A stretch of 64,000 nucleotides of DNA from Fidelibacterota bacterium. GTDB taxonomy: Bacteria; Fidelibacterota; UBA2242; JAOZSR01. This document shows, piece after piece, positions 1 through 64,000 of the stretch (the stretch's first letter is position 1; the number at the start of each line of letters is the position of its first letter). The notes under the pieces are model-generated. The model saw only the letters and a list, made by a program, of their open reading frames with translations. It was not told the origin of the DNA and made no database searches. The translations under genes and the position numbers were made by a program. The stretch spans positions 1-64,000 of the forward strand of contig JAOZSR010000004.1 of the NCBI GenBank assembly GCA_029939575.1, read 5' to 3'.

Positions 1-1
1 A

Positions 2-238
2 GTACAAAAAAGAATCAGACAGGCAGAAAAAGCCAGAATTCGCAACAAACATTATAAATCTTTGATGAAAACAATGATAAAAAAAGTTAAAGCGACAAAA
101 ACAAAAGAAGAAGCTGAACCGATTTTTCGCAAAGCTATTTCTTTTATCGACTCTATTGCCGGAAAAGGTGTTATCCATAAAAATAATGCTTCAAACCGAA
201 AATCCAAACTGGCGAAATTTGTAGAATTATTATCATAA
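2..238 (+). CDS. rpsT: 30S ribosomal protein S20, 5'-truncated by window edge
   Basis: Frame 2 reads VQKRIRQAEKARIRNKHYKSLMKTMIKKVKAT...AISFIDSIAGKGVIHKNNASNRKSKLAKFVELLS*, typical S20; the listed minus-strand ORF 52..309 is its antisense. Confidence 0.93.
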   Translation, partial: VQKRIRQAEKARIRNKHYKSLMKTMIKKVKATKTKEEAEPIFRKAISFIDSIAGKGVIHKNNASNRKSKLAKFVELLS

Positions 239-254
239 TTTTCATTCAATATAT

Positions 255-297
255 TAAAAAAAACCGGGCAATACTTCTTTGTATTTCCGGTTTTTTT
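255..297 (+). terminator. Rho-independent terminator after rpsT
   Basis: AAAAAACCGG ... CCGGTTTTTTT inverted repeat followed by T-tract. Confidence 0.75.
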
Positions 298-365
298 ATT
301 TTCCTTCATTGCTCTATTGCAAAGTTTTAGAATTTCAGAACTTCCAAATCAAATATTATTTACTA

Positions 366-3336
<2,971 letters not shown>

Positions 3337-3753
3337 TGTTTTCCCCTTTTATTAACTTAAATTGTATTAGGCAAAGTTATAAAAAGCAAAAAATTTAAAC
3401 AAGGAAATGTAGAAGTTAGTTTTTAAGATTTTTTTACCTATTAAAAGATGTGCCCAGGTATATGCTTTTTATTCTTGGTAATAAAATTTAACTTATTTAT
3501 ATTAAAAATAATTGAAGATGGACAAAGGAAAGATTTACAAAGGAATTCATCAATTGTCTGGATTTACCAGAAAGTATAAAAAATCATTTGACAGAAGATT
3601 TTTAAAATATTGTATTGCTGGGATCACTTTTAAAACTTTGATTTTGAATTTAGTACCAAACTGACATCAAAAAGGTGTCAATTTCTTATATAAAAATTTA
3701 TAATCACAGAAAAAAACTGTTTCTTACAGAAAAAGTTTTTTTAATATGGAGAA

Positions 3754-4167
3754 ATGATGAAACTCAATAAACTGCTATTTACATTCCTGATTATCCTGAT
3801 TTGTAGCCTGCATGGTCAGCAGACAATACAAATAATGGATTTAACCATTGAAAAAAGAGAATTTCAGTTATTAAACCTTAAAATACAAATCCTGAATACA
3901 TCACAAAAACCAATTGCTGAAATTGGCGGATATTTCGAAATATTAGATAAAACCAATGACGTAGCAGAGAAAAAATTCATTTTTGTGGTTAACAAACATG
4001 ATATTCCACTGGAACCTGATAATTTTGTCAATAGGAATGTGATTATAAAAGAAAAGCCCGGTTTAACCGGAAACATTCGTTTTCGGGTAACCAGGCTGAG
4101 ATTTTATCAGGAACAAACAATATATATGATTTGTCCTAATTGTGGTGATCTGATTCTAACAGATTAA
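3754..4167 (+). CDS. Small secreted hypothetical protein
   Basis: 137 aa with N-terminal signal peptide MMKLNKLLFTFLIILICSLHGQQ; preceded by purine-rich RBS. Confidence 0.6.
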   Translation: MMKLNKLLFTFLIILICSLHGQQTIQIMDLTIEKREFQLLNLKIQILNTSQKPIAEIGGYFEILDKTNDVAEKKFIFVVNKHDIPLEPDNFVNRNVIIKEKPGLTGNIRFRVTRLRFYQEQTIYMICPNCGDLILTD

Positions 4168-4168
4168 T

Positions 4169-4729
4169 TTAAAAAAACTTATTTGCTTTATTCAGGAAAG
4201 TATCCTCTCTCAGTTGTCCAACCCATTTTTCACGTATTATACCATCTCTGTCAATTAAAAAAGAGGTCGGAATAGAACGGATATTTTCATAGGATTTTGC
4301 CAATGTATGCAAATAGGCCTCATCTCCTGTTAAAACAGTATAATTCATTTTATTTCCCGTGACAAATTTTCTTATATCTGCAATACTTCCTGATGAGAGA
4401 GTAATACCAATAATTTCAAGTCCTCGTGATTTATTCTCCTCATACATTTTGATAAAACCCGGAATTTCAGCTCTACATGGAGGACACCAGGTTCCCCAAA
4501 AATTCAATAAGACTACTTTACCTTTAAAATCACTCAGTTTGACCTCTTCTCCATCCATATTAATTAAAGAAAAATCAGCGGCTATGTTTTCATTATTACT
4601 AGCTATTTCTTTGTTAATAGGTTTAATTTTATCTATTTTCTTATCAGTCTCTTTTTTTGAGCAAAAAGTTAAGGAAAGAGCCAAAATCAAAATTGTCATT
4701 AATCGATTATTCCATTTTCTCTGTTTCAT
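4169..4729 (-). CDS. TlpA/ResA-like thioredoxin-fold lipoprotein
   Basis: WGTWCPPCRAE active site, lipobox-like LTFCS, SIPTSFLIDRDG. Confidence 0.9.
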   Translation of the reverse strand: MKQRKWNNRLMTILILALSLTFCSKKETDKKIDKIKPINKEIASNNENIAADFSLINMDGEEVKLSDFKGKVVLLNFWGTWCPPCRAEIPGFIKMYEENKSRGLEIIGITLSSGSIADIRKFVTGNKMNYTVLTGDEAYLHTLAKSYENIRSIPTSFLIDRDGIIREKWVGQLREDTFLNKANKFF

Positions 4730-4769
4730 TCTAATACCTTTTTCTAATTTAATAATTCACTATTTACAT

Positions 4770-6557
4770 CTAATCTAATTGCTTGAGCATATCTAAAACC
4801 ATCTTCTTGGTAATCAACTCCGGTAAAACCACCGGCTCCTCTTGTCCGGGAATATAAAAAATGTATAATGGCACTCCGGCTCTCCCAAATTTCCTGAGCC
4901 ATTGTCCAATTATCTCGTCTTTCTTTGTATTATCTCCATAAAGAAGTGTTACATTTTTTTCTTCAAAAGCCCTGGAAATTTGTTCAGTATGCAAAACAGT
5001 TTTTTCATTAGTTTTGCAAGTCAGGCACCATTCAGCAGAAAAATCAATAAAGACCGGCTTTTCTTCGGCACGTAATTTATCAACATATTCAGGTGAAAAT
5101 TGTTCCCACCCAACATGGAGGTTGATTTCATTAAGATTATTTGATTTATCTTCAAAGTTCAAAGTTTTAATTCCGGCAGTAACTCCAATTACAATGGCTA
5201 AAATTGTAGCAATCCATTGTTTTTTCAATGAATTTTCTGATCCGGCAAATCTACCATATATCCACACTGCAAGAGCCAGAAAAATCAGGAACCATAACAC
5301 CATAATTGTATTTTCTCCACCAATAAGGAAATAGACTGTTCTTAACAAAAACAAAGCTGTACCGAATAACAAGAATCCCATAAATTCCTTAAATGTATTC
5401 ATCCATTCACCGGGTTTAGGAATTAGTTTTATTGCTCCTGGCCAAAAACCTAGTAATATAAATGGAAAAGCAAGACCAAATCCTACTAAAAGAAAAATCG
5501 CTAATATCATAAAAGGTGGCTGGCTAAAAGCAAAACCCAAAGCCGCACCCAATATTGGTGCTGTACAGGGTGTAGCTAATAAAACAGCAAATATACCGCT
5601 CATAAATGATCCGGTCAAACCTCCTTTGGCTGTCATTTGAGATGCTACCTGCATCCCGGGTGCCTGAAATATAAATACATCAAACAAGGATAAAGCAAAC
5701 ACAAAAATAATTGTTAATAGAAAAATCACAAAACCCGGACTTTGAAACTGGAATCCCCAACCAACCAATTCACCGGACATTTTTAATATTATGATAACCA
5801 GTGCCAAAACAATAAAAGAAACCAAAATTCCGGCAGTATAAACAAGAGAACTTTTCATAATCATTTTTTTATCTTGCTGACTTTGCTTAACAATACTCAT
5901 AGCTTTAATTGAAAGTACGGGCAAAACACAAGGCATTACATTTAAAATAATCCCACCAATGAACGCCATTAATAAAAATTTGATAATAGTAAAAAAGGAC
6001 GCGCCTTTTACCTGGTTATCTTCTATTTCAAGGGAAGAGAAAAATTCCATATTATCACTATTTGTCTCAACTTCAGACTCTGCAAGTATCGGAATATCAA
6101 TGGAAAATTCAATTTTTTTAGGTGCAAGGCAAGTACGATCACTACAAGCCTGGAATAAAAAATCTCCCTCTAATTTAACATTATTCTCAACAGATTTATT
6201 CATTTTTCCAGTGAGAAGTACAACCAGGGATTTTTCAAAAAACTCAACTACTTCCTGATCATTTTTGTGAATCTTGGGTTCAGGAAATTTGATTTTTTCT
6301 ATCTTAAAATCATCAGATTCAGTAATATTTAATTCTGAAGCAATTAAAAATTCATCTAAAGGTTGATTAGAATTGATATGCCAACCGTCTTTAATGATTA
6401 CATTTACAGCAATATTGAAGGTTCCACCCTGATTAATTCCATTAGTATATAAATAGGGATGTATTTCCAATTTTTCTTTGGAATTTGCTATTAAAAATGA
6501 AAATAGTAAAAATAAAACCATCAAAAAAATATTAATTTGTTTAAATGTATTTCTCAC
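4770..6557 (-). CDS. Thiol:disulfide interchange protein DsbD-like
   Basis: N-terminal DsbC-like domain, CcdA-type TM segments with MPCVLPVLSIKA and ATPCTAPILG, C-terminal thioredoxin FSAEWCLTCK. Confidence 0.92.
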   Translation of the reverse strand: MRNTFKQINIFLMVLFLLFSFLIANSKEKLEIHPYLYTNGINQGGTFNIAVNVIIKDGWHINSNQPLDEFLIASELNITESDDFKIEKIKFPEPKIHKNDQEVVEFFEKSLVVLLTGKMNKSVENNVKLEGDFLFQACSDRTCLAPKKIEFSIDIPILAESEVETNSDNMEFFSSLEIEDNQVKGASFFTIIKFLLMAFIGGIILNVMPCVLPVLSIKAMSIVKQSQQDKKMIMKSSLVYTAGILVSFIVLALVIIILKMSGELVGWGFQFQSPGFVIFLLTIIFVFALSLFDVFIFQAPGMQVASQMTAKGGLTGSFMSGIFAVLLATPCTAPILGAALGFAFSQPPFMILAIFLLVGFGLAFPFILLGFWPGAIKLIPKPGEWMNTFKEFMGFLLFGTALFLLRTVYFLIGGENTIMVLWFLIFLALAVWIYGRFAGSENSLKKQWIATILAIVIGVTAGIKTLNFEDKSNNLNEINLHVGWEQFSPEYVDKLRAEEKPVFIDFSAEWCLTCKTNEKTVLHTEQISRAFEEKNVTLLYGDNTKKDEIIGQWLRKFGRAGVPLYIFYIPGQEEPVVLPELITKKMVLDMLKQLD

Positions 6558-6566
6558 ATCTTCTCC

Positions 6567-7457
6567 TTAGTTAAAAAACCTGGTAAATATATTTGAATTA
6601 ATTTTTTTAATTTCTTTTAACTTTTCGCGTGCGGCTTTTTCACCGACTTCTATAAATTCATCAAGCCTTTCAAACTCACTCCAATGTGCATTATCAATAT
6701 CAGGGTGAATTCGAACATCTGCCATCTCGAGTTGCAAATTTGACAATTCAAGTCCCCGCGCAGAATTGGCTCTGGATATGATATTAATAATGTTTGGTGA
6801 TTGTAATTCACTATAATTTTTCATATCTACTGAAACCCCAATCACTGCATCAGCACCCATGTTTTTCACATATTTCACCGGAACAGGTGCAGTAACACCA
6901 CCATCGGTTATCAACATTTTATTTTCAAATTCAGGAGTTATAAAACCCGGAATCGAAGAACTAAGAGTAAGAGCTTTAATCAAACTACCCTCTTTATATT
7001 CAATTGTATTTCCCGTTGTTAAATCTGTTGCCAGAGCACAAAAAGGAATTTTCATTTTACTTATATCCTGTTCATCCACTAACTCTGAAATAACATCATA
7101 AAGTTTTTCATTATGTAAAATTCCTTTTTTTGATAAAGCAAAATTTAAAATTATGCGATCAGAAACGACTTTTGTAAAGTGAGTCAAAAAACCAGAATTC
7201 CCATTCTGCTGGGGTTTAATGTATTTTAAGCCTAAATGTTCCTTCAATCCTTTATTAAAAAAATCTTTAATTCTTTTAGTTAAAACTGAAATATCGGGAT
7301 TTTGGGCATACATTCCACCTATAATAGCTCCCATTGAAGTTCCGGCAATAAAATCAATATTAATACCCGCTTCTTCAAAAACTTTTAATACTCCAATATG
7401 TGCGAAGCCTCTTGCTCCGCCTCCACCTAATGCTATTCCAATTAATTTTTTCTTCAT
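6567..7457 (-). CDS. Patatin-like phospholipase (RssA-like)
   Basis: GGGGARGFAHIGVL, GTSMGA nucleophile elbow, DGG motif. Confidence 0.92.
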   Translation of the reverse strand: MKKKLIGIALGGGGARGFAHIGVLKVFEEAGINIDFIAGTSMGAIIGGMYAQNPDISVLTKRIKDFFNKGLKEHLGLKYIKPQQNGNSGFLTHFTKVVSDRIILNFALSKKGILHNEKLYDVISELVDEQDISKMKIPFCALATDLTTGNTIEYKEGSLIKALTLSSSIPGFITPEFENKMLITDGGVTAPVPVKYVKNMGADAVIGVSVDMKNYSELQSPNIINIISRANSARGLELSNLQLEMADVRIHPDIDNAHWSEFERLDEFIEVGEKAAREKLKEIKKINSNIFTRFFN

Positions 7458-8218
7458 TTCAACGACTTTAGATTTAAAGTTTCCCTATTGGTTACAAAAA
7501 CTTTTTCCATTATTACATTTTTCTTTGGACGATTTCCCCTGTCTGTTTTTACCAGGGAAATTTTATCAACCACATCCATTCCTTCAATTACTTTCCCAAA
7601 AACAGTATATCCTAAAGGATCAAGTCTTGATTGATCACTTACACAAATATAAAACTGGCTTCCATTGGAATCTCTTTTGGGGTTTATTGCATCAGGTTTC
7701 CTGGCAGATGCAACCGCTCCCCTTATATTACTTTTCCCAAATTCTGCCTGAATTGTATATCCAGTTCCACCATGTCCATCATTATAAGCAATACTGTCTC
7801 TACTCAAAATATCACCACCCTGAATCATAAAATCAGAAATCACCCTATGAAAAGTAGTTTTATTATAAAACCCAGCATTAGCAAGTTTTTTAAAATTCAT
7901 TGCGTGTAAAGGTGCGATGTTTGGAAAAAATTCAATAATAATCCTTCCAAACTCAGTTTCAATAACTCCAACATCTCCCGGTAAAATATATTGATTATCC
8001 AGAGATTTTATCTTGTTATGAATTTCCTTAATATCCTGTTGACTTAAAACCTGGGTATAAGACAGATTAATAAAAAAAAGACTTATTGCAATCAAAACAA
8101 TGGTTTTTTTATAATTTATAGATAGATCCCGGTTTTTCCTGGGAAGCAATTTCAATAGAATATTTACAATCACTGCCACCGTTTTCTTTAAAAAGTTTAT
8201 TAATAATTTGTGGATCAT
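7454..8218 (-). CDS. Cyclophilin-type peptidyl-prolyl cis-trans isomerase, secreted
   Basis: FHRVISDFMIQGGD, GSQFYICVSD, LGYTVFGKV; start uncertain because the annotated ORF overlaps the upstream gene by about 110 nt. Confidence 0.88.
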   Translation of the reverse strand: MIHKLLINFLKKTVAVIVNILLKLLPRKNRDLSINYKKTIVLIAISLFFINLSYTQVLSQQDIKEIHNKIKSLDNQYILPGDVGVIETEFGRIIIEFFPNIAPLHAMNFKKLANAGFYNKTTFHRVISDFMIQGGDILSRDSIAYNDGHGGTGYTIQAEFGKSNIRGAVASARKPDAINPKRDSNGSQFYICVSDQSRLDPLGYTVFGKVIEGMDVVDKISLVKTDRGNRPKKNVIMEKVFVTNRETLNLKSLK

Positions 8219-8879
8219 TATTTTCCTCGCTTAAATGTCCTAAAATTAAATGCTTCAATTCACCCTTATTGGAAATTTTGTTAAATAACTCGATTGATTG
8301 TTGATTTGATAAATGTCCAACCCGACTTTTTATTCTTTGTTTTAATTTTAAAGGATAGGACCCGTTTTTCAACATTACCGGATCATGGTTTGATTCAAGC
8401 AACAGTAAATCCAATTTTGTTAAATGATGCACAACAGACTGGCGCACATCACCCATATCTGTTACTATTCCAACCCTTACTTTATCAGTAGATACAACGA
8501 TCCCAATCGGGTCTATGGCATCATGAGGCGTATGAAAGGTTTTTACCTTCAGACTACCAATATTAAAAATTTGTCCGGCTGTAAATTTGTTGACATTTAC
8601 ATTTTTCAATAAATCAGGTTTTAAAGCGGAATAAGTGTTATCAGTCAAATAAACGGGAACATTATATTTACGTCCAAAAACACCAAGGCCTTTGGAATGA
8701 TCTGAATGTTCATGAGTTAAAATAATTGAATTTACTTTTAGTGGGTCCAGACCTATGCTGGTCATTCTTTCGGTAACATTTTTTGCACTAAATCCCTGAT
8801 CAATAAAAATTCCGGTATTTTCATGCTCAATATATGTACAGTTTCCTTTGCTACCACTCCCAAGATTACAGAAAATCAT
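8109..8879 (-). CDS. MBL-fold metallo-hydrolase (YycJ-like)
   Basis: LTHEHSDHSKGL zinc motif; start MIFCNLGSGSKGN at 8879 is preferred over the longer listed ORF (to 8936) and gives ATGA coupling with pyrE. Confidence 0.88.
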   Translation of the reverse strand: MIFCNLGSGSKGNCTYIEHENTGIFIDQGFSAKNVTERMTSIGLDPLKVNSIILTHEHSDHSKGLGVFGRKYNVPVYLTDNTYSALKPDLLKNVNVNKFTAGQIFNIGSLKVKTFHTPHDAIDPIGIVVSTDKVRVGIVTDMGDVRQSVVHHLTKLDLLLLESNHDPVMLKNGSYPLKLKQRIKSRVGHLSNQQSIELFNKISNKGELKHLILGHLSEENNDPQIINKLFKENGGSDCKYSIEIASQEKPGSIYKL

Positions 8880-9451
8880 TTTTTCCCGGTTCTGCCTCTT
8901 GATGTAATTGGAATATCTTTGGCACAAAGAGGACAATCATCAGGATTATGTGTAGGAATATCAAGATTTACTAATGGAAAATATGGCACACCAAAATCTG
9001 CTTTCTGACCACTTCTGTCAATCAATACACCAATTCCCATCAACACGCCTTTATGTTTCGATACCAGGTCCATTAATTCATATATTGATCCACCAGTCGT
9101 AACAACATCATCTACAATTAAAACCCGTTCCCCCGGTTCAATATTAAATCCTCTTCTAAATTCGAGTTTTTTATCTACCCTTTCCGCAAATATTGAGCGT
9201 GTACTTAAAAAACGCCCTACACTGTGACTAATAATAATACCACCAACAGCAGCCCCGACAATTACATTTGGCTTGGTATCTTTAAAATTTTCACCAATTG
9301 CTTTGCACAATTTATCTGATAATTTTGGGTATTGTAATAATTTAAATTTTTCTACATAAGTGTCACTGTGCAATCCGGATGTTAATTTAAAATGACCTTT
9401 AAAAACAGCGCCACAATCTTCTAATAATTCTTCATAATTTTTGTTTTTCAT
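8876..9451 (-). CDS. pyrE: Orotate phosphoribosyltransferase
   Basis: PRPP loop VLIVDDVVTTGGSI; adjacent to pyrF. Confidence 0.9.
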   Translation of the reverse strand: MKNKNYEELLEDCGAVFKGHFKLTSGLHSDTYVEKFKLLQYPKLSDKLCKAIGENFKDTKPNVIVGAAVGGIIISHSVGRFLSTRSIFAERVDKKLEFRRGFNIEPGERVLIVDDVVTTGGSIYELMDLVSKHKGVLMGIGVLIDRSGQKADFGVPYFPLVNLDIPTHNPDDCPLCAKDIPITSRGRTGKK

Positions 9452-9494
9452 CTTCCACTCTTATTTTTAAACAACAAATTTACAATAATGCTCA

Positions 9495-10283
9495 CTATAT
9501 CTTTTTAAATGAATTTGCATATTTCTCAGCAGCCAGCCGAATATTATTAGGAAATGTTCCATCCGGAGCAAAAATAATACTTCTGGAAGAATTAATTACA
9601 CCTGTTCCACATTGACGGCAAACTTCTACTGCAGTTTCCACACCGCCACCCTGTTTTCCTACTCCAGGAATCAGGAATGGTAAATCAGGATAGTCTTTTC
9701 GAATATCATATAACTGTTCCGGCTTGGTTGCTCCCATAACAAGCCCAACATTATTAAGAGTATTTAAATTATTGGCTAATTCGGCAGTTTTTTGATATAA
9801 CGGAGGATTACCATGTTCCTGCAAATCTCTTCCTGAGGGATTTGAAGTTACACAAAGTATAAAAGCGCCTTTTGTTTCGTCCTCTATAAAAGGACGCAAA
9901 CTATCCTCTCCCATATATGGTGCAAGGGTGATCGAATGGAAACCCAATTTCTCCAATATTGCCTTAGCGTAAAATCGGGAACTATTCCCAATATCACCTC
10001 TCTTGGCATCTCCAATTAATAGGATGTCTTTTGGAATTTCTGCGATTATTTCCTCTAAAATTTTCCACCCTTCCCAGCCCCAGATTTCAAAAAAGGCCAA
10101 ATTAAATTTATAGGCAGGAGTAATATCAGAAGTAGCTTTGATAATTTCTCTCACAAATTGGGCTACTCCCTGAGGATTTTTAGGGAATTGTGGATCCATT
10201 TTTGCCGGATCGGGGTCAATACCAACACAAAGAAAATTATTCTTTCTGTCAATACACGTTTTAAAAAATTCATTATATTTCAT
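9495..10283 (-). CDS. pyrF: Orotidine 5'-phosphate decarboxylase (type 2)
   Basis: FLCVGIDPDP, AYKFNLAFFE, LIGDAKRGDIGNS. Confidence 0.93.
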   Translation of the reverse strand: MKYNEFFKTCIDRKNNFLCVGIDPDPAKMDPQFPKNPQGVAQFVREIIKATSDITPAYKFNLAFFEIWGWEGWKILEEIIAEIPKDILLIGDAKRGDIGNSSRFYAKAILEKLGFHSITLAPYMGEDSLRPFIEDETKGAFILCVTSNPSGRDLQEHGNPPLYQKTAELANNLNTLNNVGLVMGATKPEQLYDIRKDYPDLPFLIPGVGKQGGGVETAVEVCRQCGTGVINSSRSIIFAPDGTFPNNIRLAAEKYANSFKKI

Positions 10284-10500
10284 GGAGTAAAATTAATTTT
10301 ATTTCCCCTTTTTTGCAAATAACATTTATTCTTTTTATTATTCTAATGTTTTGAAATTCGAACATTCAATTTAAGATATTAATTATCATTTTATTACTTC
10401 TAATTTTGTTTAACTAAAACTCTTTATTGATTATTATAAAAAGAACCAGTATTTTTTACCATCGATTATGAAAAATTAAACAAACGGATTTAATACAAAA

Positions 10501-11076
10501 ATGGATAAACACACTAAAGAATTATTTGAAGTTAAATTAACCGGAACAAAGGGACGGATTCTGGCATCATCTCCAATCGGGATTTCAATAGAACTAATTG
10601 AACATTTAGGAGAAAAAGAATTTGGAAAAATTGTCAAAATTTCAGAATCCCTGGTAGAACATTTTGGTGAGAACGCTCGCTTTAATAGCAATTCAATTAA
10701 TAAATATTTTAATTACCCTAAAACTCTTCCATTTATTATCCGATATCAAAATAATATTGAAGGTATCATAGTCGGAGTTCCACTGGAACATTTTATTAAC
10801 GAAACCTGGGCCCATTGTGATTCTAATCTGCAAAAAGGCAATACAATTTATACTTATGCCTATATTGTAAAAAAAGATTACAGACACCTTGGAATTTCAA
10901 AAATGCTCAAACGTGTCTATCAGAACACATTAAAAAAGCGCGGCTATAAATATGTAACCGGCCATGTTATGGAAGGTATTTCTGTTAATTTTATAAAAGA
11001 TACACAGTTAATCAAAAAATTTAAAAACTGGAATAATACCGGCTATACATTTGAATATTATAGATGCGAACTCTAA
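10501..11076 (+). CDS. GNAT-like acetyltransferase
   Basis: AYIVKKDYRHLGISKMLKRVYQNTLKKRGYKYVTGHV resembles the GNAT acetyl-CoA binding motif. Confidence 0.6.
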   Translation: MDKHTKELFEVKLTGTKGRILASSPIGISIELIEHLGEKEFGKIVKISESLVEHFGENARFNSNSINKYFNYPKTLPFIIRYQNNIEGIIVGVPLEHFINETWAHCDSNLQKGNTIYTYAYIVKKDYRHLGISKMLKRVYQNTLKKRGYKYVTGHVMEGISVNFIKDTQLIKKFKNWNNTGYTFEYYRCEL

Positions 11077-11079
11077 TTT

Positions 11080-12009
11080 TTATTGCAATCCATCCAAATA
11101 ATGAGACGCCGATAAAGCAGCTGTTGTTGCTTCACCAACTGCTGTAGCAATCTGCCGAAAACTTTTCATACAGACATCACCGGCAGCAAATATACCTTTA
11201 ACTGAAGTATTCATATCTCTGTCAGTTTTAATATATCCCTGTTCGTCCATTTCAACCAGGTTTTTCACAAAATCACTATTTGGTAACCAGCCCGTAAATA
11301 TAAAAACTCCTTCGAGGTTCAATTCAGAAATTTTCCCGGTTTTAACATTTTTAAGTTTTAATGCTTCTACCTTAGTTTCGCCAACAATGTCATCAACTAT
11401 AGAATCCCAGGCAATATCAATTTTTTCATTTTTAAAGGCTCTTTGCTGTAATGTATCAGCTGCCCTTAGTTTATCTCTTCTATGAACAATAGTCACTTTC
11501 TTTGCAAATTTGGTTAAATATAATGCTTCCTGAATAGCTGCATCTCCACCTCCAACAACTGCAATTTCAGCATCTTTGAAAAAAGGCCCATCACATGTTG
11601 CACAATAGGAAACGCCTCTGGCAGCAAGTTTTTTCTCCTGCTCAAGTCCTAATTTTCTTGCATAGCCACCAGTTGCCAAAATAACACTTCTGGCATGATA
11701 TTCACCATCATCACTTTTAATTTGAAAATAATCTTTTTGAGGCACAATTTCTTCAACTTCTACATATTCCTCAAAAATCACATTAAACCGCTCTGCCTGT
11801 TTTTTAAATTTTTCCATTAAATCCGGGCCGGAAATGCCATCTGGAAATCCAGGATAATTTTCTATCATATCTGTTATTCCGGCAATTCCACCAGTCATTT
11901 CTTTTTCAAGAATGATGGTTTTTAATCCTTCGCGAGCTGCATAAATTCCTGCAGTGTAGCCTGCAGAACCGCCGCCAATTATTACAACATCATATATAGT
12001 ATTTGTCAC
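11080..12009 (-). CDS. trxB: Thioredoxin reductase
   Basis: IIGGGSAGYTAGIYAAREG, CATCDGPFF redox site, GIFAAGDVC. Confidence 0.95.
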   Translation of the reverse strand: MTNTIYDVVIIGGGSAGYTAGIYAAREGLKTIILEKEMTGGIAGITDMIENYPGFPDGISGPDLMEKFKKQAERFNVIFEEYVEVEEIVPQKDYFQIKSDDGEYHARSVILATGGYARKLGLEQEKKLAARGVSYCATCDGPFFKDAEIAVVGGGDAAIQEALYLTKFAKKVTIVHRRDKLRAADTLQQRAFKNEKIDIAWDSIVDDIVGETKVEALKLKNVKTGKISELNLEGVFIFTGWLPNSDFVKNLVEMDEQGYIKTDRDMNTSVKGIFAAGDVCMKSFRQIATAVGEATTAALSASHYLDGLQ

Positions 12010-12501
12010 TTTATTCTCCTTTTTTTTATTCTAAATATTAGAATCATTTTAACTGTAAAAGTTACATATTTTTTCATTTTGAAAAAATCAAATAAAACAA
12101 ACACAAAATCTCAAACAATTCAAATTATCTGGAAACATATCCCATTATTGTTCTTTGCGTTTTGACAGGTTAAACTTGGAAAAAGAATTCCAACAATAGT
12201 AAGCCTGACTTGTATTATTTATTACTTGTAAAAATAAAATACAATACTACGAGTCGTATTAATTGAAATATTATTTCCTTTACATCTTAATTTTAAAATT
12301 TAAATTATCCAGTCTTTTTTCTGGATTTAATACTTATAGATTTGATAAGCATTTTTTGGTCATTAAAAATAGTTGAAGTATTATCTTTTGAAATATTACA
12401 ATTTTGATTTAATATTCAGAGTATTTAAATTGTGCTAATTATGTAGAATTAGATATTAAAAAATAAAAATAATGATTTGATAATTATCACTATTAGGAAA
12501 A

Positions 12502-13716
12502 ATGTTCCGAAAAAATCTCCAATATTATAAATTCTGTGCCTACGGCTTTCTAAAGAACCTGATCTTTTTTGGTCCTTTTATTATTTTATTTTTAAGAGAT
12601 ACAGGAATTAATTTTTTCCAAATCGGAGTTCTCTATTCAACCAGAGAAATTGCTAATATTGTAACCGAAATTCCATCAGGAATTGTTGCTGACAAATTTG
12701 GGAGAAAATCAGCAATAATCTCATCTGTTATTTTCTATATTATTTCATTTACTATTTTTTATTTAACATCAAATTTTTACCTTTTTATTGTCGCAATGGT
12801 ATTTTTTGGGTTAGGCGAATCCTTTAGATCAGGCACTCACAAAGCCATGATCCTGGACTATCTGGAAAGAAATAATCTTTCTCATGAAAAAACAATTTTT
12901 TATGGACATACGAGAAGTTGGTCAAAAATTGGTTCTGCCATCTCTGCAATAATCTCCGGTTTTTTGGTATTCTATTCCGGTGAATATAAGATAATTTTCT
13001 TAGCATCAACCATACCCTATATCTTTTTACTAGGCCTACTCATATCTTATCCTAATTATTTAAACCGATCATTAGATATTAGTATGAAAAAAAAGAACAC
13101 CTTGATAATGTCGGAATTATTCAGTTTTATAAAAACCTCCGGATTCAGAAGAACTATCCTTAATTCTGCCCTATTCGACGGCTTGTTCAAAACATTGAAA
13201 GACTATCTGCAACCGATTTTACAAAATTTGACTATTTCTATCCCAGTGTTTTTATTTCTTGAAAATGCCCAGCGTTCAACAATTATCATAACCCTGGTTT
13301 ATTTTTTACTTTTTATTGCATCTTCAATTGCCAGTCGGCATTCATATTTATTTCTACGACAATTTATTAGTATATCACAAGCAATTAACAAATCATATAT
13401 AACCGGCTTTGTAGTAATTATTACATGTGGTGTTTGCTACTACTATAACTTTTTGACAATTTCTGTTTTACTATTCATATTACTCTTTATATTACAAAAT
13501 ATCCGACGCCCTATGAACGTTACAATTCTTAGTGATAATGTTCCGTCTAAAGCAATGGCTACCGGTATTTCTATAGAATCACAGTGTAAAACAATTACTG
13601 TTGCGATTTTATCACCGTTAATTGGATATTTTGCCGATCATTTCGGGATTGGAATTGCAGTATTCTCTGGAGGAATAATTCTTTTAATTCTTTATCCAAT
13701 TAGTAAAATAAAATAA
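12502..13716 (+). CDS. MFS transporter
   Basis: 404 aa polytopic; EIPSGIVADKFGRKSAI motif A. Confidence 0.85.
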   Translation: MFRKNLQYYKFCAYGFLKNLIFFGPFIILFLRDTGINFFQIGVLYSTREIANIVTEIPSGIVADKFGRKSAIISSVIFYIISFTIFYLTSNFYLFIVAMVFFGLGESFRSGTHKAMILDYLERNNLSHEKTIFYGHTRSWSKIGSAISAIISGFLVFYSGEYKIIFLASTIPYIFLLGLLISYPNYLNRSLDISMKKKNTLIMSELFSFIKTSGFRRTILNSALFDGLFKTLKDYLQPILQNLTISIPVFLFLENAQRSTIIITLVYFLLFIASSIASRHSYLFLRQFISISQAINKSYITGFVVIITCGVCYYYNFLTISVLLFILLFILQNIRRPMNVTILSDNVPSKAMATGISIESQCKTITVAILSPLIGYFADHFGIGIAVFSGGIILLILYPISKIK

Positions 13717-13726
13717 TTTTACTAAT
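13699..13726. terminator. Possible AT-rich bidirectional hairpin between convergent genes
   Basis: ATTAGTAAAAT-AAAATA-ATTTTACTAAT perfect 11 bp inverted repeat at the convergent gene junction. Confidence 0.3.
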
Positions 13727-13752
13727 GGACTCTATTATTTTTCATAGTTGAA

Positions 13753-15351
13753 CTATCTGATAAAACTTGAACTATCTATTTGTGTTGAAAAATCAATTAA
13801 ATATTTTGTTCCCTGGCCAGAAATTATTTCAACATTACCTTTAATTTGATTTACCAGGGTTTTAATTAATTTTAATCCCAGGGTTTTCATTGTTTTTCTA
13901 TCCATCATATCTTCTAATTCAAATCCGGCGCCATTATCCTGGATTGAAAGACGGGCATGCCCTTTTTCCTTTTGTTTCAATTCAATAATTATTTCCCCTT
14001 TTTGGCCATCGGTAAAGGCATGTTTAATAGAATTTGTAATAATTTCATTTAAAATAAGTCCAAGCGGAATACTTGAATCAAGACTAACAGAAATATCATC
14101 AAGGTTAAAAATATACTTGATTTTTGAATAATCCGTTAAATATGATTGCATCAGGTTTTTTGCAATTTTTTGAATATACTGTTTCATTTTAATTTGGGTA
14201 AATATATCCGAATTATAAACAGTTTCATGAACCATTGCCATTGAACGAATGCGGTTTTTACTTTCCATTAAAATATTCTGAATATTTTTATCTTTAGATT
14301 GTCTCATTTGCAAGTTTAACAAACTTGAGATTACTTGCATATTATTTTTTACCCGATGGTGAATCTCTTTTAACAAAGCTTCTTTTTCTTTCAGGGAATT
14401 TTGAATTTTTAATTCAGCAATTTTCCTCTGCGTAATATCACGGGCAATACCCTGGCTACCGAGAAAAACTTTTTCCTTATTTTTTGATATATCGTATAAC
14501 CCTTCAGATTCAATTAACATAACAGGTTCTATTTCTTCAAGTGCGCTGGAAATAATATCTAATGGGACCTTTTTCCCCTTTTTAGTAAAAATCCTCATTT
14601 CAAAATTATTAGTTTTACGGTCACCAGTCCTTCGTTCATTTACTCTGTATTGAGCCTTTTCACGATCATCGGGGTGAACAAAATCCGATATTCTTTGTCC
14701 TATTACTTCTTCCGGATTATATCCATACTGTTTTACAGAATCGCTAATAAATGTAATATTACCGTCCGGTGATAGACGATAAATAATATCAGGAACCGAT
14801 TTGATAATGGAATCTAACATTTGTTGTGATTTACTAAGTTGTTTTTCTGCTTTCTTTCTGGTCGATACTTCTCTGGTTAAATGATTAATAGCTGTTTTTA
14901 GTTCCTCCGTCCTTTTTTCAACCATAGTTTCAAGCTGTTCCTGATACTTTTGGTTTTGTCTTTTTAATTCTGCTTTTTCCAGGGCTTGTTCAACTGTTTG
15001 CAACAATACTTCCATATCTTCAATTGGTTTCAGGAGATAATCATAAGCTCCTAATCTTACAGCTTTTATAGCGTCCTTCAAAACCCCTGTACCAGAAACA
15101 ACAATAACCGGAAGAAATTCATCTTCTTTACCTATTGCTCTTAAAACCTGTAATCCATCCATTCTTGGCATTCTTAAATCTACCAATATTAAATCTGGTT
15201 TCTTTTCCTTGTAAACCTGGATACCGACTTCGCCATTTTCAGCAGTTAATACATCATATCCATAATCCTCAAGAAAGGCTTTAAAATTATTACGAATAAA
15301 AGCCTCATCATCAATTGTTAATATTAATCCCTTTGACTCAATCATTATCAT
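13753..15351 (-). CDS. REC-PAS-HisKA_2/HATPase signal transduction histidine kinase
   Basis: LILVDLRMPRMDGL receiver; PAS; LLKEIHHRVKNNMQVISSLLNLQ; GLILNEIITNSIKHAF. Confidence 0.92.
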   Translation of the reverse strand: MIMIESKGLILTIDDEAFIRNNFKAFLEDYGYDVLTAENGEVGIQVYKEKKPDLILVDLRMPRMDGLQVLRAIGKEDEFLPVIVVSGTGVLKDAIKAVRLGAYDYLLKPIEDMEVLLQTVEQALEKAELKRQNQKYQEQLETMVEKRTEELKTAINHLTREVSTRKKAEKQLSKSQQMLDSIIKSVPDIIYRLSPDGNITFISDSVKQYGYNPEEVIGQRISDFVHPDDREKAQYRVNERRTGDRKTNNFEMRIFTKKGKKVPLDIISSALEEIEPVMLIESEGLYDISKNKEKVFLGSQGIARDITQRKIAELKIQNSLKEKEALLKEIHHRVKNNMQVISSLLNLQMRQSKDKNIQNILMESKNRIRSMAMVHETVYNSDIFTQIKMKQYIQKIAKNLMQSYLTDYSKIKYIFNLDDISVSLDSSIPLGLILNEIITNSIKHAFTDGQKGEIIIELKQKEKGHARLSIQDNGAGFELEDMMDRKTMKTLGLKLIKTLVNQIKGNVEIISGQGTKYLIDFSTQIDSSSFIR

Positions 15352-15727
15352 TCTCCAGTGAAATTAATTTTTTCACTTTTTCAACTAACACAGATAAATT
15401 ATTAACAGGTTTTATTACAACAAACTCTGGCCTAACTCCAATTAATTCAAGATAATCTGGCAGAGTGTAATCTGAAGATCCTGTATATACAATATATTTT
15501 ACATTTTTATCAATTTTATTACTATTTTGAATAAATTCATTACCGTCTATTCCAGGCAATCGGATATCAACAATTGCTATATCGACCTTGTTCTGTTTGA
15601 CTATTTTTAAAGCATCTAATCCATTGGTAGCACCAAAAACAACAAAACCTTCATCTTCAAAACAATTCAACAAACTTACTCTTACACTCTTTTCATCATC
15701 AAGAATAAGTATTCTGTTTTCTGACAT
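15338..15727 (-). CDS. Single-domain response regulator
   Basis: ILILDDEKSVR, DIAIVDIRLPGIDG, VIKPVN. Confidence 0.88.
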   Translation of the reverse strand: MSENRILILDDEKSVRVSLLNCFEDEGFVVFGATNGLDALKIVKQNKVDIAIVDIRLPGIDGNEFIQNSNKIDKNVKYIVYTGSSDYTLPDYLELIGVRPEFVVIKPVNNLSVLVEKVKKLISLENDND

Positions 15728-15880
15728 AATAAGCCCTTACCATTTCTAAATTATTTCCTGTATTTTATTTACATTCTCTCATTTCATATTTTCATTATTT
15801 AAACTGGCAAAATGTATTAAGAATTTTACTAATCCTATATTTTAAAATATAAGAACAATTATAAAACTTTCAACCAACGA

Positions 15881-16369
15881 TTATTTATTCTTAGTTTTAA
15901 CAATTTTAACAACTTTAATCCCTTTTATATCATCTCCCACTTTTTCCACAAAACCGATTCCATTTATTGTGTTCTTAATTATTTTTATCATCTCGGCATC
16001 AGAACCCACTATTTTTGGTGGCGACGCTTTCCCACTAATAACCAAATCAAGCCATTTATCAGAATATTGTTCCGGAGTAATATTTATTTCATTAGTAAAT
16101 TGTGTGTATAATTCCTTATTCTTATCATTTACTACCAAAAAAATTGATTCCTTCCCAGGCCAGTATTTTATTTTTCCTAAAAAAATCTGCCTAAGATTTT
16201 TTTGTGAAATTTTGCTAACTCTATTTTTCTGGTTCACAATTACTTTAATACTATTGTCCTGTGCATTAATATTTATTATTAATATTACTACAAGAAAAAA
16301 TAACTTAAAGTTGTTAATTCTTGCCCTATTTTTTAAATATTGTATGATCATTAAAGTTAATTTTCTCAT
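15881..16369 (-). CDS. Short PstS-like (phosphate ABC substrate-binding-like) secreted protein
   Basis: SKISQKNLRQIFLGKIKYWPG and NGIGFVEK motifs with signal peptide; only 162 aa. Confidence 0.7.
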   Translation of the reverse strand: MRKLTLMIIQYLKNRARINNFKLFFLVVILIININAQDNSIKVIVNQKNRVSKISQKNLRQIFLGKIKYWPGKESIFLVVNDKNKELYTQFTNEINITPEQYSDKWLDLVISGKASPPKIVGSDAEMIKIIKNTINGIGFVEKVGDDIKGIKVVKIVKTKNK

Positions 16370-16400
16370 AAATTAATTTATTAAATTAAATACTCATGCT

Positions 16401-19400
16401 TCAGTTTTTTTCTAACTGTTTAATAAACCTTATTATTCCTCTCAATTCTTTTTCAATTTGTGAAATATTAAATGAATCTGCAGCAATCAATAGTTTTTCT
16501 GCAGAACGAGATATTGGATTGACTTTATATTTTTGACCGATTTTTTCTAATTGCTTACATACATTTTTAATATCACCAATAATAAGTGTATCCTGTAATT
16601 CAACAATATATGGAAGTATTTTATCCTTTAGAATTTTTCTTACTTCCGGAAAATTTTCAATCTCTTTAATATTGAAAGTTTCTGTTTTATTCTCTGTTTC
16701 CTTATCATCATCTACGATCGTATAGGGTATATAATCACTGATTTTTTCATACAAGATTTTTATATTTATGGGTTTACTTAGATATGCGGAAAAGCCGGCC
16801 ATCATGTTCTTTTCTTTTTCTCTTTGTCTAACTGAAGCGCTTATTGCAATTATTGGAATATGAGCGGTTCTGGAATTATTTTTTAATTCTCTGGTAGCAT
16901 CAATACCATTCATAACTGGCATGCGAATATCCATTATAATCAAATCAGGCATATATTCCTTAGCAATTAAAAGAGCCTCTTTCCCGTTAATCGCCATTTT
17001 AACATCCAGATTTTTCTTCCTTAATAACTCACCAATTACATCCCGATTTGATTCAATATCATCTGCTATTAATATCTTAGAGTTATTAAATACAATATTC
17101 TTAGGCAAACTTTTTTGCTCTTTTTCCTCCCGAACCACATTATCAAAATAATTTAATTCATTCAAGAAAATATCAAAGGTGCTACCTTTACCCGGATTAC
17201 TGCTTACTGTAATTTTACCCTGCATAATTTCTATTAGTTTTTTACTAATCGCCAATCCTAAGCCTGTACCACCAAAACTTCTTGTGCTTTGTCCTTCTGT
17301 TTGTTGAAAAGATTCAAAGATTCCGGGTAAATCACTTTTGTTGATTCCAATACCGGTATCCTGGATTGAAATTTTTAAATCTATACTTTTCCTTCTTTGG
17401 TTTAGTATTATCACTTTTATTTTAATATGTCCTTGAGAGGTAAACTTAACAGCATTGCCAACAATATTTAATAAGACCTGCCTAAGCCTGGTTTCGTCTG
17501 TTTCAATTGCGGTTGGTAAATTATCATCAATTTCAATAATCAATCTAAGATTTTTATCAGCAATTTTTTTATAAAATATTCGTTGAATTTCCTCAATAAT
17601 GATTCTCAAGTCAATTGACTCATTTTCAATATTCATTTTGCCGGCTTCGATTTTTGAAAGATCAAGGATATCATTGATAAGGGTCAACAAACTCTTTCCT
17701 GCTATTTGAATAGATTTTAAATAATTTTTTTGATTAACTCCCTTTATCATTCCAGATAATAATTCACTAAATCCAATAACAGCATTTAGAGGAGTGCGAA
17801 TTTCATGACTCATATTTGCCAGAAATTCAGTTTTTGCTTTATTTGCCTGTTCAGCCTCTTCCTTGGCTTTTTTTAATGCCTTTTCTGATTCTCTCCTTAA
17901 TAAAGCAACTGAAGCCTGATGAATGAATGTCTGTGCTATATCCTTTGATTTGTCATTCAATTTTTCAGGAAGAGCAAATACCACAATACCTAACAATTTA
18001 CCTGAATGAATGATTCCAGAGCCATATACTATCTTAATATTTAGTAATTTTCGAGCAAGTTTACCAGACAAACGTGAAATTAGTGGTGCCATTTTGGCAT
18101 TCTCTTTTTTCTTTATAATCTGGATAGTTTTAGTATGAAAAGTTTGGGCAAAATTTTCTAATCCATAACCGGTATATCCACAGGGATCTCTTCCTATAAA
18201 TTTAATTAATCGGGATAAGACTTTATTGACACCATCTAAAGACTGAATTGTAAAGGAATTATTTTCTTCGTCACAGGATGCTACAGAAACTATTCCTTTT
18301 TCTACAATATGCATAAGTTGCTTACTAATCATTTTATAAATATTTTCATCAAAAGGAATTTCAATAAAATCTAATGCTGTTTTAGATAAAAATTTTATAT
18401 TTTCAATTCTTTCCCGTTCTCTTAACTCTGCCTTTTTTCGTTTATCAACATCACGAATATTTAATATAATCCCATGAATTACCGGATCATTAAGATAATT
18501 AGTACCAACTGCTTCAAGGGTAATCCAACCTCCTTTTTTCAATTTATGCCGATACTCAACAGTTATCCGTTCTCCCGGCTTTCCAAGAACTTCCTGAAAT
18601 GCAACAGCCATTTTTTCTCTATCCCTAGGATGAACAAAATCAAAACCACTCCGCCCTGTTAATTCGCTATTAGTAAAACCGGTAATCCTTTCTACAGACT
18701 CACTGCAGAATATTTCTCGTCCTTCCTGATCTAAAATAACAATCATATCATTAGAGTTTTTAACAAGTTTTCTAAAACGCTCTTCACTATCAATAAGTGC
18801 TTTTTCTACTCTTTCTCTTTCTGATATTTGTTTTTCAAGTTTAGCATTTATTTTGGCTAAAAATCGATTTTTTTCTTTTAGATTTTTTGTACGTCCTTTA
18901 TATGCTACGATTCCAAAAATTAGTATAGTAATAATTACTAATACCTGAATAATTCTATTTTCCCATAAAGGTGGTGTTACTATAATATCTAATTTTGTTA
19001 TTTTATTATTCCATTGTCTCTGATTATTGGAAGCTCTAACCATTAACGAATAGCTACCACCAGGTACGTTGGAATAAGTAACTGTACGATTATTTGCATC
19101 AGTATAAATCCAATTCTGATTAATTCCATTCATTTTATATGCATATCTATTCTTTTTAGATTCAACAAAATCCATAGCAATAAATTCAAAGGAAAATACA
19201 CTCTGTTTATATGATAATTTTATCTTTTCAGTTTCATAAATATTTTTTGTTAATATTGTACCTATTCCATCCATATATCCAATCGGAACTGATCTGTTAA
19301 AAATTTTAAAATCAGTAATATATACCGAGGGAATATGACTATTAATTTTCACACTGTCGGGATAAAAAGAGATAAACCCATTAGGACAGCCAAAAAATAT

Positions 19401-21374
19401 TTCTCCTTCTCGATTTTTCATTCCTGGAAGTGTAGAAAACACATTGTCATTATATCCACCAATCACTCTTGCAGGTAATCCATCAGAAAATCCAAAAGTA
19501 AAAAATTCGTTTCTAATTGGGTTAAATTTTGTCAACCCGTTTTTTGTACCAAACCATAAATATTTACCATCTTCAATAATCTGAAAAACAATATTATTTG
19601 ATAATCCTTCCTTAGTAGTAAAAATTTTAAATTCCATTTCATTAACCGGAAAATTAACATTTGTCTTATTTAAGCCGATATTGGAGCCAATCCATAAATT
19701 TTCTTTATCATCTATATGAACAGCCCATAATACATCGGAACTTAAACTGGATTTGTTTTTCGGATTTGCATTAATCATCTGATAAACACCGGTTTCTGGC
19801 TCAAATCGAATCAATCCCCGGGAACTTGCTATCCAAAAAATCCCACTATCATCCTCACAAATATCACGAATAACATCAAAATATGGATCTTCAAAATTTT
19901 CAAAGGCATAGTGCTGAAAAATATTTTTCTCTCTGTCAAACATGGTAAGACCAAGTCTGTCAAACCATAATCTCTTTTGTTTATCTTCGAAAATAAAATA
20001 ACAAGCTCCTTTATCTATGACATGCAAAGTATCAGTAACGATGCCTAAAGAAATCTTAACAAATTCGTCAGAACCACTTTTTTTCTGATATATACCTTCA
20101 TCAAAAATACTAACCCATACATCTCGATAACTATCTTCGAAAACAAAAAATATATTCTTTCCATCAAGAAAATGTGTATACTCTCCTGTTTTTTCATTAA
20201 AAAAATCAAGGCCATCTTCTGTTCCTATCCATAGACCATTTTGTGATTCAGAAAAATCTTTCACAAGATTATTGCATAATGTATTATTTAATAAGGGATT
20301 TCTGGTAATATGCTTAAAACTTCCAATATTGGTCAACCATACTTTATCAATACCGGTAGCGTTATGCCCTACCCATAAATTATTTTGCTCATCTATAAAC
20401 AGTGTCTCTAAATAATCGTTGCTAAGAGATCTTATATTATCCGGTTGATGCACAATTTTTGAACATAAATCTTTTTTATAATTATATACTATTAGACCAT
20501 TTTCAGTTGCAAAAAAAATATTTTTGTTTGGCCCTTCTATAATATCCCGAGTAATTAGAATTTCATTGACCTTGGGCTGATTTTTTAAATCAAAAAATCT
20601 GGTTTCGCGGTTAAAAATTCCCACTCCCTGAGATGAAGCAACCCAAAAATTATTAAAACTATCAATAAAAATATTATCAACTTCATTAGAAGGAAGTCCT
20701 TTATGACTATTTTCATCAAAAGTAAACCATTCTGTTTTATTAGATTTCTGATCAATTGAAATAATACCATGTTTTCTGGTACCAATTAATAAAACTCCTG
20801 CCTCATCAATTAAAAAAGTGGAAATTTCGATCTCTTTAGTCATTTCTCCAATGTAAAATTCCAAATCAAAGTAATTACAGTTCAGATTTACACTATCAAT
20901 CCACATCAAAGAAGTATTAGTAGCAATCCATATTCTGTTATTTTTATCAAATAATATTGAATTGGCATCTCTTTCATTCTCCGGGAAAAGAAAGTGAGTA
21001 AATGTATTTGTTTGAATATTATACTTATTCACTCCATAATTTGAACATATCCAGATATTATTATCATTATCAAGGAGTAATTTTGTGAGAAAATTATCTA
21101 ATAAACTATTTATATTCCCCGGTTCTTTTAGAAAAGTCTTAAAATCAATTCCATCAAATCTGTTTAAACCATTTTCAGTGGCAAACCAAAGAAATCCATA
21201 TTGGTCCTGTACAATATCAACAACATTGCCATCAGACAACCCAATTCCCGGAGTAATATGAGAAAAATTATAGGTTAAACTCTGAGAAAACAAGAAACTA
21301 CCAAAAAACAATAATTTAATAAGAATTACCCATTTTCTAATATTATCTTTCCAACGATTGTTACTATGGGTCAT
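16401..21374 (-). CDS. Hybrid sensor kinase: periplasmic two-component-regulator propeller repeats, Y_Y_Y domain, TM, PAS, GAF-like, HisKA-HATPase, REC, C-terminal helical tail
   Basis: 1657 aa; repeated LWIGT/WFAT...GLNRF propeller blades, [51 protein letters not shown]. Confidence 0.93.
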
Positions 21375-21404
21375 CTTAATTTCCTGTACAAATTGATATT
21401 TATT

Positions 21405-24400
21405 TTAATTGTTTTCATTTAGTTTGGTTTCTATTTTAATAATTCCGGATAGCATCTTTTCTATTCCCGGAATATCAAAAGTTTCTGAATATTTATTAAT
21501 TTTTTTTGAAAATATTATTAATTGCTCAGCGTTATATTTCTCTCCAATCATACCAATTTTTTCACTAAATGCTTTTACTTCTGATATTATCATTGAATCT
21601 AATAATTTTTTGGCTGAAGGAATTAAATCATTTTTAAATAATATAACCAAATCGCTTGACGCTCTGAATTCAATATTTTCCATTGAAACCTGACTTTTCT
21701 CGGCTACCTTATCTTCCTTGATTTCATATTTTAAAAATTTCGTGAGCTGTGAATATAATTTATTAACATCAAGTGGTTTTTTAAGAAAACCATCGAAAGC
21801 ATAGTCAGATTTCAACATACTATCATCTAACAACAATGAAGATGATAAAGCAATTACCGGTATTGACATATTTCCACTTCGCTTTTGAATTTTTTCTAAA
21901 ATATCTTTAGCCTCATCAATCTCAAGACGAACATCTATAATAATTATGTTAGGTTGATAATCTTGAATTAATTGTAGCATGTTCTCTAAATCATCAGTCG
22001 CATACACATCAAGATTGACTTTGTTTAGTAATCCTTTAATCACTTCCCTGTTAGATTTTACATCATCCATTACCAATATACGAGATTTGTTAAAAATTAT
22101 ATTTTCAGTTGTATAGTCCGGTTCATTTTTTAGCATTGTTTTAATTACCGGGATTTTCACATCATATAAGTAAACCTGAAAAACCGAGCCCTGACCCTGT
22201 TTAGTTCCTAACCCAATGCTCCCATTCATCATTTCTACCAATTTTTTACAAATTGACAATCCAAGTCCGGTACCACCATATTTCCTTGAATTTTGCCCAT
22301 CTCTTTGTTGAAAAGAATTAAAAATTTTCCCCTGATCTTCCTCGGGAATTCCAATACCGGTATCTTCAACAATGATTTTTAAATCCATTTTATTCAAATG
22401 TTCAATATATAACTCTTTTACCAGAGAAATTTTAATACTCCCTTTTTCAGTAAATTTCACAGCATTCCCGACAATATTCAGGAGTACCTGCCTGATTCTG
22501 GTTTCATCCAATAACAGAGTTGATGGAATATCATCTTCAACATCAATGATCAGATCTAATTGTTTTATTTCAAGTTTATTCTGAAAAATCTGGGATATTT
22601 CACTAAGAATCATTCTGGGATCAACCGGTTTATAGTGAATATCCAACTTTCCCGCTTCCATTTTTGAAAGATCAAGAATATCATTAATTATTGTTAAAAG
22701 ACTTTTACTTGAAGTTTTAATGGATGTTAAATAACTTTTTTCTATGTCATTACTGACAAGTCCGGATAATAATTCACTAAATCCAATAACAGCGTTTAAC
22801 GGTGTTCTGATCTCATGACTCATATTAGCCAGAAATTCGGATTTGACATGGTTGGCTGCTTCTGCATTTTCTTTGGCAATTTTTAATTCATTTTCACTCT
22901 TTTTTCTATCAGTAATATCAATCACTGTAACCAGCCCTGCCGGTTTTCCTTTATAAATTGTTGAAATTCCACTTACATATATCCAGCGTTCCTGACCATC
23001 TTTTCTGAATATTTTAGCTTCATAATGTTGATCAGTCTTTTTGCCCGATTGCCGCAAGGCTCCTCTCTCCTTGATCACTTCAATATACTCCGGAGAAAAA
23101 ATATCCCAAAAATTCATCCCAAGCAATTCCTCTTTGCTATATCGAGATAATTTACACGCAGCCGGATTGGCATAAACCCATTTATCATCCTGAAAAAGCA
23201 TAATTGTCATTGGAGAGGCCTGGGCAAGATTTCTAAATTGTTCCTCACTTTCTTTTAAATCCTGTTCCATCTGTTTATTTTGTGTAATATCTCTGGATAC
23301 CCCAAAAGTACCGATAATTTTCCCCTGCTGATCTCTTAAAGGTAGTTTAGTTGTGTTAAACCAACTATAGGTGCCGTCTAATCTATTTACCCTCTCTATT
23401 TTTCCAACAATACCTTCACCGGATTTAATTATTTGTTGTTCTTCTTTTAAGGCAATATTACTATGCTCTTTGCCAAAAATATCCAAATCTGTCATTCCAA
23501 TCAAACTCTCTGGTTCTAACTCACATCTATCAGCAAATGCTTTATTTACACGAATAAACCGACTTTTTTTATCTTTATAATATATTATATCCGGAATATT
23601 ATTCATTAATGTAGAAAAGAGATATCGTTCATAAAATAAATTCTTTTCCATTTTTTTTCTTTTATCAATATCTCGGGCAATCCCCAATACATATTTTTTC
23701 CCTTCAATTGAAACAATTTTAGTTCTGATAGATACATTTATTTCTGAACCATTTTGCTTGCGTAAAATTAATTCATCTGGTCCTGTGGAAAGTCCTTTCT
23801 GGTTTTTCTTTAAAAGTTTTAGTGCCAATGGCATTTCAGACACGGGAAGTAGTTTTAATTTGAATAAATTTTTCCCTAATAACTCATCTTTTCTATATCC
23901 CATCATCTGTTCGGCAGATTTATTTGCATCTGATAAATTTCCATTCATATCATTCAAATAATAAGCATCCGGAGCATTATCAAATATTATTTTAAACCTT
24001 TCACGGCTCTTTTCTAATTCCTCAGCAGCCTTTTTATGTTTCAAAATTATTTGCTCTAATTTGATATTACTTCTAACCAGGTCATTAGTCTTTGTCGAAT
24101 ATAATTTTTCCAGACTGCTTTTTTGTGCATTTAACATATCCTTATGTTTTTCCACTGCCTCAATATTTTTTTTAAACCTTAAGAACATAAAGGAAGAATA
24201 AGAAACCAGGATAATAATAAACCCAAATATACTCAAATGCTTCATAGCAAGTATATCAAACACAATCAATGTCTCGTATATAATTGTAATTAATAAAAAT
24301 ATAAGCCCAGCCAATAAATATTTCGCACCTTTTCGTCTATTTTTGATTGCAAATAATAAAATGTGAAAATAGTATAGAAAAATAACGATAACAATCCACA

Positions 24401-25406
24401 TCCAGAAGTTAAACAGATCAGTATGAAAGTCAGCCGGGGTAAATACAACAATAAAAATAAAAACCATGCTAATCCAATAGACAAATTTGTTAATATATCT
24501 CAACTGCTCCCTTGGATAGAGTTTAGTAAAAAACATTACACCCAGTGCAGGTGTCATGTAAGTCGGCAAAAATTCCAGTTTAATCCATAATTCCCAAGGG
24601 ATATTAAAAAAGCCCTGAATTAAATCATAAATAAAAATACTTCTAATTACTATTAAAAGACAGATTACTCCAAATATTGAATTTGTACTTTCTTTTTTCA
24701 GAGTTATTGAACCTGCAATATGAAAAATGCTGAGTAAAAATAAAAACAATGTGAAAAAAGAAAATAATTGGAATTGCTGCTCATACATTTTTTTTATATT
24801 CTGCTCTGTTCCAAGAAAAATATTTGTTCTTATGCCACCTTTGAAATAATTATAATTTGAAATTTGTAGAAGTATTTCAATATCACTCGTATCTGCAGGA
24901 AAATATTTCACCTGTTGGGTAAATTTTGACTGCATCGTTTCATTTGATGTACCAACTACACCGTTTTCTAAGATGAATTTGTCATTTATCCAAAGTTTAT
25001 AAGCTGAAAAAACACGTGGAATTTTGATAGCTAATACATCGTGAGGCTCTTTTAATTTGCATTGTAATCGAAATGTAGCAAATCCTTTTTCATTTAATAA
25101 CAAACTATCAATTTTTTGATTATTCCAGATGCCGGGTAAATTCATATAACCTTTTTGACTATATAAACCCGCTTTAACTTGATTGGGAGTAAGCAACTGT
25201 TTCCAATAAAATTCCCATTCTCCATCTAATGGGACATTACCATCAGATGCCAGGTCCCATTCACGAAGATCCAAAACTCCGGACTTTGCAATATTATTCT
25301 TCTCCTGTAAACTACATGATGAAAATCCTAACAAAATCATCAAGAGTACAGCAATAATCCAAAACTTTTGAAATAATTCAGGTCTATTAATTTTCTTGTT
25401 CTCCAT
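21405..25406 (-). CDS. Hybrid sensor kinase with 7TMR-DISM-like sensor, multiple PAS, HisKA-HATPase, REC, C-terminal helical tail
   Basis: [53 protein letters not shown]; start MENKKINRPELF at 25406 preferred over the listed ORF start (25508). Confidence 0.9.
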   Translation of the reverse strand: MENKKINRPELFQKFWIIAVLLMILLGFSSCSLQEKNNIAKSGVLDLREWDLASDGNVPLDGEWEFYWKQLLTPNQVKAGLYSQKGYMNLPGIWNNQKIDSLLLNEKGFATFRLQCKLKEPHDVLAIKIPRVFSAYKLWINDKFILENGVVGTSNETMQSKFTQQVKYFPADTSDIEILLQISNYNYFKGGIRTNIFLGTEQNIKKMYEQQFQLFSFFTLFLFLLSIFHIAGSITLKKESTNSIFGVICLLIVIRSIFIYDLIQGFFNIPWELWIKLEFLPTYMTPALGVMFFTKLYPREQLRYINKFVYWISMVFIFIVVFTPADFHTDLFNFWMWIVIVIFLYYFHILLFAIKNRRKGAKYLLAGLIFLLITIIYETLIVFDILAMKHLSIFGFIIILVSYSSFMFLRFKKNIEAVEKHKDMLNAQKSSLEKLYSTKTNDLVRSNIKLEQIILKHKKAAEELEKSRERFKIIFDNAPDAYYLNDMNGNLSDANKSAEQMMGYRKDELLGKNLFKLKLLPVSEMPLALKLLKKNQKGLSTGPDELILRKQNGSEINVSIRTKIVSIEGKKYVLGIARDIDKRKKMEKNLFYERYLFSTLMNNIPDIIYYKDKKSRFIRVNKAFADRCELEPESLIGMTDLDIFGKEHSNIALKEEQQIIKSGEGIVGKIERVNRLDGTYSWFNTTKLPLRDQQGKIIGTFGVSRDITQNKQMEQDLKESEEQFRNLAQASPMTIMLFQDDKWVYANPAACKLSRYSKEELLGMNFWDIFSPEYIEVIKERGALRQSGKKTDQHYEAKIFRKDGQERWIYVSGISTIYKGKPAGLVTVIDITDRKKSENELKIAKENAEAANHVKSEFLANMSHEIRTPLNAVIGFSELLSGLVSNDIEKSYLTSIKTSSKSLLTIINDILDLSKMEAGKLDIHYKPVDPRMILSEISQIFQNKLEIKQLDLIIDVEDDIPSTLLLDETRIRQVLLNIVGNAVKFTEKGSIKISLVKELYIEHLNKMDLKIIVEDTGIGIPEEDQGKIFNSFQQRDGQNSRKYGGTGLGLSICKKLVEMMNGSIGLGTKQGQGSVFQVYLYDVKIPVIKTMLKNEPDYTTENIIFNKSRILVMDDVKSNREVIKGLLNKVNLDVYATDDLENMLQLIQDYQPNIIIIDVRLEIDEAKDILEKIQKRSGNMSIPVIALSSSLLLDDSMLKSDYAFDGFLKKPLDVNKLYSQLTKFLKYEIKEDKVAEKSQVSMENIEFRASSDLVILFKNDLIPSAKKLLDSMIISEVKAFSEKIGMIGEKYNAEQLIIFSKKINKYSETFDIPGIEKMLSGIIKIETKLNENN

Positions 25407-25989
25407 TATCATCATTAAAAATTTTATTTTTTGCTTTTTTATACCAATCAAATTCACCATACAATTCTTCAGCACAATCAGGACAAATTCCATGTGTAAA
25501 ATTAGCATCTGAATGATTAGTGATATAAACTTCTATTTCTTCCCAATAATTTTTATCCTGACGAATTTTTTTACACTTAGCACAAATTGGGATCATACCT
25601 CTCAATTTTTTCATTTCAACATGCGTACTAACCCGAGCTAACAATTCTGCTGAATTGAAAGGCTTTGTAACATAATCAACCCCGCCAACTTCAAATCCTT
25701 TGACAATGTCTTCGGTTTCAGTTTTTGCAGTAAGAAAGATAATCGGAATGTGCTGGGTATCATACTCTTGCTTAATTTTTTTACACACTTCATAGCCATC
25801 CATTCCCGGCATCATAATATCCAGGAGAATTAAATCTGGTTTTATATTACGCAAAAACTTAAGAGCTTTTTCACCATTCATTGCAATTGCTGTTTCATAG
25901 CCATTCTGTTGAAGCATACTTCCCAGAACCTGCAAATTATTGGTATTATCATCAACTACTAAAATTAAAGGTTTCTTTACTTGATTCAT
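25387..25989 (-). CDS. Response regulator with C-terminal Cys-rich (CxxC...CPDC) extension
   Basis: DLILLDIMMPGMDGYEV receiver, then ICAKCKKIRQDKNYWEEIEVYITNHSDANFTHGICPDCAEEL. Confidence 0.9.
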   Translation of the reverse strand: MNQVKKPLILVVDDNTNNLQVLGSMLQQNGYETAIAMNGEKALKFLRNIKPDLILLDIMMPGMDGYEVCKKIKQEYDTQHIPIIFLTAKTETEDIVKGFEVGGVDYVTKPFNSAELLARVSTHVEMKKLRGMIPICAKCKKIRQDKNYWEEIEVYITNHSDANFTHGICPDCAEELYGEFDWYKKAKNKIFNDDNGEQEN

Positions 25990-26506
25990 TATATTATCCT
26001 CCCAATGATATCATTATGTCTTTATGTCTATACTTTTTTTCAAACTTTTCCTTTAAATCAAATAATTCTTTTAAATTAATTCTTCTATAGATAGTAATTC
26101 TTTATGTTTCGTCTTAAGTATTTTGAACTTTAAGAATTTTAATAATCATCACATTATATCTTTTTGGAAATAAATACGAAAATATGAGGCAATTGTTCTT
26201 TCCTTTAATAGAAATGTTTCTCTATAAATTTTCTATAGAAAAAAACTAATATTTATCAAGTACACTATTTTCGAGTGAATTCAATTTATGAAATTGGTTG
26301 AAAGTTTGTATCATCATAAATTTATCTAAAAAACATCTCCTTATAAAACGATAGTGATTATTATTTAGAAATGCAATAAATAATGGATGATTTTATTACT
26401 ATTATTAGGTGGGATTTAATATCCTAATTAATTATGAAATATTAAGAAATGGAAAGCAGGTCAACTTTCTGAGGCTGAATAACTTAGAAATGTAATGACT
26501 TAGAAT

Positions 26507-26543
26507 AAAAAAAAGCAGCTATATTAAAATCCAGCTGCTTTTT
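26507..26543 (-). terminator. Terminator of the flagellar-motor-like operon
   Basis: AAAAAGCAGCT ... AGCTGCTTTTT inverted repeat just 3' of the fliG-like stop codon. Confidence 0.7.
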
Positions 26544-26563
26544 GAAAAAATTATTTATTACTA

Positions 26564-27496
26564 TTATTCGATAAAATCGGCTTCCATAAAATCACTTAAA
26601 TTAAATCGACCTTCTTTTTCTAATTCCCTGGCTTTATCAAGAATTTTTTTCTGGGCTGCCTCAACTTTCCGACGAGGCTGCGGCCCTTCCAACAAATCCA
26701 TCTCATCCTCAAGTATTATTTGTGTACGCTGCGGAAGGCAGTCTATAAACTTATCAATTAAATCATCATCTTTGCCTTTTAAAGAATAAGCCACATCAGA
26801 AGACTCTACGGATTTTAAAATTTCAGACAAATAATCTTTAGGTAGTAGTATCAAATCATCAAAAGTAAAATGATAATTTTTTATTTCTTTGGCTACTCCG
26901 GGTGCTTCTTTCTCTAAATGTTCCATAAATCTTTTTTCGTCTCTTGGTCTCATTTTACCCAGAATATTTGCAAGATTTTTCCCACCTCCCCTGGAAAATT
27001 CCGACTTTTTCGGAAGAAAATGCGATTTTTCCTTAAGTTCATTGGCAATACTAACAACACCTTCTAAAGGGATATCATGCAGATCACCCATCTCAGTTAA
27101 AACTTCAGGCTGAATTGCCGGGTCTAATCCCTGCAAAACAGATACTTGTCTCTCAATATCCAATTGGGCAATTGTTAAACCTGCAATCCTGGGTCTTTCT
27201 TCGGCAATAAGATAGATTACCTGTTCATCAGTCAATTTTTGAAGAAAATCAAAGGGTTTCTTTGTTTCTTGATCAGCTGGTTTGAGTTTATCAGAGATAT
27301 AACTAAAATAGAATTCTTCCATTACCTCTTTTTTAACACGAAAGGGAATTGTACTGATACTCTTCATATGATGTCTGATTTTATTGACCTTGCTCTGATC
27401 CATACCTTTAAATAGTTGAAGAGCTAATTTAGTGCCAAGCGTTTTAAATAAGATGGCTGCTTTATCCAATCCATTTAATTCTTTAAAGTCAACCAT
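26564..27496 (-). CDS. FliG-like flagellar motor switch/rotor protein
   Basis: N-domain LDKAAILFKTLG; EERPRIAGLTIAQLD (EHPQ-type); GGGKNLANILGKM linker; C-domain FTFDDLILLPKDYLSEILKSVESSDVAYSLKG...LPQRTQIILEDEMDLLEGPQPRRKVEAAQKKI. Confidence 0.88.
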   Translation of the reverse strand: MVDFKELNGLDKAAILFKTLGTKLALQLFKGMDQSKVNKIRHHMKSISTIPFRVKKEVMEEFYFSYISDKLKPADQETKKPFDFLQKLTDEQVIYLIAEERPRIAGLTIAQLDIERQVSVLQGLDPAIQPEVLTEMGDLHDIPLEGVVSIANELKEKSHFLPKKSEFSRGGGKNLANILGKMRPRDEKRFMEHLEKEAPGVAKEIKNYHFTFDDLILLPKDYLSEILKSVESSDVAYSLKGKDDDLIDKFIDCLPQRTQIILEDEMDLLEGPQPRRKVEAAQKKILDKARELEKEGRFNLSDFMEADFIE

Positions 27497-28914
27497 TACA
27501 CGTCTCCTTCTTCTTCAGATGATTCTTCATCGGTTTCCAACCAGCTATTAATAATATCAACTCCTTTAGTTGAATTGCCGATTGACATGGATATTACTGA
27601 TTGTTTTAGTCCTTTTACTTCTTCTTTTTGCTGAGATATTTCTTCTTCGGAAATTTTCTTAACTTTTCTTAATTCCGGTTTTTCAGGTCTGTCATAGTCT
27701 TCATTTACTTCCGGTGATTGATTCCCAATTTTCTGTGATGAAGTTTTTGCAACTGGTACAGTATTTTCAATTTGTGAATAATTAGCAGGTTGTACAGGAG
27801 GGCGAGTTCGGTTTTTTAATAATAAAACAATCATGAAAACCAATAATAGGGCTATAAATAATAGTAAAGCCCAAATTGCAAAGTCTTTCCCGGAAAACCT
27901 TGATGGTGGCTCTGTTTCCATGACACCTTTATCCAGTTCTGCTAATCTGGCGTTACTCTCTGTTAATTGTTTACGCAATAACTCTAATTCCTGTTCTCTT
28001 TCATCAGTTTCTTCTATTACAATTTTTTCTTCTGTTTCACTGATTTCCGGTTTATTTCGCTCATTTTTCAAATCGTCAATCTGTTTCTGTAATTTCGAAA
28101 TCCTGATTGAATCCTGTTTCATTGTATATTTTTCAAATCTTCTTTGTTTTTCTAATTTAGCATCCAATTCGGCACGTTGTTGTCTCTCTTCAAGATTAGA
28201 TAATTTTTCCGCAATATTTTTCAGAATCACATCCTCATTGCTTTTCTTTTTGGTTTTTCTATTAAATTCAGAAGTCATAATACTTAAAACATCACCCCGA
28301 GATCTATCATAATGTGCTGCAACTGAAGCAACCTCGCGCACATTTTCTATTACTTCCGGAGATATGCCATCTTCTAGAATTATTTTAATCTCCTGGCTCT
28401 TAACAACCGGTACTCTGATTCCTGATGAATGTTCTACATATATTTTTTTAGGTGTGCCTGATCTTTCCTGTACATTTTGAGTCAGAATATCTTCAGCCTC
28501 AGGCGCTGTTTCTTTTACCAGGGCTTCAGGTGTCTCAAATCCGGGTAAAGGCATAGAAACATCATCAACTTTAGCTTTATTATTATCCATATCGTCAGTG
28601 CTTTTGGTTGAAACCTCAGAATAAGATTGTTTTTTTTGTTCAATACTTGTTCTTACATTCTTTCCGTCTTTATCAAGATATACAAAATCAATTTCAATAT
28701 TTACATCTACAACATATTTTATGTCACCCAACAATTTGCCAAGAGCAGTATCCACTCTTTCCCGTAAACTATTCTCAAGTAACAACTTTTGAGATAAATA
28801 AGAAAGTTGATTATTTTGAGAAAATAAAAAGACTGAAAAAATTGATACCATCATCAATATAAATATTAGTGGATTGCATTGATTTCTCTTATTCTTGTTC
28901 ATAGAAACTCCCAT
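27496..28914 (-). CDS. FliF-like protein: RBM3/beta-collar-type domain, coiled coil, TM, FliG-binding-like C-terminus; no RBM1/RBM2
   Basis: SLRERVDTALGKLLGDIKYVVDVNIEIDF and PEVIENVREVASVAAHYDRSRGDVLSIMTSEF match the FliF C-terminal domain pattern; FAIWALLLFIALLLVFMIVLLL TM; terminal GVDIINSWLETDEE. Confidence 0.72.
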   Translation of the reverse strand: MGVSMNKNKRNQCNPLIFILMMVSIFSVFLFSQNNQLSYLSQKLLLENSLRERVDTALGKLLGDIKYVVDVNIEIDFVYLDKDGKNVRTSIEQKKQSYSEVSTKSTDDMDNNKAKVDDVSMPLPGFETPEALVKETAPEAEDILTQNVQERSGTPKKIYVEHSSGIRVPVVKSQEIKIILEDGISPEVIENVREVASVAAHYDRSRGDVLSIMTSEFNRKTKKKSNEDVILKNIAEKLSNLEERQQRAELDAKLEKQRRFEKYTMKQDSIRISKLQKQIDDLKNERNKPEISETEEKIVIEETDEREQELELLRKQLTESNARLAELDKGVMETEPPSRFSGKDFAIWALLLFIALLLVFMIVLLLKNRTRPPVQPANYSQIENTVPVAKTSSQKIGNQSPEVNEDYDRPEKPELRKVKKISEEEISQQKEEVKGLKQSVISMSIGNSTKGVDIINSWLETDEESSEEEGDV

Positions 28915-28919
28915 GTAAA

Positions 28920-29600
28920 TTATCCTATTGTTAAAAAGAATATTTCTACTCTTCTATTTTGTGATCTTTGCTCAGATGTTGCATTTGCTTCATCTACAGT
29001 ATTTCCCTGTGCTCTTGGTTGAGTGTCAGAATACCCAATCGCCTGAAAGCGATTAGATTGAATTCCCTGGGAAATAAAATATCTAACTACTCCGGATGCC
29101 CTGGATGATGAAAGTTCCCAGTTTGATGGAAATGTCGCTGACCTGATTGGTATATTATCGGTATGACCTTCAATCGCAATAGGGTATACCGATTTTTTTA
29201 TCATACTAACAAATTTTTCTAAAAAGGGATAGATTGCAGGGTCTAAATTGGCACTACCTGAAGCAAAAGATATTTCACTTGGAATTTTGATACAAACTCC
29301 ACGTGCACTGGTCTCAACCTCTACCTGCTCCTCTAAATTTTGTTCTTTTATTACATTAACAACTTCTGTATAAATTTCTGCTAAGGAAAATTTTTCTACC
29401 TTTTCCTTTTTCCCAAGTGCCTTCCCAACTGAATCACTAAATTGTTCCAATTTAACCGGATCAATTGTGGACATAGCAAAGAGCAGGACAAAAAATGTCA
29501 TAAGCAGGGTCATCATATCACCATATGTAATTAACCATGGTTCCTGTTCGTCTGATTTTTTCTTTGACAATTTTCCTAATTTACTTTCTTGGCTACTCAT
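28920..29600 (-). CDS. MotB-like stator protein with OmpA peptidoglycan-binding domain
   Basis: PWLITYGDMMTLLMTFFVLLFAMS (conserved proton-pathway Asp) and EGHTDNIPI...SNWELSSSRASGVVRYF. Confidence 0.93.
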   Translation of the reverse strand: MSSQESKLGKLSKKKSDEQEPWLITYGDMMTLLMTFFVLLFAMSTIDPVKLEQFSDSVGKALGKKEKVEKFSLAEIYTEVVNVIKEQNLEEQVEVETSARGVCIKIPSEISFASGSANLDPAIYPFLEKFVSMIKKSVYPIAIEGHTDNIPIRSATFPSNWELSSSRASGVVRYFISQGIQSNRFQAIGYSDTQPRAQGNTVDEANATSEQRSQNRRVEIFFLTIG

Positions 29601-29615
29601 ATTACATTCTCCTGA

Positions 29616-30401
29616 TTATTCCGGTGTTTTCCATTCGCGAGGACGTAAAAAAGAATTTAATTTTTCACGAACAATGATTGGATGCTTCCTGGCTTGTAAT
29701 AAAAGTACACCTTCAATTAACATAGTTTGCAAAATATTTTGCTGATCAATTCTGTTTTCAAATTTCACAGCCATCGGATTAAAAATTAAGTTTGCCAATA
29801 TTGTTCCATAAAATGTTGTAATTAATGCTGCTCCCATACCTTTTCCAAGTACAGACATAGGGTCTTCACCACCTCCGGCAATTTCACTCATCCCAAATAG
29901 CATGACTACCAAACCAATCAATGTTCCAATCATACCAAAAGCCGGAGAGTATTTCCCCATAGTTCTTAATACATTGGCGTCTGCCTGTTCCCGAAAACTT
30001 CTGTTCTCAATCCGGGTTTCCATAATTACCCTGATTTCTGATAACGGATATCCCTCGATAACCATTTGCAAACCATCTCGTAAAAACGGGTTATTGACCT
30101 TACTAAGTGCATTTTCTAATTCCTGCATACTTTTCCTGGCTTTTGGAGCCAGTTCAACAATATCTTCCAGTTGCTGAGCCATTTTTACTTCATTCTTCTT
30201 AAAAACCGCTAAGGAAGACCGCACTAACCCAAAGACCTGTTGAAAAGAAAAACTTAATAAAGTAGCGGCAAATGATCCGCCCGCAACAATTAATAAACTT
30301 GGAAGACTTGCAAATATCATAAAATTTGGCGTCAACTGAAAAATTCCAAGTAAAATTAATCCTACTCCCGATATTATCCCTAATAAACTTGCAATATCCA
30401 T
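29616..30401 (-). CDS. MotA-like stator protein
   Basis: YSPAFGMIGTLIGLVVMLFGM and GKGMGAALITTFYGTILANLIFNPMAVKF. Confidence 0.93.
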   Translation of the reverse strand: MDIASLLGIISGVGLILLGIFQLTPNFMIFASLPSLLIVAGGSFAATLLSFSFQQVFGLVRSSLAVFKKNEVKMAQQLEDIVELAPKARKSMQELENALSKVNNPFLRDGLQMVIEGYPLSEIRVIMETRIENRSFREQADANVLRTMGKYSPAFGMIGTLIGLVVMLFGMSEIAGGGEDPMSVLGKGMGAALITTFYGTILANLIFNPMAVKFENRIDQQNILQTMLIEGVLLLQARKHPIIVREKLNSFLRPREWKTPE

Positions 30402-30414
30402 AAAATAATCCCCT

Positions 30415-31764
30415 CTAGTGTTTTTTCTTGCCGGCGCTATGTAAACGATTTTCGTTCATAGCTCGTAAAATATTTCTGACATCATCATATTCCGGATCGA
30501 TTTTCAGAGCTAAATTCCAATTTATTGTCGCCCGGTCTATATCCCCTAATTTATAATAAATTGATCCCCTCCTGGCATAAGCAAGAGCAAGATTTGAATT
30601 TAATTCTATAGCTGCTTCAACCTCCTGCAAGGCTGAACGGTAATCATTAACATAAAAGTATCTTAAAGATTTTGATAAATGTTTCAATGCCAGATTAATA
30701 TTATGATCCATAGCATGTTTTGCTAACTTGACTGTTCTTACAGAATCTTCAAGAATTGATGTTTTTTGCCTCAGTTGTGCAACCTGGCTGGTCAAATATT
30801 TAATTTCAGTTTCATAAATTTCCAGAGAATCTCTAAGCTTTGCTATTTGATAATCTGCTGCTTGTAATGTAGAGTCCAACTTCCTGGCAAATTCTTCCTC
30901 AAGGTCAAGTATCATTCTGGATTTGCGGTCAACCATACCCTCTAAAACCCGTTTCTTAGCATCTCTTGGCTTCAGACGCGGAATCCTAAAATCAAATCCC
31001 AGGCTCAAACTTGGATTTGATGATAAATCCGAAATATCCAGGTCTTTTTCTCCAAAATTATACAATTTCGTAATATTATTAATACCTAACATCAGGTTAT
31101 AATCGTGGCTTAACGGCACTTTAACTCCAAAATTAAGAGCCCCGCCGTCAAATTCACCAACTATATCAACTCCGCCTAATTCTTCCCTCATGTTTGTATG
31201 AAAAAGCATTCCTGCAAAAACTCCTGCAGTAGTATCGGCAAATCCGGTTGCTAATCCTCCGGTACCAAATCCCATATAAGTAAATAGTTTATTTTCTCCA
31301 ATCTGTTTCTCATTACTAATTACTCCAAAAATCGATAAGGTTTTTGTATCAAGGTCAACATTTTTATTACCTTGTTTTAAAACCAAATCATTAATTCCGG
31401 CTGAAAAACTAATATCACCATAAACAAATAGCCTCTTTTGAAAATGTAAACCAAACTCAACTGGAGCATCACTACTGACACCCTGGATTGTTGTCATTCC
31501 TATTTTAAAAGCATCTGTGATATCCGTTTCCAGAAAAACCGCTTTGGAAAAAAGTGTGTCCCGGAAGCCATAGGTATCAGCACAAAATCCAGTTCTGAAA
31601 ACATAGGGTGTCCGATAAATACTGCTTGATGGAATTTTCATCATATAACCAGGTTTTGAAAATGCTACTCTTGTCACCTGGGCATTGGTTGCTCCAAGTC
31701 CAACTATAAAATATATAAGAAACATTAATAAAGCTTTTCTCATTTGACTAAGCTCCGTTTTCAA
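30415..31764 (-). CDS. Outer-membrane beta-barrel-like protein with coiled coil and C-terminal TPR repeats
   Basis: Signal peptide; alternating hydrophobic beta strands to about residue 260; long heptad region; LALAYARRGSIYYKLGDIDRATINWNLALKIDPEY TPR. Confidence 0.75.
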   Translation of the reverse strand: MKTELSQMRKALLMFLIYFIVGLGATNAQVTRVAFSKPGYMMKIPSSSIYRTPYVFRTGFCADTYGFRDTLFSKAVFLETDITDAFKIGMTTIQGVSSDAPVEFGLHFQKRLFVYGDISFSAGINDLVLKQGNKNVDLDTKTLSIFGVISNEKQIGENKLFTYMGFGTGGLATGFADTTAGVFAGMLFHTNMREELGGVDIVGEFDGGALNFGVKVPLSHDYNLMLGINNITKLYNFGEKDLDISDLSSNPSLSLGFDFRIPRLKPRDAKKRVLEGMVDRKSRMILDLEEEFARKLDSTLQAADYQIAKLRDSLEIYETEIKYLTSQVAQLRQKTSILEDSVRTVKLAKHAMDHNINLALKHLSKSLRYFYVNDYRSALQEVEAAIELNSNLALAYARRGSIYYKLGDIDRATINWNLALKIDPEYDDVRNILRAMNENRLHSAGKKKH

Positions 31765-32486
31765 TCTTCTACCAGTTTCAGGCTCTTTATTTTCAAACTA
31801 GCCAATCTCGCTAATTTAGTTCCTGGGAACCGATCAATCAGACGTTTATAAAAAATATTTGCGTTCTCAATATTATCGAGATTCTGATAAGTTACTGCAC
31901 TTAAAAATAGTGCATCTCCAAATTTTTCAGCAATTGGATATTCGGCAACTTTCTTTAGATATTCCAGAGCGAGATATTTATCATTCATTTGGATGTGACA
32001 ATATCCAATCCAATAATAAGCATCTCCAATACTTGCTGATGGTATTTTACTGGAAACTGCCCTTGTAAAATAATCAATAGCCACTTCATATTTATTATGA
32101 ACAAAAGCATCATGCCCTTTTTTATAAAAATTCAATCCCTCTTGTTTGGAGTAAATTTTTATATCCGAAGAAATCGAGGAATAGGGAGAAAGAAATATTT
32201 TCTGCTTCAATTTTGATATTTCATTGGCTAAAGAATCATTTTCTTTGGATAATTTTTCAATTTTGAATGCTGTTAAAGTTTTATTTTTGTTAATAGCCAT
32301 ATAGAGGGAGTCCAGTTGAGCTTGAATCGTGCTCAATCCTGAGTTAGCAACGCCAATTCCACCTTCAGGGGGGACAGACTCCCTCGTTGGCTCAATTTTT
32401 ATTCCTAAATCATATAAAAATTCCGGTTTTCCTGCTTTAGCAGTATCCAATTCCTGAGATATGACAGATATAGGGAACATGAGCAA
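31761..32486 (-). CDS. CpoB/YbgF-like coiled-coil/TPR periplasmic protein
   Basis: Coiled coil then KGHDAFVHNKYEVAIDYFTRAV...DAYYWIGYCHIQMNDKYLALEYLKKV...FPGTKLARLA. Confidence 0.78.
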   Translation of the reverse strand: MLMFPISVISQELDTAKAGKPEFLYDLGIKIEPTRESVPPEGGIGVANSGLSTIQAQLDSLYMAINKNKTLTAFKIEKLSKENDSLANEISKLKQKIFLSPYSSISSDIKIYSKQEGLNFYKKGHDAFVHNKYEVAIDYFTRAVSSKIPSASIGDAYYWIGYCHIQMNDKYLALEYLKKVAEYPIAEKFGDALFLSAVTYQNLDNIENANIFYKRLIDRFPGTKLARLASLKIKSLKLVED

Positions 32487-32512
32487 AATAAAAATTCCAA
32501 TCTTAAAAATAA

Positions 32513-33292
32513 TTAAAATTTCTCCCGATTAATTATATATTCATTTGTTTTATCAATTAATTGACTATCTGGAAATAATTTTTCCATTTCTTTAAAAATC
32601 GATATCGCTTTTTCTTTATTCCCCAATTGAAGATAACTCATTCCAATTTTAAATAAAGCCGCGTCTTCTTTATTACCATCTCCAAGACCATTAACCTTTT
32701 TAAATTCTTCAATCGCGCGTAAAAATTTTCCAAGGGAATAATAACATTCACCTAACCAATATTGAGCATTATCTATAAGAGGATGATCTAACCCGGAAGA
32801 TACAAGAAAATGGAACTTCTCGGCACTGACCTCATATTTATTATCAAAATATGCACTTAGAGATTCATTATAAATACTGCGAAACTCAGAATCTTTCATT
32901 TTTAAATCTTCATGAGAAGTCTTTACAGCATTTGTATCTTTTATAAAAATCGAAGTTTCCAGGCTTTTCATTACTTCCCTGGAGAGTCTTTTTTCTTCCT
33001 CATAAGCCTTTAATAAGGAACGAAGGTTTTCTATTTCTGTTTCCTTTTTCCCCAGACTATCTACCAGGTTCATATTATAATTTTTTGTTTTGGAAAGATC
33101 CTTTTTAATGAGTTCCAGTTCATTCTCCTGAATTGTCAAAGCAGATCTAAGATCTAAAATTTCAACAGCTTTCTTCTCCAACTCTACCTTTTTATCAGAA
33201 TATTCCGGATCAGTCTTGTTATTATTTTCCTGGGCAATAGCTGCGGAAAATATAATAAAAAAAATGAAAAGATAATAAGAGCGAATCATCAT
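32513..33292 (-). CDS. CpoB/YbgF-like coiled-coil/TPR periplasmic protein (second copy)
   Basis: Signal peptide, coiled coil, YWLGECYYSLGKFLRAIEEFKKVNGL...KIGMSYLQLGNKEKAISIFKEMEKLFPDS. Confidence 0.8.
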   Translation of the reverse strand: MMIRSYYLFIFFIIFSAAIAQENNNKTDPEYSDKKVELEKKAVEILDLRSALTIQENELELIKKDLSKTKNYNMNLVDSLGKKETEIENLRSLLKAYEEEKRLSREVMKSLETSIFIKDTNAVKTSHEDLKMKDSEFRSIYNESLSAYFDNKYEVSAEKFHFLVSSGLDHPLIDNAQYWLGECYYSLGKFLRAIEEFKKVNGLGDGNKEDAALFKIGMSYLQLGNKEKAISIFKEMEKLFPDSQLIDKTNEYIINREKF

Positions 33293-34281
33293 TTATACTG
33301 CTCCCATTCAACTGTATATGAATATCCAACAAAGGAACCAAAGGATTTAGGTATTATTAATTTAAATTTTCCGGTTGCTCCGGGTAATAGAGAATTATTT
33401 GTTGTAATACCTGATCTTTCAAAAGTAAAATACGAACCTTCTATAAAACTTGTTTTATTTTTAGTATCTCCACTCCAGTTTTTCCGAAATACAAAATTAA
33501 CTTTGACAAAATCAGCTCTTTTTGAACCAATATTTTTAACTTCTCCGGTAAAAATCGTATTCCCTGTACGGTCTTTTACTTCTTTAATATTCCCAAGTAA
33601 AACACAATTTGCATTAGGTGTTTTTTGGGTTTTTATGTCCGCCGGATTCTGGCCTCCCGATATATACTGCTGTTGAATCATTTTAGTAATTGATGGTGTA
33701 TCTTCGAGATCAACCGTAATATCATCAGGCACATATTGCTCTGCTGGTTTTTCGGGAACATTGGTAATAATTCTAACAATACTCTCTTTTTCCAAAGTCA
33801 AATATCCAATTAATGTCTCAACTTTGACAATGTTTTCATCCTGAAAAACGACTTTCCCAAAAACTGTAGTACCATTTTTGGTCACAATTTCCTTATCATA
33901 CATGGCCAGTGGATTGGTCCACATTTTACTCTTTGACTGGATTTCCCGTAATTCTTTTTTCAGATGCTTAACTTCAGCGGAAAGTTTTTTAATTTCAAAC
34001 GTAAGCTCGTTGATTACATAATTCTGGTCCTCACTGGTTGTAGCAGATGGAACAGCTACAGGTTTGTGGCTACCTTCGGAACCTGTGATATTTTGAGCTG
34101 CTTCGGTTATAGTTGATTGGTCATCATCTAAGATCGGCTTCTTTTCTTCAGTTAAAGAGGTAAGTTCAACACTGGCAGAATCCGGGGTAACCTCTTCACT
34201 GGACTTAGATCGAAGTTTAAGACTGCTACAACTTAGCAAGAATAAAAAAGATACAAATAATATTAGTACTTTTGATTTCAT
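33289..34281 (-). CDS. Lipoprotein of the motor-like operon, hypothetical
   Basis: MKSKVLILFVSFLFLLSC lipobox; coiled coil; C-terminal beta-rich domain (NCVLLGNIKEVKDRTGNTIFTGEVKNIGSKRADFVKVNFVF). Confidence 0.75.
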   Translation of the reverse strand: MKSKVLILFVSFLFLLSCSSLKLRSKSSEEVTPDSASVELTSLTEEKKPILDDDQSTITEAAQNITGSEGSHKPVAVPSATTSEDQNYVINELTFEIKKLSAEVKHLKKELREIQSKSKMWTNPLAMYDKEIVTKNGTTVFGKVVFQDENIVKVETLIGYLTLEKESIVRIITNVPEKPAEQYVPDDITVDLEDTPSITKMIQQQYISGGQNPADIKTQKTPNANCVLLGNIKEVKDRTGNTIFTGEVKNIGSKRADFVKVNFVFRKNWSGDTKNKTSFIEGSYFTFERSGITTNNSLLPGATGKFKLIIPKSFGSFVGYSYTVEWEQYK

Positions 34282-34343
34282 AATCCCACACCTTCAGGTA
34301 TCTTTAATTTTTAATTCAATGGCAATGGCGTTACTCTCTAAAT

Positions 34344-34373
34344 AATATAGTTTTCAATCATGTACAATGTCAA
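34344..34373 (-). promoter_or_regulatory. Candidate sigma70-like promoter of the motor-like operon
   Basis: Minus strand TTGACA-N18-TATATT, about 62 nt upstream of the lipoprotein start codon. Confidence 0.45.
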
Positions 34374-34568
34374 GAAAAAAATTTCATACTCTTCTCTGAA
34401 AAAAAATCCTGACAACCACCTTATATTTTTTTATTCTTTTTTATAAAATATTATCAATCTTACTTTGTTACTAGTAATATAATACAATATTTTATATATA
34501 ATTATCGTCATTACTATATTAACAAAAAAATATTAATTTATAATCATCAGTATAGTTTTAATATTATA

Positions 34569-35978
34569 TCAAATAACATTATTATTTTTTAAAATAGAAT
34601 TATCTTCAATTAAAAACGTTTCCCCTTTTGTATTTTCAATTTTCACTTTACCCTGAATTTTTACATTTTTACCGAATTTAACATCACCAATAACAACAAA
34701 ATCTTTACATTCTGATAAAGAAGGTATCCCATAAGGAAAACGTGCATTAAAATCCCTGATTAATGAAAAATAACCTTGATCAAGATCAATTCTGATTTTG
34801 TTATATTTGTTATTTGGATTCAATTCAAGTCTGAAATTTTTAGTAATATCATAATAATCTGAACGGATTTTTAGCAAATCATTTGTTTTTTTTACTGGTA
34901 AAAATCTTGATCTGGGTACTCGTATCGCTTCTGCTTTAGGAAATACCGAAATCGCCGCACCCATAGCAGTTTCTAATTGATATACAGGCTCGGATTTTTT
35001 ATCTCTAGGATCAACCGTTTTTTTATTACAAATAAGTGGTAAAGCAAGATTATTATTTCGTTCCTTAAGTAATTTTGACAAAGCATTTAAATTAATCCAT
35101 AAATTATTTGTATTAAAATATTTATACCGTTTGATATCCTGAAAGAACCGGCTGTCCTTTTCCGAACATTGGGCAAATTCCCGTAGAATCAATTGGTGAT
35201 TTTTTTGGCCTGCCAGATGTCCACCCTTTTTATCAGCTTCAGTTCTATTCGCTACCTCCATCATAAAGGGCAAATTTCTCTTTGAAAAATATCCAAGTAA
35301 TTTATAATCAATAGTAGCGCCTAAATTATCAGAATTTGATACAAATAAATATTCATAGCCATTCTCTATTAATTTGGATAACATGCCGCTGGTAACCAAG
35401 GATGAGTATATATCTCCATGCCCCGGTGGACACCATTCAAGTTCACGGTCAGTATGAAAAGTTACCGGAGATAAATCTTTTTGGACAATTTTAGGTACTT
35501 TATGTTGCAGAAAATCTATTGGAATTTGGTTAGACAACAACTCCGGAAACTTTGATACTATTTCCAAACAATCGGCTCGTGTTCTAAAACTATTCATCAA
35601 AACAAGAGGAATATTCGAATCAAGTGCCTGCCTGATAATTATTTCCAGAAAAGACATACCATTTTTTACCTCAAGTAGGGACTTTGCTCTGTCTAAACCC
35701 ATACTTGTGCCCAATCCACCATTTAATTTCAACATAACCATTTTTGAAATAGCCTGTTTGCCGAGATCAAAATAATTATTTGAAATATCTTCCAGGTCAG
35801 CAATCGATTCTATTGGTTCAATGGAATCCTCATGAATTATCCCTTTTGAAGAACCACCTTCAGCTAATAATTGGTAATAATGATAAAAACTGTTGATTAC
35901 TATTTCTGATAATCCTTCATTCTCCATTTTCTTTTTAAAAGGAGCAAACTTATTTTCTACACTATTAATTATTGACAT
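34569..35978 (-). CDS. UTP--glucose-1-phosphate uridylyltransferase (eukaryotic UGP-type)
   Basis: KMVMLKLNGGLGTSMGLDRAKSLLEVKNG, CPPGHGDIYSSL, FVSNSDNLGATID. Confidence 0.9.
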   Translation of the reverse strand: MSIINSVENKFAPFKKKMENEGLSEIVINSFYHYYQLLAEGGSSKGIIHEDSIEPIESIADLEDISNNYFDLGKQAISKMVMLKLNGGLGTSMGLDRAKSLLEVKNGMSFLEIIIRQALDSNIPLVLMNSFRTRADCLEIVSKFPELLSNQIPIDFLQHKVPKIVQKDLSPVTFHTDRELEWCPPGHGDIYSSLVTSGMLSKLIENGYEYLFVSNSDNLGATIDYKLLGYFSKRNLPFMMEVANRTEADKKGGHLAGQKNHQLILREFAQCSEKDSRFFQDIKRYKYFNTNNLWINLNALSKLLKERNNNLALPLICNKKTVDPRDKKSEPVYQLETAMGAAISVFPKAEAIRVPRSRFLPVKKTNDLLKIRSDYYDITKNFRLELNPNNKYNKIRIDLDQGYFSLIRDFNARFPYGIPSLSECKDFVVIGDVKFGKNVKIQGKVKIENTKGETFLIEDNSILKNNNVI

Positions 35979-36122
35979 AGAAGACCTCTTTCTCTTTGAA
36001 ATTATTCTGATAAAATAAAATTAAGGCTAAGTATTGGTATTGACAAGAAATAAACAGAAATAAATTTTCTAAAATAATTCTTTTATTAGGGAATATTTTA
36101 AATTAAATTTCTTACGGGTTAC

Positions 36123-36132
36123 TTGCGAGCAA
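36123..36132. promoter_or_regulatory. Candidate LexA operator (TTGC-GA-GCAA palindrome)
   Basis: Imperfect-spacer palindrome about 15 nt 5' of the lexA start codon; no consensus verified. Confidence 0.25.
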
Positions 36133-36146
36133 ACTGAGAGGATTTT

Positions 36147-36752
36147 ATGACTTCAAATTTATCACCTAAAAAAAAACGATTCTGCGATTTTATTATTAAT
36201 TTTAGTAAAAAAAACAAACGCTCCCCAATTTTTAAGGAAATAATGAATGGCCTTAATATTAATTCTTTAGGAACAATAAATTGGTATGTAAGAGAATTGG
36301 AAAAAGCAGGAGTTCTCAAAAGAACAAAAGGCTTTAATGGTAAAAGAGCACTATCAATTATTGAAGAAAATGATACAAATTCCTTACCATTATTAGGAAT
36401 CATTGCCGCCGGATATCCCCTGGAATCTGTAGAAAATCACGAAAAAATTGAGGTTCCACTCTCATATGCAAAACCAGGGAATTATGTTTTACGAGTCCGA
36501 GGTGATTCTATGATAGATGATAATATTCAAGATGGTGATTATATAATTGTTAATAAAAGATCTAACGCAAATCCGGGAGATACTGTTGTTGCAATTGTAA
36601 ATGAAGAGGCTACCCTAAAAAAATATTATCCAAAAAGTGATAAAATTGAACTTCACCCCAGAAATCCTGAATATGATATTATTAATGTCTATCCGGAAGA
36701 TAGATTTCAAATCAATGGTACAATATTATTTTCATTCAGGCATTATAAATAA
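36147..36752 (+). CDS. lexA: LexA-type SOS repressor (S24 autoprotease)
   Basis: IAAGYP cleavage site, RVRGDSMIDDNIQDGD (Ser), NEEATLKKYY (Lys). Confidence 0.88.
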   Translation: MTSNLSPKKKRFCDFIINFSKKNKRSPIFKEIMNGLNINSLGTINWYVRELEKAGVLKRTKGFNGKRALSIIEENDTNSLPLLGIIAAGYPLESVENHEKIEVPLSYAKPGNYVLRVRGDSMIDDNIQDGDYIIVNKRSNANPGDTVVAIVNEEATLKKYYPKSDKIELHPRNPEYDIINVYPEDRFQINGTILFSFRHYK

Positions 36753-37846
36753 TGGATCAAATAACCAGGAAAATAATTCATGTAGATATGGATGCATTTT
36801 ACGCATCAGTAGAGGAACGGGATTTTCCACAATACAGGGGAAAACCGCTTGCAGTTGGTTACCCCGGCAAAAGAAGTGTAGTATCTACAGCAAATTACGC
36901 AGCTCGCAAATACGGAGTACACTCAGCAATGCCATCAATCGTTGCATTAAAAAAATGTCCTTTCCTAAATTTCGCACCACCTCGTTTTGATGCTTACAAA
37001 GCAATATCTCACCAAATCCGGGATATTTTTTTTGAATATACAGATCAGGTAGAGCCACTTTCTCTTGACGAAGCGTTTCTGGATGTTACAACTAATAAAG
37101 AGAACAACCCTTCGGCTACGAATATTGCAAAAGAAATAAAAAATAAAATATATAAAACAACTGGTCTAACTGCTTCTGCAGGAATAGCTTCAAATAAATT
37201 CTTAGCCAAAATCGCTTCGGATATTCAAAAACCAGACGGGTTAACATTAATATTACCAGACATGGCACTGGACTTCCTAAAAAAATTGCCAATTGAAAAA
37301 TTTTTCGGAGTAGGAAAAGTTACAGCCCAAAAAATGAAATCCCTTGGAATTAACTATGGCAGTGATCTTTTTAATTATACTGAATTTGAATTAAACAAAC
37401 TCTTTGGCAAAACCGGGTCCTTTTATTACAATGTTGTAAGAGGAATTGATGACCGACCAGTTGTTACATCCCATATCCAGAAGTCAGTTGGAGCTGAAAA
37501 TACTTTTAAAAATGATATTATTGATATAGGTGAAATTGTAGAAAAACTCAAAATAATAATTCACAGAGTAACATCACAATTAAAAAAAAATAATATCTCA
37601 GGCAAAACAATAACTTTAAAAATCAAATATTACGATTTTGTGATTAGTACCAGAAGCAAAACTCTAAATATTTATACTCACGATTATGATAAAATTCTGC
37701 AAACCATCCTTGAATTGTTAAACTTTCCACAAAAACCTTTAAAGCCAATCAGACTTATAGGCGTGTCGCTATCTAACCTGGATAATCTTTGTGTAAATAA
37801 TATGGGAATTCAGCTTTGTTTCGATTTTTCTACCACAGATAACTAA
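36752..37846 (+). CDS. dinB: DNA polymerase IV (Y family)
   Basis: IIHVDMDAFYASVEERDFP, EPLSLDEAFLDVT; overlaps lexA stop (TAATG). Confidence 0.95.
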   Translation: MDQITRKIIHVDMDAFYASVEERDFPQYRGKPLAVGYPGKRSVVSTANYAARKYGVHSAMPSIVALKKCPFLNFAPPRFDAYKAISHQIRDIFFEYTDQVEPLSLDEAFLDVTTNKENNPSATNIAKEIKNKIYKTTGLTASAGIASNKFLAKIASDIQKPDGLTLILPDMALDFLKKLPIEKFFGVGKVTAQKMKSLGINYGSDLFNYTEFELNKLFGKTGSFYYNVVRGIDDRPVVTSHIQKSVGAENTFKNDIIDIGEIVEKLKIIIHRVTSQLKKNNISGKTITLKIKYYDFVISTRSKTLNIYTHDYDKILQTILELLNFPQKPLKPIRLIGVSLSNLDNLCVNNMGIQLCFDFSTTDN

Positions 37847-38005
37847 AACAAGCTGGAAAAACAGTTCAATTTTAGTAAATTACACCAATACTTTTTTACG
37901 ATGTATTAAATATCAAAAATTGAGTATTTAAAGTTTTATGGAAAATTAATTAGAAAAAAACAGATCCTCATTGACATATAATTAGTAGTAAATATTAGGG
38001 AAAAA

Positions 38006-38491
38006 ATGAAAAAAATTTCAATTTATACAGATGGTGCATGTTCCGGTAATCCTGGCCCCGGCGGCTATGGAGTTTTACTTGTTCACGGAAATAATATTAA
38101 AGAAATAAGCGGCGGTTTTAATAAAACAACTAATAACAGGATGGAACTACTGGCCTGTATAGTGGGGCTGGAAGCCTTGAAAGAAAAATGCAATGTAAAT
38201 ATGTATGTTGACTCGAAATACGTCGTTGATAGTATTAACAAAGGATGGGCAAAAAAATGGCGTAGAAATGGCTGGATGAGGAATAAAAAAGATAAGGCTG
38301 TTAATATTGATTTATGGAAACGTCTTTTAGATATAATTGAGGAGCATGAAGTGACTTTCAATTGGGTAAAAGGACATGCCGGACATGCAGAAAATGAGAG
38401 ATGTGATACACTTGCAACAACCGCAGCGGCTAAAGATAACTTACCGGATGATGAAAACTACCTTAATCCTCCTAAAAATTCGTTATTTTAA
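38006..38491 (+). CDS. rnhA: Ribonuclease HI
   Basis: IYTDGACSGNPGPGGYG, NNRMELLACI, WVKGHAGHAENERCD. Confidence 0.96.
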   Translation: MKKISIYTDGACSGNPGPGGYGVLLVHGNNIKEISGGFNKTTNNRMELLACIVGLEALKEKCNVNMYVDSKYVVDSINKGWAKKWRRNGWMRNKKDKAVNIDLWKRLLDIIEEHEVTFNWVKGHAGHAENERCDTLATTAAAKDNLPDDENYLNPPKNSLF

Positions 38492-38580
38492 TCGCCATGT
38501 ACCCTGCTAAACAAAGTTGGCCCCGGTAACCATAAACCATAAAAAATTATTATTACTCTGCTTTGTTGAAAATTTTAAAA

Positions 38581-38618
38581 AAATCCCGTTTCATCATAAA
38601 AGCGACAAAACGGGATTT
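38581..38618. terminator. Bidirectional terminator between rnhA and POT transporter
   Basis: AAATCCCGTTT ... AAACGGGATTT 11 bp inverted repeat between convergent genes. Confidence 0.7.
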
Positions 38619-38647
38619 AATTTTATTTTAATGATAGGTTATGATTC

Positions 38648-40300
38648 CTATTTCTTTTTATCAGGCGCAATAAATTTATTATATAAAGCCAGTCCCACAA
38701 TAGTAGCAACTCCGATTAATGCAAAAATTAGCCAAAGTGTTTTGGGCTGATTCAAATTATCAACAAAATGAACATAAAGTTTTGAACCAACAACTGCACC
38801 TACCGAAGATCCAATTACACCATAAAGAAAAATATATCCCATAAATGTCGCCAGACGTTCTTTTGGAGCAGTTTGTCCTACATAACTAATAAATTTTGGA
38901 TGTGCTGACATTTCACCAATTGAAAAAAGTACAATACCCAGCATAAAAATCCAGATACTTGGACTGATAGCCAATATCGCCATTCCAACTGTTGCTATTC
39001 CAATACCAATTATCATTGTTGGAAGTGCTCTTGTTTTTTTCACAATGCCAGAAACAAAAAGTTGTAAAAGTATAATTGTACCTGCATTTATAACTGTAAC
39101 ATGTTCAATATCAAAATGCCATTGATATGAAGAACCAAAGAATGCGAACACTTTATTTACAGCATTATCCAATTGGGCGGTATCAACATATTCGTTTACA
39201 TACCATAATACAGAATCAAACATCTGGAAATATAGAACCCAAAAGCCTGAATAAATTACAATTAATAGTAAAAAATGAAAGAAATCAACAAATTTCTTTT
39301 CGTCAGTTGTTTCAATTTTGAATAATGAAAACACAGTAAAATATATTACAGAACTTACAATTCTCGCAAAAACAGTAAGTCCGGGTAATAACCAAATAAC
39401 CAGAGCAGCAACAGCAAACAATCCAATTTGTACAGGTCTATTATTCATACTACTTCTGTTAACATACATTATTAAGTAACTTCCAAAGACCAGTAACATT
39501 ACAAATAAAATCAAGAAACTTCCTTTTGCTACAAATAAATAGATACCAAGAGCCAGGAAAATTGCAGAGATACTATAAATAAGACCAGCTGATTTGGCAA
39601 CTTTTTTGGCTTTAATAAACAGTAAAACTACCGGAGAGTAAATAATTTCAAAAGCATCTGCAAGGGTTTGCATCAAGTCTTTTTTAGGTTTGGAACTATC
39701 TTCATCATGTTTTGGGGGTTCCCTATAAATCAGGAAATTAGGAATTAACATTATACCTGTTCCAACAGCTGCTGCAATCATGATCATTCTCCATGACGGA
39801 TCCACACTTTTCAGAAAAGGAACCAGGAATAATGGGAATAAAAATGCACCTAAATTAATTGTCCAGTAAAAAATTCCAAAGCCAAGTGTTGAAGTTTCTT
39901 CATCTGTAACCCGGGCAATGGTACCGGAAATAATCGGTTTAAAAGTACCTGCACCTAAAGCCATTAAGCAAAGTGCTAAAAATAATGTAGAATAAGTTGA
40001 CATTTGGCTGGAAACAAAATACCCTATACTCAACAATGTAAAGGCAACTGTTAAAGTTTTTCTATATCCAAATCTATCTGCCAAAGCACCGGATATGATT
40101 GGTAAAAAATATAATATTGGTTGAATTGTGCCCTTTATCAAACCAACACTTTCTTTTGCAAAACCGAGCTTTTCTGTCATATAAACAGAAAGAATACTCA
40201 TAACTCCATAGTAAGATCCTCTCTCAAAAAATTCAAATATTACAGCCATCCAATAGGTGGGTGAAAATTGTTTGATTAATCCTTTTTTCTCTTCAGCCAT
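38648..40300 (-). CDS. POT-family (PTR2) peptide MFS transporter
   Basis: FFERGSYYGVMSILSVYMTEKLG, GALADRFGYRKTL, polytopic. Confidence 0.9.
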   Translation of the reverse strand: MAEEKKGLIKQFSPTYWMAVIFEFFERGSYYGVMSILSVYMTEKLGFAKESVGLIKGTIQPILYFLPIISGALADRFGYRKTLTVAFTLLSIGYFVSSQMSTYSTLFLALCLMALGAGTFKPIISGTIARVTDEETSTLGFGIFYWTINLGAFLFPLFLVPFLKSVDPSWRMIMIAAAVGTGIMLIPNFLIYREPPKHDEDSSKPKKDLMQTLADAFEIIYSPVVLLFIKAKKVAKSAGLIYSISAIFLALGIYLFVAKGSFLILFVMLLVFGSYLIMYVNRSSMNNRPVQIGLFAVAALVIWLLPGLTVFARIVSSVIYFTVFSLFKIETTDEKKFVDFFHFLLLIVIYSGFWVLYFQMFDSVLWYVNEYVDTAQLDNAVNKVFAFFGSSYQWHFDIEHVTVINAGTIILLQLFVSGIVKKTRALPTMIIGIGIATVGMAILAISPSIWIFMLGIVLFSIGEMSAHPKFISYVGQTAPKERLATFMGYIFLYGVIGSSVGAVVGSKLYVHFVDNLNQPKTLWLIFALIGVATIVGLALYNKFIAPDKKK

Positions 40301-40421
40301 TTTTTTCCCTTATTTTTAAATAAATATTATCTTGTTCATCTTAAATCTTTGTTTCAATAAATTTATAGCATATTCAATTTGAGAGTTAATATTTTTTCAC
40401 CTAATATCTATTAGTTAACAG

Positions 40422-40512
40422 CGGAGAGGAAGGGATTCGAACCCCCGATCCGACGCAAGTCAGATGCCGCATTTCGAGTGCGGTGCATTCAGCCAGGCTC
40501 TGCCACCTCTCC
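40422..40512 (-). tRNA. tRNA-Ser (anticodon CGA)
   Basis: Reverse complement GGAGAGGTGGCAGAGCCTGGC...CCGCACTCGAAATGCGG...GGGGGTTCGAATCCCCTTCCTCTCCG; 7 bp acceptor, long variable arm, TTCGAAT T-loop. Confidence 0.95.
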
Positions 40513-40736
40513 AATAAACATTGAAATGTAGGAATTTTTTCGTTTTTTACAAAGCACGAAATCTTTACACCAAAATATTATATCATTGATGAGCAATCTT
40601 CAAACCATTTTTGAACTTTTATTTTCATTTGCCGGAAACAGTCAGAAACCAGTATTTCATTTTTTTAAAAAAAGTAGTATGTTAACTGGAAAATAAAGTA
40701 ACAAAGTTAGGAACTATAAAAATTTGAGGAAAACAA

Positions 40737-41597
40737 TTGAATAGGGAAAAAACAGCATTAATACTCGAGGGTGGCGGATTAAGAGGAGTTTATACTTCAG
40801 GAGTTTTACAATATTTAATGGAAAAAAATATATATTTCCCATATGTGATTGGTGTTTCAATGGGAGCATGTAATGGGGCGAATTATATTTCCAGGCAGAC
40901 TGAAAGAAATAAAATCGTTAATATTTCTTTTGTTAATGATTCCAGATATTTGAGTTATATACGCCTATTTCTAAAAGGCGAATTGTTTGGAATGGATTTT
41001 ATTTTTGATACAATACCAAACAAACTGGTGTCTTTTGATTATAAAACTTTTAAACAGAATCAGCAAAAATTTATAATAGTTGCAACTGATTGCATTTCCG
41101 GTGAGCCAATATATTTTGATAAAGCAGAAATTGGAGATGATTTTATGAAATTATTAAAAGCCTCATCTAGTTTGCCTTTTATCGCGAAACCAGTTAAATA
41201 TAATGGTAAAATTTTAATGGACGGAGGCCTTTCAGACTCTGTGCCAATTCATAAAAGTTTAAAAGATGGCAATAAAAAAAATGTCTTAATATTAACTCAA
41301 CCCAAAGGATATAGAAAAAAACAATCCAATTCATCAATATATGCAAAATTAAGATATCCGAAATTCAAAGGACTTATAAAAGCCCTCCAGACCAGAAGTC
41401 AAAGATACAATGAGACATTGGATTATATTGACGAACTGGAAAAAGAAGGAAAAGTTTTCATCATTCGTCCGGAATATTCCCTTAACCTTGGACGAGCAGA
41501 ACGGAACAAACCTAACCTTTACGCAGCCTTTGATAAAGGTTATAAAGATATAGAGAGATGTTTTAAGGATTTATCTGATTATTTAATAGTAACATAA
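40737..41597 (+). CDS. Patatin-like phospholipase (YjjU-like)
   Basis: ALILEGGGLRGVYTSGVLQ, GVSMGA, DGGLSDSVP; TTG start preceded by GAGGA. Confidence 0.88.
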   Translation: MNREKTALILEGGGLRGVYTSGVLQYLMEKNIYFPYVIGVSMGACNGANYISRQTERNKIVNISFVNDSRYLSYIRLFLKGELFGMDFIFDTIPNKLVSFDYKTFKQNQQKFIIVATDCISGEPIYFDKAEIGDDFMKLLKASSSLPFIAKPVKYNGKILMDGGLSDSVPIHKSLKDGNKKNVLILTQPKGYRKKQSNSSIYAKLRYPKFKGLIKALQTRSQRYNETLDYIDELEKEGKVFIIRPEYSLNLGRAERNKPNLYAAFDKGYKDIERCFKDLSDYLIVT

Positions 41598-41722
41598 TCG
41601 AAAATTGTTAATCCTAAAATAATATTAAAAACTTGTTTCTTTATAAATAATTTATTCCTAAACTACCTTTTCGATTTTTACATTGCTATTAAAATTACCT
41701 TAATAAAGGAGGATTTCTTATT

Positions 41723-44041
41723 ATGGGTTTTGACAAAATTGAAAAACAGTTCATGTTAGAATCAGGAACAAGTATTCACAAAGCAAATATTCCTTATGTC
41801 ATCGTCGACAACTTTCCACAATTAGGTTTATTAACTTCATTAAAATTTTTAAAATGGGTTTCAGAAAACCCTGAAGGTGTTATAAGTCTTCCAACAGGGA
41901 AAACACCGGAGTTTTTTATCAAATGGACACACCATATTTTGAATAATTGGGATTCAAAGAAAGTCTCTTCAATTTTCGAAAAATATGATGTAAACCTGCG
42001 AAAGAAACCCTCTCTGCGAGGGTTACATTTTGTCCAGATAGATGAATTTTATCCAATCGACTCCAGGCAAAAAAATAGTTTTTATGATTATGTTCAAAAT
42101 TTTTATATAAAAGGTTTTGATCTTGATCCGGCACGGGGATTATTCATCAACAGTAACGAAATTGAACTATATCAAAAAAAGCCCGCCAGAGAAATTTTCC
42201 CTGATCATAAAGTAGATCTTTCCCTGAGATTCAAAGAATGCAAAACAAGAAAAGAAAAGGCCCAGCAGGAATCAATATTTATGATTGATAACTGGTGTGG
42301 TCAATTTGAAGAAAAAATTCGGAAACTTGGTGGTATAGGATTTTTCCTCGGGGGCATCGGCCCAGACGGACATATTGCATTTAATGTCAGAGGCTCGGAT
42401 TTTAATTCCACAACCAGGCTGACTGAAACAAACTTTGAAACCCAGGCCGCTGCTGCAACTGATCTGGGAGGAATTGAAATCTCTCGCAACCGGTTGGTTA
42501 TTACAATTGGATTAGCGACTATTACCTATAACCCGGAAGTCCTGGCTATTATCATAGCAGCCGGAGAAGCTAAAGCATCCATAGTCAAGGCATCAATAGA
42601 AAACGAACCGGTGAATCTATATCCCGCTTCATGCTTGCAAAAAATTCCTAACAGTAGATTTTACCTGACTTCAGGGGCTGCTACTCAACTAACAGACTAC
42701 AAAAGCAATTGGTTATCAAAAGATAAATGGACTCCGGAAAAAACCAAATATGCCATAATAGAATTGTGTAAAAAATCAGATACTTTCGGAGACAAATTAA
42801 CTTTAGAGCAGATGAAAAATGATCCTTTTTGCAGCCAGATTCCAGGATTAAACAAAAATACAGCCAAAGATGTTATTCAGGATATTACAAAAAAGATAAC
42901 CTCAAAAGTCAATCCGATTGACGATCAGGTATTTTTGCATACCGGACCTCATCATGATGATATTATGCTGGGTTACCTACCTTACATTATTGAATTAACA
43001 AAAACACCCCGCCATAAACATCACTTTTCTGTTTTAACCTCAGGATTTACATCAGTAACTAATCAATTCCTAAAAACAATCCTGGAAAAAACCAAATACT
43101 TTATAAATAATGGGCAGATCCAGATGATAAAATACCCTGACTTTTTTAATCTGGGATATAGATTCAAATGGGATAAAGACATTTATCATTATCTGGTCAA
43201 AGTAGCTGCCAATGATGAACTTGGACAGGAACGTGGAGTAAGCCATCGTATAGTCAGAGCTCTTGTAGATATTTATTCCATTAACGATGAAAAGCAATTA
43301 CTTGCTACAATAAATGAAATACTGGCTACAATTATTAGTAGCTATGATGGCGAAAAGAATCCTCCGAAAATCCAAAAACTAAAAGGTATGATCCGGGAAT
43401 TTGAAGAGGAACTTGTCTGGGCTCATTTTGGTGTACAGGTTAAAAATGTCTCACATTTGAGACTTGGCTTTTATACCGGTGACATTTTTACAGAACAACC
43501 TGATCGCTCAAGAGATGTTAAGCCGATTTTGGAATTAATGAAACAAGTGAATCCCGGTGTTATTACCCTGGCTCTTGATCCTGAAGGCAGTGGACCTGAT
43601 ACTCACTATAAAGTATTGCAGGCAATTGCCGAAGCCCTGAGACTATGGAAAAAAGAAAAAGATATTTCAAATATCAAAATTTGGGGATACAGAAATGTGT
43701 GGTACCGTTTTCATCCATCTGAAGCTGATATTATTGTGCCGGTTTCATTAAATGGAATGGCTATCCTCAGAGAATCCTTTTTAAAATGTTATTTAAGCCA
43801 AAAATCCGCTTCTTTCCCCAGTTATGAATTGGACGGAACTTTTAATGACCTGTCTCAAAAAATCTGGTGCAATCAATTACATGACCTTCAATTATTATTA
43901 GGTAAAAACTATTTTTATGAGAATGATCATCCTCAAATACGCGCTGCTCACGGAATTGTTCTCATGCGAGAATTAAGCGTAGATGAATTCCTGAAACAAG
44001 CCAGGAGACTAGAAAAATCAACAGAAGGAGCAGAAATATAA
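41723..44041 (+). CDS. NagB-like sugar-phosphate deaminase/isomerase domain fused to PIG-L/LmbE-like deacetylase domain
   Basis: N-terminal LPTGKTPE, GGIGPDGHIAFN; C-terminal HTGPHHDDIMLGYLP PIG-L motif. Confidence 0.85.
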   Translation: MGFDKIEKQFMLESGTSIHKANIPYVIVDNFPQLGLLTSLKFLKWVSENPEGVISLPTGKTPEFFIKWTHHILNNWDSKKVSSIFEKYDVNLRKKPSLRGLHFVQIDEFYPIDSRQKNSFYDYVQNFYIKGFDLDPARGLFINSNEIELYQKKPAREIFPDHKVDLSLRFKECKTRKEKAQQESIFMIDNWCGQFEEKIRKLGGIGFFLGGIGPDGHIAFNVRGSDFNSTTRLTETNFETQAAAATDLGGIEISRNRLVITIGLATITYNPEVLAIIIAAGEAKASIVKASIENEPVNLYPASCLQKIPNSRFYLTSGAATQLTDYKSNWLSKDKWTPEKTKYAIIELCKKSDTFGDKLTLEQMKNDPFCSQIPGLNKNTAKDVIQDITKKITSKVNPIDDQVFLHTGPHHDDIMLGYLPYIIELTKTPRHKHHFSVLTSGFTSVTNQFLKTILEKTKYFINNGQIQMIKYPDFFNLGYRFKWDKDIYHYLVKVAANDELGQERGVSHRIVRALVDIYSINDEKQLLATINEILATIISSYDGEKNPPKIQKLKGMIREFEEELVWAHFGVQVKNVSHLRLGFYTGDIFTEQPDRSRDVKPILELMKQVNPGVITLALDPEGSGPDTHYKVLQAIAEALRLWKKEKDISNIKIWGYRNVWYRFHPSEADIIVPVSLNGMAILRESFLKCYLSQKSASFPSYELDGTFNDLSQKIWCNQLHDLQLLLGKNYFYENDHPQIRAAHGIVLMRELSVDEFLKQARRLEKSTEGAEI

Positions 44042-44091
44042 CCTGATATGTATATTGTCTTACAGATCAGATAAATTTTTTGGAAATTTAA

Positions 44092-44129
44092 AAAAAAAGC
44101 CGTTACAAAATATGTAACGGCTTTTTTTT
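44092..44129. terminator. Bidirectional intrinsic terminator
   Basis: AAAAAAAGCCGTTACA-aaata-TGTAACGGCTTTTTTT. Confidence 0.88.
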
Positions 44130-44144
44130 ACTTTGTTATTATAC

Positions 44145-47100
44145 TTATCGAATGAGAACCATTTTTTTGGTCATTTTATAATTTTCTGTCACAATTGTAT
44201 AAATATAAATTCCACTACTTACCTGAGAACCGGAATTATCTGTAGCATCCCAGTTCAGAATATGATATCCGGCATTAAAGTTATCATTCGTCAGTTCCCG
44301 AATAAAATATCCATTCAGATTGTAAATAAAAACTTGAACCCGTGCATCTTCCGGTAATCCAAATTTTATAACAGTTGTAGGATTAAAGGGGTTTGGATAA
44401 TTTTGAGCCAAACTATATTCATCAGGAACAGTATGTTCAGGAGTAATGGAAACCGGTGAAGCACTGACCTCCTGGGAAGAATTACTTGCATTGCCATTAA
44501 AATCAACTGACTTGATGATATAATAATAGGACTCATTGGATTGAACAGAATTATCAATATAACTTGTATCAATAGTCACTGCAAAAGGTTCTGTAATTTG
44601 AAAACCCGATGAAGTTCCACGATAAATTTCATAATAATCAAAATCCTCATCATCAATATGCTTCCAACTCAGAGTAATATCTGTTTCTCCGGCATCAGCC
44701 CGAAAATTTAACGGTGCATGTGGATGGAGATTATCAATAGAATAGCCGGAAACAGGATCAGAATAGAGAATAAAATCAGGCATATTAGTGTGTGCTACAA
44801 CTATAAAATCTGACCAAAAATTTTCTTCCGGCCCGGTATAGGCATTAGAATCAATTAATGTTGGAGAAACATAGGAATATGGTCCATATCCAATAAAGGG
44901 AACTGTTGCAATAAAATCCCACAATTCATCATGAACATTTCTCCAGATACTATATTCCTTAAAGTTGCCCCACTCCAGGTATCCACTTTGCCAGACTATT
45001 CTAACCTGTTTACCCTGATCATTTGGAACATCTTTTACAATAACAATATTCGGTGGTACTGCCTCACCCATTTCTTTTCTCAAATTAAATTCCAGATAAA
45101 CTTCTTCGTCTTCAACCCACATTGAATCAGAAGCACTCCATTCATATTGATCAGCTCCGGCATAAATCTGGTAAAGACCATTGGGTACTCCAATATTAAA
45201 ATATCCGTTAAAATCTGTCCCAGCGTAATACCATTCACCGGTCTCAAGATTTTCAACATCGATCCAGGCGTTGGGAATAGGATTCCCGGAATTTTCATCA
45301 TAAACAAATCCATATAATGTTGCACCGAATTTTTCCATAGGAACGGGAACTGCTACTGTATCATTTTCCACAACTATATTCTCTTTAAAAAAGGTAATAT
45401 AATTTTCAGCTTCTACTCTCATTATATATACACCGTTTGGAACTCCGAAAGAATAAAATCCGTTAGGCCCGGTAAATTGATGAAATCCTGTAGAATCTTC
45501 TATATTACCGATAAATACAGAAGCACCACCAATCGGGGAGTTGCTATTTTCCTCAAAAACTCTACCGGCAATAAAACCTTCAATATTTAATTTTTCCAGA
45601 TAATAATCTCTGGTAACAGTCTCGTTATCAACATATATACTATCAATTTGCATTAAATATTCTTCAGCAGCTATTTCAACCAGATAAAATCCATTTGGCA
45701 GGTCAAAATAGAAATTCCCACTATCGTCAGTTATCTGGAAAAAATCAAATTCCCAGTTATGGACATGCACTCCTGCCCATGGTAAAGGAAAATATTCCTT
45801 ATTTACATTTTCACCATATACTGTACCCTTAAATACAGCATCTGATTCTATTGAATTCAGACAAAAGTTTTCCTCTATTTCATTTTGTTGAACCTCGACT
45901 TGTCGCCATTCAGAATTATAACCATCCCGATGAACGCTCATTCCGTAGTGACCCTCCGGTACATCAATCCAATAATATCCATCTTCATCAGTATATGTAT
46001 TATTCCAGAATAAATTATTCCCAATATTTACTTCCGCATCTTCGATTGGAAAACCAGTTATGCAGTTAGTAATATATCCATACACGGCACCATCCAAAAT
46101 TATAGGATCCATAATAACATCAAAATGAATTAAGGATCCGGAAATTAATAGGGTATCTCCCCATGAATGAGAATATCCCGGGCCGTTATAATGAATTTCA
46201 TACATGCCATCAGGAAGATATAAAATATATTCTCCAGTTTCATAATCCGGCCAGGTAGAATAATGGTCTTGAGTTTCCATATTTCTGGCCATCATACCAA
46301 CATTCTCGTAAAGAGTATCACCACTAACTCCATCTATAAATGCTCCGTATAGTCCACCCTCTACTGTAATTAAATTAATATCAATACCAGTTGCTCCTGC
46401 CGGAATATTATGAAGCTCTGTCTCCAAAATAGTGCCGGGAGGCTTATCCCATACATTAATCCCATAGCCACCATCTTCCTCAGACTCATCAGCTTTCACA
46501 TGCAATTCATAATATCCAGATTCATCAGATTCGCTCTGAGTCCAGCCATAATTTTCCTGATTTTCACCCCATCTTTCATGCCATGCATCTATTGTTATCC
46601 AGGGTGCAGGAACACCATTTAAGTAAACATTACCAGAGATTGTTGCATCTGTTTCAAATAGATTAAACTCAACATAAATCGAGTCATTTGGCTCTACTAC
46701 AACCCATTTATCTTGATTCGGTAACATATAATCTGGAATAACTGTTTCGTTTATAAAATTCATCCTGTATTCTCCGGGTGGTACAGGAATAGAAAAATGA
46801 CCGCTTGCATCGGAATAATAATTATTATGAGAAAAATCATTAACACACACACCAATACCTTCAATCGGATTTCCTTCATCATCGAAAACATAACCATATA
46901 TTGCCGAATTTAATTCATTATAGATAAAATCATAACCAGTCATATCACCATTTACCCAAATTTCATAATCAGATGGATCTCCGACTAATCCATTGGTAAC
47001 TTGCAAATAATCCTGCGACATTACCTGATATTCAATACCGGAATTATTTACAGGAGAAGGTACGTTAATGAAATAATTCCCATCTGAATCAGTAAAATCA

Positions 47101-48347
47101 ATCCATATTTCTCCAGGACCGTCATCATCTCTTAAAGTATCATAATTCATAGCAAAAGCTATGACAATTATTCCTTGGATAGGTTCATTATCAATTCCAT
47201 TTATTGCCTGCCCGGAAATTGAGAATTCTGATTGAAGATTATTCCAATAAAGATGCGTTGCTTCACATCCTGAATAAGAACATACTTCATAGATCATACT
47301 TCCATGAAGTCTGTTCATCCCTTCACTTTCATCATCTAAAACAAATGTGTAGCTTCCGGAAGCCGGATCCTGATCATTTTCATCATTATCAGATAACCCC
47401 ATATAGTCGATAAAATAATCACTATCATCTAACATTCCATCTTCATTTACATCCCAATAAAAATTAAAATCTAACTCTGAAATTCCATCAGGAAAATTAA
47501 AAGTAAATTCAGGTTGATCTCCTACGGTAATAGTATCAGAAACTTCTCCATTAACCAGGAAATTATAATCAACCGGCACAGAACCACCACTAAAATCGGT
47601 TGTACCATTTGGCTGATATTTATAATTAAATTCGAACCATGTATCGTTCCAGCCACTACTGGCCTCTGTAACTTCCAACACTACATAGCAATTGGTTGTG
47701 CGGGTATAAACCACCCAGATATTTCCTGGCGCCAGAGGCTGACCATTATTACCACCATTCCAATCCCAGGATATATCAGTCCAGACAATTGACGTATCGT
47801 AAATTGACGGTACTTCATTAATCATATCCAATGAACTGTCAACGGAGAGATAATAAAGCATACTGGGATCAACAAAAAATGGATTGCCCTCATTACCAAA
47901 ATTTACACCTTCATTACTGGTAACCATTACATCCATTCCCAGAGTATCATCACTATTTTCCCCGGTTTCAAAATGATAATAAACAGAATCGGGGTAACCC
48001 AGATTCATTCTTCCAGTGTTATAAAAAATGGATTTAGATTTTTGATAATTCTGATCAGGACGGGAACCACTAAATAGATTATCATTTTTATTTCTTTTGT
48101 ACATATCCGGTTTATTACCAGCCATTTTCAGTTGTTTCAGTATATTCCGTTGTTTTAATAATTCAAATTTCGGATTTGCTTTTTGCATTTCCTTGATTTC
48201 AAAATTTTCTAATGTTTGCTTCTGATAGTTTGAAGCACCGGTTTTAAATAATTCAGGATTTGCCTGCTGAGCAAAACAAACTGCTGTGAACATTACAAAA
48301 ATTGCCACGACAAAAATTTGTAATTTTAAATTATTGCCTTTCTTCAT
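44145..48347 (-). CDS. Large secreted protein with tandem carboxypeptidase-regulatory-like domains, FN3-like region and T9SS-type C-terminal sorting domain
   Basis: Signal peptide; about 8 repeats such as GYVFDDEGNPIEGIGV...SDASGHFSIPVPPGEYRM; C-term YPNPFNPTTVIKF...GIYIYTIVTENYKMTKKMVLIR. Confidence 0.85.
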   Translation of the reverse strand: MKKGNNLKLQIFVVAIFVMFTAVCFAQQANPELFKTGASNYQKQTLENFEIKEMQKANPKFELLKQRNILKQLKMAGNKPDMYKRNKNDNLFSGSRPDQNYQKSKSIFYNTGRMNLGYPDSVYYHFETGENSDDTLGMDVMVTSNEGVNFGNEGNPFFVDPSMLYYLSVDSSLDMINEVPSIYDTSIVWTDISWDWNGGNNGQPLAPGNIWVVYTRTTNCYVVLEVTEASSGWNDTWFEFNYKYQPNGTTDFSGGSVPVDYNFLVNGEVSDTITVGDQPEFTFNFPDGISELDFNFYWDVNEDGMLDDSDYFIDYMGLSDNDENDQDPASGSYTFVLDDESEGMNRLHGSMIYEVCSYSGCEATHLYWNNLQSEFSISGQAINGIDNEPIQGIIVIAFAMNYDTLRDDDGPGEIWIDFTDSDGNYFINVPSPVNNSGIEYQVMSQDYLQVTNGLVGDPSDYEIWVNGDMTGYDFIYNELNSAIYGYVFDDEGNPIEGIGVCVNDFSHNNYYSDASGHFSIPVPPGEYRMNFINETVIPDYMLPNQDKWVVVEPNDSIYVEFNLFETDATISGNVYLNGVPAPWITIDAWHERWGENQENYGWTQSESDESGYYELHVKADESEEDGGYGINVWDKPPGTILETELHNIPAGATGIDINLITVEGGLYGAFIDGVSGDTLYENVGMMARNMETQDHYSTWPDYETGEYILYLPDGMYEIHYNGPGYSHSWGDTLLISGSLIHFDVIMDPIILDGAVYGYITNCITGFPIEDAEVNIGNNLFWNNTYTDEDGYYWIDVPEGHYGMSVHRDGYNSEWRQVEVQQNEIEENFCLNSIESDAVFKGTVYGENVNKEYFPLPWAGVHVHNWEFDFFQITDDSGNFYFDLPNGFYLVEIAAEEYLMQIDSIYVDNETVTRDYYLEKLNIEGFIAGRVFEENSNSPIGGASVFIGNIEDSTGFHQFTGPNGFYSFGVPNGVYIMRVEAENYITFFKENIVVENDTVAVPVPMEKFGATLYGFVYDENSGNPIPNAWIDVENLETGEWYYAGTDFNGYFNIGVPNGLYQIYAGADQYEWSASDSMWVEDEEVYLEFNLRKEMGEAVPPNIVIVKDVPNDQGKQVRIVWQSGYLEWGNFKEYSIWRNVHDELWDFIATVPFIGYGPYSYVSPTLIDSNAYTGPEENFWSDFIVVAHTNMPDFILYSDPVSGYSIDNLHPHAPLNFRADAGETDITLSWKHIDDEDFDYYEIYRGTSSGFQITEPFAVTIDTSYIDNSVQSNESYYYIIKSVDFNGNASNSSQEVSASPVSITPEHTVPDEYSLAQNYPNPFNPTTVIKFGLPEDARVQVFIYNLNGYFIRELTNDNFNAGYHILNWDATDNSGSQVSSGIYIYTIVTENYKMTKKMVLIR

Positions 48348-48592
48348 AATAATCTCCTTTTTTATTTACTATTGAAACTAAAAAAATTTTATAAATAAAA
48401 CAGTGACCTTTAACACATATGAAAGAAATCATAATCTGTAAGTAAAATTTTATATCAACCATTATAATCGATTAAAATGAAGAATTAAGGACTTTTGACA
48501 GAGCCTATAATCAGAACCTGTTAATAATTATTTTATTATAACACTTAACATCCTGTTTTATTTACAAAATCTCAGGAATATTAGAATTAAAT

Positions 48593-50854
48593 TCAAGTAT
48601 TCAATATCATGCTAACTAAGGCAACAATATCTGAAATATCAATATTCTGATCATTAGTAACATCTGCAGCCAAAGCCTCAAACTCTGTTGGAACCAGACT
48701 GGAATTCAAAATAAAATTAATGAGTTTCACAACATCTGTAACATTTATTTTACCATCAAAATTAATATCACCTAAAGTGAATGTAATTTCCGGGTAATAA
48801 CTCAACATAATGTTGTCCAAATACCAACCATCCTCTTCTACTCCTGAATCCGAAGATAGTACAAAGCGGAACAATAAATCAGAGTTTCCAACAAACTGAT
48901 CAAGAACAATAGTTTCCAGAATCCATTCATTCTGAAACCCATCATAACCATATTCTCCGGTTTGCTGAACCCCTGAACCAGAACCAATACTCATATTTTG
49001 GCCTTGTAGATCAATCCAGGTATTTCCATTATCAGATGAAACTTCAACCTGTCCAAAATCATAACCGGACTCAATACTCCATTTAGTCATATAAGATAAA
49101 GTAGCAGAACTAACTTCTGACAAATCAACACTTCCCGCTAAAATTAATTCATTCGATACATTGGCAGGGTAATTTCCTGTAGGTGAATCAGTTAGGCTAA
49201 AATCGCCTTGGTAACCCGGACTATCTGTTCCCCAGTTTGTTCCGGTTTCCCACAATGACATATCTTCTTCTGCCTGTTCATTAAATATAATTGTAGGCGT
49301 TCCAGCCCGAAAAACCACAGAATCAATAAAACTGTATCCAGTTCCATCACTAAGATCCAATAAAATAACTATTTTTTCTCCAACCGGAGTTGCAGGTTCC
49401 AGAGAAAGATTGATCGACTGAATATCTGTATTTTGTCGGGCTTGTATACTCCCAAGATTAAAACTACTTTGAAGAATTTGTAAATATTGTGAAGATGATG
49501 AAATATTCAGAGATACATTACCATCAGAATCTTCCAAACCTTTATTTTTAATTTTAAATTCAAGAGAAAAATTTTCTCCGGGATCCGGATATTCAGAACA
49601 ATTGATATTGGAATCAAAAATTTCCAAATAAATTCCCGCCATCCATGCCCAGAATAAATTTGGCTGGAGATTTTCCTCGGCCAGAGGAACAATTCTGTTA
49701 GTTGCCGGCCAAAATCCATCCATTGAGCCTCCAACCTCCGGAGTACATGCAAAAATTCCCAATTCGTCATACATCCAGTCACAGGCTTCACCATTTACAA
49801 AGTATCCCAAAGTTTCAAAACCGGTACCAACAGTATATCCATTCCAGCCGGACATTGTATTAAGATATTCACGAAAAGTTGCCAGATCATCATCCGGAGG
49901 ATAAGCCCCTTCTTCATATCCATAAGGATGTAATAACAGGTTGGAATATGTATGATAATTCAAAGCAAGTTTAAAATCATGGGCAATACAGAAATCCCGG
50001 ATAACCTGGGTTTCCGGCTCAGAAAATCCGGCTGTACCACGATAAGTTTCATCACATGTATATCCACTGGAACCGGAATTATCATAGCCCCACATAAATC
50101 CATAATTCCTGTTAAGATCCACTCCGACAGTCGTACCGGAACAACCATTAGGCCGTCTGTTCTTTCTTTGCATACCACCACCATTTGGTTCAATTGTCTG
50201 GTTATATACATACCCATCAGGATTAACAACCGGAACAAACCATTGCTGGCGGTTATCTACCAGTTCCCTAATCTTTTCGTCAGAATTATAATTTTCCAGT
50301 AAATGCCACATATAATAGATACATACCATCATTCCCTGCGGTTCCCGAGCATGATGAAGAGCGGTATACAGAACTTCCGGCTCACCGGTTTCATTTTGAT
50401 TGGGATTGTCCGAAATCTTAACAGCAAAAATCCCTCTGCCTTCAAGGGATGTACCAATATTTTGTTTAACAGTAATTAATTCCGGGAATTGAGATACCAT
50501 TTCATCCAATTCAGCTAATACTTCGGTAAATGTATAAAACCCTCCCATACTTCCAAGACCAAAATCTTTGGCCAATTCGCTATCAAATCTATCCTGGTAA
50601 AACTTTGTCATATCGGAAATAAGAATTTCAAAGGAAAAATTTTCAGAGACAAGACGATCAAGTTGAGTTTCCGAAACTATTACATCCCAATACTGTCCTT
50701 TTTTATGGGCTGCTCCTTCAAGAGAAATACCGGTCTGTGTTAAGGCAAATTCGTCTTGTGGAGGTAATACGTGAACTCTGACCAAACTATGAATTTCAGC
50801 GAATATTGACATTTGTAGAAATACTAAAAGAATTATTAATTTTAAAATTTTCAT
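48593..50854 (-). CDS. Secreted M14 zinc carboxypeptidase with C-terminal dockerin-like domain
   Basis: YTALHHAREPQGM, NPDGYVYN, DLNRNYGFMWG; C-term LGDINFDGKINVTDVVKLINFIL...DVTNDQNIDISDIVALVSMIL. Confidence 0.88.
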   Translation of the reverse strand: MKILKLIILLVFLQMSIFAEIHSLVRVHVLPPQDEFALTQTGISLEGAAHKKGQYWDVIVSETQLDRLVSENFSFEILISDMTKFYQDRFDSELAKDFGLGSMGGFYTFTEVLAELDEMVSQFPELITVKQNIGTSLEGRGIFAVKISDNPNQNETGEPEVLYTALHHAREPQGMMVCIYYMWHLLENYNSDEKIRELVDNRQQWFVPVVNPDGYVYNQTIEPNGGGMQRKNRRPNGCSGTTVGVDLNRNYGFMWGYDNSGSSGYTCDETYRGTAGFSEPETQVIRDFCIAHDFKLALNYHTYSNLLLHPYGYEEGAYPPDDDLATFREYLNTMSGWNGYTVGTGFETLGYFVNGEACDWMYDELGIFACTPEVGGSMDGFWPATNRIVPLAEENLQPNLFWAWMAGIYLEIFDSNINCSEYPDPGENFSLEFKIKNKGLEDSDGNVSLNISSSSQYLQILQSSFNLGSIQARQNTDIQSINLSLEPATPVGEKIVILLDLSDGTGYSFIDSVVFRAGTPTIIFNEQAEEDMSLWETGTNWGTDSPGYQGDFSLTDSPTGNYPANVSNELILAGSVDLSEVSSATLSYMTKWSIESGYDFGQVEVSSDNGNTWIDLQGQNMSIGSGSGVQQTGEYGYDGFQNEWILETIVLDQFVGNSDLLFRFVLSSDSGVEEDGWYLDNIMLSYYPEITFTLGDINFDGKINVTDVVKLINFILNSSLVPTEFEALAADVTNDQNIDISDIVALVSMILNT

Positions 50855-50929
50855 GCTATTTCATCCCTTTCAAAATTGGCTATTAACTTAAAAGAAAAAT
50901 AATCAAGGTTCAAGATTTCTCTTGATTTT

Positions 50930-51048
50930 TTTTATTTGGCATCCCACCGAAAACATGTAATATAAATTGGTAACCGCCTGAAAAATATGCCTGGATTCAA
51001 CAAGTAAGTGCAACTCATTGTTGAAAAAACGGGGAATGCCAAATAAAA
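50930..51048. repeat. 13 bp inverted repeat in divergent intergenic region
   Basis: TTTTATTTGGCAT (50930-50942) and ATGCCAAATAAAA (51036-51048). Confidence 0.7.
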
Positions 51049-51061
51049 TGACATTTTTCTC

Positions 51062-51090
51062 TTGACATTAAAAAAATATAGGGATAAACT
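51062..51090 (+). promoter_or_regulatory. Candidate promoter for FadR-type regulator
   Basis: TTGACA-N17-TAAACT upstream of ATG at 51113. Confidence 0.4.
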
Positions 51091-51112
51091 ATTTCACACT
51101 AAAACTCAACAA

Positions 51113-51847
51113 ATGACTTTAAGTGTGGAGGCTGGTTTGAGAGATATTAATCCTATAAATAAACAATCCCTATCTGATTATTTGGCAGAAGAAGTACGAG
51201 CTTTTATTGTTCGAAATAATTACAAAAAAGGTGATAAATTACCATCTACTGCTGAATTCGCTAAACTCTTTCAGGTGGGGTTACCTACTTTACGTGAGGC
51301 AATAAAAAAATTAGAAACAATTGGCTCTATAGTCATTAAACATGGTTCCGGAATATTTGTCGGCCGCTATTTCGACACTCTGTTTCTACCGAACCCCATG
51401 ACAACAGCCAAACCTTTACCAAAATCCAAATTACTGGAGTTAATTGATGCCCGTCTTGCAATGGAAGGTATGATTGTATCTCTGGCAATTGATAATTTGA
51501 CCCAATTACAGTTGGAAAATATGAAAGCACTTCTTGGTGATGCCAAACAGCATTTGGATAATTTTAATGAATGTGGTTTGGATTACCTGGAATTTCATCA
51601 TGAAATCCGAAAAGCCTCCAACAACATAATAATTCTTGAAATTGTTTTGGTTATCACTAATTTATATACTGATAAACAACTAAATATGATCAATGAGCAT
51701 ATGGCATGCAAGGAAGATTATGAACTTCATGTCAGTCTTTATAATGCATTAAAAAATAAAAATAAAGACAAAGCCATAGAATTAATGGAAACCCGATTAC
51801 ACAACATCAGAGATATTATTACTAAATATTTTCCAGATGATGAATAG
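51113..51847 (+). CDS. FadR/GntR-family transcriptional regulator (wHTH + FCD)
   Basis: LAEEVRAFIVRNNYKKGDKLPSTAEFAKLFQVGLPTLREAIKKLETIGSIVIKHGSGIFVG; FCD DYLEFHHEIRKASNN; ATG start at 51113 preferred over TTG at 51062. Confidence 0.88.
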   Translation: MTLSVEAGLRDINPINKQSLSDYLAEEVRAFIVRNNYKKGDKLPSTAEFAKLFQVGLPTLREAIKKLETIGSIVIKHGSGIFVGRYFDTLFLPNPMTTAKPLPKSKLLELIDARLAMEGMIVSLAIDNLTQLQLENMKALLGDAKQHLDNFNECGLDYLEFHHEIRKASNNIIILEIVLVITNLYTDKQLNMINEHMACKEDYELHVSLYNALKNKNKDKAIELMETRLHNIRDIITKYFPDDE

Positions 51848-51908
51848 ATTTGTAGCCGTTCATGGTTTAAAATTGTTAATTTAATTTTTGTGATATAGGG
51901 ATAGTCTT

Positions 51909-54900
51909 ATGATAAAAAGAAAAATACTTTTTGCCGGTTTACTGAATATACTACTGATTATTGGCTTTTTTCCCAATTTAACCCTGGCTGGAGTTACCGG
52001 AAAAATCAAAGGTTTGGTTCGTGATAAAAATAGTGGCGAACCTCTGGTTGGTGTTAATATTGTTGTAAAAGGTCAGATGTTCGGTGCTGCTTCAGATACT
52101 GAGGGACGATATTTTATTTTGTCAGTTCCTCCAGGAACCTATACATTGAATGTATCAAATATCGGCTATGCTAAACTGGTAGTTAAAAATGTTAAAGTTA
52201 ATATTGATCATACTACAACTGTCGATTTAGAATTGGAACCTCAGGCCATTGATATGGGTCAGGAGGTTGTAGTTACTGCAAAGCGGCCGGTAATCCAGGA
52301 GGATATTACCAACAGTACCCAGTTTGTTGAATTGGAAGAACTCACCCAGTTGCCGGTTACTGATGCTAAGGAAGGTCTGATGATCCAGACCGGAATATTT
52401 TTCAATCCTTTGCCAGTAACCTCGGAATCAAACAGAAGTGGCCGTGGTGAACCTCGCTATTCTATTCGTGGTGGTGATCAGGGAGAAGTCAAATGGTTCA
52501 TTGATGGTGTGCGTGTTTCATCATTGATAGAAGGACGAGCGGATAGAGGTGGTTCATTTACCAATATTAATTTACATGCTATTGAGGAAGTGCAACTAAT
52601 CACATCGGGGTTTAATGCCGAATACGGAGAGGCTCAATCTGGAATTGTCAATGTTGTAACAAAAGAGGGCGGTGATAAATTTTCCATGTCTTTTGAGTAT
52701 GAATATGGATTAGCCGGACAACATCATTTTGGGAATTATATCTACAGTCATCCCTCACAAAACCAGGTTCAGGAACATCTGAATTATTTATATCAGGAGC
52801 ATTCTGAATGGGAGGCTTCATATAATGGAAATATTCCTGCTTTGGATGATCCGCAAGTGTTGGATCATATTGAATATATGACAGACCTTGATAATCAATG
52901 GTGGCAAGATTATCAGAAAGAATTTCGTGATCATACAAATACACCACAGGATATGTGGTGGAATAATTACATTTATAACTTTTACGATTCAACAGCCACG
53001 ATAGGGCAGGTCGATCCTGATTGGTGGACACCTTATCGTAAAAGTAATACTTATGATTACCGAAAAATTCCGGATCAAAATTTTTATTTAAGTCTTGGTG
53101 GTCCTTTATTACACACAAAAAATCTTCGGGGAAGTTTTTTCCTTGCTTCTCAGGTTAAGAAAAAAGCCTATGTTTTACCGCGTCCAATAGATACACATGA
53201 TTTTAATAATTTAACCTATAATTTTGCTTTTCAGATAAAATCAAATAAGAAACTGCGGTTAACCGGATTCTATAATGAAGAAGGGCATTCGACGATGCAA
53301 GAGTATGGATTATTTGCAAATCAGGCTAAATATTATCGTGGATGGGGTTCTCCTCTGGACACAAAAACAAATTTAATAAGTTTGATTTGGAATCATGTAC
53401 TCTCCGATCGCATGAATTATGATCTTAAACTGAGTTATTATTCTGTAGATCATGTTACAAGTCCAAGTAAATACACTCAGATTGGGGAAAGTTCAAATCC
53501 TGATATATGGGGATTTCAAAGATATGATACATTATCCTATGATACATTTGTTGAACCTTTTGACGGTTGGAGTTTTGTTTCTGATGAGCATTGGAAGACC
53601 AGCGATCTTTCAATAATCGGAAGTTGGAATTGGCAATGGAATGCTCATAACTGTCTCAAAACCGGATTTGAATATCGATATAATCAAATCGCTGAATATA
53701 AAAATTACCGACTGCCTTCTTTTGCAGATTGGAAAACAGAATCATATCTTTTTATGAATCGAAGCTTACATGAAACTTTTAATCCAATCCAGTTTGCATT
53801 CTATATTCAAAATAAAATGGAATTTGAAAGCATGATTCTTAACCTGGGTTTACGGTATGATTATTTTAATCCAAATTATGAATGGTTTTCTACCAATAAT
53901 ATTAGCAATTATGCAATGAATCCTGATTATAACAGTTACCTGGATCCTGATGGCGATCAGGTGGATTCTCTCGGGAATGTAAAATATTCTTTTGAAAATG
54001 CTTTAAATCAGCCACGGGAAAAAGCCCCGGATTTTCACATGATAAGTCCCCGTTTAGGAGTTTCATTCCCGATTACTGATAAGACTTTACTCCATTTTAC
54101 TTATGGACATTTTTATCAGATACCTCCAATGGATCGGATGTTTGCATTTAGCTATCTTAGATCACTTTATCTAGTAAAAGGTATAAAAAATGCTGTGGAT
54201 GCGGCTAATGCTGAAGGTGGTGAGCCGGAGCATATTCCGTCAACTTCCGGTGATCCTGAGCGAGTTGTATCCATTACCTCACAACCATTGGAACCGGAAC
54301 GAACAACTTCCTTTGAAGTTGGAATAAAGCAAAATTTTGGTGATTTTGCTGTTTTAGATGTAACCGCTTTTTACAAAGACGCTTTTAATAAAAGTTTTTC
54401 CCGGGCTCATCTTTTTGATCGTAGAATCTATGGCTATGACCCGTTTCTTGGTTCAACAACAGAGAATGGGTTTTATGCCAGTGTTTTTCCCGGCGACTAT
54501 GGAGATGCCCGTGGATTTGAAACAACTTTGCGGACATTGTTTTCCAGTATATTTACGTTGGATATTAATTATAGTTTTTCCAAATCAACTATTGGAAGAG
54601 CCAGTCCGGGAAGGATTTATATTGATGAAGAAGGCAATTATACTTACCAATGGGATACAGAAGTCAATAAGCGTATTCCTATCCAAAATTCTTATAGTCG
54701 TCCTCATACAGTTCGAACAAATATTTTTCTGAAATATCCTGATAATCTGCGAATTCCGATAATTACTCCAATTTTACAAGGTGTATGTGCCAGTTTTCTA
54801 TATCAATATATCAGCGGTCAGACCTTTACTTATTTAGCGCCTGACGATCCACCGGATACTTATGATAATCACCGGTTACCGGCATATCAAACTATTGATA

Positions 54901-55154
54901 TGCGTCTGGAAAAAACCATTGAAGTTACAAAAGAGCATAATATGAGTTTTTATATAAGAGTAACAAACCTGTTTAACCGTAAAAATCTGATCTCTCTTGG
55001 AGAATATAATTACAATGATCCGAATACTGTTTATAAAGAATATATTAATAATGGTACAGTTCCTTCAGTTGATGAGTATGGATATGATATTTCCTGGCAG
55101 AATTATGCTCAGACCCGAAGAATTTATTTTGGAATGAAATATAATTTTAGATGA
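51909..55154 (+). CDS. TonB-dependent receptor with N-terminal carboxypeptidase-regulatory-like domain
   Basis: GKIKGLVRDKNSGEPLVGVNIVVKG, plug IRGGDQGEVKWFIDGVRV, AEYGEAQSGIVNVVTKEGG, terminal aromatic/Arg-Phe. Confidence 0.92.
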   Translation: MIKRKILFAGLLNILLIIGFFPNLTLAGVTGKIKGLVRDKNSGEPLVGVNIVVKGQMFGAASDTEGRYFILSVPPGTYTLNVSNIGYAKLVVKNVKVNIDHTTTVDLELEPQAIDMGQEVVVTAKRPVIQEDITNSTQFVELEELTQLPVTDAKEGLMIQTGIFFNPLPVTSESNRSGRGEPRYSIRGGDQGEVKWFIDGVRVSSLIEGRADRGGSFTNINLHAIEEVQLITSGFNAEYGEAQSGIVNVVTKEGGDKFSMSFEYEYGLAGQHHFGNYIYSHPSQNQVQEHLNYLYQEHSEWEASYNGNIPALDDPQVLDHIEYMTDLDNQWWQDYQKEFRDHTNTPQDMWWNNYIYNFYDSTATIGQVDPDWWTPYRKSNTYDYRKIPDQNFYLSLGGPLLHTKNLRGSFFLASQVKKKAYVLPRPIDTHDFNNLTYNFAFQIKSNKKLRLTGFYNEEGHSTMQEYGLFANQAKYYRGWGSPLDTKTNLISLIWNHVLSDRMNYDLKLSYYSVDHVTSPSKYTQIGESSNPDIWGFQRYDTLSYDTFVEPFDGWSFVSDEHWKTSDLSIIGSWNWQWNAHNCLKTGFEYRYNQIAEYKNYRLPSFADWKTESYLFMNRSLHETFNPIQFAFYIQNKMEFESMILNLGLRYDYFNPNYEWFSTNNISNYAMNPDYNSYLDPDGDQVDSLGNVKYSFENALNQPREKAPDFHMISPRLGVSFPITDKTLLHFTYGHFYQIPPMDRMFAFSYLRSLYLVKGIKNAVDAANAEGGEPEHIPSTSGDPERVVSITSQPLEPERTTSFEVGIKQNFGDFAVLDVTAFYKDAFNKSFSRAHLFDRRIYGYDPFLGSTTENGFYASVFPGDYGDARGFETTLRTLFSSIFTLDINYSFSKSTIGRASPGRIYIDEEGNYTYQWDTEVNKRIPIQNSYSRPHTVRTNIFLKYPDNLRIPIITPILQGVCASFLYQYISGQTFTYLAPDDPPDTYDNHRLPAYQTIDMRLEKTIEVTKEHNMSFYIRVTNLFNRKNLISLGEYNYNDPNTVYKEYINNGTVPSVDEYGYDISWQNYAQTRRIYFGMKYNFR

Positions 55155-55175
55155 TAAAATAAGAATGGTGAGGAT

Positions 55176-57041
55176 TTGTTTATGTTAAAGCAAATTAAAT
55201 ATGGATTAATTATTGTATTTATAGGATTAGGGTTGGTTCCGATGCGAGCTCAATTGCGAACTCCGGAAATCAAAGTACATGATCGTGGAAATCTATGGGA
55301 AACTATGAAGGATGATGGCACTATTGGCGCTATTAATCCAACTAACCGTTATGAGTTTTTTCCCGGAATGGATTGGCCTGGCGGCCCTCATAATCTGATT
55401 GATAAAGATGATCAGCGCTCTTATATGGTTGGTAGTGGAATGTGGATTGGCTGGAAGAATAGTGGTAATTCAATCGTTTTCTCTGAAAACGGTCCTTTAT
55501 CTCCTGTTAATAAGGGAGAATTTGAAGCAATGGTTGAAATTGAAAATTTTATTGAAAGTGATGATTTTGATCCTACATTGCCTGAAGAAACCATCATAGC
55601 TGAGTGGACAACACCTGAAAATATTCATGTAAAACGCACCAGTAAAGCCTGGAGTTTACCGGATATTAATAATTTCATCATCATTGATTATGTGGTTACT
55701 AATAATACTGATAATACTATCACAGACACTTACATTGGTTTTCCATATTTGATACGTCCAAGTTATCAGGATATGATAGTACATAACGGCTGGGGTGATG
55801 AATTGAGTCGGGAAGATGAATCGGTAGATTACGACTCCTCCCGGGCCTTGCTTTATGCTTATGATAATATTATGGCAAATTATACTCAATATATGTGGGA
55901 TTGGGGAAATTATTGGAATGAGGCTGAGGAATTAAGAACACCGGGCTATGCCGGATTTGCTTTGCTTGGCGCTGATCAGGCTACTGATAATCGGGAGCAA
56001 CCGGCGAATGTATTATGGGCTAGTATTATCGGACATTCCAAGGATTTTAGTTTATCCGGTTCTGCCAGTAAAGAATCACTTTACAATCTGTTGTCAGGTA
56101 CTGACAACTCTATGCAGGCCGACCCGGAAATTCGCATTACTCCGATTATGCTAATGTCCTGTGGTCCTTATACAATTGATCCATCTGAATCAGTTATAAT
56201 AAGTCTGGTAGAAGCAGTTAACGGTCTTCCTTTGGAAGATGTAATAGATATTCCTGAAACAGAATATCCTACAGTTCAGGAAAAACTCAGCCAGGGTTTG
56301 GCTTTACTCCAGGAGACAATTGACAATGCCAAAAATCTTTATGGAAATAATTGTCAATTAACCGATGTTCCACCTCCATCACCAAATATTGAGATATTAC
56401 CTCTTCCATCAAGCCAGAAAATTTCAATAAGCTGGGAACCTTTTGATAGTAGTTATATTGATCCAATTACCGGAATTAATGATTTTAAGGAATATAGCAT
56501 TTATCGCAGCGATCGTTCATTTATCGGACCTTATGAAGAAATAAAGAGATATATCCGACCAGATCGCGAGTTAGATAAAGATAGATATTATAATTATGAA
56601 ACCGGTCGATGGCAATTTGAAGATAGTAATATTAATCTCGGAGTTGGATATTATTACGCAGTAACTGCAACTGATGAAGATAAAAATGAGAGTTGGCTTA
56701 CTAATCGTAATGAACAACCTATTCTGGCAGCCAGTTTTCCCGATTCCACAACTTTGAATATAAAAGTTTTTCCAAATCCCTTTCGGGAACAGTCCGGATT
56801 CCCGGCTCGGGCTGATGCGAATTCAATAATATGGTCCAATTTACCAGCAAAATGTACTATTCGGATTTATTCCAGTGCCGGTGAATTAGTGCGGAAAATG
56901 GTGCATGATAATCTTAATTCCGGTGAAGAGATTTGGGATCAATTAACTGATGCACGGCAGAGGACAGCTCCCGGAATTTATTTCTGGACTGTTGATTCGC
57001 AGGTTGGTGTTGCCAAAGGATCATTAATTTTAATCAAATAA
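55176..57041 (+). CDS. Secreted protein with FN3-like region and T9SS-type C-terminal sorting domain
   Basis: Signal peptide; C-term IKVFPNPFREQ...CTIRIYSSAGELVRKM...APGIYFWTVDSQVGVAKGSLILIK; true start may be ATG at 55182. Confidence 0.78.
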   Translation: MFMLKQIKYGLIIVFIGLGLVPMRAQLRTPEIKVHDRGNLWETMKDDGTIGAINPTNRYEFFPGMDWPGGPHNLIDKDDQRSYMVGSGMWIGWKNSGNSIVFSENGPLSPVNKGEFEAMVEIENFIESDDFDPTLPEETIIAEWTTPENIHVKRTSKAWSLPDINNFIIIDYVVTNNTDNTITDTYIGFPYLIRPSYQDMIVHNGWGDELSREDESVDYDSSRALLYAYDNIMANYTQYMWDWGNYWNEAEELRTPGYAGFALLGADQATDNREQPANVLWASIIGHSKDFSLSGSASKESLYNLLSGTDNSMQADPEIRITPIMLMSCGPYTIDPSESVIISLVEAVNGLPLEDVIDIPETEYPTVQEKLSQGLALLQETIDNAKNLYGNNCQLTDVPPPSPNIEILPLPSSQKISISWEPFDSSYIDPITGINDFKEYSIYRSDRSFIGPYEEIKRYIRPDRELDKDRYYNYETGRWQFEDSNINLGVGYYYAVTATDEDKNESWLTNRNEQPILAASFPDSTTLNIKVFPNPFREQSGFPARADANSIIWSNLPAKCTIRIYSSAGELVRKMVHDNLNSGEEIWDQLTDARQRTAPGIYFWTVDSQVGVAKGSLILIK

Positions 57042-57997
57042 TGGTGATATTTATGAAGAGAAGTTTAGTTTATATATTTATATTGTTATTTTCATTACAA
57101 TTTGCCCAAGCCCAGTTTGATTATGGATTTAATTTTACTAAAGCCGGTAGTGCCGGTTTGCAGTTTTTGAAAATTGGTACTGGAGCTCGTGAAGTTTCTA
57201 TGGGTGAAGCGTATTCGAGTTTATCAGAGGATGTTAATTCGGTTTTTTGGAATGTAGCTGGAATTGGATTTATAACTGCGCCACAGGTTACTTTTTCTCA
57301 TACTAACTGGCTGGTGGAAAGTAGTCATGATGCTTTTGCCTTAGCTTTTCCGGTGAAATCCTTTGTTGTTGGTTTAAGCGGGATTAGTTTTCAAATTAAA
57401 GATTTTGAAGAGACCACTGTTCTGGAACCGGCCGGAACAGGCAATATGGTTGGAGCAGGTGATTATCTTATCGGATTATCAGTTGCCCGTCGTTATACTG
57501 ATAAATTGACTATTGGCATTCAAATTAAATATGTACAGGAAGTTCTGGATAATCGATCATTTTCAAACCTGCTTTTTGATATCGGAACGATTTATTATAC
57601 CGGATTTCGTGATTTGAAAATAGCATTTACATTACAGCATTTCGGGCCTGATATGGTGCTTGCAGATCAGCAATTCAGGTCACCGCTGCTATTTAGAGTT
57701 GGAGCAAGTGACAAGATTTTTTCTAATGATTTACACCAGATGATTGCTTCAGCAGAATTGATTCATCCCACAGATGCAAATGAATTGGTAAATGCCGGTT
57801 TGGAATACAAATTTTTGAATATAATTGCGCTTCGGGGTGGTTTGCAGATTAATGACAGAGAAAAAAAAATAACTACAGGTTTCGGGCTGCAACTTCCGGA
57901 TCTTGGCAAAATCGCCGGTAGTCTTGATTATGCCCATGTATCATTTGGTGAAATATTTGGATCAACTCATCGTTTTACGATTGGATTCACATTTTAG
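57041..57997 (+). CDS. PorV/PorQ-family outer-membrane beta-barrel protein
   Basis: AGSAGLQFLKIGTGAREVSMGEAYSSLSEDVNSVFWNVAGI motif. Confidence 0.87.
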   Translation: MVIFMKRSLVYIFILLFSLQFAQAQFDYGFNFTKAGSAGLQFLKIGTGAREVSMGEAYSSLSEDVNSVFWNVAGIGFITAPQVTFSHTNWLVESSHDAFALAFPVKSFVVGLSGISFQIKDFEETTVLEPAGTGNMVGAGDYLIGLSVARRYTDKLTIGIQIKYVQEVLDNRSFSNLLFDIGTIYYTGFRDLKIAFTLQHFGPDMVLADQQFRSPLLFRVGASDKIFSNDLHQMIASAELIHPTDANELVNAGLEYKFLNIIALRGGLQINDREKKITTGFGLQLPDLGKIAGSLDYAHVSFGEIFGSTHRFTIGFTF

Positions 57998-58022
57998 TAT
58001 AAAAAATTTAGGAATTATATAA

Positions 58023-60035
58023 TTGCTTACTCGAATTAATATTAATGAACTCTTAAAAATTAAAATTCAAAAAATTTTTCGGAATATTATTCTGCCATTA
58101 TTAATAATAGTATGTTTAATGTATTCCCACTGCTATTTTGAAGATATTCAACAACCGACAGAAGCGCAGCCTAATGACACAATTACTGTAAAACTAACTA
58201 TCTGTGAAGAATTTGCTGAAACAACTAATGCTCATAAAGGGATTGTAGGAATATTGATGCCCATTGATTGGTCATTTCTATCAGGAAATTATGAATATGA
58301 GGTTAATAATGGATTGATGCTGGAATCTCCAGCCTGGACAGATTCTTTGGAATTTTATTATCCAGCAGATCAATATGATGAATCTATGAAATGGATTTGC
58401 CTGATATCTGATACCGGTTATACTTATTCAAATACACCTTCTGCTGAAGTGACATTGCATTTACAAACAGGTAGTTTGGAAGGTTGTTTTAAATTAGCGT
58501 ATCTCACCACTAAAGCTACAAAAGATCTTTTAGGTACCGGCAATACTGCATTTTCCTATCCCAACTTTATTGGCATTCCCGATTCCACTGTCTGCGATTG
58601 GGATGATACATCAGATTATGAATCTGAGCGGACTATAGAGTGGGAATCGATGTTTAATCGAACATCAGGTTGGACCGGAGCAGATGGAATTTATTCCATT
58701 CCCTTGTCTGGTAATGAAATTTATTCAACGGAAAATCCTGGAAGCACACTGTTTTTATTTAGTGATACTTTTATTGGGGATGTTAATGATGCTGGAATTA
58801 GGGAAAACCATAGCCTTGTAAATAATACTATGGCTTTACTTGATGGCAACCAGCCGGTTGAGGAGAATATTGAATTTACCTGGGGAATGAGCAATGAAGA
58901 ACCGGTTGCTGTTTTTGTTCCAGACACGCCGGAATCACAGGAGGGTGATTGGTATTGGTTAATGGATGGAATTGCTCTTGATGATACAATTTATGTTTAT
59001 GGTTTAAGACTCAGACATAATGATATTGGTGGTGCCTGGGGGTGGGATATTGTCGGAATTTCTTTGATCTCATTTAGACTTGAAGATGGACTGAACCCGG
59101 TTGATGTGATTCAAATGGATACACCATTATTATATAATGGGGCGGACGGTTCTCAGATTGTAATAGGGCAGGCTATTATGTCTTTGACTACAGAGTCCGG
59201 AAATCCGAATACTGATGGATATATTTATGTTAATGGTGTTCGTAGCGGATTCAATGGTAAAGAAATGGTATCATCAAGGGTTTTACCGGGAAATATTAGT
59301 AATTTTTCCGAATATCATTTTTGGAATGGGACAGAATGGGTTTCTGATATCCAGAAATGTGCAGCAATTACAAATCAAATTTCAATGGAATATAGTCTGA
59401 CCCCTTTAGCCAGTGACAAGTATATTGCAGCCTTTCAGCTAAATACAATGAGTCGTAGTGTTGCGATTCGTTTTGGAGATAGTCCGGTCGGCCCTTTTGA
59501 TCCTTATGAAATAATTTGGGATTGTCCGGAAAATGATGAGTATCAGAATGTTTTCACTTACAATGCCAAAGCCCATCCCCATTTATCAGAGCCCGGAAAA
59601 CTACTTATTAGTTATAATGTTAATTCTTTTGGATGGGATTCCTTTACTTATGGAGATATTTACAGACCACGTTTTGTTACACTGGATTTGACAGAGATTG
59701 AAAATGATATTGATATTCAGGATGATGATGATAATAAATTAGGACAATTTACTCTCAATCAAAATTTTCCTAATCCCTTTAATAATTCAACATCAATTGG
59801 GTATACAATAACAAAACCCGGTGAAGTCAATTTATCAATTTATGATTTGTCTGGTCGAATGGTGCGGAACCTGTTAAGTGATTATCGGCGACCTGGAAAA
59901 TATTTACTAAAATGGAAAGGCATGGATAATCATGGTCGGGTACTCGCCTGTGGTTTATACATCTATCAACTTAGGATAAAGGCAGAGGATGGAGTATATT
60001 GGCAAAAAAACCGAAAAATGATTTACCTGAAATAG
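58023..60035 (+). CDS. Secreted protein (possible glycan-related DUF4185/DUF5005-like domain) with T9SS-type C-terminal sorting domain
   Basis: C-term LNQNFPNPFNNSTSIGYTITKPGEVNLSIYDLSGRMVRNL...GLYIYQLRI; middle domain LFLFSDTFIGDV...LVNNTMALLDG. Confidence 0.7.
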   Translation: MLTRININELLKIKIQKIFRNIILPLLIIVCLMYSHCYFEDIQQPTEAQPNDTITVKLTICEEFAETTNAHKGIVGILMPIDWSFLSGNYEYEVNNGLMLESPAWTDSLEFYYPADQYDESMKWICLISDTGYTYSNTPSAEVTLHLQTGSLEGCFKLAYLTTKATKDLLGTGNTAFSYPNFIGIPDSTVCDWDDTSDYESERTIEWESMFNRTSGWTGADGIYSIPLSGNEIYSTENPGSTLFLFSDTFIGDVNDAGIRENHSLVNNTMALLDGNQPVEENIEFTWGMSNEEPVAVFVPDTPESQEGDWYWLMDGIALDDTIYVYGLRLRHNDIGGAWGWDIVGISLISFRLEDGLNPVDVIQMDTPLLYNGADGSQIVIGQAIMSLTTESGNPNTDGYIYVNGVRSGFNGKEMVSSRVLPGNISNFSEYHFWNGTEWVSDIQKCAAITNQISMEYSLTPLASDKYIAAFQLNTMSRSVAIRFGDSPVGPFDPYEIIWDCPENDEYQNVFTYNAKAHPHLSEPGKLLISYNVNSFGWDSFTYGDIYRPRFVTLDLTEIENDIDIQDDDDNKLGQFTLNQNFPNPFNNSTSIGYTITKPGEVNLSIYDLSGRMVRNLLSDYRRPGKYLLKWKGMDNHGRVLACGLYIYQLRIKAEDGVYWQKNRKMIYLK

Positions 60036-60040
60036 AGCCT

Positions 60041-61402
60041 ATGGATATAATAAAAAAAATATTACAAATAATTGGATTTATTGCTATGGGGTCAATATTT
60101 ATTATCCCTTTCCTACTGAGCCATCCGGATGAATCAGATAATGGAAAAACAGAGATTAGTTACTGGCACAGTACTGGCCAGAAAGAGCAGTTACCTTATT
60201 ATATTTCATCTTTTAATAAAGTTAATGAAAATATTCAGGTTAAATCAGTTGTTATTCCCTGGCAGGAGCAGGAAAAGAAAGTTTTAACCGCCCTGTTATC
60301 CGGGTCTACTCCCGATGTGATTAGTCAATTTTCACCAGTTGTAAAATGGGCATCTCGCATGGCATTGCGCCCCCTTGAAGATTTTATTGAAAGAGATAAG
60401 ATTGATTCAACTCTCTTCTTCCCTTCATTATGGAAAGAAATGAAATGGCAGGGACATATATTTGCCTTGCCAATTTACACGGCATCTTATGCCTTTTTTA
60501 TCAATAAACGACTATTTCGGGAAGCCGGTCTGGATCCTGAAAAAATTCCACAAACCTGGCAGGAAGTACAGGAGTATTCCCGTAGATTAACAAAATATGA
60601 TAATGATGGTTTTATAAAACAGATTGGTTTTATTCCTTTTTATCAGCAGGCTTTGGTGCCGGCTCAATCCACCTTGCCTACTCCTATTATTTTAGCCTGG
60701 CAATTGGGTGCTGAATTTTTGATTGATGAAGGAGAAGTGTTAGATCTGGATAATCCCGGAATGAAAAAGGCGTGTAAATGGGTTTTGGATTACATGGGTG
60801 ATTTTCAGGAAGATAAATTTGCTGCTTTTACTGCTGGTTTTGGATATGGAGATCAGCATAGTTTTGTTTCTGAAAAAGTCGCCATGATGATCCTGCCGTC
60901 AACATTTCCCGAGCATATTGAACGTTACCATCCTGATTTGGACTATAAGATCGGCATGATTCCAAGTTTCCAGGGATATGCAACAACCTGTTTTTCCGGA
61001 TGCTGGTGGGTAGCGATTCCAAGAGGCGCCGCCAATCCTGAAGCATCCTGGAAATTTATCAGGCATATGACCGACAAGTACGTTCAACTGGCAAGTGTTG
61101 AGGCAATGGAAGAAAATCTTTTTCCAGCCAATATACATGCGGCTTATGATAAGGAATTTAATAAAGATCGTGAGACCGGTATTTTTATTAAGCACATCGA
61201 GTTGGCACATTCACCGGCAGTAGTTCCAATGGCTCATGATGTGTTCTGGCGCGAGTTTTATAATTCTGTTGAACATATTATGCATAAAAAACAATCTATA
61301 GAAGAAGCCCTGAAACAGGGCGAGGAAATGGTAAACCGTGAACTGCATAAAACCCTTCAATATGATAAATATGTTCGTTCAAAAATGGATTTTAAAGAAT
61401 AA
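60041..61402 (+). CDS. CUT1-type extracellular sugar-binding protein (N-terminal TM/signal anchor)
   Basis: ISYWHSTGQKEQLPYYISSFNKVN, LPIYTASYAFFINKRLFREAGLDPEKIPQTWQE; ATG at 60041 preferred over TTG at 59999. Confidence 0.9.
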   Translation: MDIIKKILQIIGFIAMGSIFIIPFLLSHPDESDNGKTEISYWHSTGQKEQLPYYISSFNKVNENIQVKSVVIPWQEQEKKVLTALLSGSTPDVISQFSPVVKWASRMALRPLEDFIERDKIDSTLFFPSLWKEMKWQGHIFALPIYTASYAFFINKRLFREAGLDPEKIPQTWQEVQEYSRRLTKYDNDGFIKQIGFIPFYQQALVPAQSTLPTPIILAWQLGAEFLIDEGEVLDLDNPGMKKACKWVLDYMGDFQEDKFAAFTAGFGYGDQHSFVSEKVAMMILPSTFPEHIERYHPDLDYKIGMIPSFQGYATTCFSGCWWVAIPRGAANPEASWKFIRHMTDKYVQLASVEAMEENLFPANIHAAYDKEFNKDRETGIFIKHIELAHSPAVVPMAHDVFWREFYNSVEHIMHKKQSIEEALKQGEEMVNRELHKTLQYDKYVRSKMDFKE

Positions 61403-62328
61403 TGAAAAATATGAAAAACCTAATATCCTTTTGGAAATCTCCACTTCGTAGAAATCAGGCGCTACTTGGATACTTGTTTGTATCGCCCTGGATTTTAGGG
61501 TTCCTGCTTTTTGGGCTTTTCCCTATAATAATGTCATTGTATTACAGCCTTTGTCAATATGATGTATTGAGAATCCCCCGGTTCATTGGCATGAAAAATT
61601 ATCATGAATTGATTATGAAGGATCCATATTTCTGGAAATCAATCTGGAATACGATGTTCTATACATTTTTTCGTACACCTCTGGCGATTATTGGTTCTCT
61701 TCTTTTAGCTGTCTTGGTTAATAATGCGGTTAGAGGCATTCGGTTTTTTAGAACAATCTATTTTATCCCGTCAATCATTACCGGGGTTGTGTTGTCATCA
61801 ATTTGGCTTTGGATGCTAAATCCACAATTTGGCTTAATCAATACTTTGCTGGCATTTTTCGGTATTCAGGGACCATTATGGTTACAAAGTCCGGAATGGT
61901 CAAAACCATCGATTATTTTAATGAGTTTATGGTCAATTGGTGGTGGGCGAATGCTGGTTTTTTTGGCCGCCTTGCAGGGAATCCCACAACAAATGTACGA
62001 GGTTGTTGATCTTGATGGTGGTGGTTGGTGGAATAAATTTCGGCATGTGACAATTCCGATGGTCTCACCTGTGATTTTTCTCTGGATAGTGCTGGAAGTG
62101 ATTTTTTCGTTCCAGGTTTTTACCGAGGCCTATGTTATGACCAAGGGTGGACCTTTGAATTCAACCATGTTTTACAATTTATATCTTTATTATAAAGCCT
62201 TTGATGATTTTAGTATGGGTTATGCCTGTGCCTTGGCCTGGCTACTGTTGGTGTTTATCCTGATTGTAACCCTTATTCAGTTTAAAATAGGACAAAAATT
62301 GGTTTATTATGAAGGAGAAAAATCATGA
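61402..62328 (+). CDS. Sugar ABC transporter permease (MalF/UgpA-like)
   Basis: EAA loop YEVVDLDGGGWWNKFRHVTIPMVSPV. Confidence 0.93.
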   Translation: MKNMKNLISFWKSPLRRNQALLGYLFVSPWILGFLLFGLFPIIMSLYYSLCQYDVLRIPRFIGMKNYHELIMKDPYFWKSIWNTMFYTFFRTPLAIIGSLLLAVLVNNAVRGIRFFRTIYFIPSIITGVVLSSIWLWMLNPQFGLINTLLAFFGIQGPLWLQSPEWSKPSIILMSLWSIGGGRMLVFLAALQGIPQQMYEVVDLDGGGWWNKFRHVTIPMVSPVIFLWIVLEVIFSFQVFTEAYVMTKGGPLNSTMFYNLYLYYKAFDDFSMGYACALAWLLLVFILIVTLIQFKIGQKLVYYEGEKS

Positions 62329-63170
62329 AAATTGGATCTCCCTCACGAAAATTGATAAAATCAACAGTTACCTATATGTTTTTATTTGGAGTAGCAGCGA
62401 TGTTGATTTTGCCTTTTTTATGGATATTATCTACTTCTTTAAAAGGGAATGAATCAATATTTCTTATTCCACCAAAATGGATACCCGAGCATTTTCATTG
62501 GGAAAATTATTCTAATGTATTTAAAAAAATGCCTTTTCTGATTTATTTACGTAATTCGATTTTTGTTTCTACAATGACAATTGTTGGAACATTATTATCC
62601 AGTTCTCTGGTTGCCTATGCTTTTGCCTGTCTGAAATGGCCCGGGCGCAACGCATTATTTATTTTTGTATTAGCAACAATGATGTTGCCAATGCAAGTGA
62701 CGGTGATTCCCCTCTTTGTTCTTTTTAAAAATTTTGGTTGGCTGAATACTTTCAAACCATTGATTGTTCCGGCGTTTTTCGGTGGCGGTGCCTTTAATAT
62801 TTTCCTGTTGCGTCAATTTTTTCTGACCATACCACGGGAATTGTTTGATGCGGCCAGGATTGACGGGTGTTCGGAATGGCGAATTTACTGGAATATTGTT
62901 TTACCTTTGGCAAAACCTGCCTTAGCGACAGTAGCAATTCTGACATTTATGATGACCTGGAATGATTTTTTCGGACCATTAATATATTTATCTGACAAAT
63001 TAAAAGGCACGCTGGCTTTAGGGCTGGCAATGTTTGTCGGGCAGCATCAGACTGAATGGGGTATGTTGATGGCTGCTTCTGTAATGATGATGATTCCCAT
63101 GATAGTGCTGTTTTTTCTGTTCCAGAAATATTTTATAAAAGGTTTTATGATGAGTGGAATTAAAGGATGA
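62325..63170 (+). CDS. Sugar ABC transporter permease (MalG/UgpE-like)
   Basis: EAA loop FDAARIDGCSEWRIYWNIVLPLAKPALAT. Confidence 0.93.
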   Translation: MKIGSPSRKLIKSTVTYMFLFGVAAMLILPFLWILSTSLKGNESIFLIPPKWIPEHFHWENYSNVFKKMPFLIYLRNSIFVSTMTIVGTLLSSSLVAYAFACLKWPGRNALFIFVLATMMLPMQVTVIPLFVLFKNFGWLNTFKPLIVPAFFGGGAFNIFLLRQFFLTIPRELFDAARIDGCSEWRIYWNIVLPLAKPALATVAILTFMMTWNDFFGPLIYLSDKLKGTLALGLAMFVGQHQTEWGMLMAASVMMMIPMIVLFFLFQKYFIKGFMMSGIKG

Positions 63171-64000
63171 TGAAAAAATTATTAATTAGTATGTTTGTTT
63201 TTTCCGTAATGGGATTTGCAGATGACTATATTGACCTCTCTGATGCCGGTTTTATTCCGGTTTGGTTGACAGCCGGTCCCTTTGATCAGGCACTGGTCGG
63301 GTTTGGGCTTGCCGGCGATAAAAATTTAATTGATGAATGCAACATTAATCCTTATCAGGGAAAAAAAGAAAAAAGCAGTTTGGTGGAAAATGGTGAGTTA
63401 AGTTGGCAAGTTCAATCAATCCAAAGAAATGGATTTATTGATTTCAACAATCTTATTGGCCATTGGATGCCAGGTAAATCTCCTGAAAAACTCTGGTATG
63501 CTACCGAGTCTTTTGCTTCTTCAACCGTTTTTTGTGAGCAGGAGCAAGATGTACAATTTTTAGTTGGAAGTAATTCGCGAATGAAAATCTGGTTAAATGG
63601 AAACAGTATCTACAAATCTGCACAGGAACGCGGAGCGCTGGCTGATCAGGATTCTATTTCAGTAAAATTTCAAAAAGGTAAAAATCATATTTTGGTACGG
63701 GTTGGTAATTCACAAAATAATTTAATTGTTGATTGGTTTGGTGGAACTCCCTGGGGTTGGGGCTTTTTTTTAAGAATTGTTGATTCTGCTCAAAAAGTAC
63801 CTTCCGGAGTTAAACTTGTTTCGCCTTTGAAAATAAACAAAATCAGTTGTGACCTGAAATCTACATTTTTCTTTAAAAAGGATAAGAATCGACTGATGCA
63901 GAAAATCGATGTAACATTTTTTTCACCTGAGACTAAGAGTATGACTGCCCGATTACATTTAAGAATTGAAGATAATAAATTTGATTTTGAATTTAATGAT
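63167..64000 (+). CDS. Secreted protein, 3'-truncated by window edge; ligand-binding/jelly-roll-like
   Basis: Open frame from ATG at 63167 (MMKKLLISMFVFSVMGFADDYIDLSDAGFIPVWLTAGPF...) to the window end; signal peptide; ATGA overlap with upstream permease. Confidence 0.8.
   Translation, partial: MMKKLLISMFVFSVMGFADDYIDLSDAGFIPVWLTAGPFDQALVGFGLAGDKNLIDECNINPYQGKKEKSSLVENGELSWQVQSIQRNGFIDFNNLIGHWMPGKSPEKLWYATESFASSTVFCEQEQDVQFLVGSNSRMKIWLNGNSIYKSAQERGALADQDSISVKFQKGKNHILVRVGNSQNNLIVDWFGGTPWGWGFFLRIVDSAQKVPSGVKLVSPLKINKISCDLKSTFFFKKDKNRLMQKIDVTFFSPETKSMTARLHLRIEDNKFDFEFND

Follow-up and report, generated by a model that had tools for sequence, protein, structure and literature searches.

In the bacterial flagellum, the canonical FliF ring comprises about 33–34 subunits and houses the export gate. 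SpoIIIAG of endospore formers is a ring protein of the FliF/YscJ type with RBM domains only and a single transmembrane helix (TM); to our knowledge it has neither a FliG-binding tail nor FliG or MotAB partners. In the Bacteroidota, the GldLM motor of the type IX secretion system (T9SS) is ion-driven and acts on outer-membrane components. The Agl-Glt machinery of Myxococcus places a stator of the MotAB/TolQR type (AglRQS) in a trans-envelope complex, and the 2026 review of gliding motors that covers it mentions no FliG/FliF rotor there and names no FliG- or FliF-based motor (PMC13104615). The consulted parts of an article on MotAB evolution likewise name no such system (PMC12505986). In the literature searched, a FliF/FliG/MotAB motor was not described for non-flagellated bacteria or for Marinimicrobia, although subscription papers and preprints lay mostly outside this search and priority is therefore not certain.

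Here we describe an operon in a genome of Candidatus Neomarinimicrobiota (Marinimicrobia, SAR406), analyzed within a window of 64,000 nucleotides (the whole stretch of DNA under study), that probably codes for a dedicated ion-driven rotary motor other than the flagellum, one that crosses the envelope, has no export gate or C-ring switch and is coupled to the outer membrane. With the flagellar motor it shares a homologous stator and rotor, the RBM3 domain, the predicted FliG-binding helix at the C-terminus of FliF and the peptidoglycan-binding domain of MotB. It differs in that its FliF-like protein lacks RBM1/RBM2 and a predicted beta-collar, probably lacks TM1 and carries a charged spacer, in that most carriers lack FlhA and FliM/FliN, and in its linked barrel, TPR and lipoprotein genes in place of rod, hook and filament genes. 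Unlike Agl-Glt, as described in PMC13104615, it holds both FliG and FliF, and in contrast to GldLM its stator is MotAB-like and accompanied by FliG/FliF.

Results

Gene order, stator and outer-membrane proteins

The operon runs on the minus strand from 34281 to 26564 in the following order:

33289..34281, minus strand: predicted outer-membrane lipoprotein (LLSC lipobox) with a coiled-coil stretch, first operon gene
32513..33292, minus strand: periplasmic TPR protein (YbgF/CpoB-like) with signal peptide
31761..32486, minus strand: periplasmic TPR protein (YbgF/CpoB-like)
30415..31764, minus strand: outer-membrane protein, predicted to consist of a beta-barrel of about 12 strands (residues 54-262), a 77-residue helical rod (295-371) and a TPR region (375-448)
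29616..30401, minus strand: MotA/PomA-like stator subunit, R89, E96, P153 and P209 conserved
28920..29600, minus strand: MotB-like stator subunit (one TM, OmpA peptidoglycan-binding domain), D28 invariant
27496..28914, minus strand: FliF-like rotor protein, 472 aa, stop codon 27496-27498 included
26564..27496, minus strand: FliG-like rotor protein, 310 aa (FliG_N, FliG_M, FliG_C), its ATG overlapping the stop codon of the FliF-like gene

Gene order and strand were identical in 77 of 77 loci that were complete for the six core genes, in a set that holds some genomes twice because it was drawn from two collections. Median gaps between genes were 5–16 bases, and the position of the lipoprotein gene was shared by each of these 77 loci. 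The next genes downstream of the operon's FliG-like gene, after a gap of about 575 bases, encode a response regulator and two hybrid histidine kinases of very large size (16401-25989).

The MotA-like protein matched MotA/PomA in the PDB, and its match to flagellar PomA/MotA was far better than that to TolQ/ExbB. R89 was conserved in 101/101 sequences, E96 in 100/101, and P153 and P209 each in 101/101; we take these four residues to be the counterparts of R90, E98, P173 and P222 in E. coli. In the MotB-like protein the TM aspartate D28, the ion carrier, was present in 95/95 sequences, and residues of the OmpA domain were conserved as well. Since T160, T195 and T196 of the MotA-like protein are invariant and align with threonines of PomA, our guess is that the driving ion may be Na+.

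Fold matches of the outer-membrane protein in the PDB were to beta-barrels and TPRs. Against NCBIfam the barrel had no confident family match, and a plasmid search with it returned TPR proteins only. No adhesin or filament was found as a fixed member of the operon.

Domains of the FliF-like protein

The frame read earlier from the letters alone (27499-28914) holds, with a full extent of 27496-28914 once the stop codon is counted. Translation probably begins at the second ATG, at 28902, giving 468 aa, because a GGAG stands just 5' of it and the majority of relatives begin there. Numbered from the first ATG, the parts of the protein are:

28819..28914, minus strand: signal peptide (residues 1-32), predicted cleavage before Q33; [AGSN]Q in 76/89
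28675..28779, minus strand: RBM3 first half (alpha1, beta1; residues 46-80), pLDDT about 86-95; Pfam and PDB profile
28420..28665, minus strand: disordered insertion at the canonical beta-collar site (residues 84-165), pLDDT 38-50 over most of it
28537-28545, minus strand: conserved PGF motif within the disordered insertion, from the family alignment
28264..28416, minus strand: RBM3 second half (beta2, alpha2, beta3; residues 167-217), pLDDT about 94-95 over most of it
28057..28242, minus strand: charged spacer helix 1 (residues 225-286), AlphaFold model
27913..28038, minus strand: charged spacer helix 2 (residues 293-334), AlphaFold model
27808..27891, minus strand: transmembrane helix (residues 342-369), AlphaFold model and sequence
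27523..27648, minus strand: cytoplasmic, predicted FliG-binding two-helix tail (residues 423-464), motif P..A..[IV][IV]..W[LM]

The relation to FliF was found by three routes. The Pfam model YscJ_FliF_C matched the window protein at residues 58-217 with an E-value of 2.9e-4, slightly under the family cut-off, and it matched 19 of 21 members of the FliF-like family (best E 1.8e-15). A profile of the family retrieved FliF in the PDB at 7.9e-6. In a template-free AlphaFold model, residues 46-215 followed the order alpha-beta-beta-alpha-beta, as in an RBM, and all 13 fold matches in the PDB (Foldseek) below an E-value of 1e-3 were to FliF, mostly to S-ring/RBM3 regions and also to the MS-ring. Direct hhalign comparison gave weak matches (probability 6.6-10) whether the family was set against one canonical FliF or against a profile of four FliF sequences, so the homology is carried by the Pfam, PDB-profile and fold searches. 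A sporulation ring model gave no match. The sequence-only reading, which had proposed a FliF-like protein with a ring/collar domain at about residues 47-217, was thus right about the protein and about RBM3. The beta-collar could not be retained: the AlphaFold model contains no collar strands in the insertion, where residues 84-162 are of low confidence and predicted to be disordered. Within this insertion P124 is invariant in the family and G125 and F126 nearly so, and in the second half of RBM3 the residues R193, D208 and F217 are invariant.

RBM1/RBM2 had also been reported as missing, in agreement with our finding that none of the 21 family members matched YscJ_FliF (PF01514) among the matches listed. 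The canonical FliF of the same genome matched both the RBM1/2 and RBM3 models, YscJ_FliF at 4e-51.

At the N-terminus, which had been read as a signal or TM segment, a hydrophobic stretch is followed by [A/G/S/N]-Q in 76/89 homologues, a pattern that resembles a signal-peptidase cleavage site. A cleaved signal peptide is the more likely interpretation of these sequences, though the segment could still be an uncleaved TM1. If it is cleaved, the mature protein would have one TM, like SpoIIIAG. The single TM expected after the charged segment was recovered at residues 342-369.

Between RBM3 and this TM, the spacer (residues 225-334) forms two confident helices in the model, with 46–48% charged residues. 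Residues 222-328 had been described as a highly charged, heptad-like coiled coil; the high charge is real (48% D/E/K/R), whereas the heptad pattern is not borne out. Hydrophobic power at a period of 3.5 residues did not exceed that of shuffled sequences in the protein itself (p 0.57) or in the average of ten family members (p 0.28), so that a coiled coil is not established. A helix break with a conserved proline near residue 289 is just as compatible with a helical hairpin, in which case the spacer would not necessarily lift the ring away from the inner membrane, as the sequence-only reading had proposed. The distance from RBM3 to the TM is not fixed in the family, ranging from about 43 to 210 residues. 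These lengths are clustered (43-46 in one family, then near 129, 160, 177 and 200-210) in a lineage-specific rather than continuous manner. By eye, spacer length had no obvious correlation with MotB length. In place of RBM1/RBM2, the spacer would connect RBM3 to the membrane.

The cytoplasmic end, formerly read as a short acidic C-terminus, proved instead to be longer, about 100 residues, and to contain two helices in the model (423-444 and 448-464) as well as a FliG-binding motif of the FliF type. The motif P..A..[IV][IV]..W[LM] occurred in 78 of 89 homologues, compared with 0.01 of 89 expected from shuffled tails. The window copy has diverged at the proline and the alanine of the motif (GNSTKGVDIINSWL), and canonical FliFs of the phylum have a similar ending, for example NPQQVTSLIRSWL. 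A PDB profile aligned the C-terminal helix to the FliG-binding end of FliF, a match that is weak alone. Hence, the FliG-binding helix of FliF is predicted to be kept in the FliF-like protein.

The FliG-like protein and natural FliF-FliG fusions

The FliG-like protein matched FliG_N (2.5e-15), FliG_M (4.1e-8) and FliG_C (7e-28) in Pfam and FliG in the PDB at up to 7e-24. The rotor-side charges were kept, with K240 (E. coli K264) and K/R257 (R281) each in 83/83 sequences. The FliM-docking EHPQ motif was lost throughout: its E remained in 83/83, and H and Q were replaced. The linker helix between the N and M domains was absent. In 62 of 83 operon FliGs a four-residue deletion removes the acidic loop equivalent to D288/D289 of E. 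coli, and the torque geometry must therefore differ in these, which make up most of the phylum; in the FliG subgroup of the window the pair is present as D264/E265.

In a phylogenetic tree, operon FliGs stood apart from the flagellar FliGs of Bacillus, of E. coli/Proteobacteria and of this phylum (support 100/100); they form one group when the rows L155 and L158, labeled canonical, are read as operon-type, and the tree, being unrooted, fits an origin from the flagellum and an older origin alike. MgtE resembles FliG, and frames of 450-461 aa with weak FliG_C matches were left out because their size and this similarity make them probable MgtE transporters.

The phylum also contains FliF-FliG fusions, in which a signal peptide, an RBM3-like region with an LPG motif, a TM and the FliG domains form one chain. 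They were found in the window's own genome (C45, L114:5580-7109), in G050 (L120:6610-8010) and in G071, G192, G215 and G216; the loci L137, L138, L139 and L140 are likewise fusion loci. Against the FliF-like family profile, the L114 fusion matched with an E-value of 1.8e-5 (probability 78) and the G050 fusion weakly. Fusion FliGs made up another group in the FliG tree (95/81). In G050 the genes after the fusion encode MotA, MotB, an FG-GAP-like protein and a PorV/FadL-like barrel+TPR protein, and at the other loci TPR proteins come next. We count the fusions as another type of motor within the phylum. Read from their sequences, the fusions would provide independent support for a FliF-FliG unit.

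Distribution

The FliF-like gene was detected in 166 of 247 Marinimicrobia genomes (67%), and in 73 of the 96 near-complete ones. FlhA was over its cut-off in 43 genomes; 36 genomes had both and 130 had the FliF-like gene without FlhA, including G036, which consists of a single contig. Co-occurrence with the flagellum was low (phi 0.16), and that with the barrel was high (phi 0.89), with the barrel in 168 genomes, 161 of them together with the FliF-like gene, 7 with the barrel only, 5 with the FliF-like gene only and 74 with neither; these counts ignore phylogeny and many of the genomes are incomplete. At least one of the exceptions is due to a contig edge, the contig of G010 beginning inside the barrel gene. 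FliM/FliN occurred in 16 of 61 relatives, all of them FlhA-positive (16 of the 17 with FlhA), and was unrelated to the FliF-like gene (phi -0.02). The window's genome itself also holds a flagellar set, with FlhA, FliM/N, a canonical FliF and a canonical FliG.

With the barrel as query, a scan of GTDB genomes found 140 relatives, and the best 80 of these were titled Marinimicrobia or unspecified bacterium with one exception, two "FCB group bacterium" titles being included. The exception, a 1.8-kb contig in a Nitrospinales MAG (L095), encodes a barrel of 41% identity and is probably a misbinned Marinimicrobia fragment. A single-sequence scan of genome contigs with the FliF-like protein found no match, whereas the barrel alignment did retrieve relatives.

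Discussion

In the motor that we propose, the OmpA domain of MotB would fix the MotA/MotB-like stators to peptidoglycan, and the stators would exert force on FliG-like subunits arranged as a ring; the homology and the conserved residues on both sides point to torque. The FliF-like protein would hold the FliG-like protein by its C-terminal helices, and through its TM and charged helical spacer the movement may reach RBM3-type domains, putatively assembled into a periplasmic ring. This ring would in turn couple to the barrel+rod+TPR protein, the TPR proteins and the lipoprotein at the outer membrane, with which its gene is linked and with which it may be in contact. We infer rotation, ring formation and contact between the FliF-like protein and the barrel from sequence. 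The sequence-only reading had also seen in the FliF-like protein a periplasmic drive shaft rather than the housing of an export gate. The second half of this is borne out, since FlhA is absent in 130 of 166 carriers and there is no gate to house there; an adjoining FliG partner, the conserved FliG-binding motif, a periplasmic domain of RBM3 type and the natural fusions fit as well. The drive shaft itself stays an interpretation, and the operon as a whole, with its outer-membrane partners, went unremarked in that reading. Most carriers have neither an export gate nor FliM/FliN, so the motor should build no filament, nor should it switch by CheY-P.

What the motor moves can be proposed only tentatively: slightly below even confidence, we suggest structures on the cell surface, used to glide or attach, with surface motility or the transport of adhesins as the output. 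A serious rival, although an unlikely one by our estimate, is that the motor energizes type IX secretion or T9SS-borne adhesins and replaces the GldL/GldM of Bacteroidota. It is serious because SprA, the T9SS translocon, is nearly universal (60 of 61 Marinimicrobia genomes, 59 over cut-off) and because GldL was over cut-off in 0/61 and GldM found in 0/61, counts that do not prove absence since none of 14 control genomes matched either. The window also encodes, at 44145-48347, a protein of 1400 aa in which carboxypeptidase-regulatory domains are repeated and whose C-terminus is a T9SS sorting tail (Por_Secre_tail), and in G050 the fusion and MotAB lie directly beside the FG-GAP-like protein, which has a T9SS-like C-terminus, and the PorV/FadL-like barrel+TPR. 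However, SprA also occurs in genomes that gave no match to the operon (e.g. G012, G027 and G040) and thus does not need it, and no T9SS gene is a fixed neighbor of the operon. A Tol-Pal-like or division system, in which stator force on the outer membrane would serve constriction or integrity and the FliF/FliG pair would be a scaffold, is rather improbable. The TPR proteins do resemble YbgF/CpoB, and the lipoprotein and the OmpA-domain MotB could tie the outer membrane to peptidoglycan. Yet the MotA-like protein is far nearer to flagellar PomA/MotA than to TolQ/ExbB and keeps its torque residues, we know of no role for a FliG rotor in Tol-Pal, and about a quarter of near-complete genomes lack the FliF-like gene, which would be unusual for envelope housekeeping.

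Two further readings tie the operon to the flagellum itself. That it supplies a spare or auxiliary flagellar part, as a second stator/rotor set, is in keeping with the flagellar set of the window's genome and with the 36 genomes that have both the FliF-like gene and FlhA. As a general reading it is very unlikely and was rejected, given the 130 genomes without FlhA and a FliG-like protein that has no FliM-docking motif and falls in a clade of its own; an auxiliary use, as a secondary one, could hold only in flagellated species. The presence of only a subset of flagellar families would fit the remnant of a decayed flagellum, which we consider next to impossible, and rejected, in view of the invariant operon, its non-flagellar outer-membrane partners, the conserved working residues, the phylum-wide spread and the coexistence with flagellar sets.

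A dedicated trans-envelope motor thus remains our preferred reading. The operon may, as a proposal that we hold a little less than evenly, represent a categorically new kind of rotary machine across the envelope. In it a minimal FliF-FliG/MotAB motor, which shed the export and switch parts or never had them, would rotate an outer-membrane complex by way of a periplasmic RBM3 ring and helical shaft and so drive surface movement or protein secretion. It bears on a question raised in PMC12199754 and is a concrete candidate answer, namely a half-motor that is conserved, has outer-membrane partners of its own and occurs in genomes that mostly have no flagellum. Annotation pipelines may call such genomes flagellated from motA, motB and fliG. 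The phylum that carries the operon is widespread in the ocean and uncultured, and the operon shows that a FliF-FliG-MotAB motor can drop RBM1/2, the collar, the export gate and the C-ring switch, giving a testable form of a filament-less motor.
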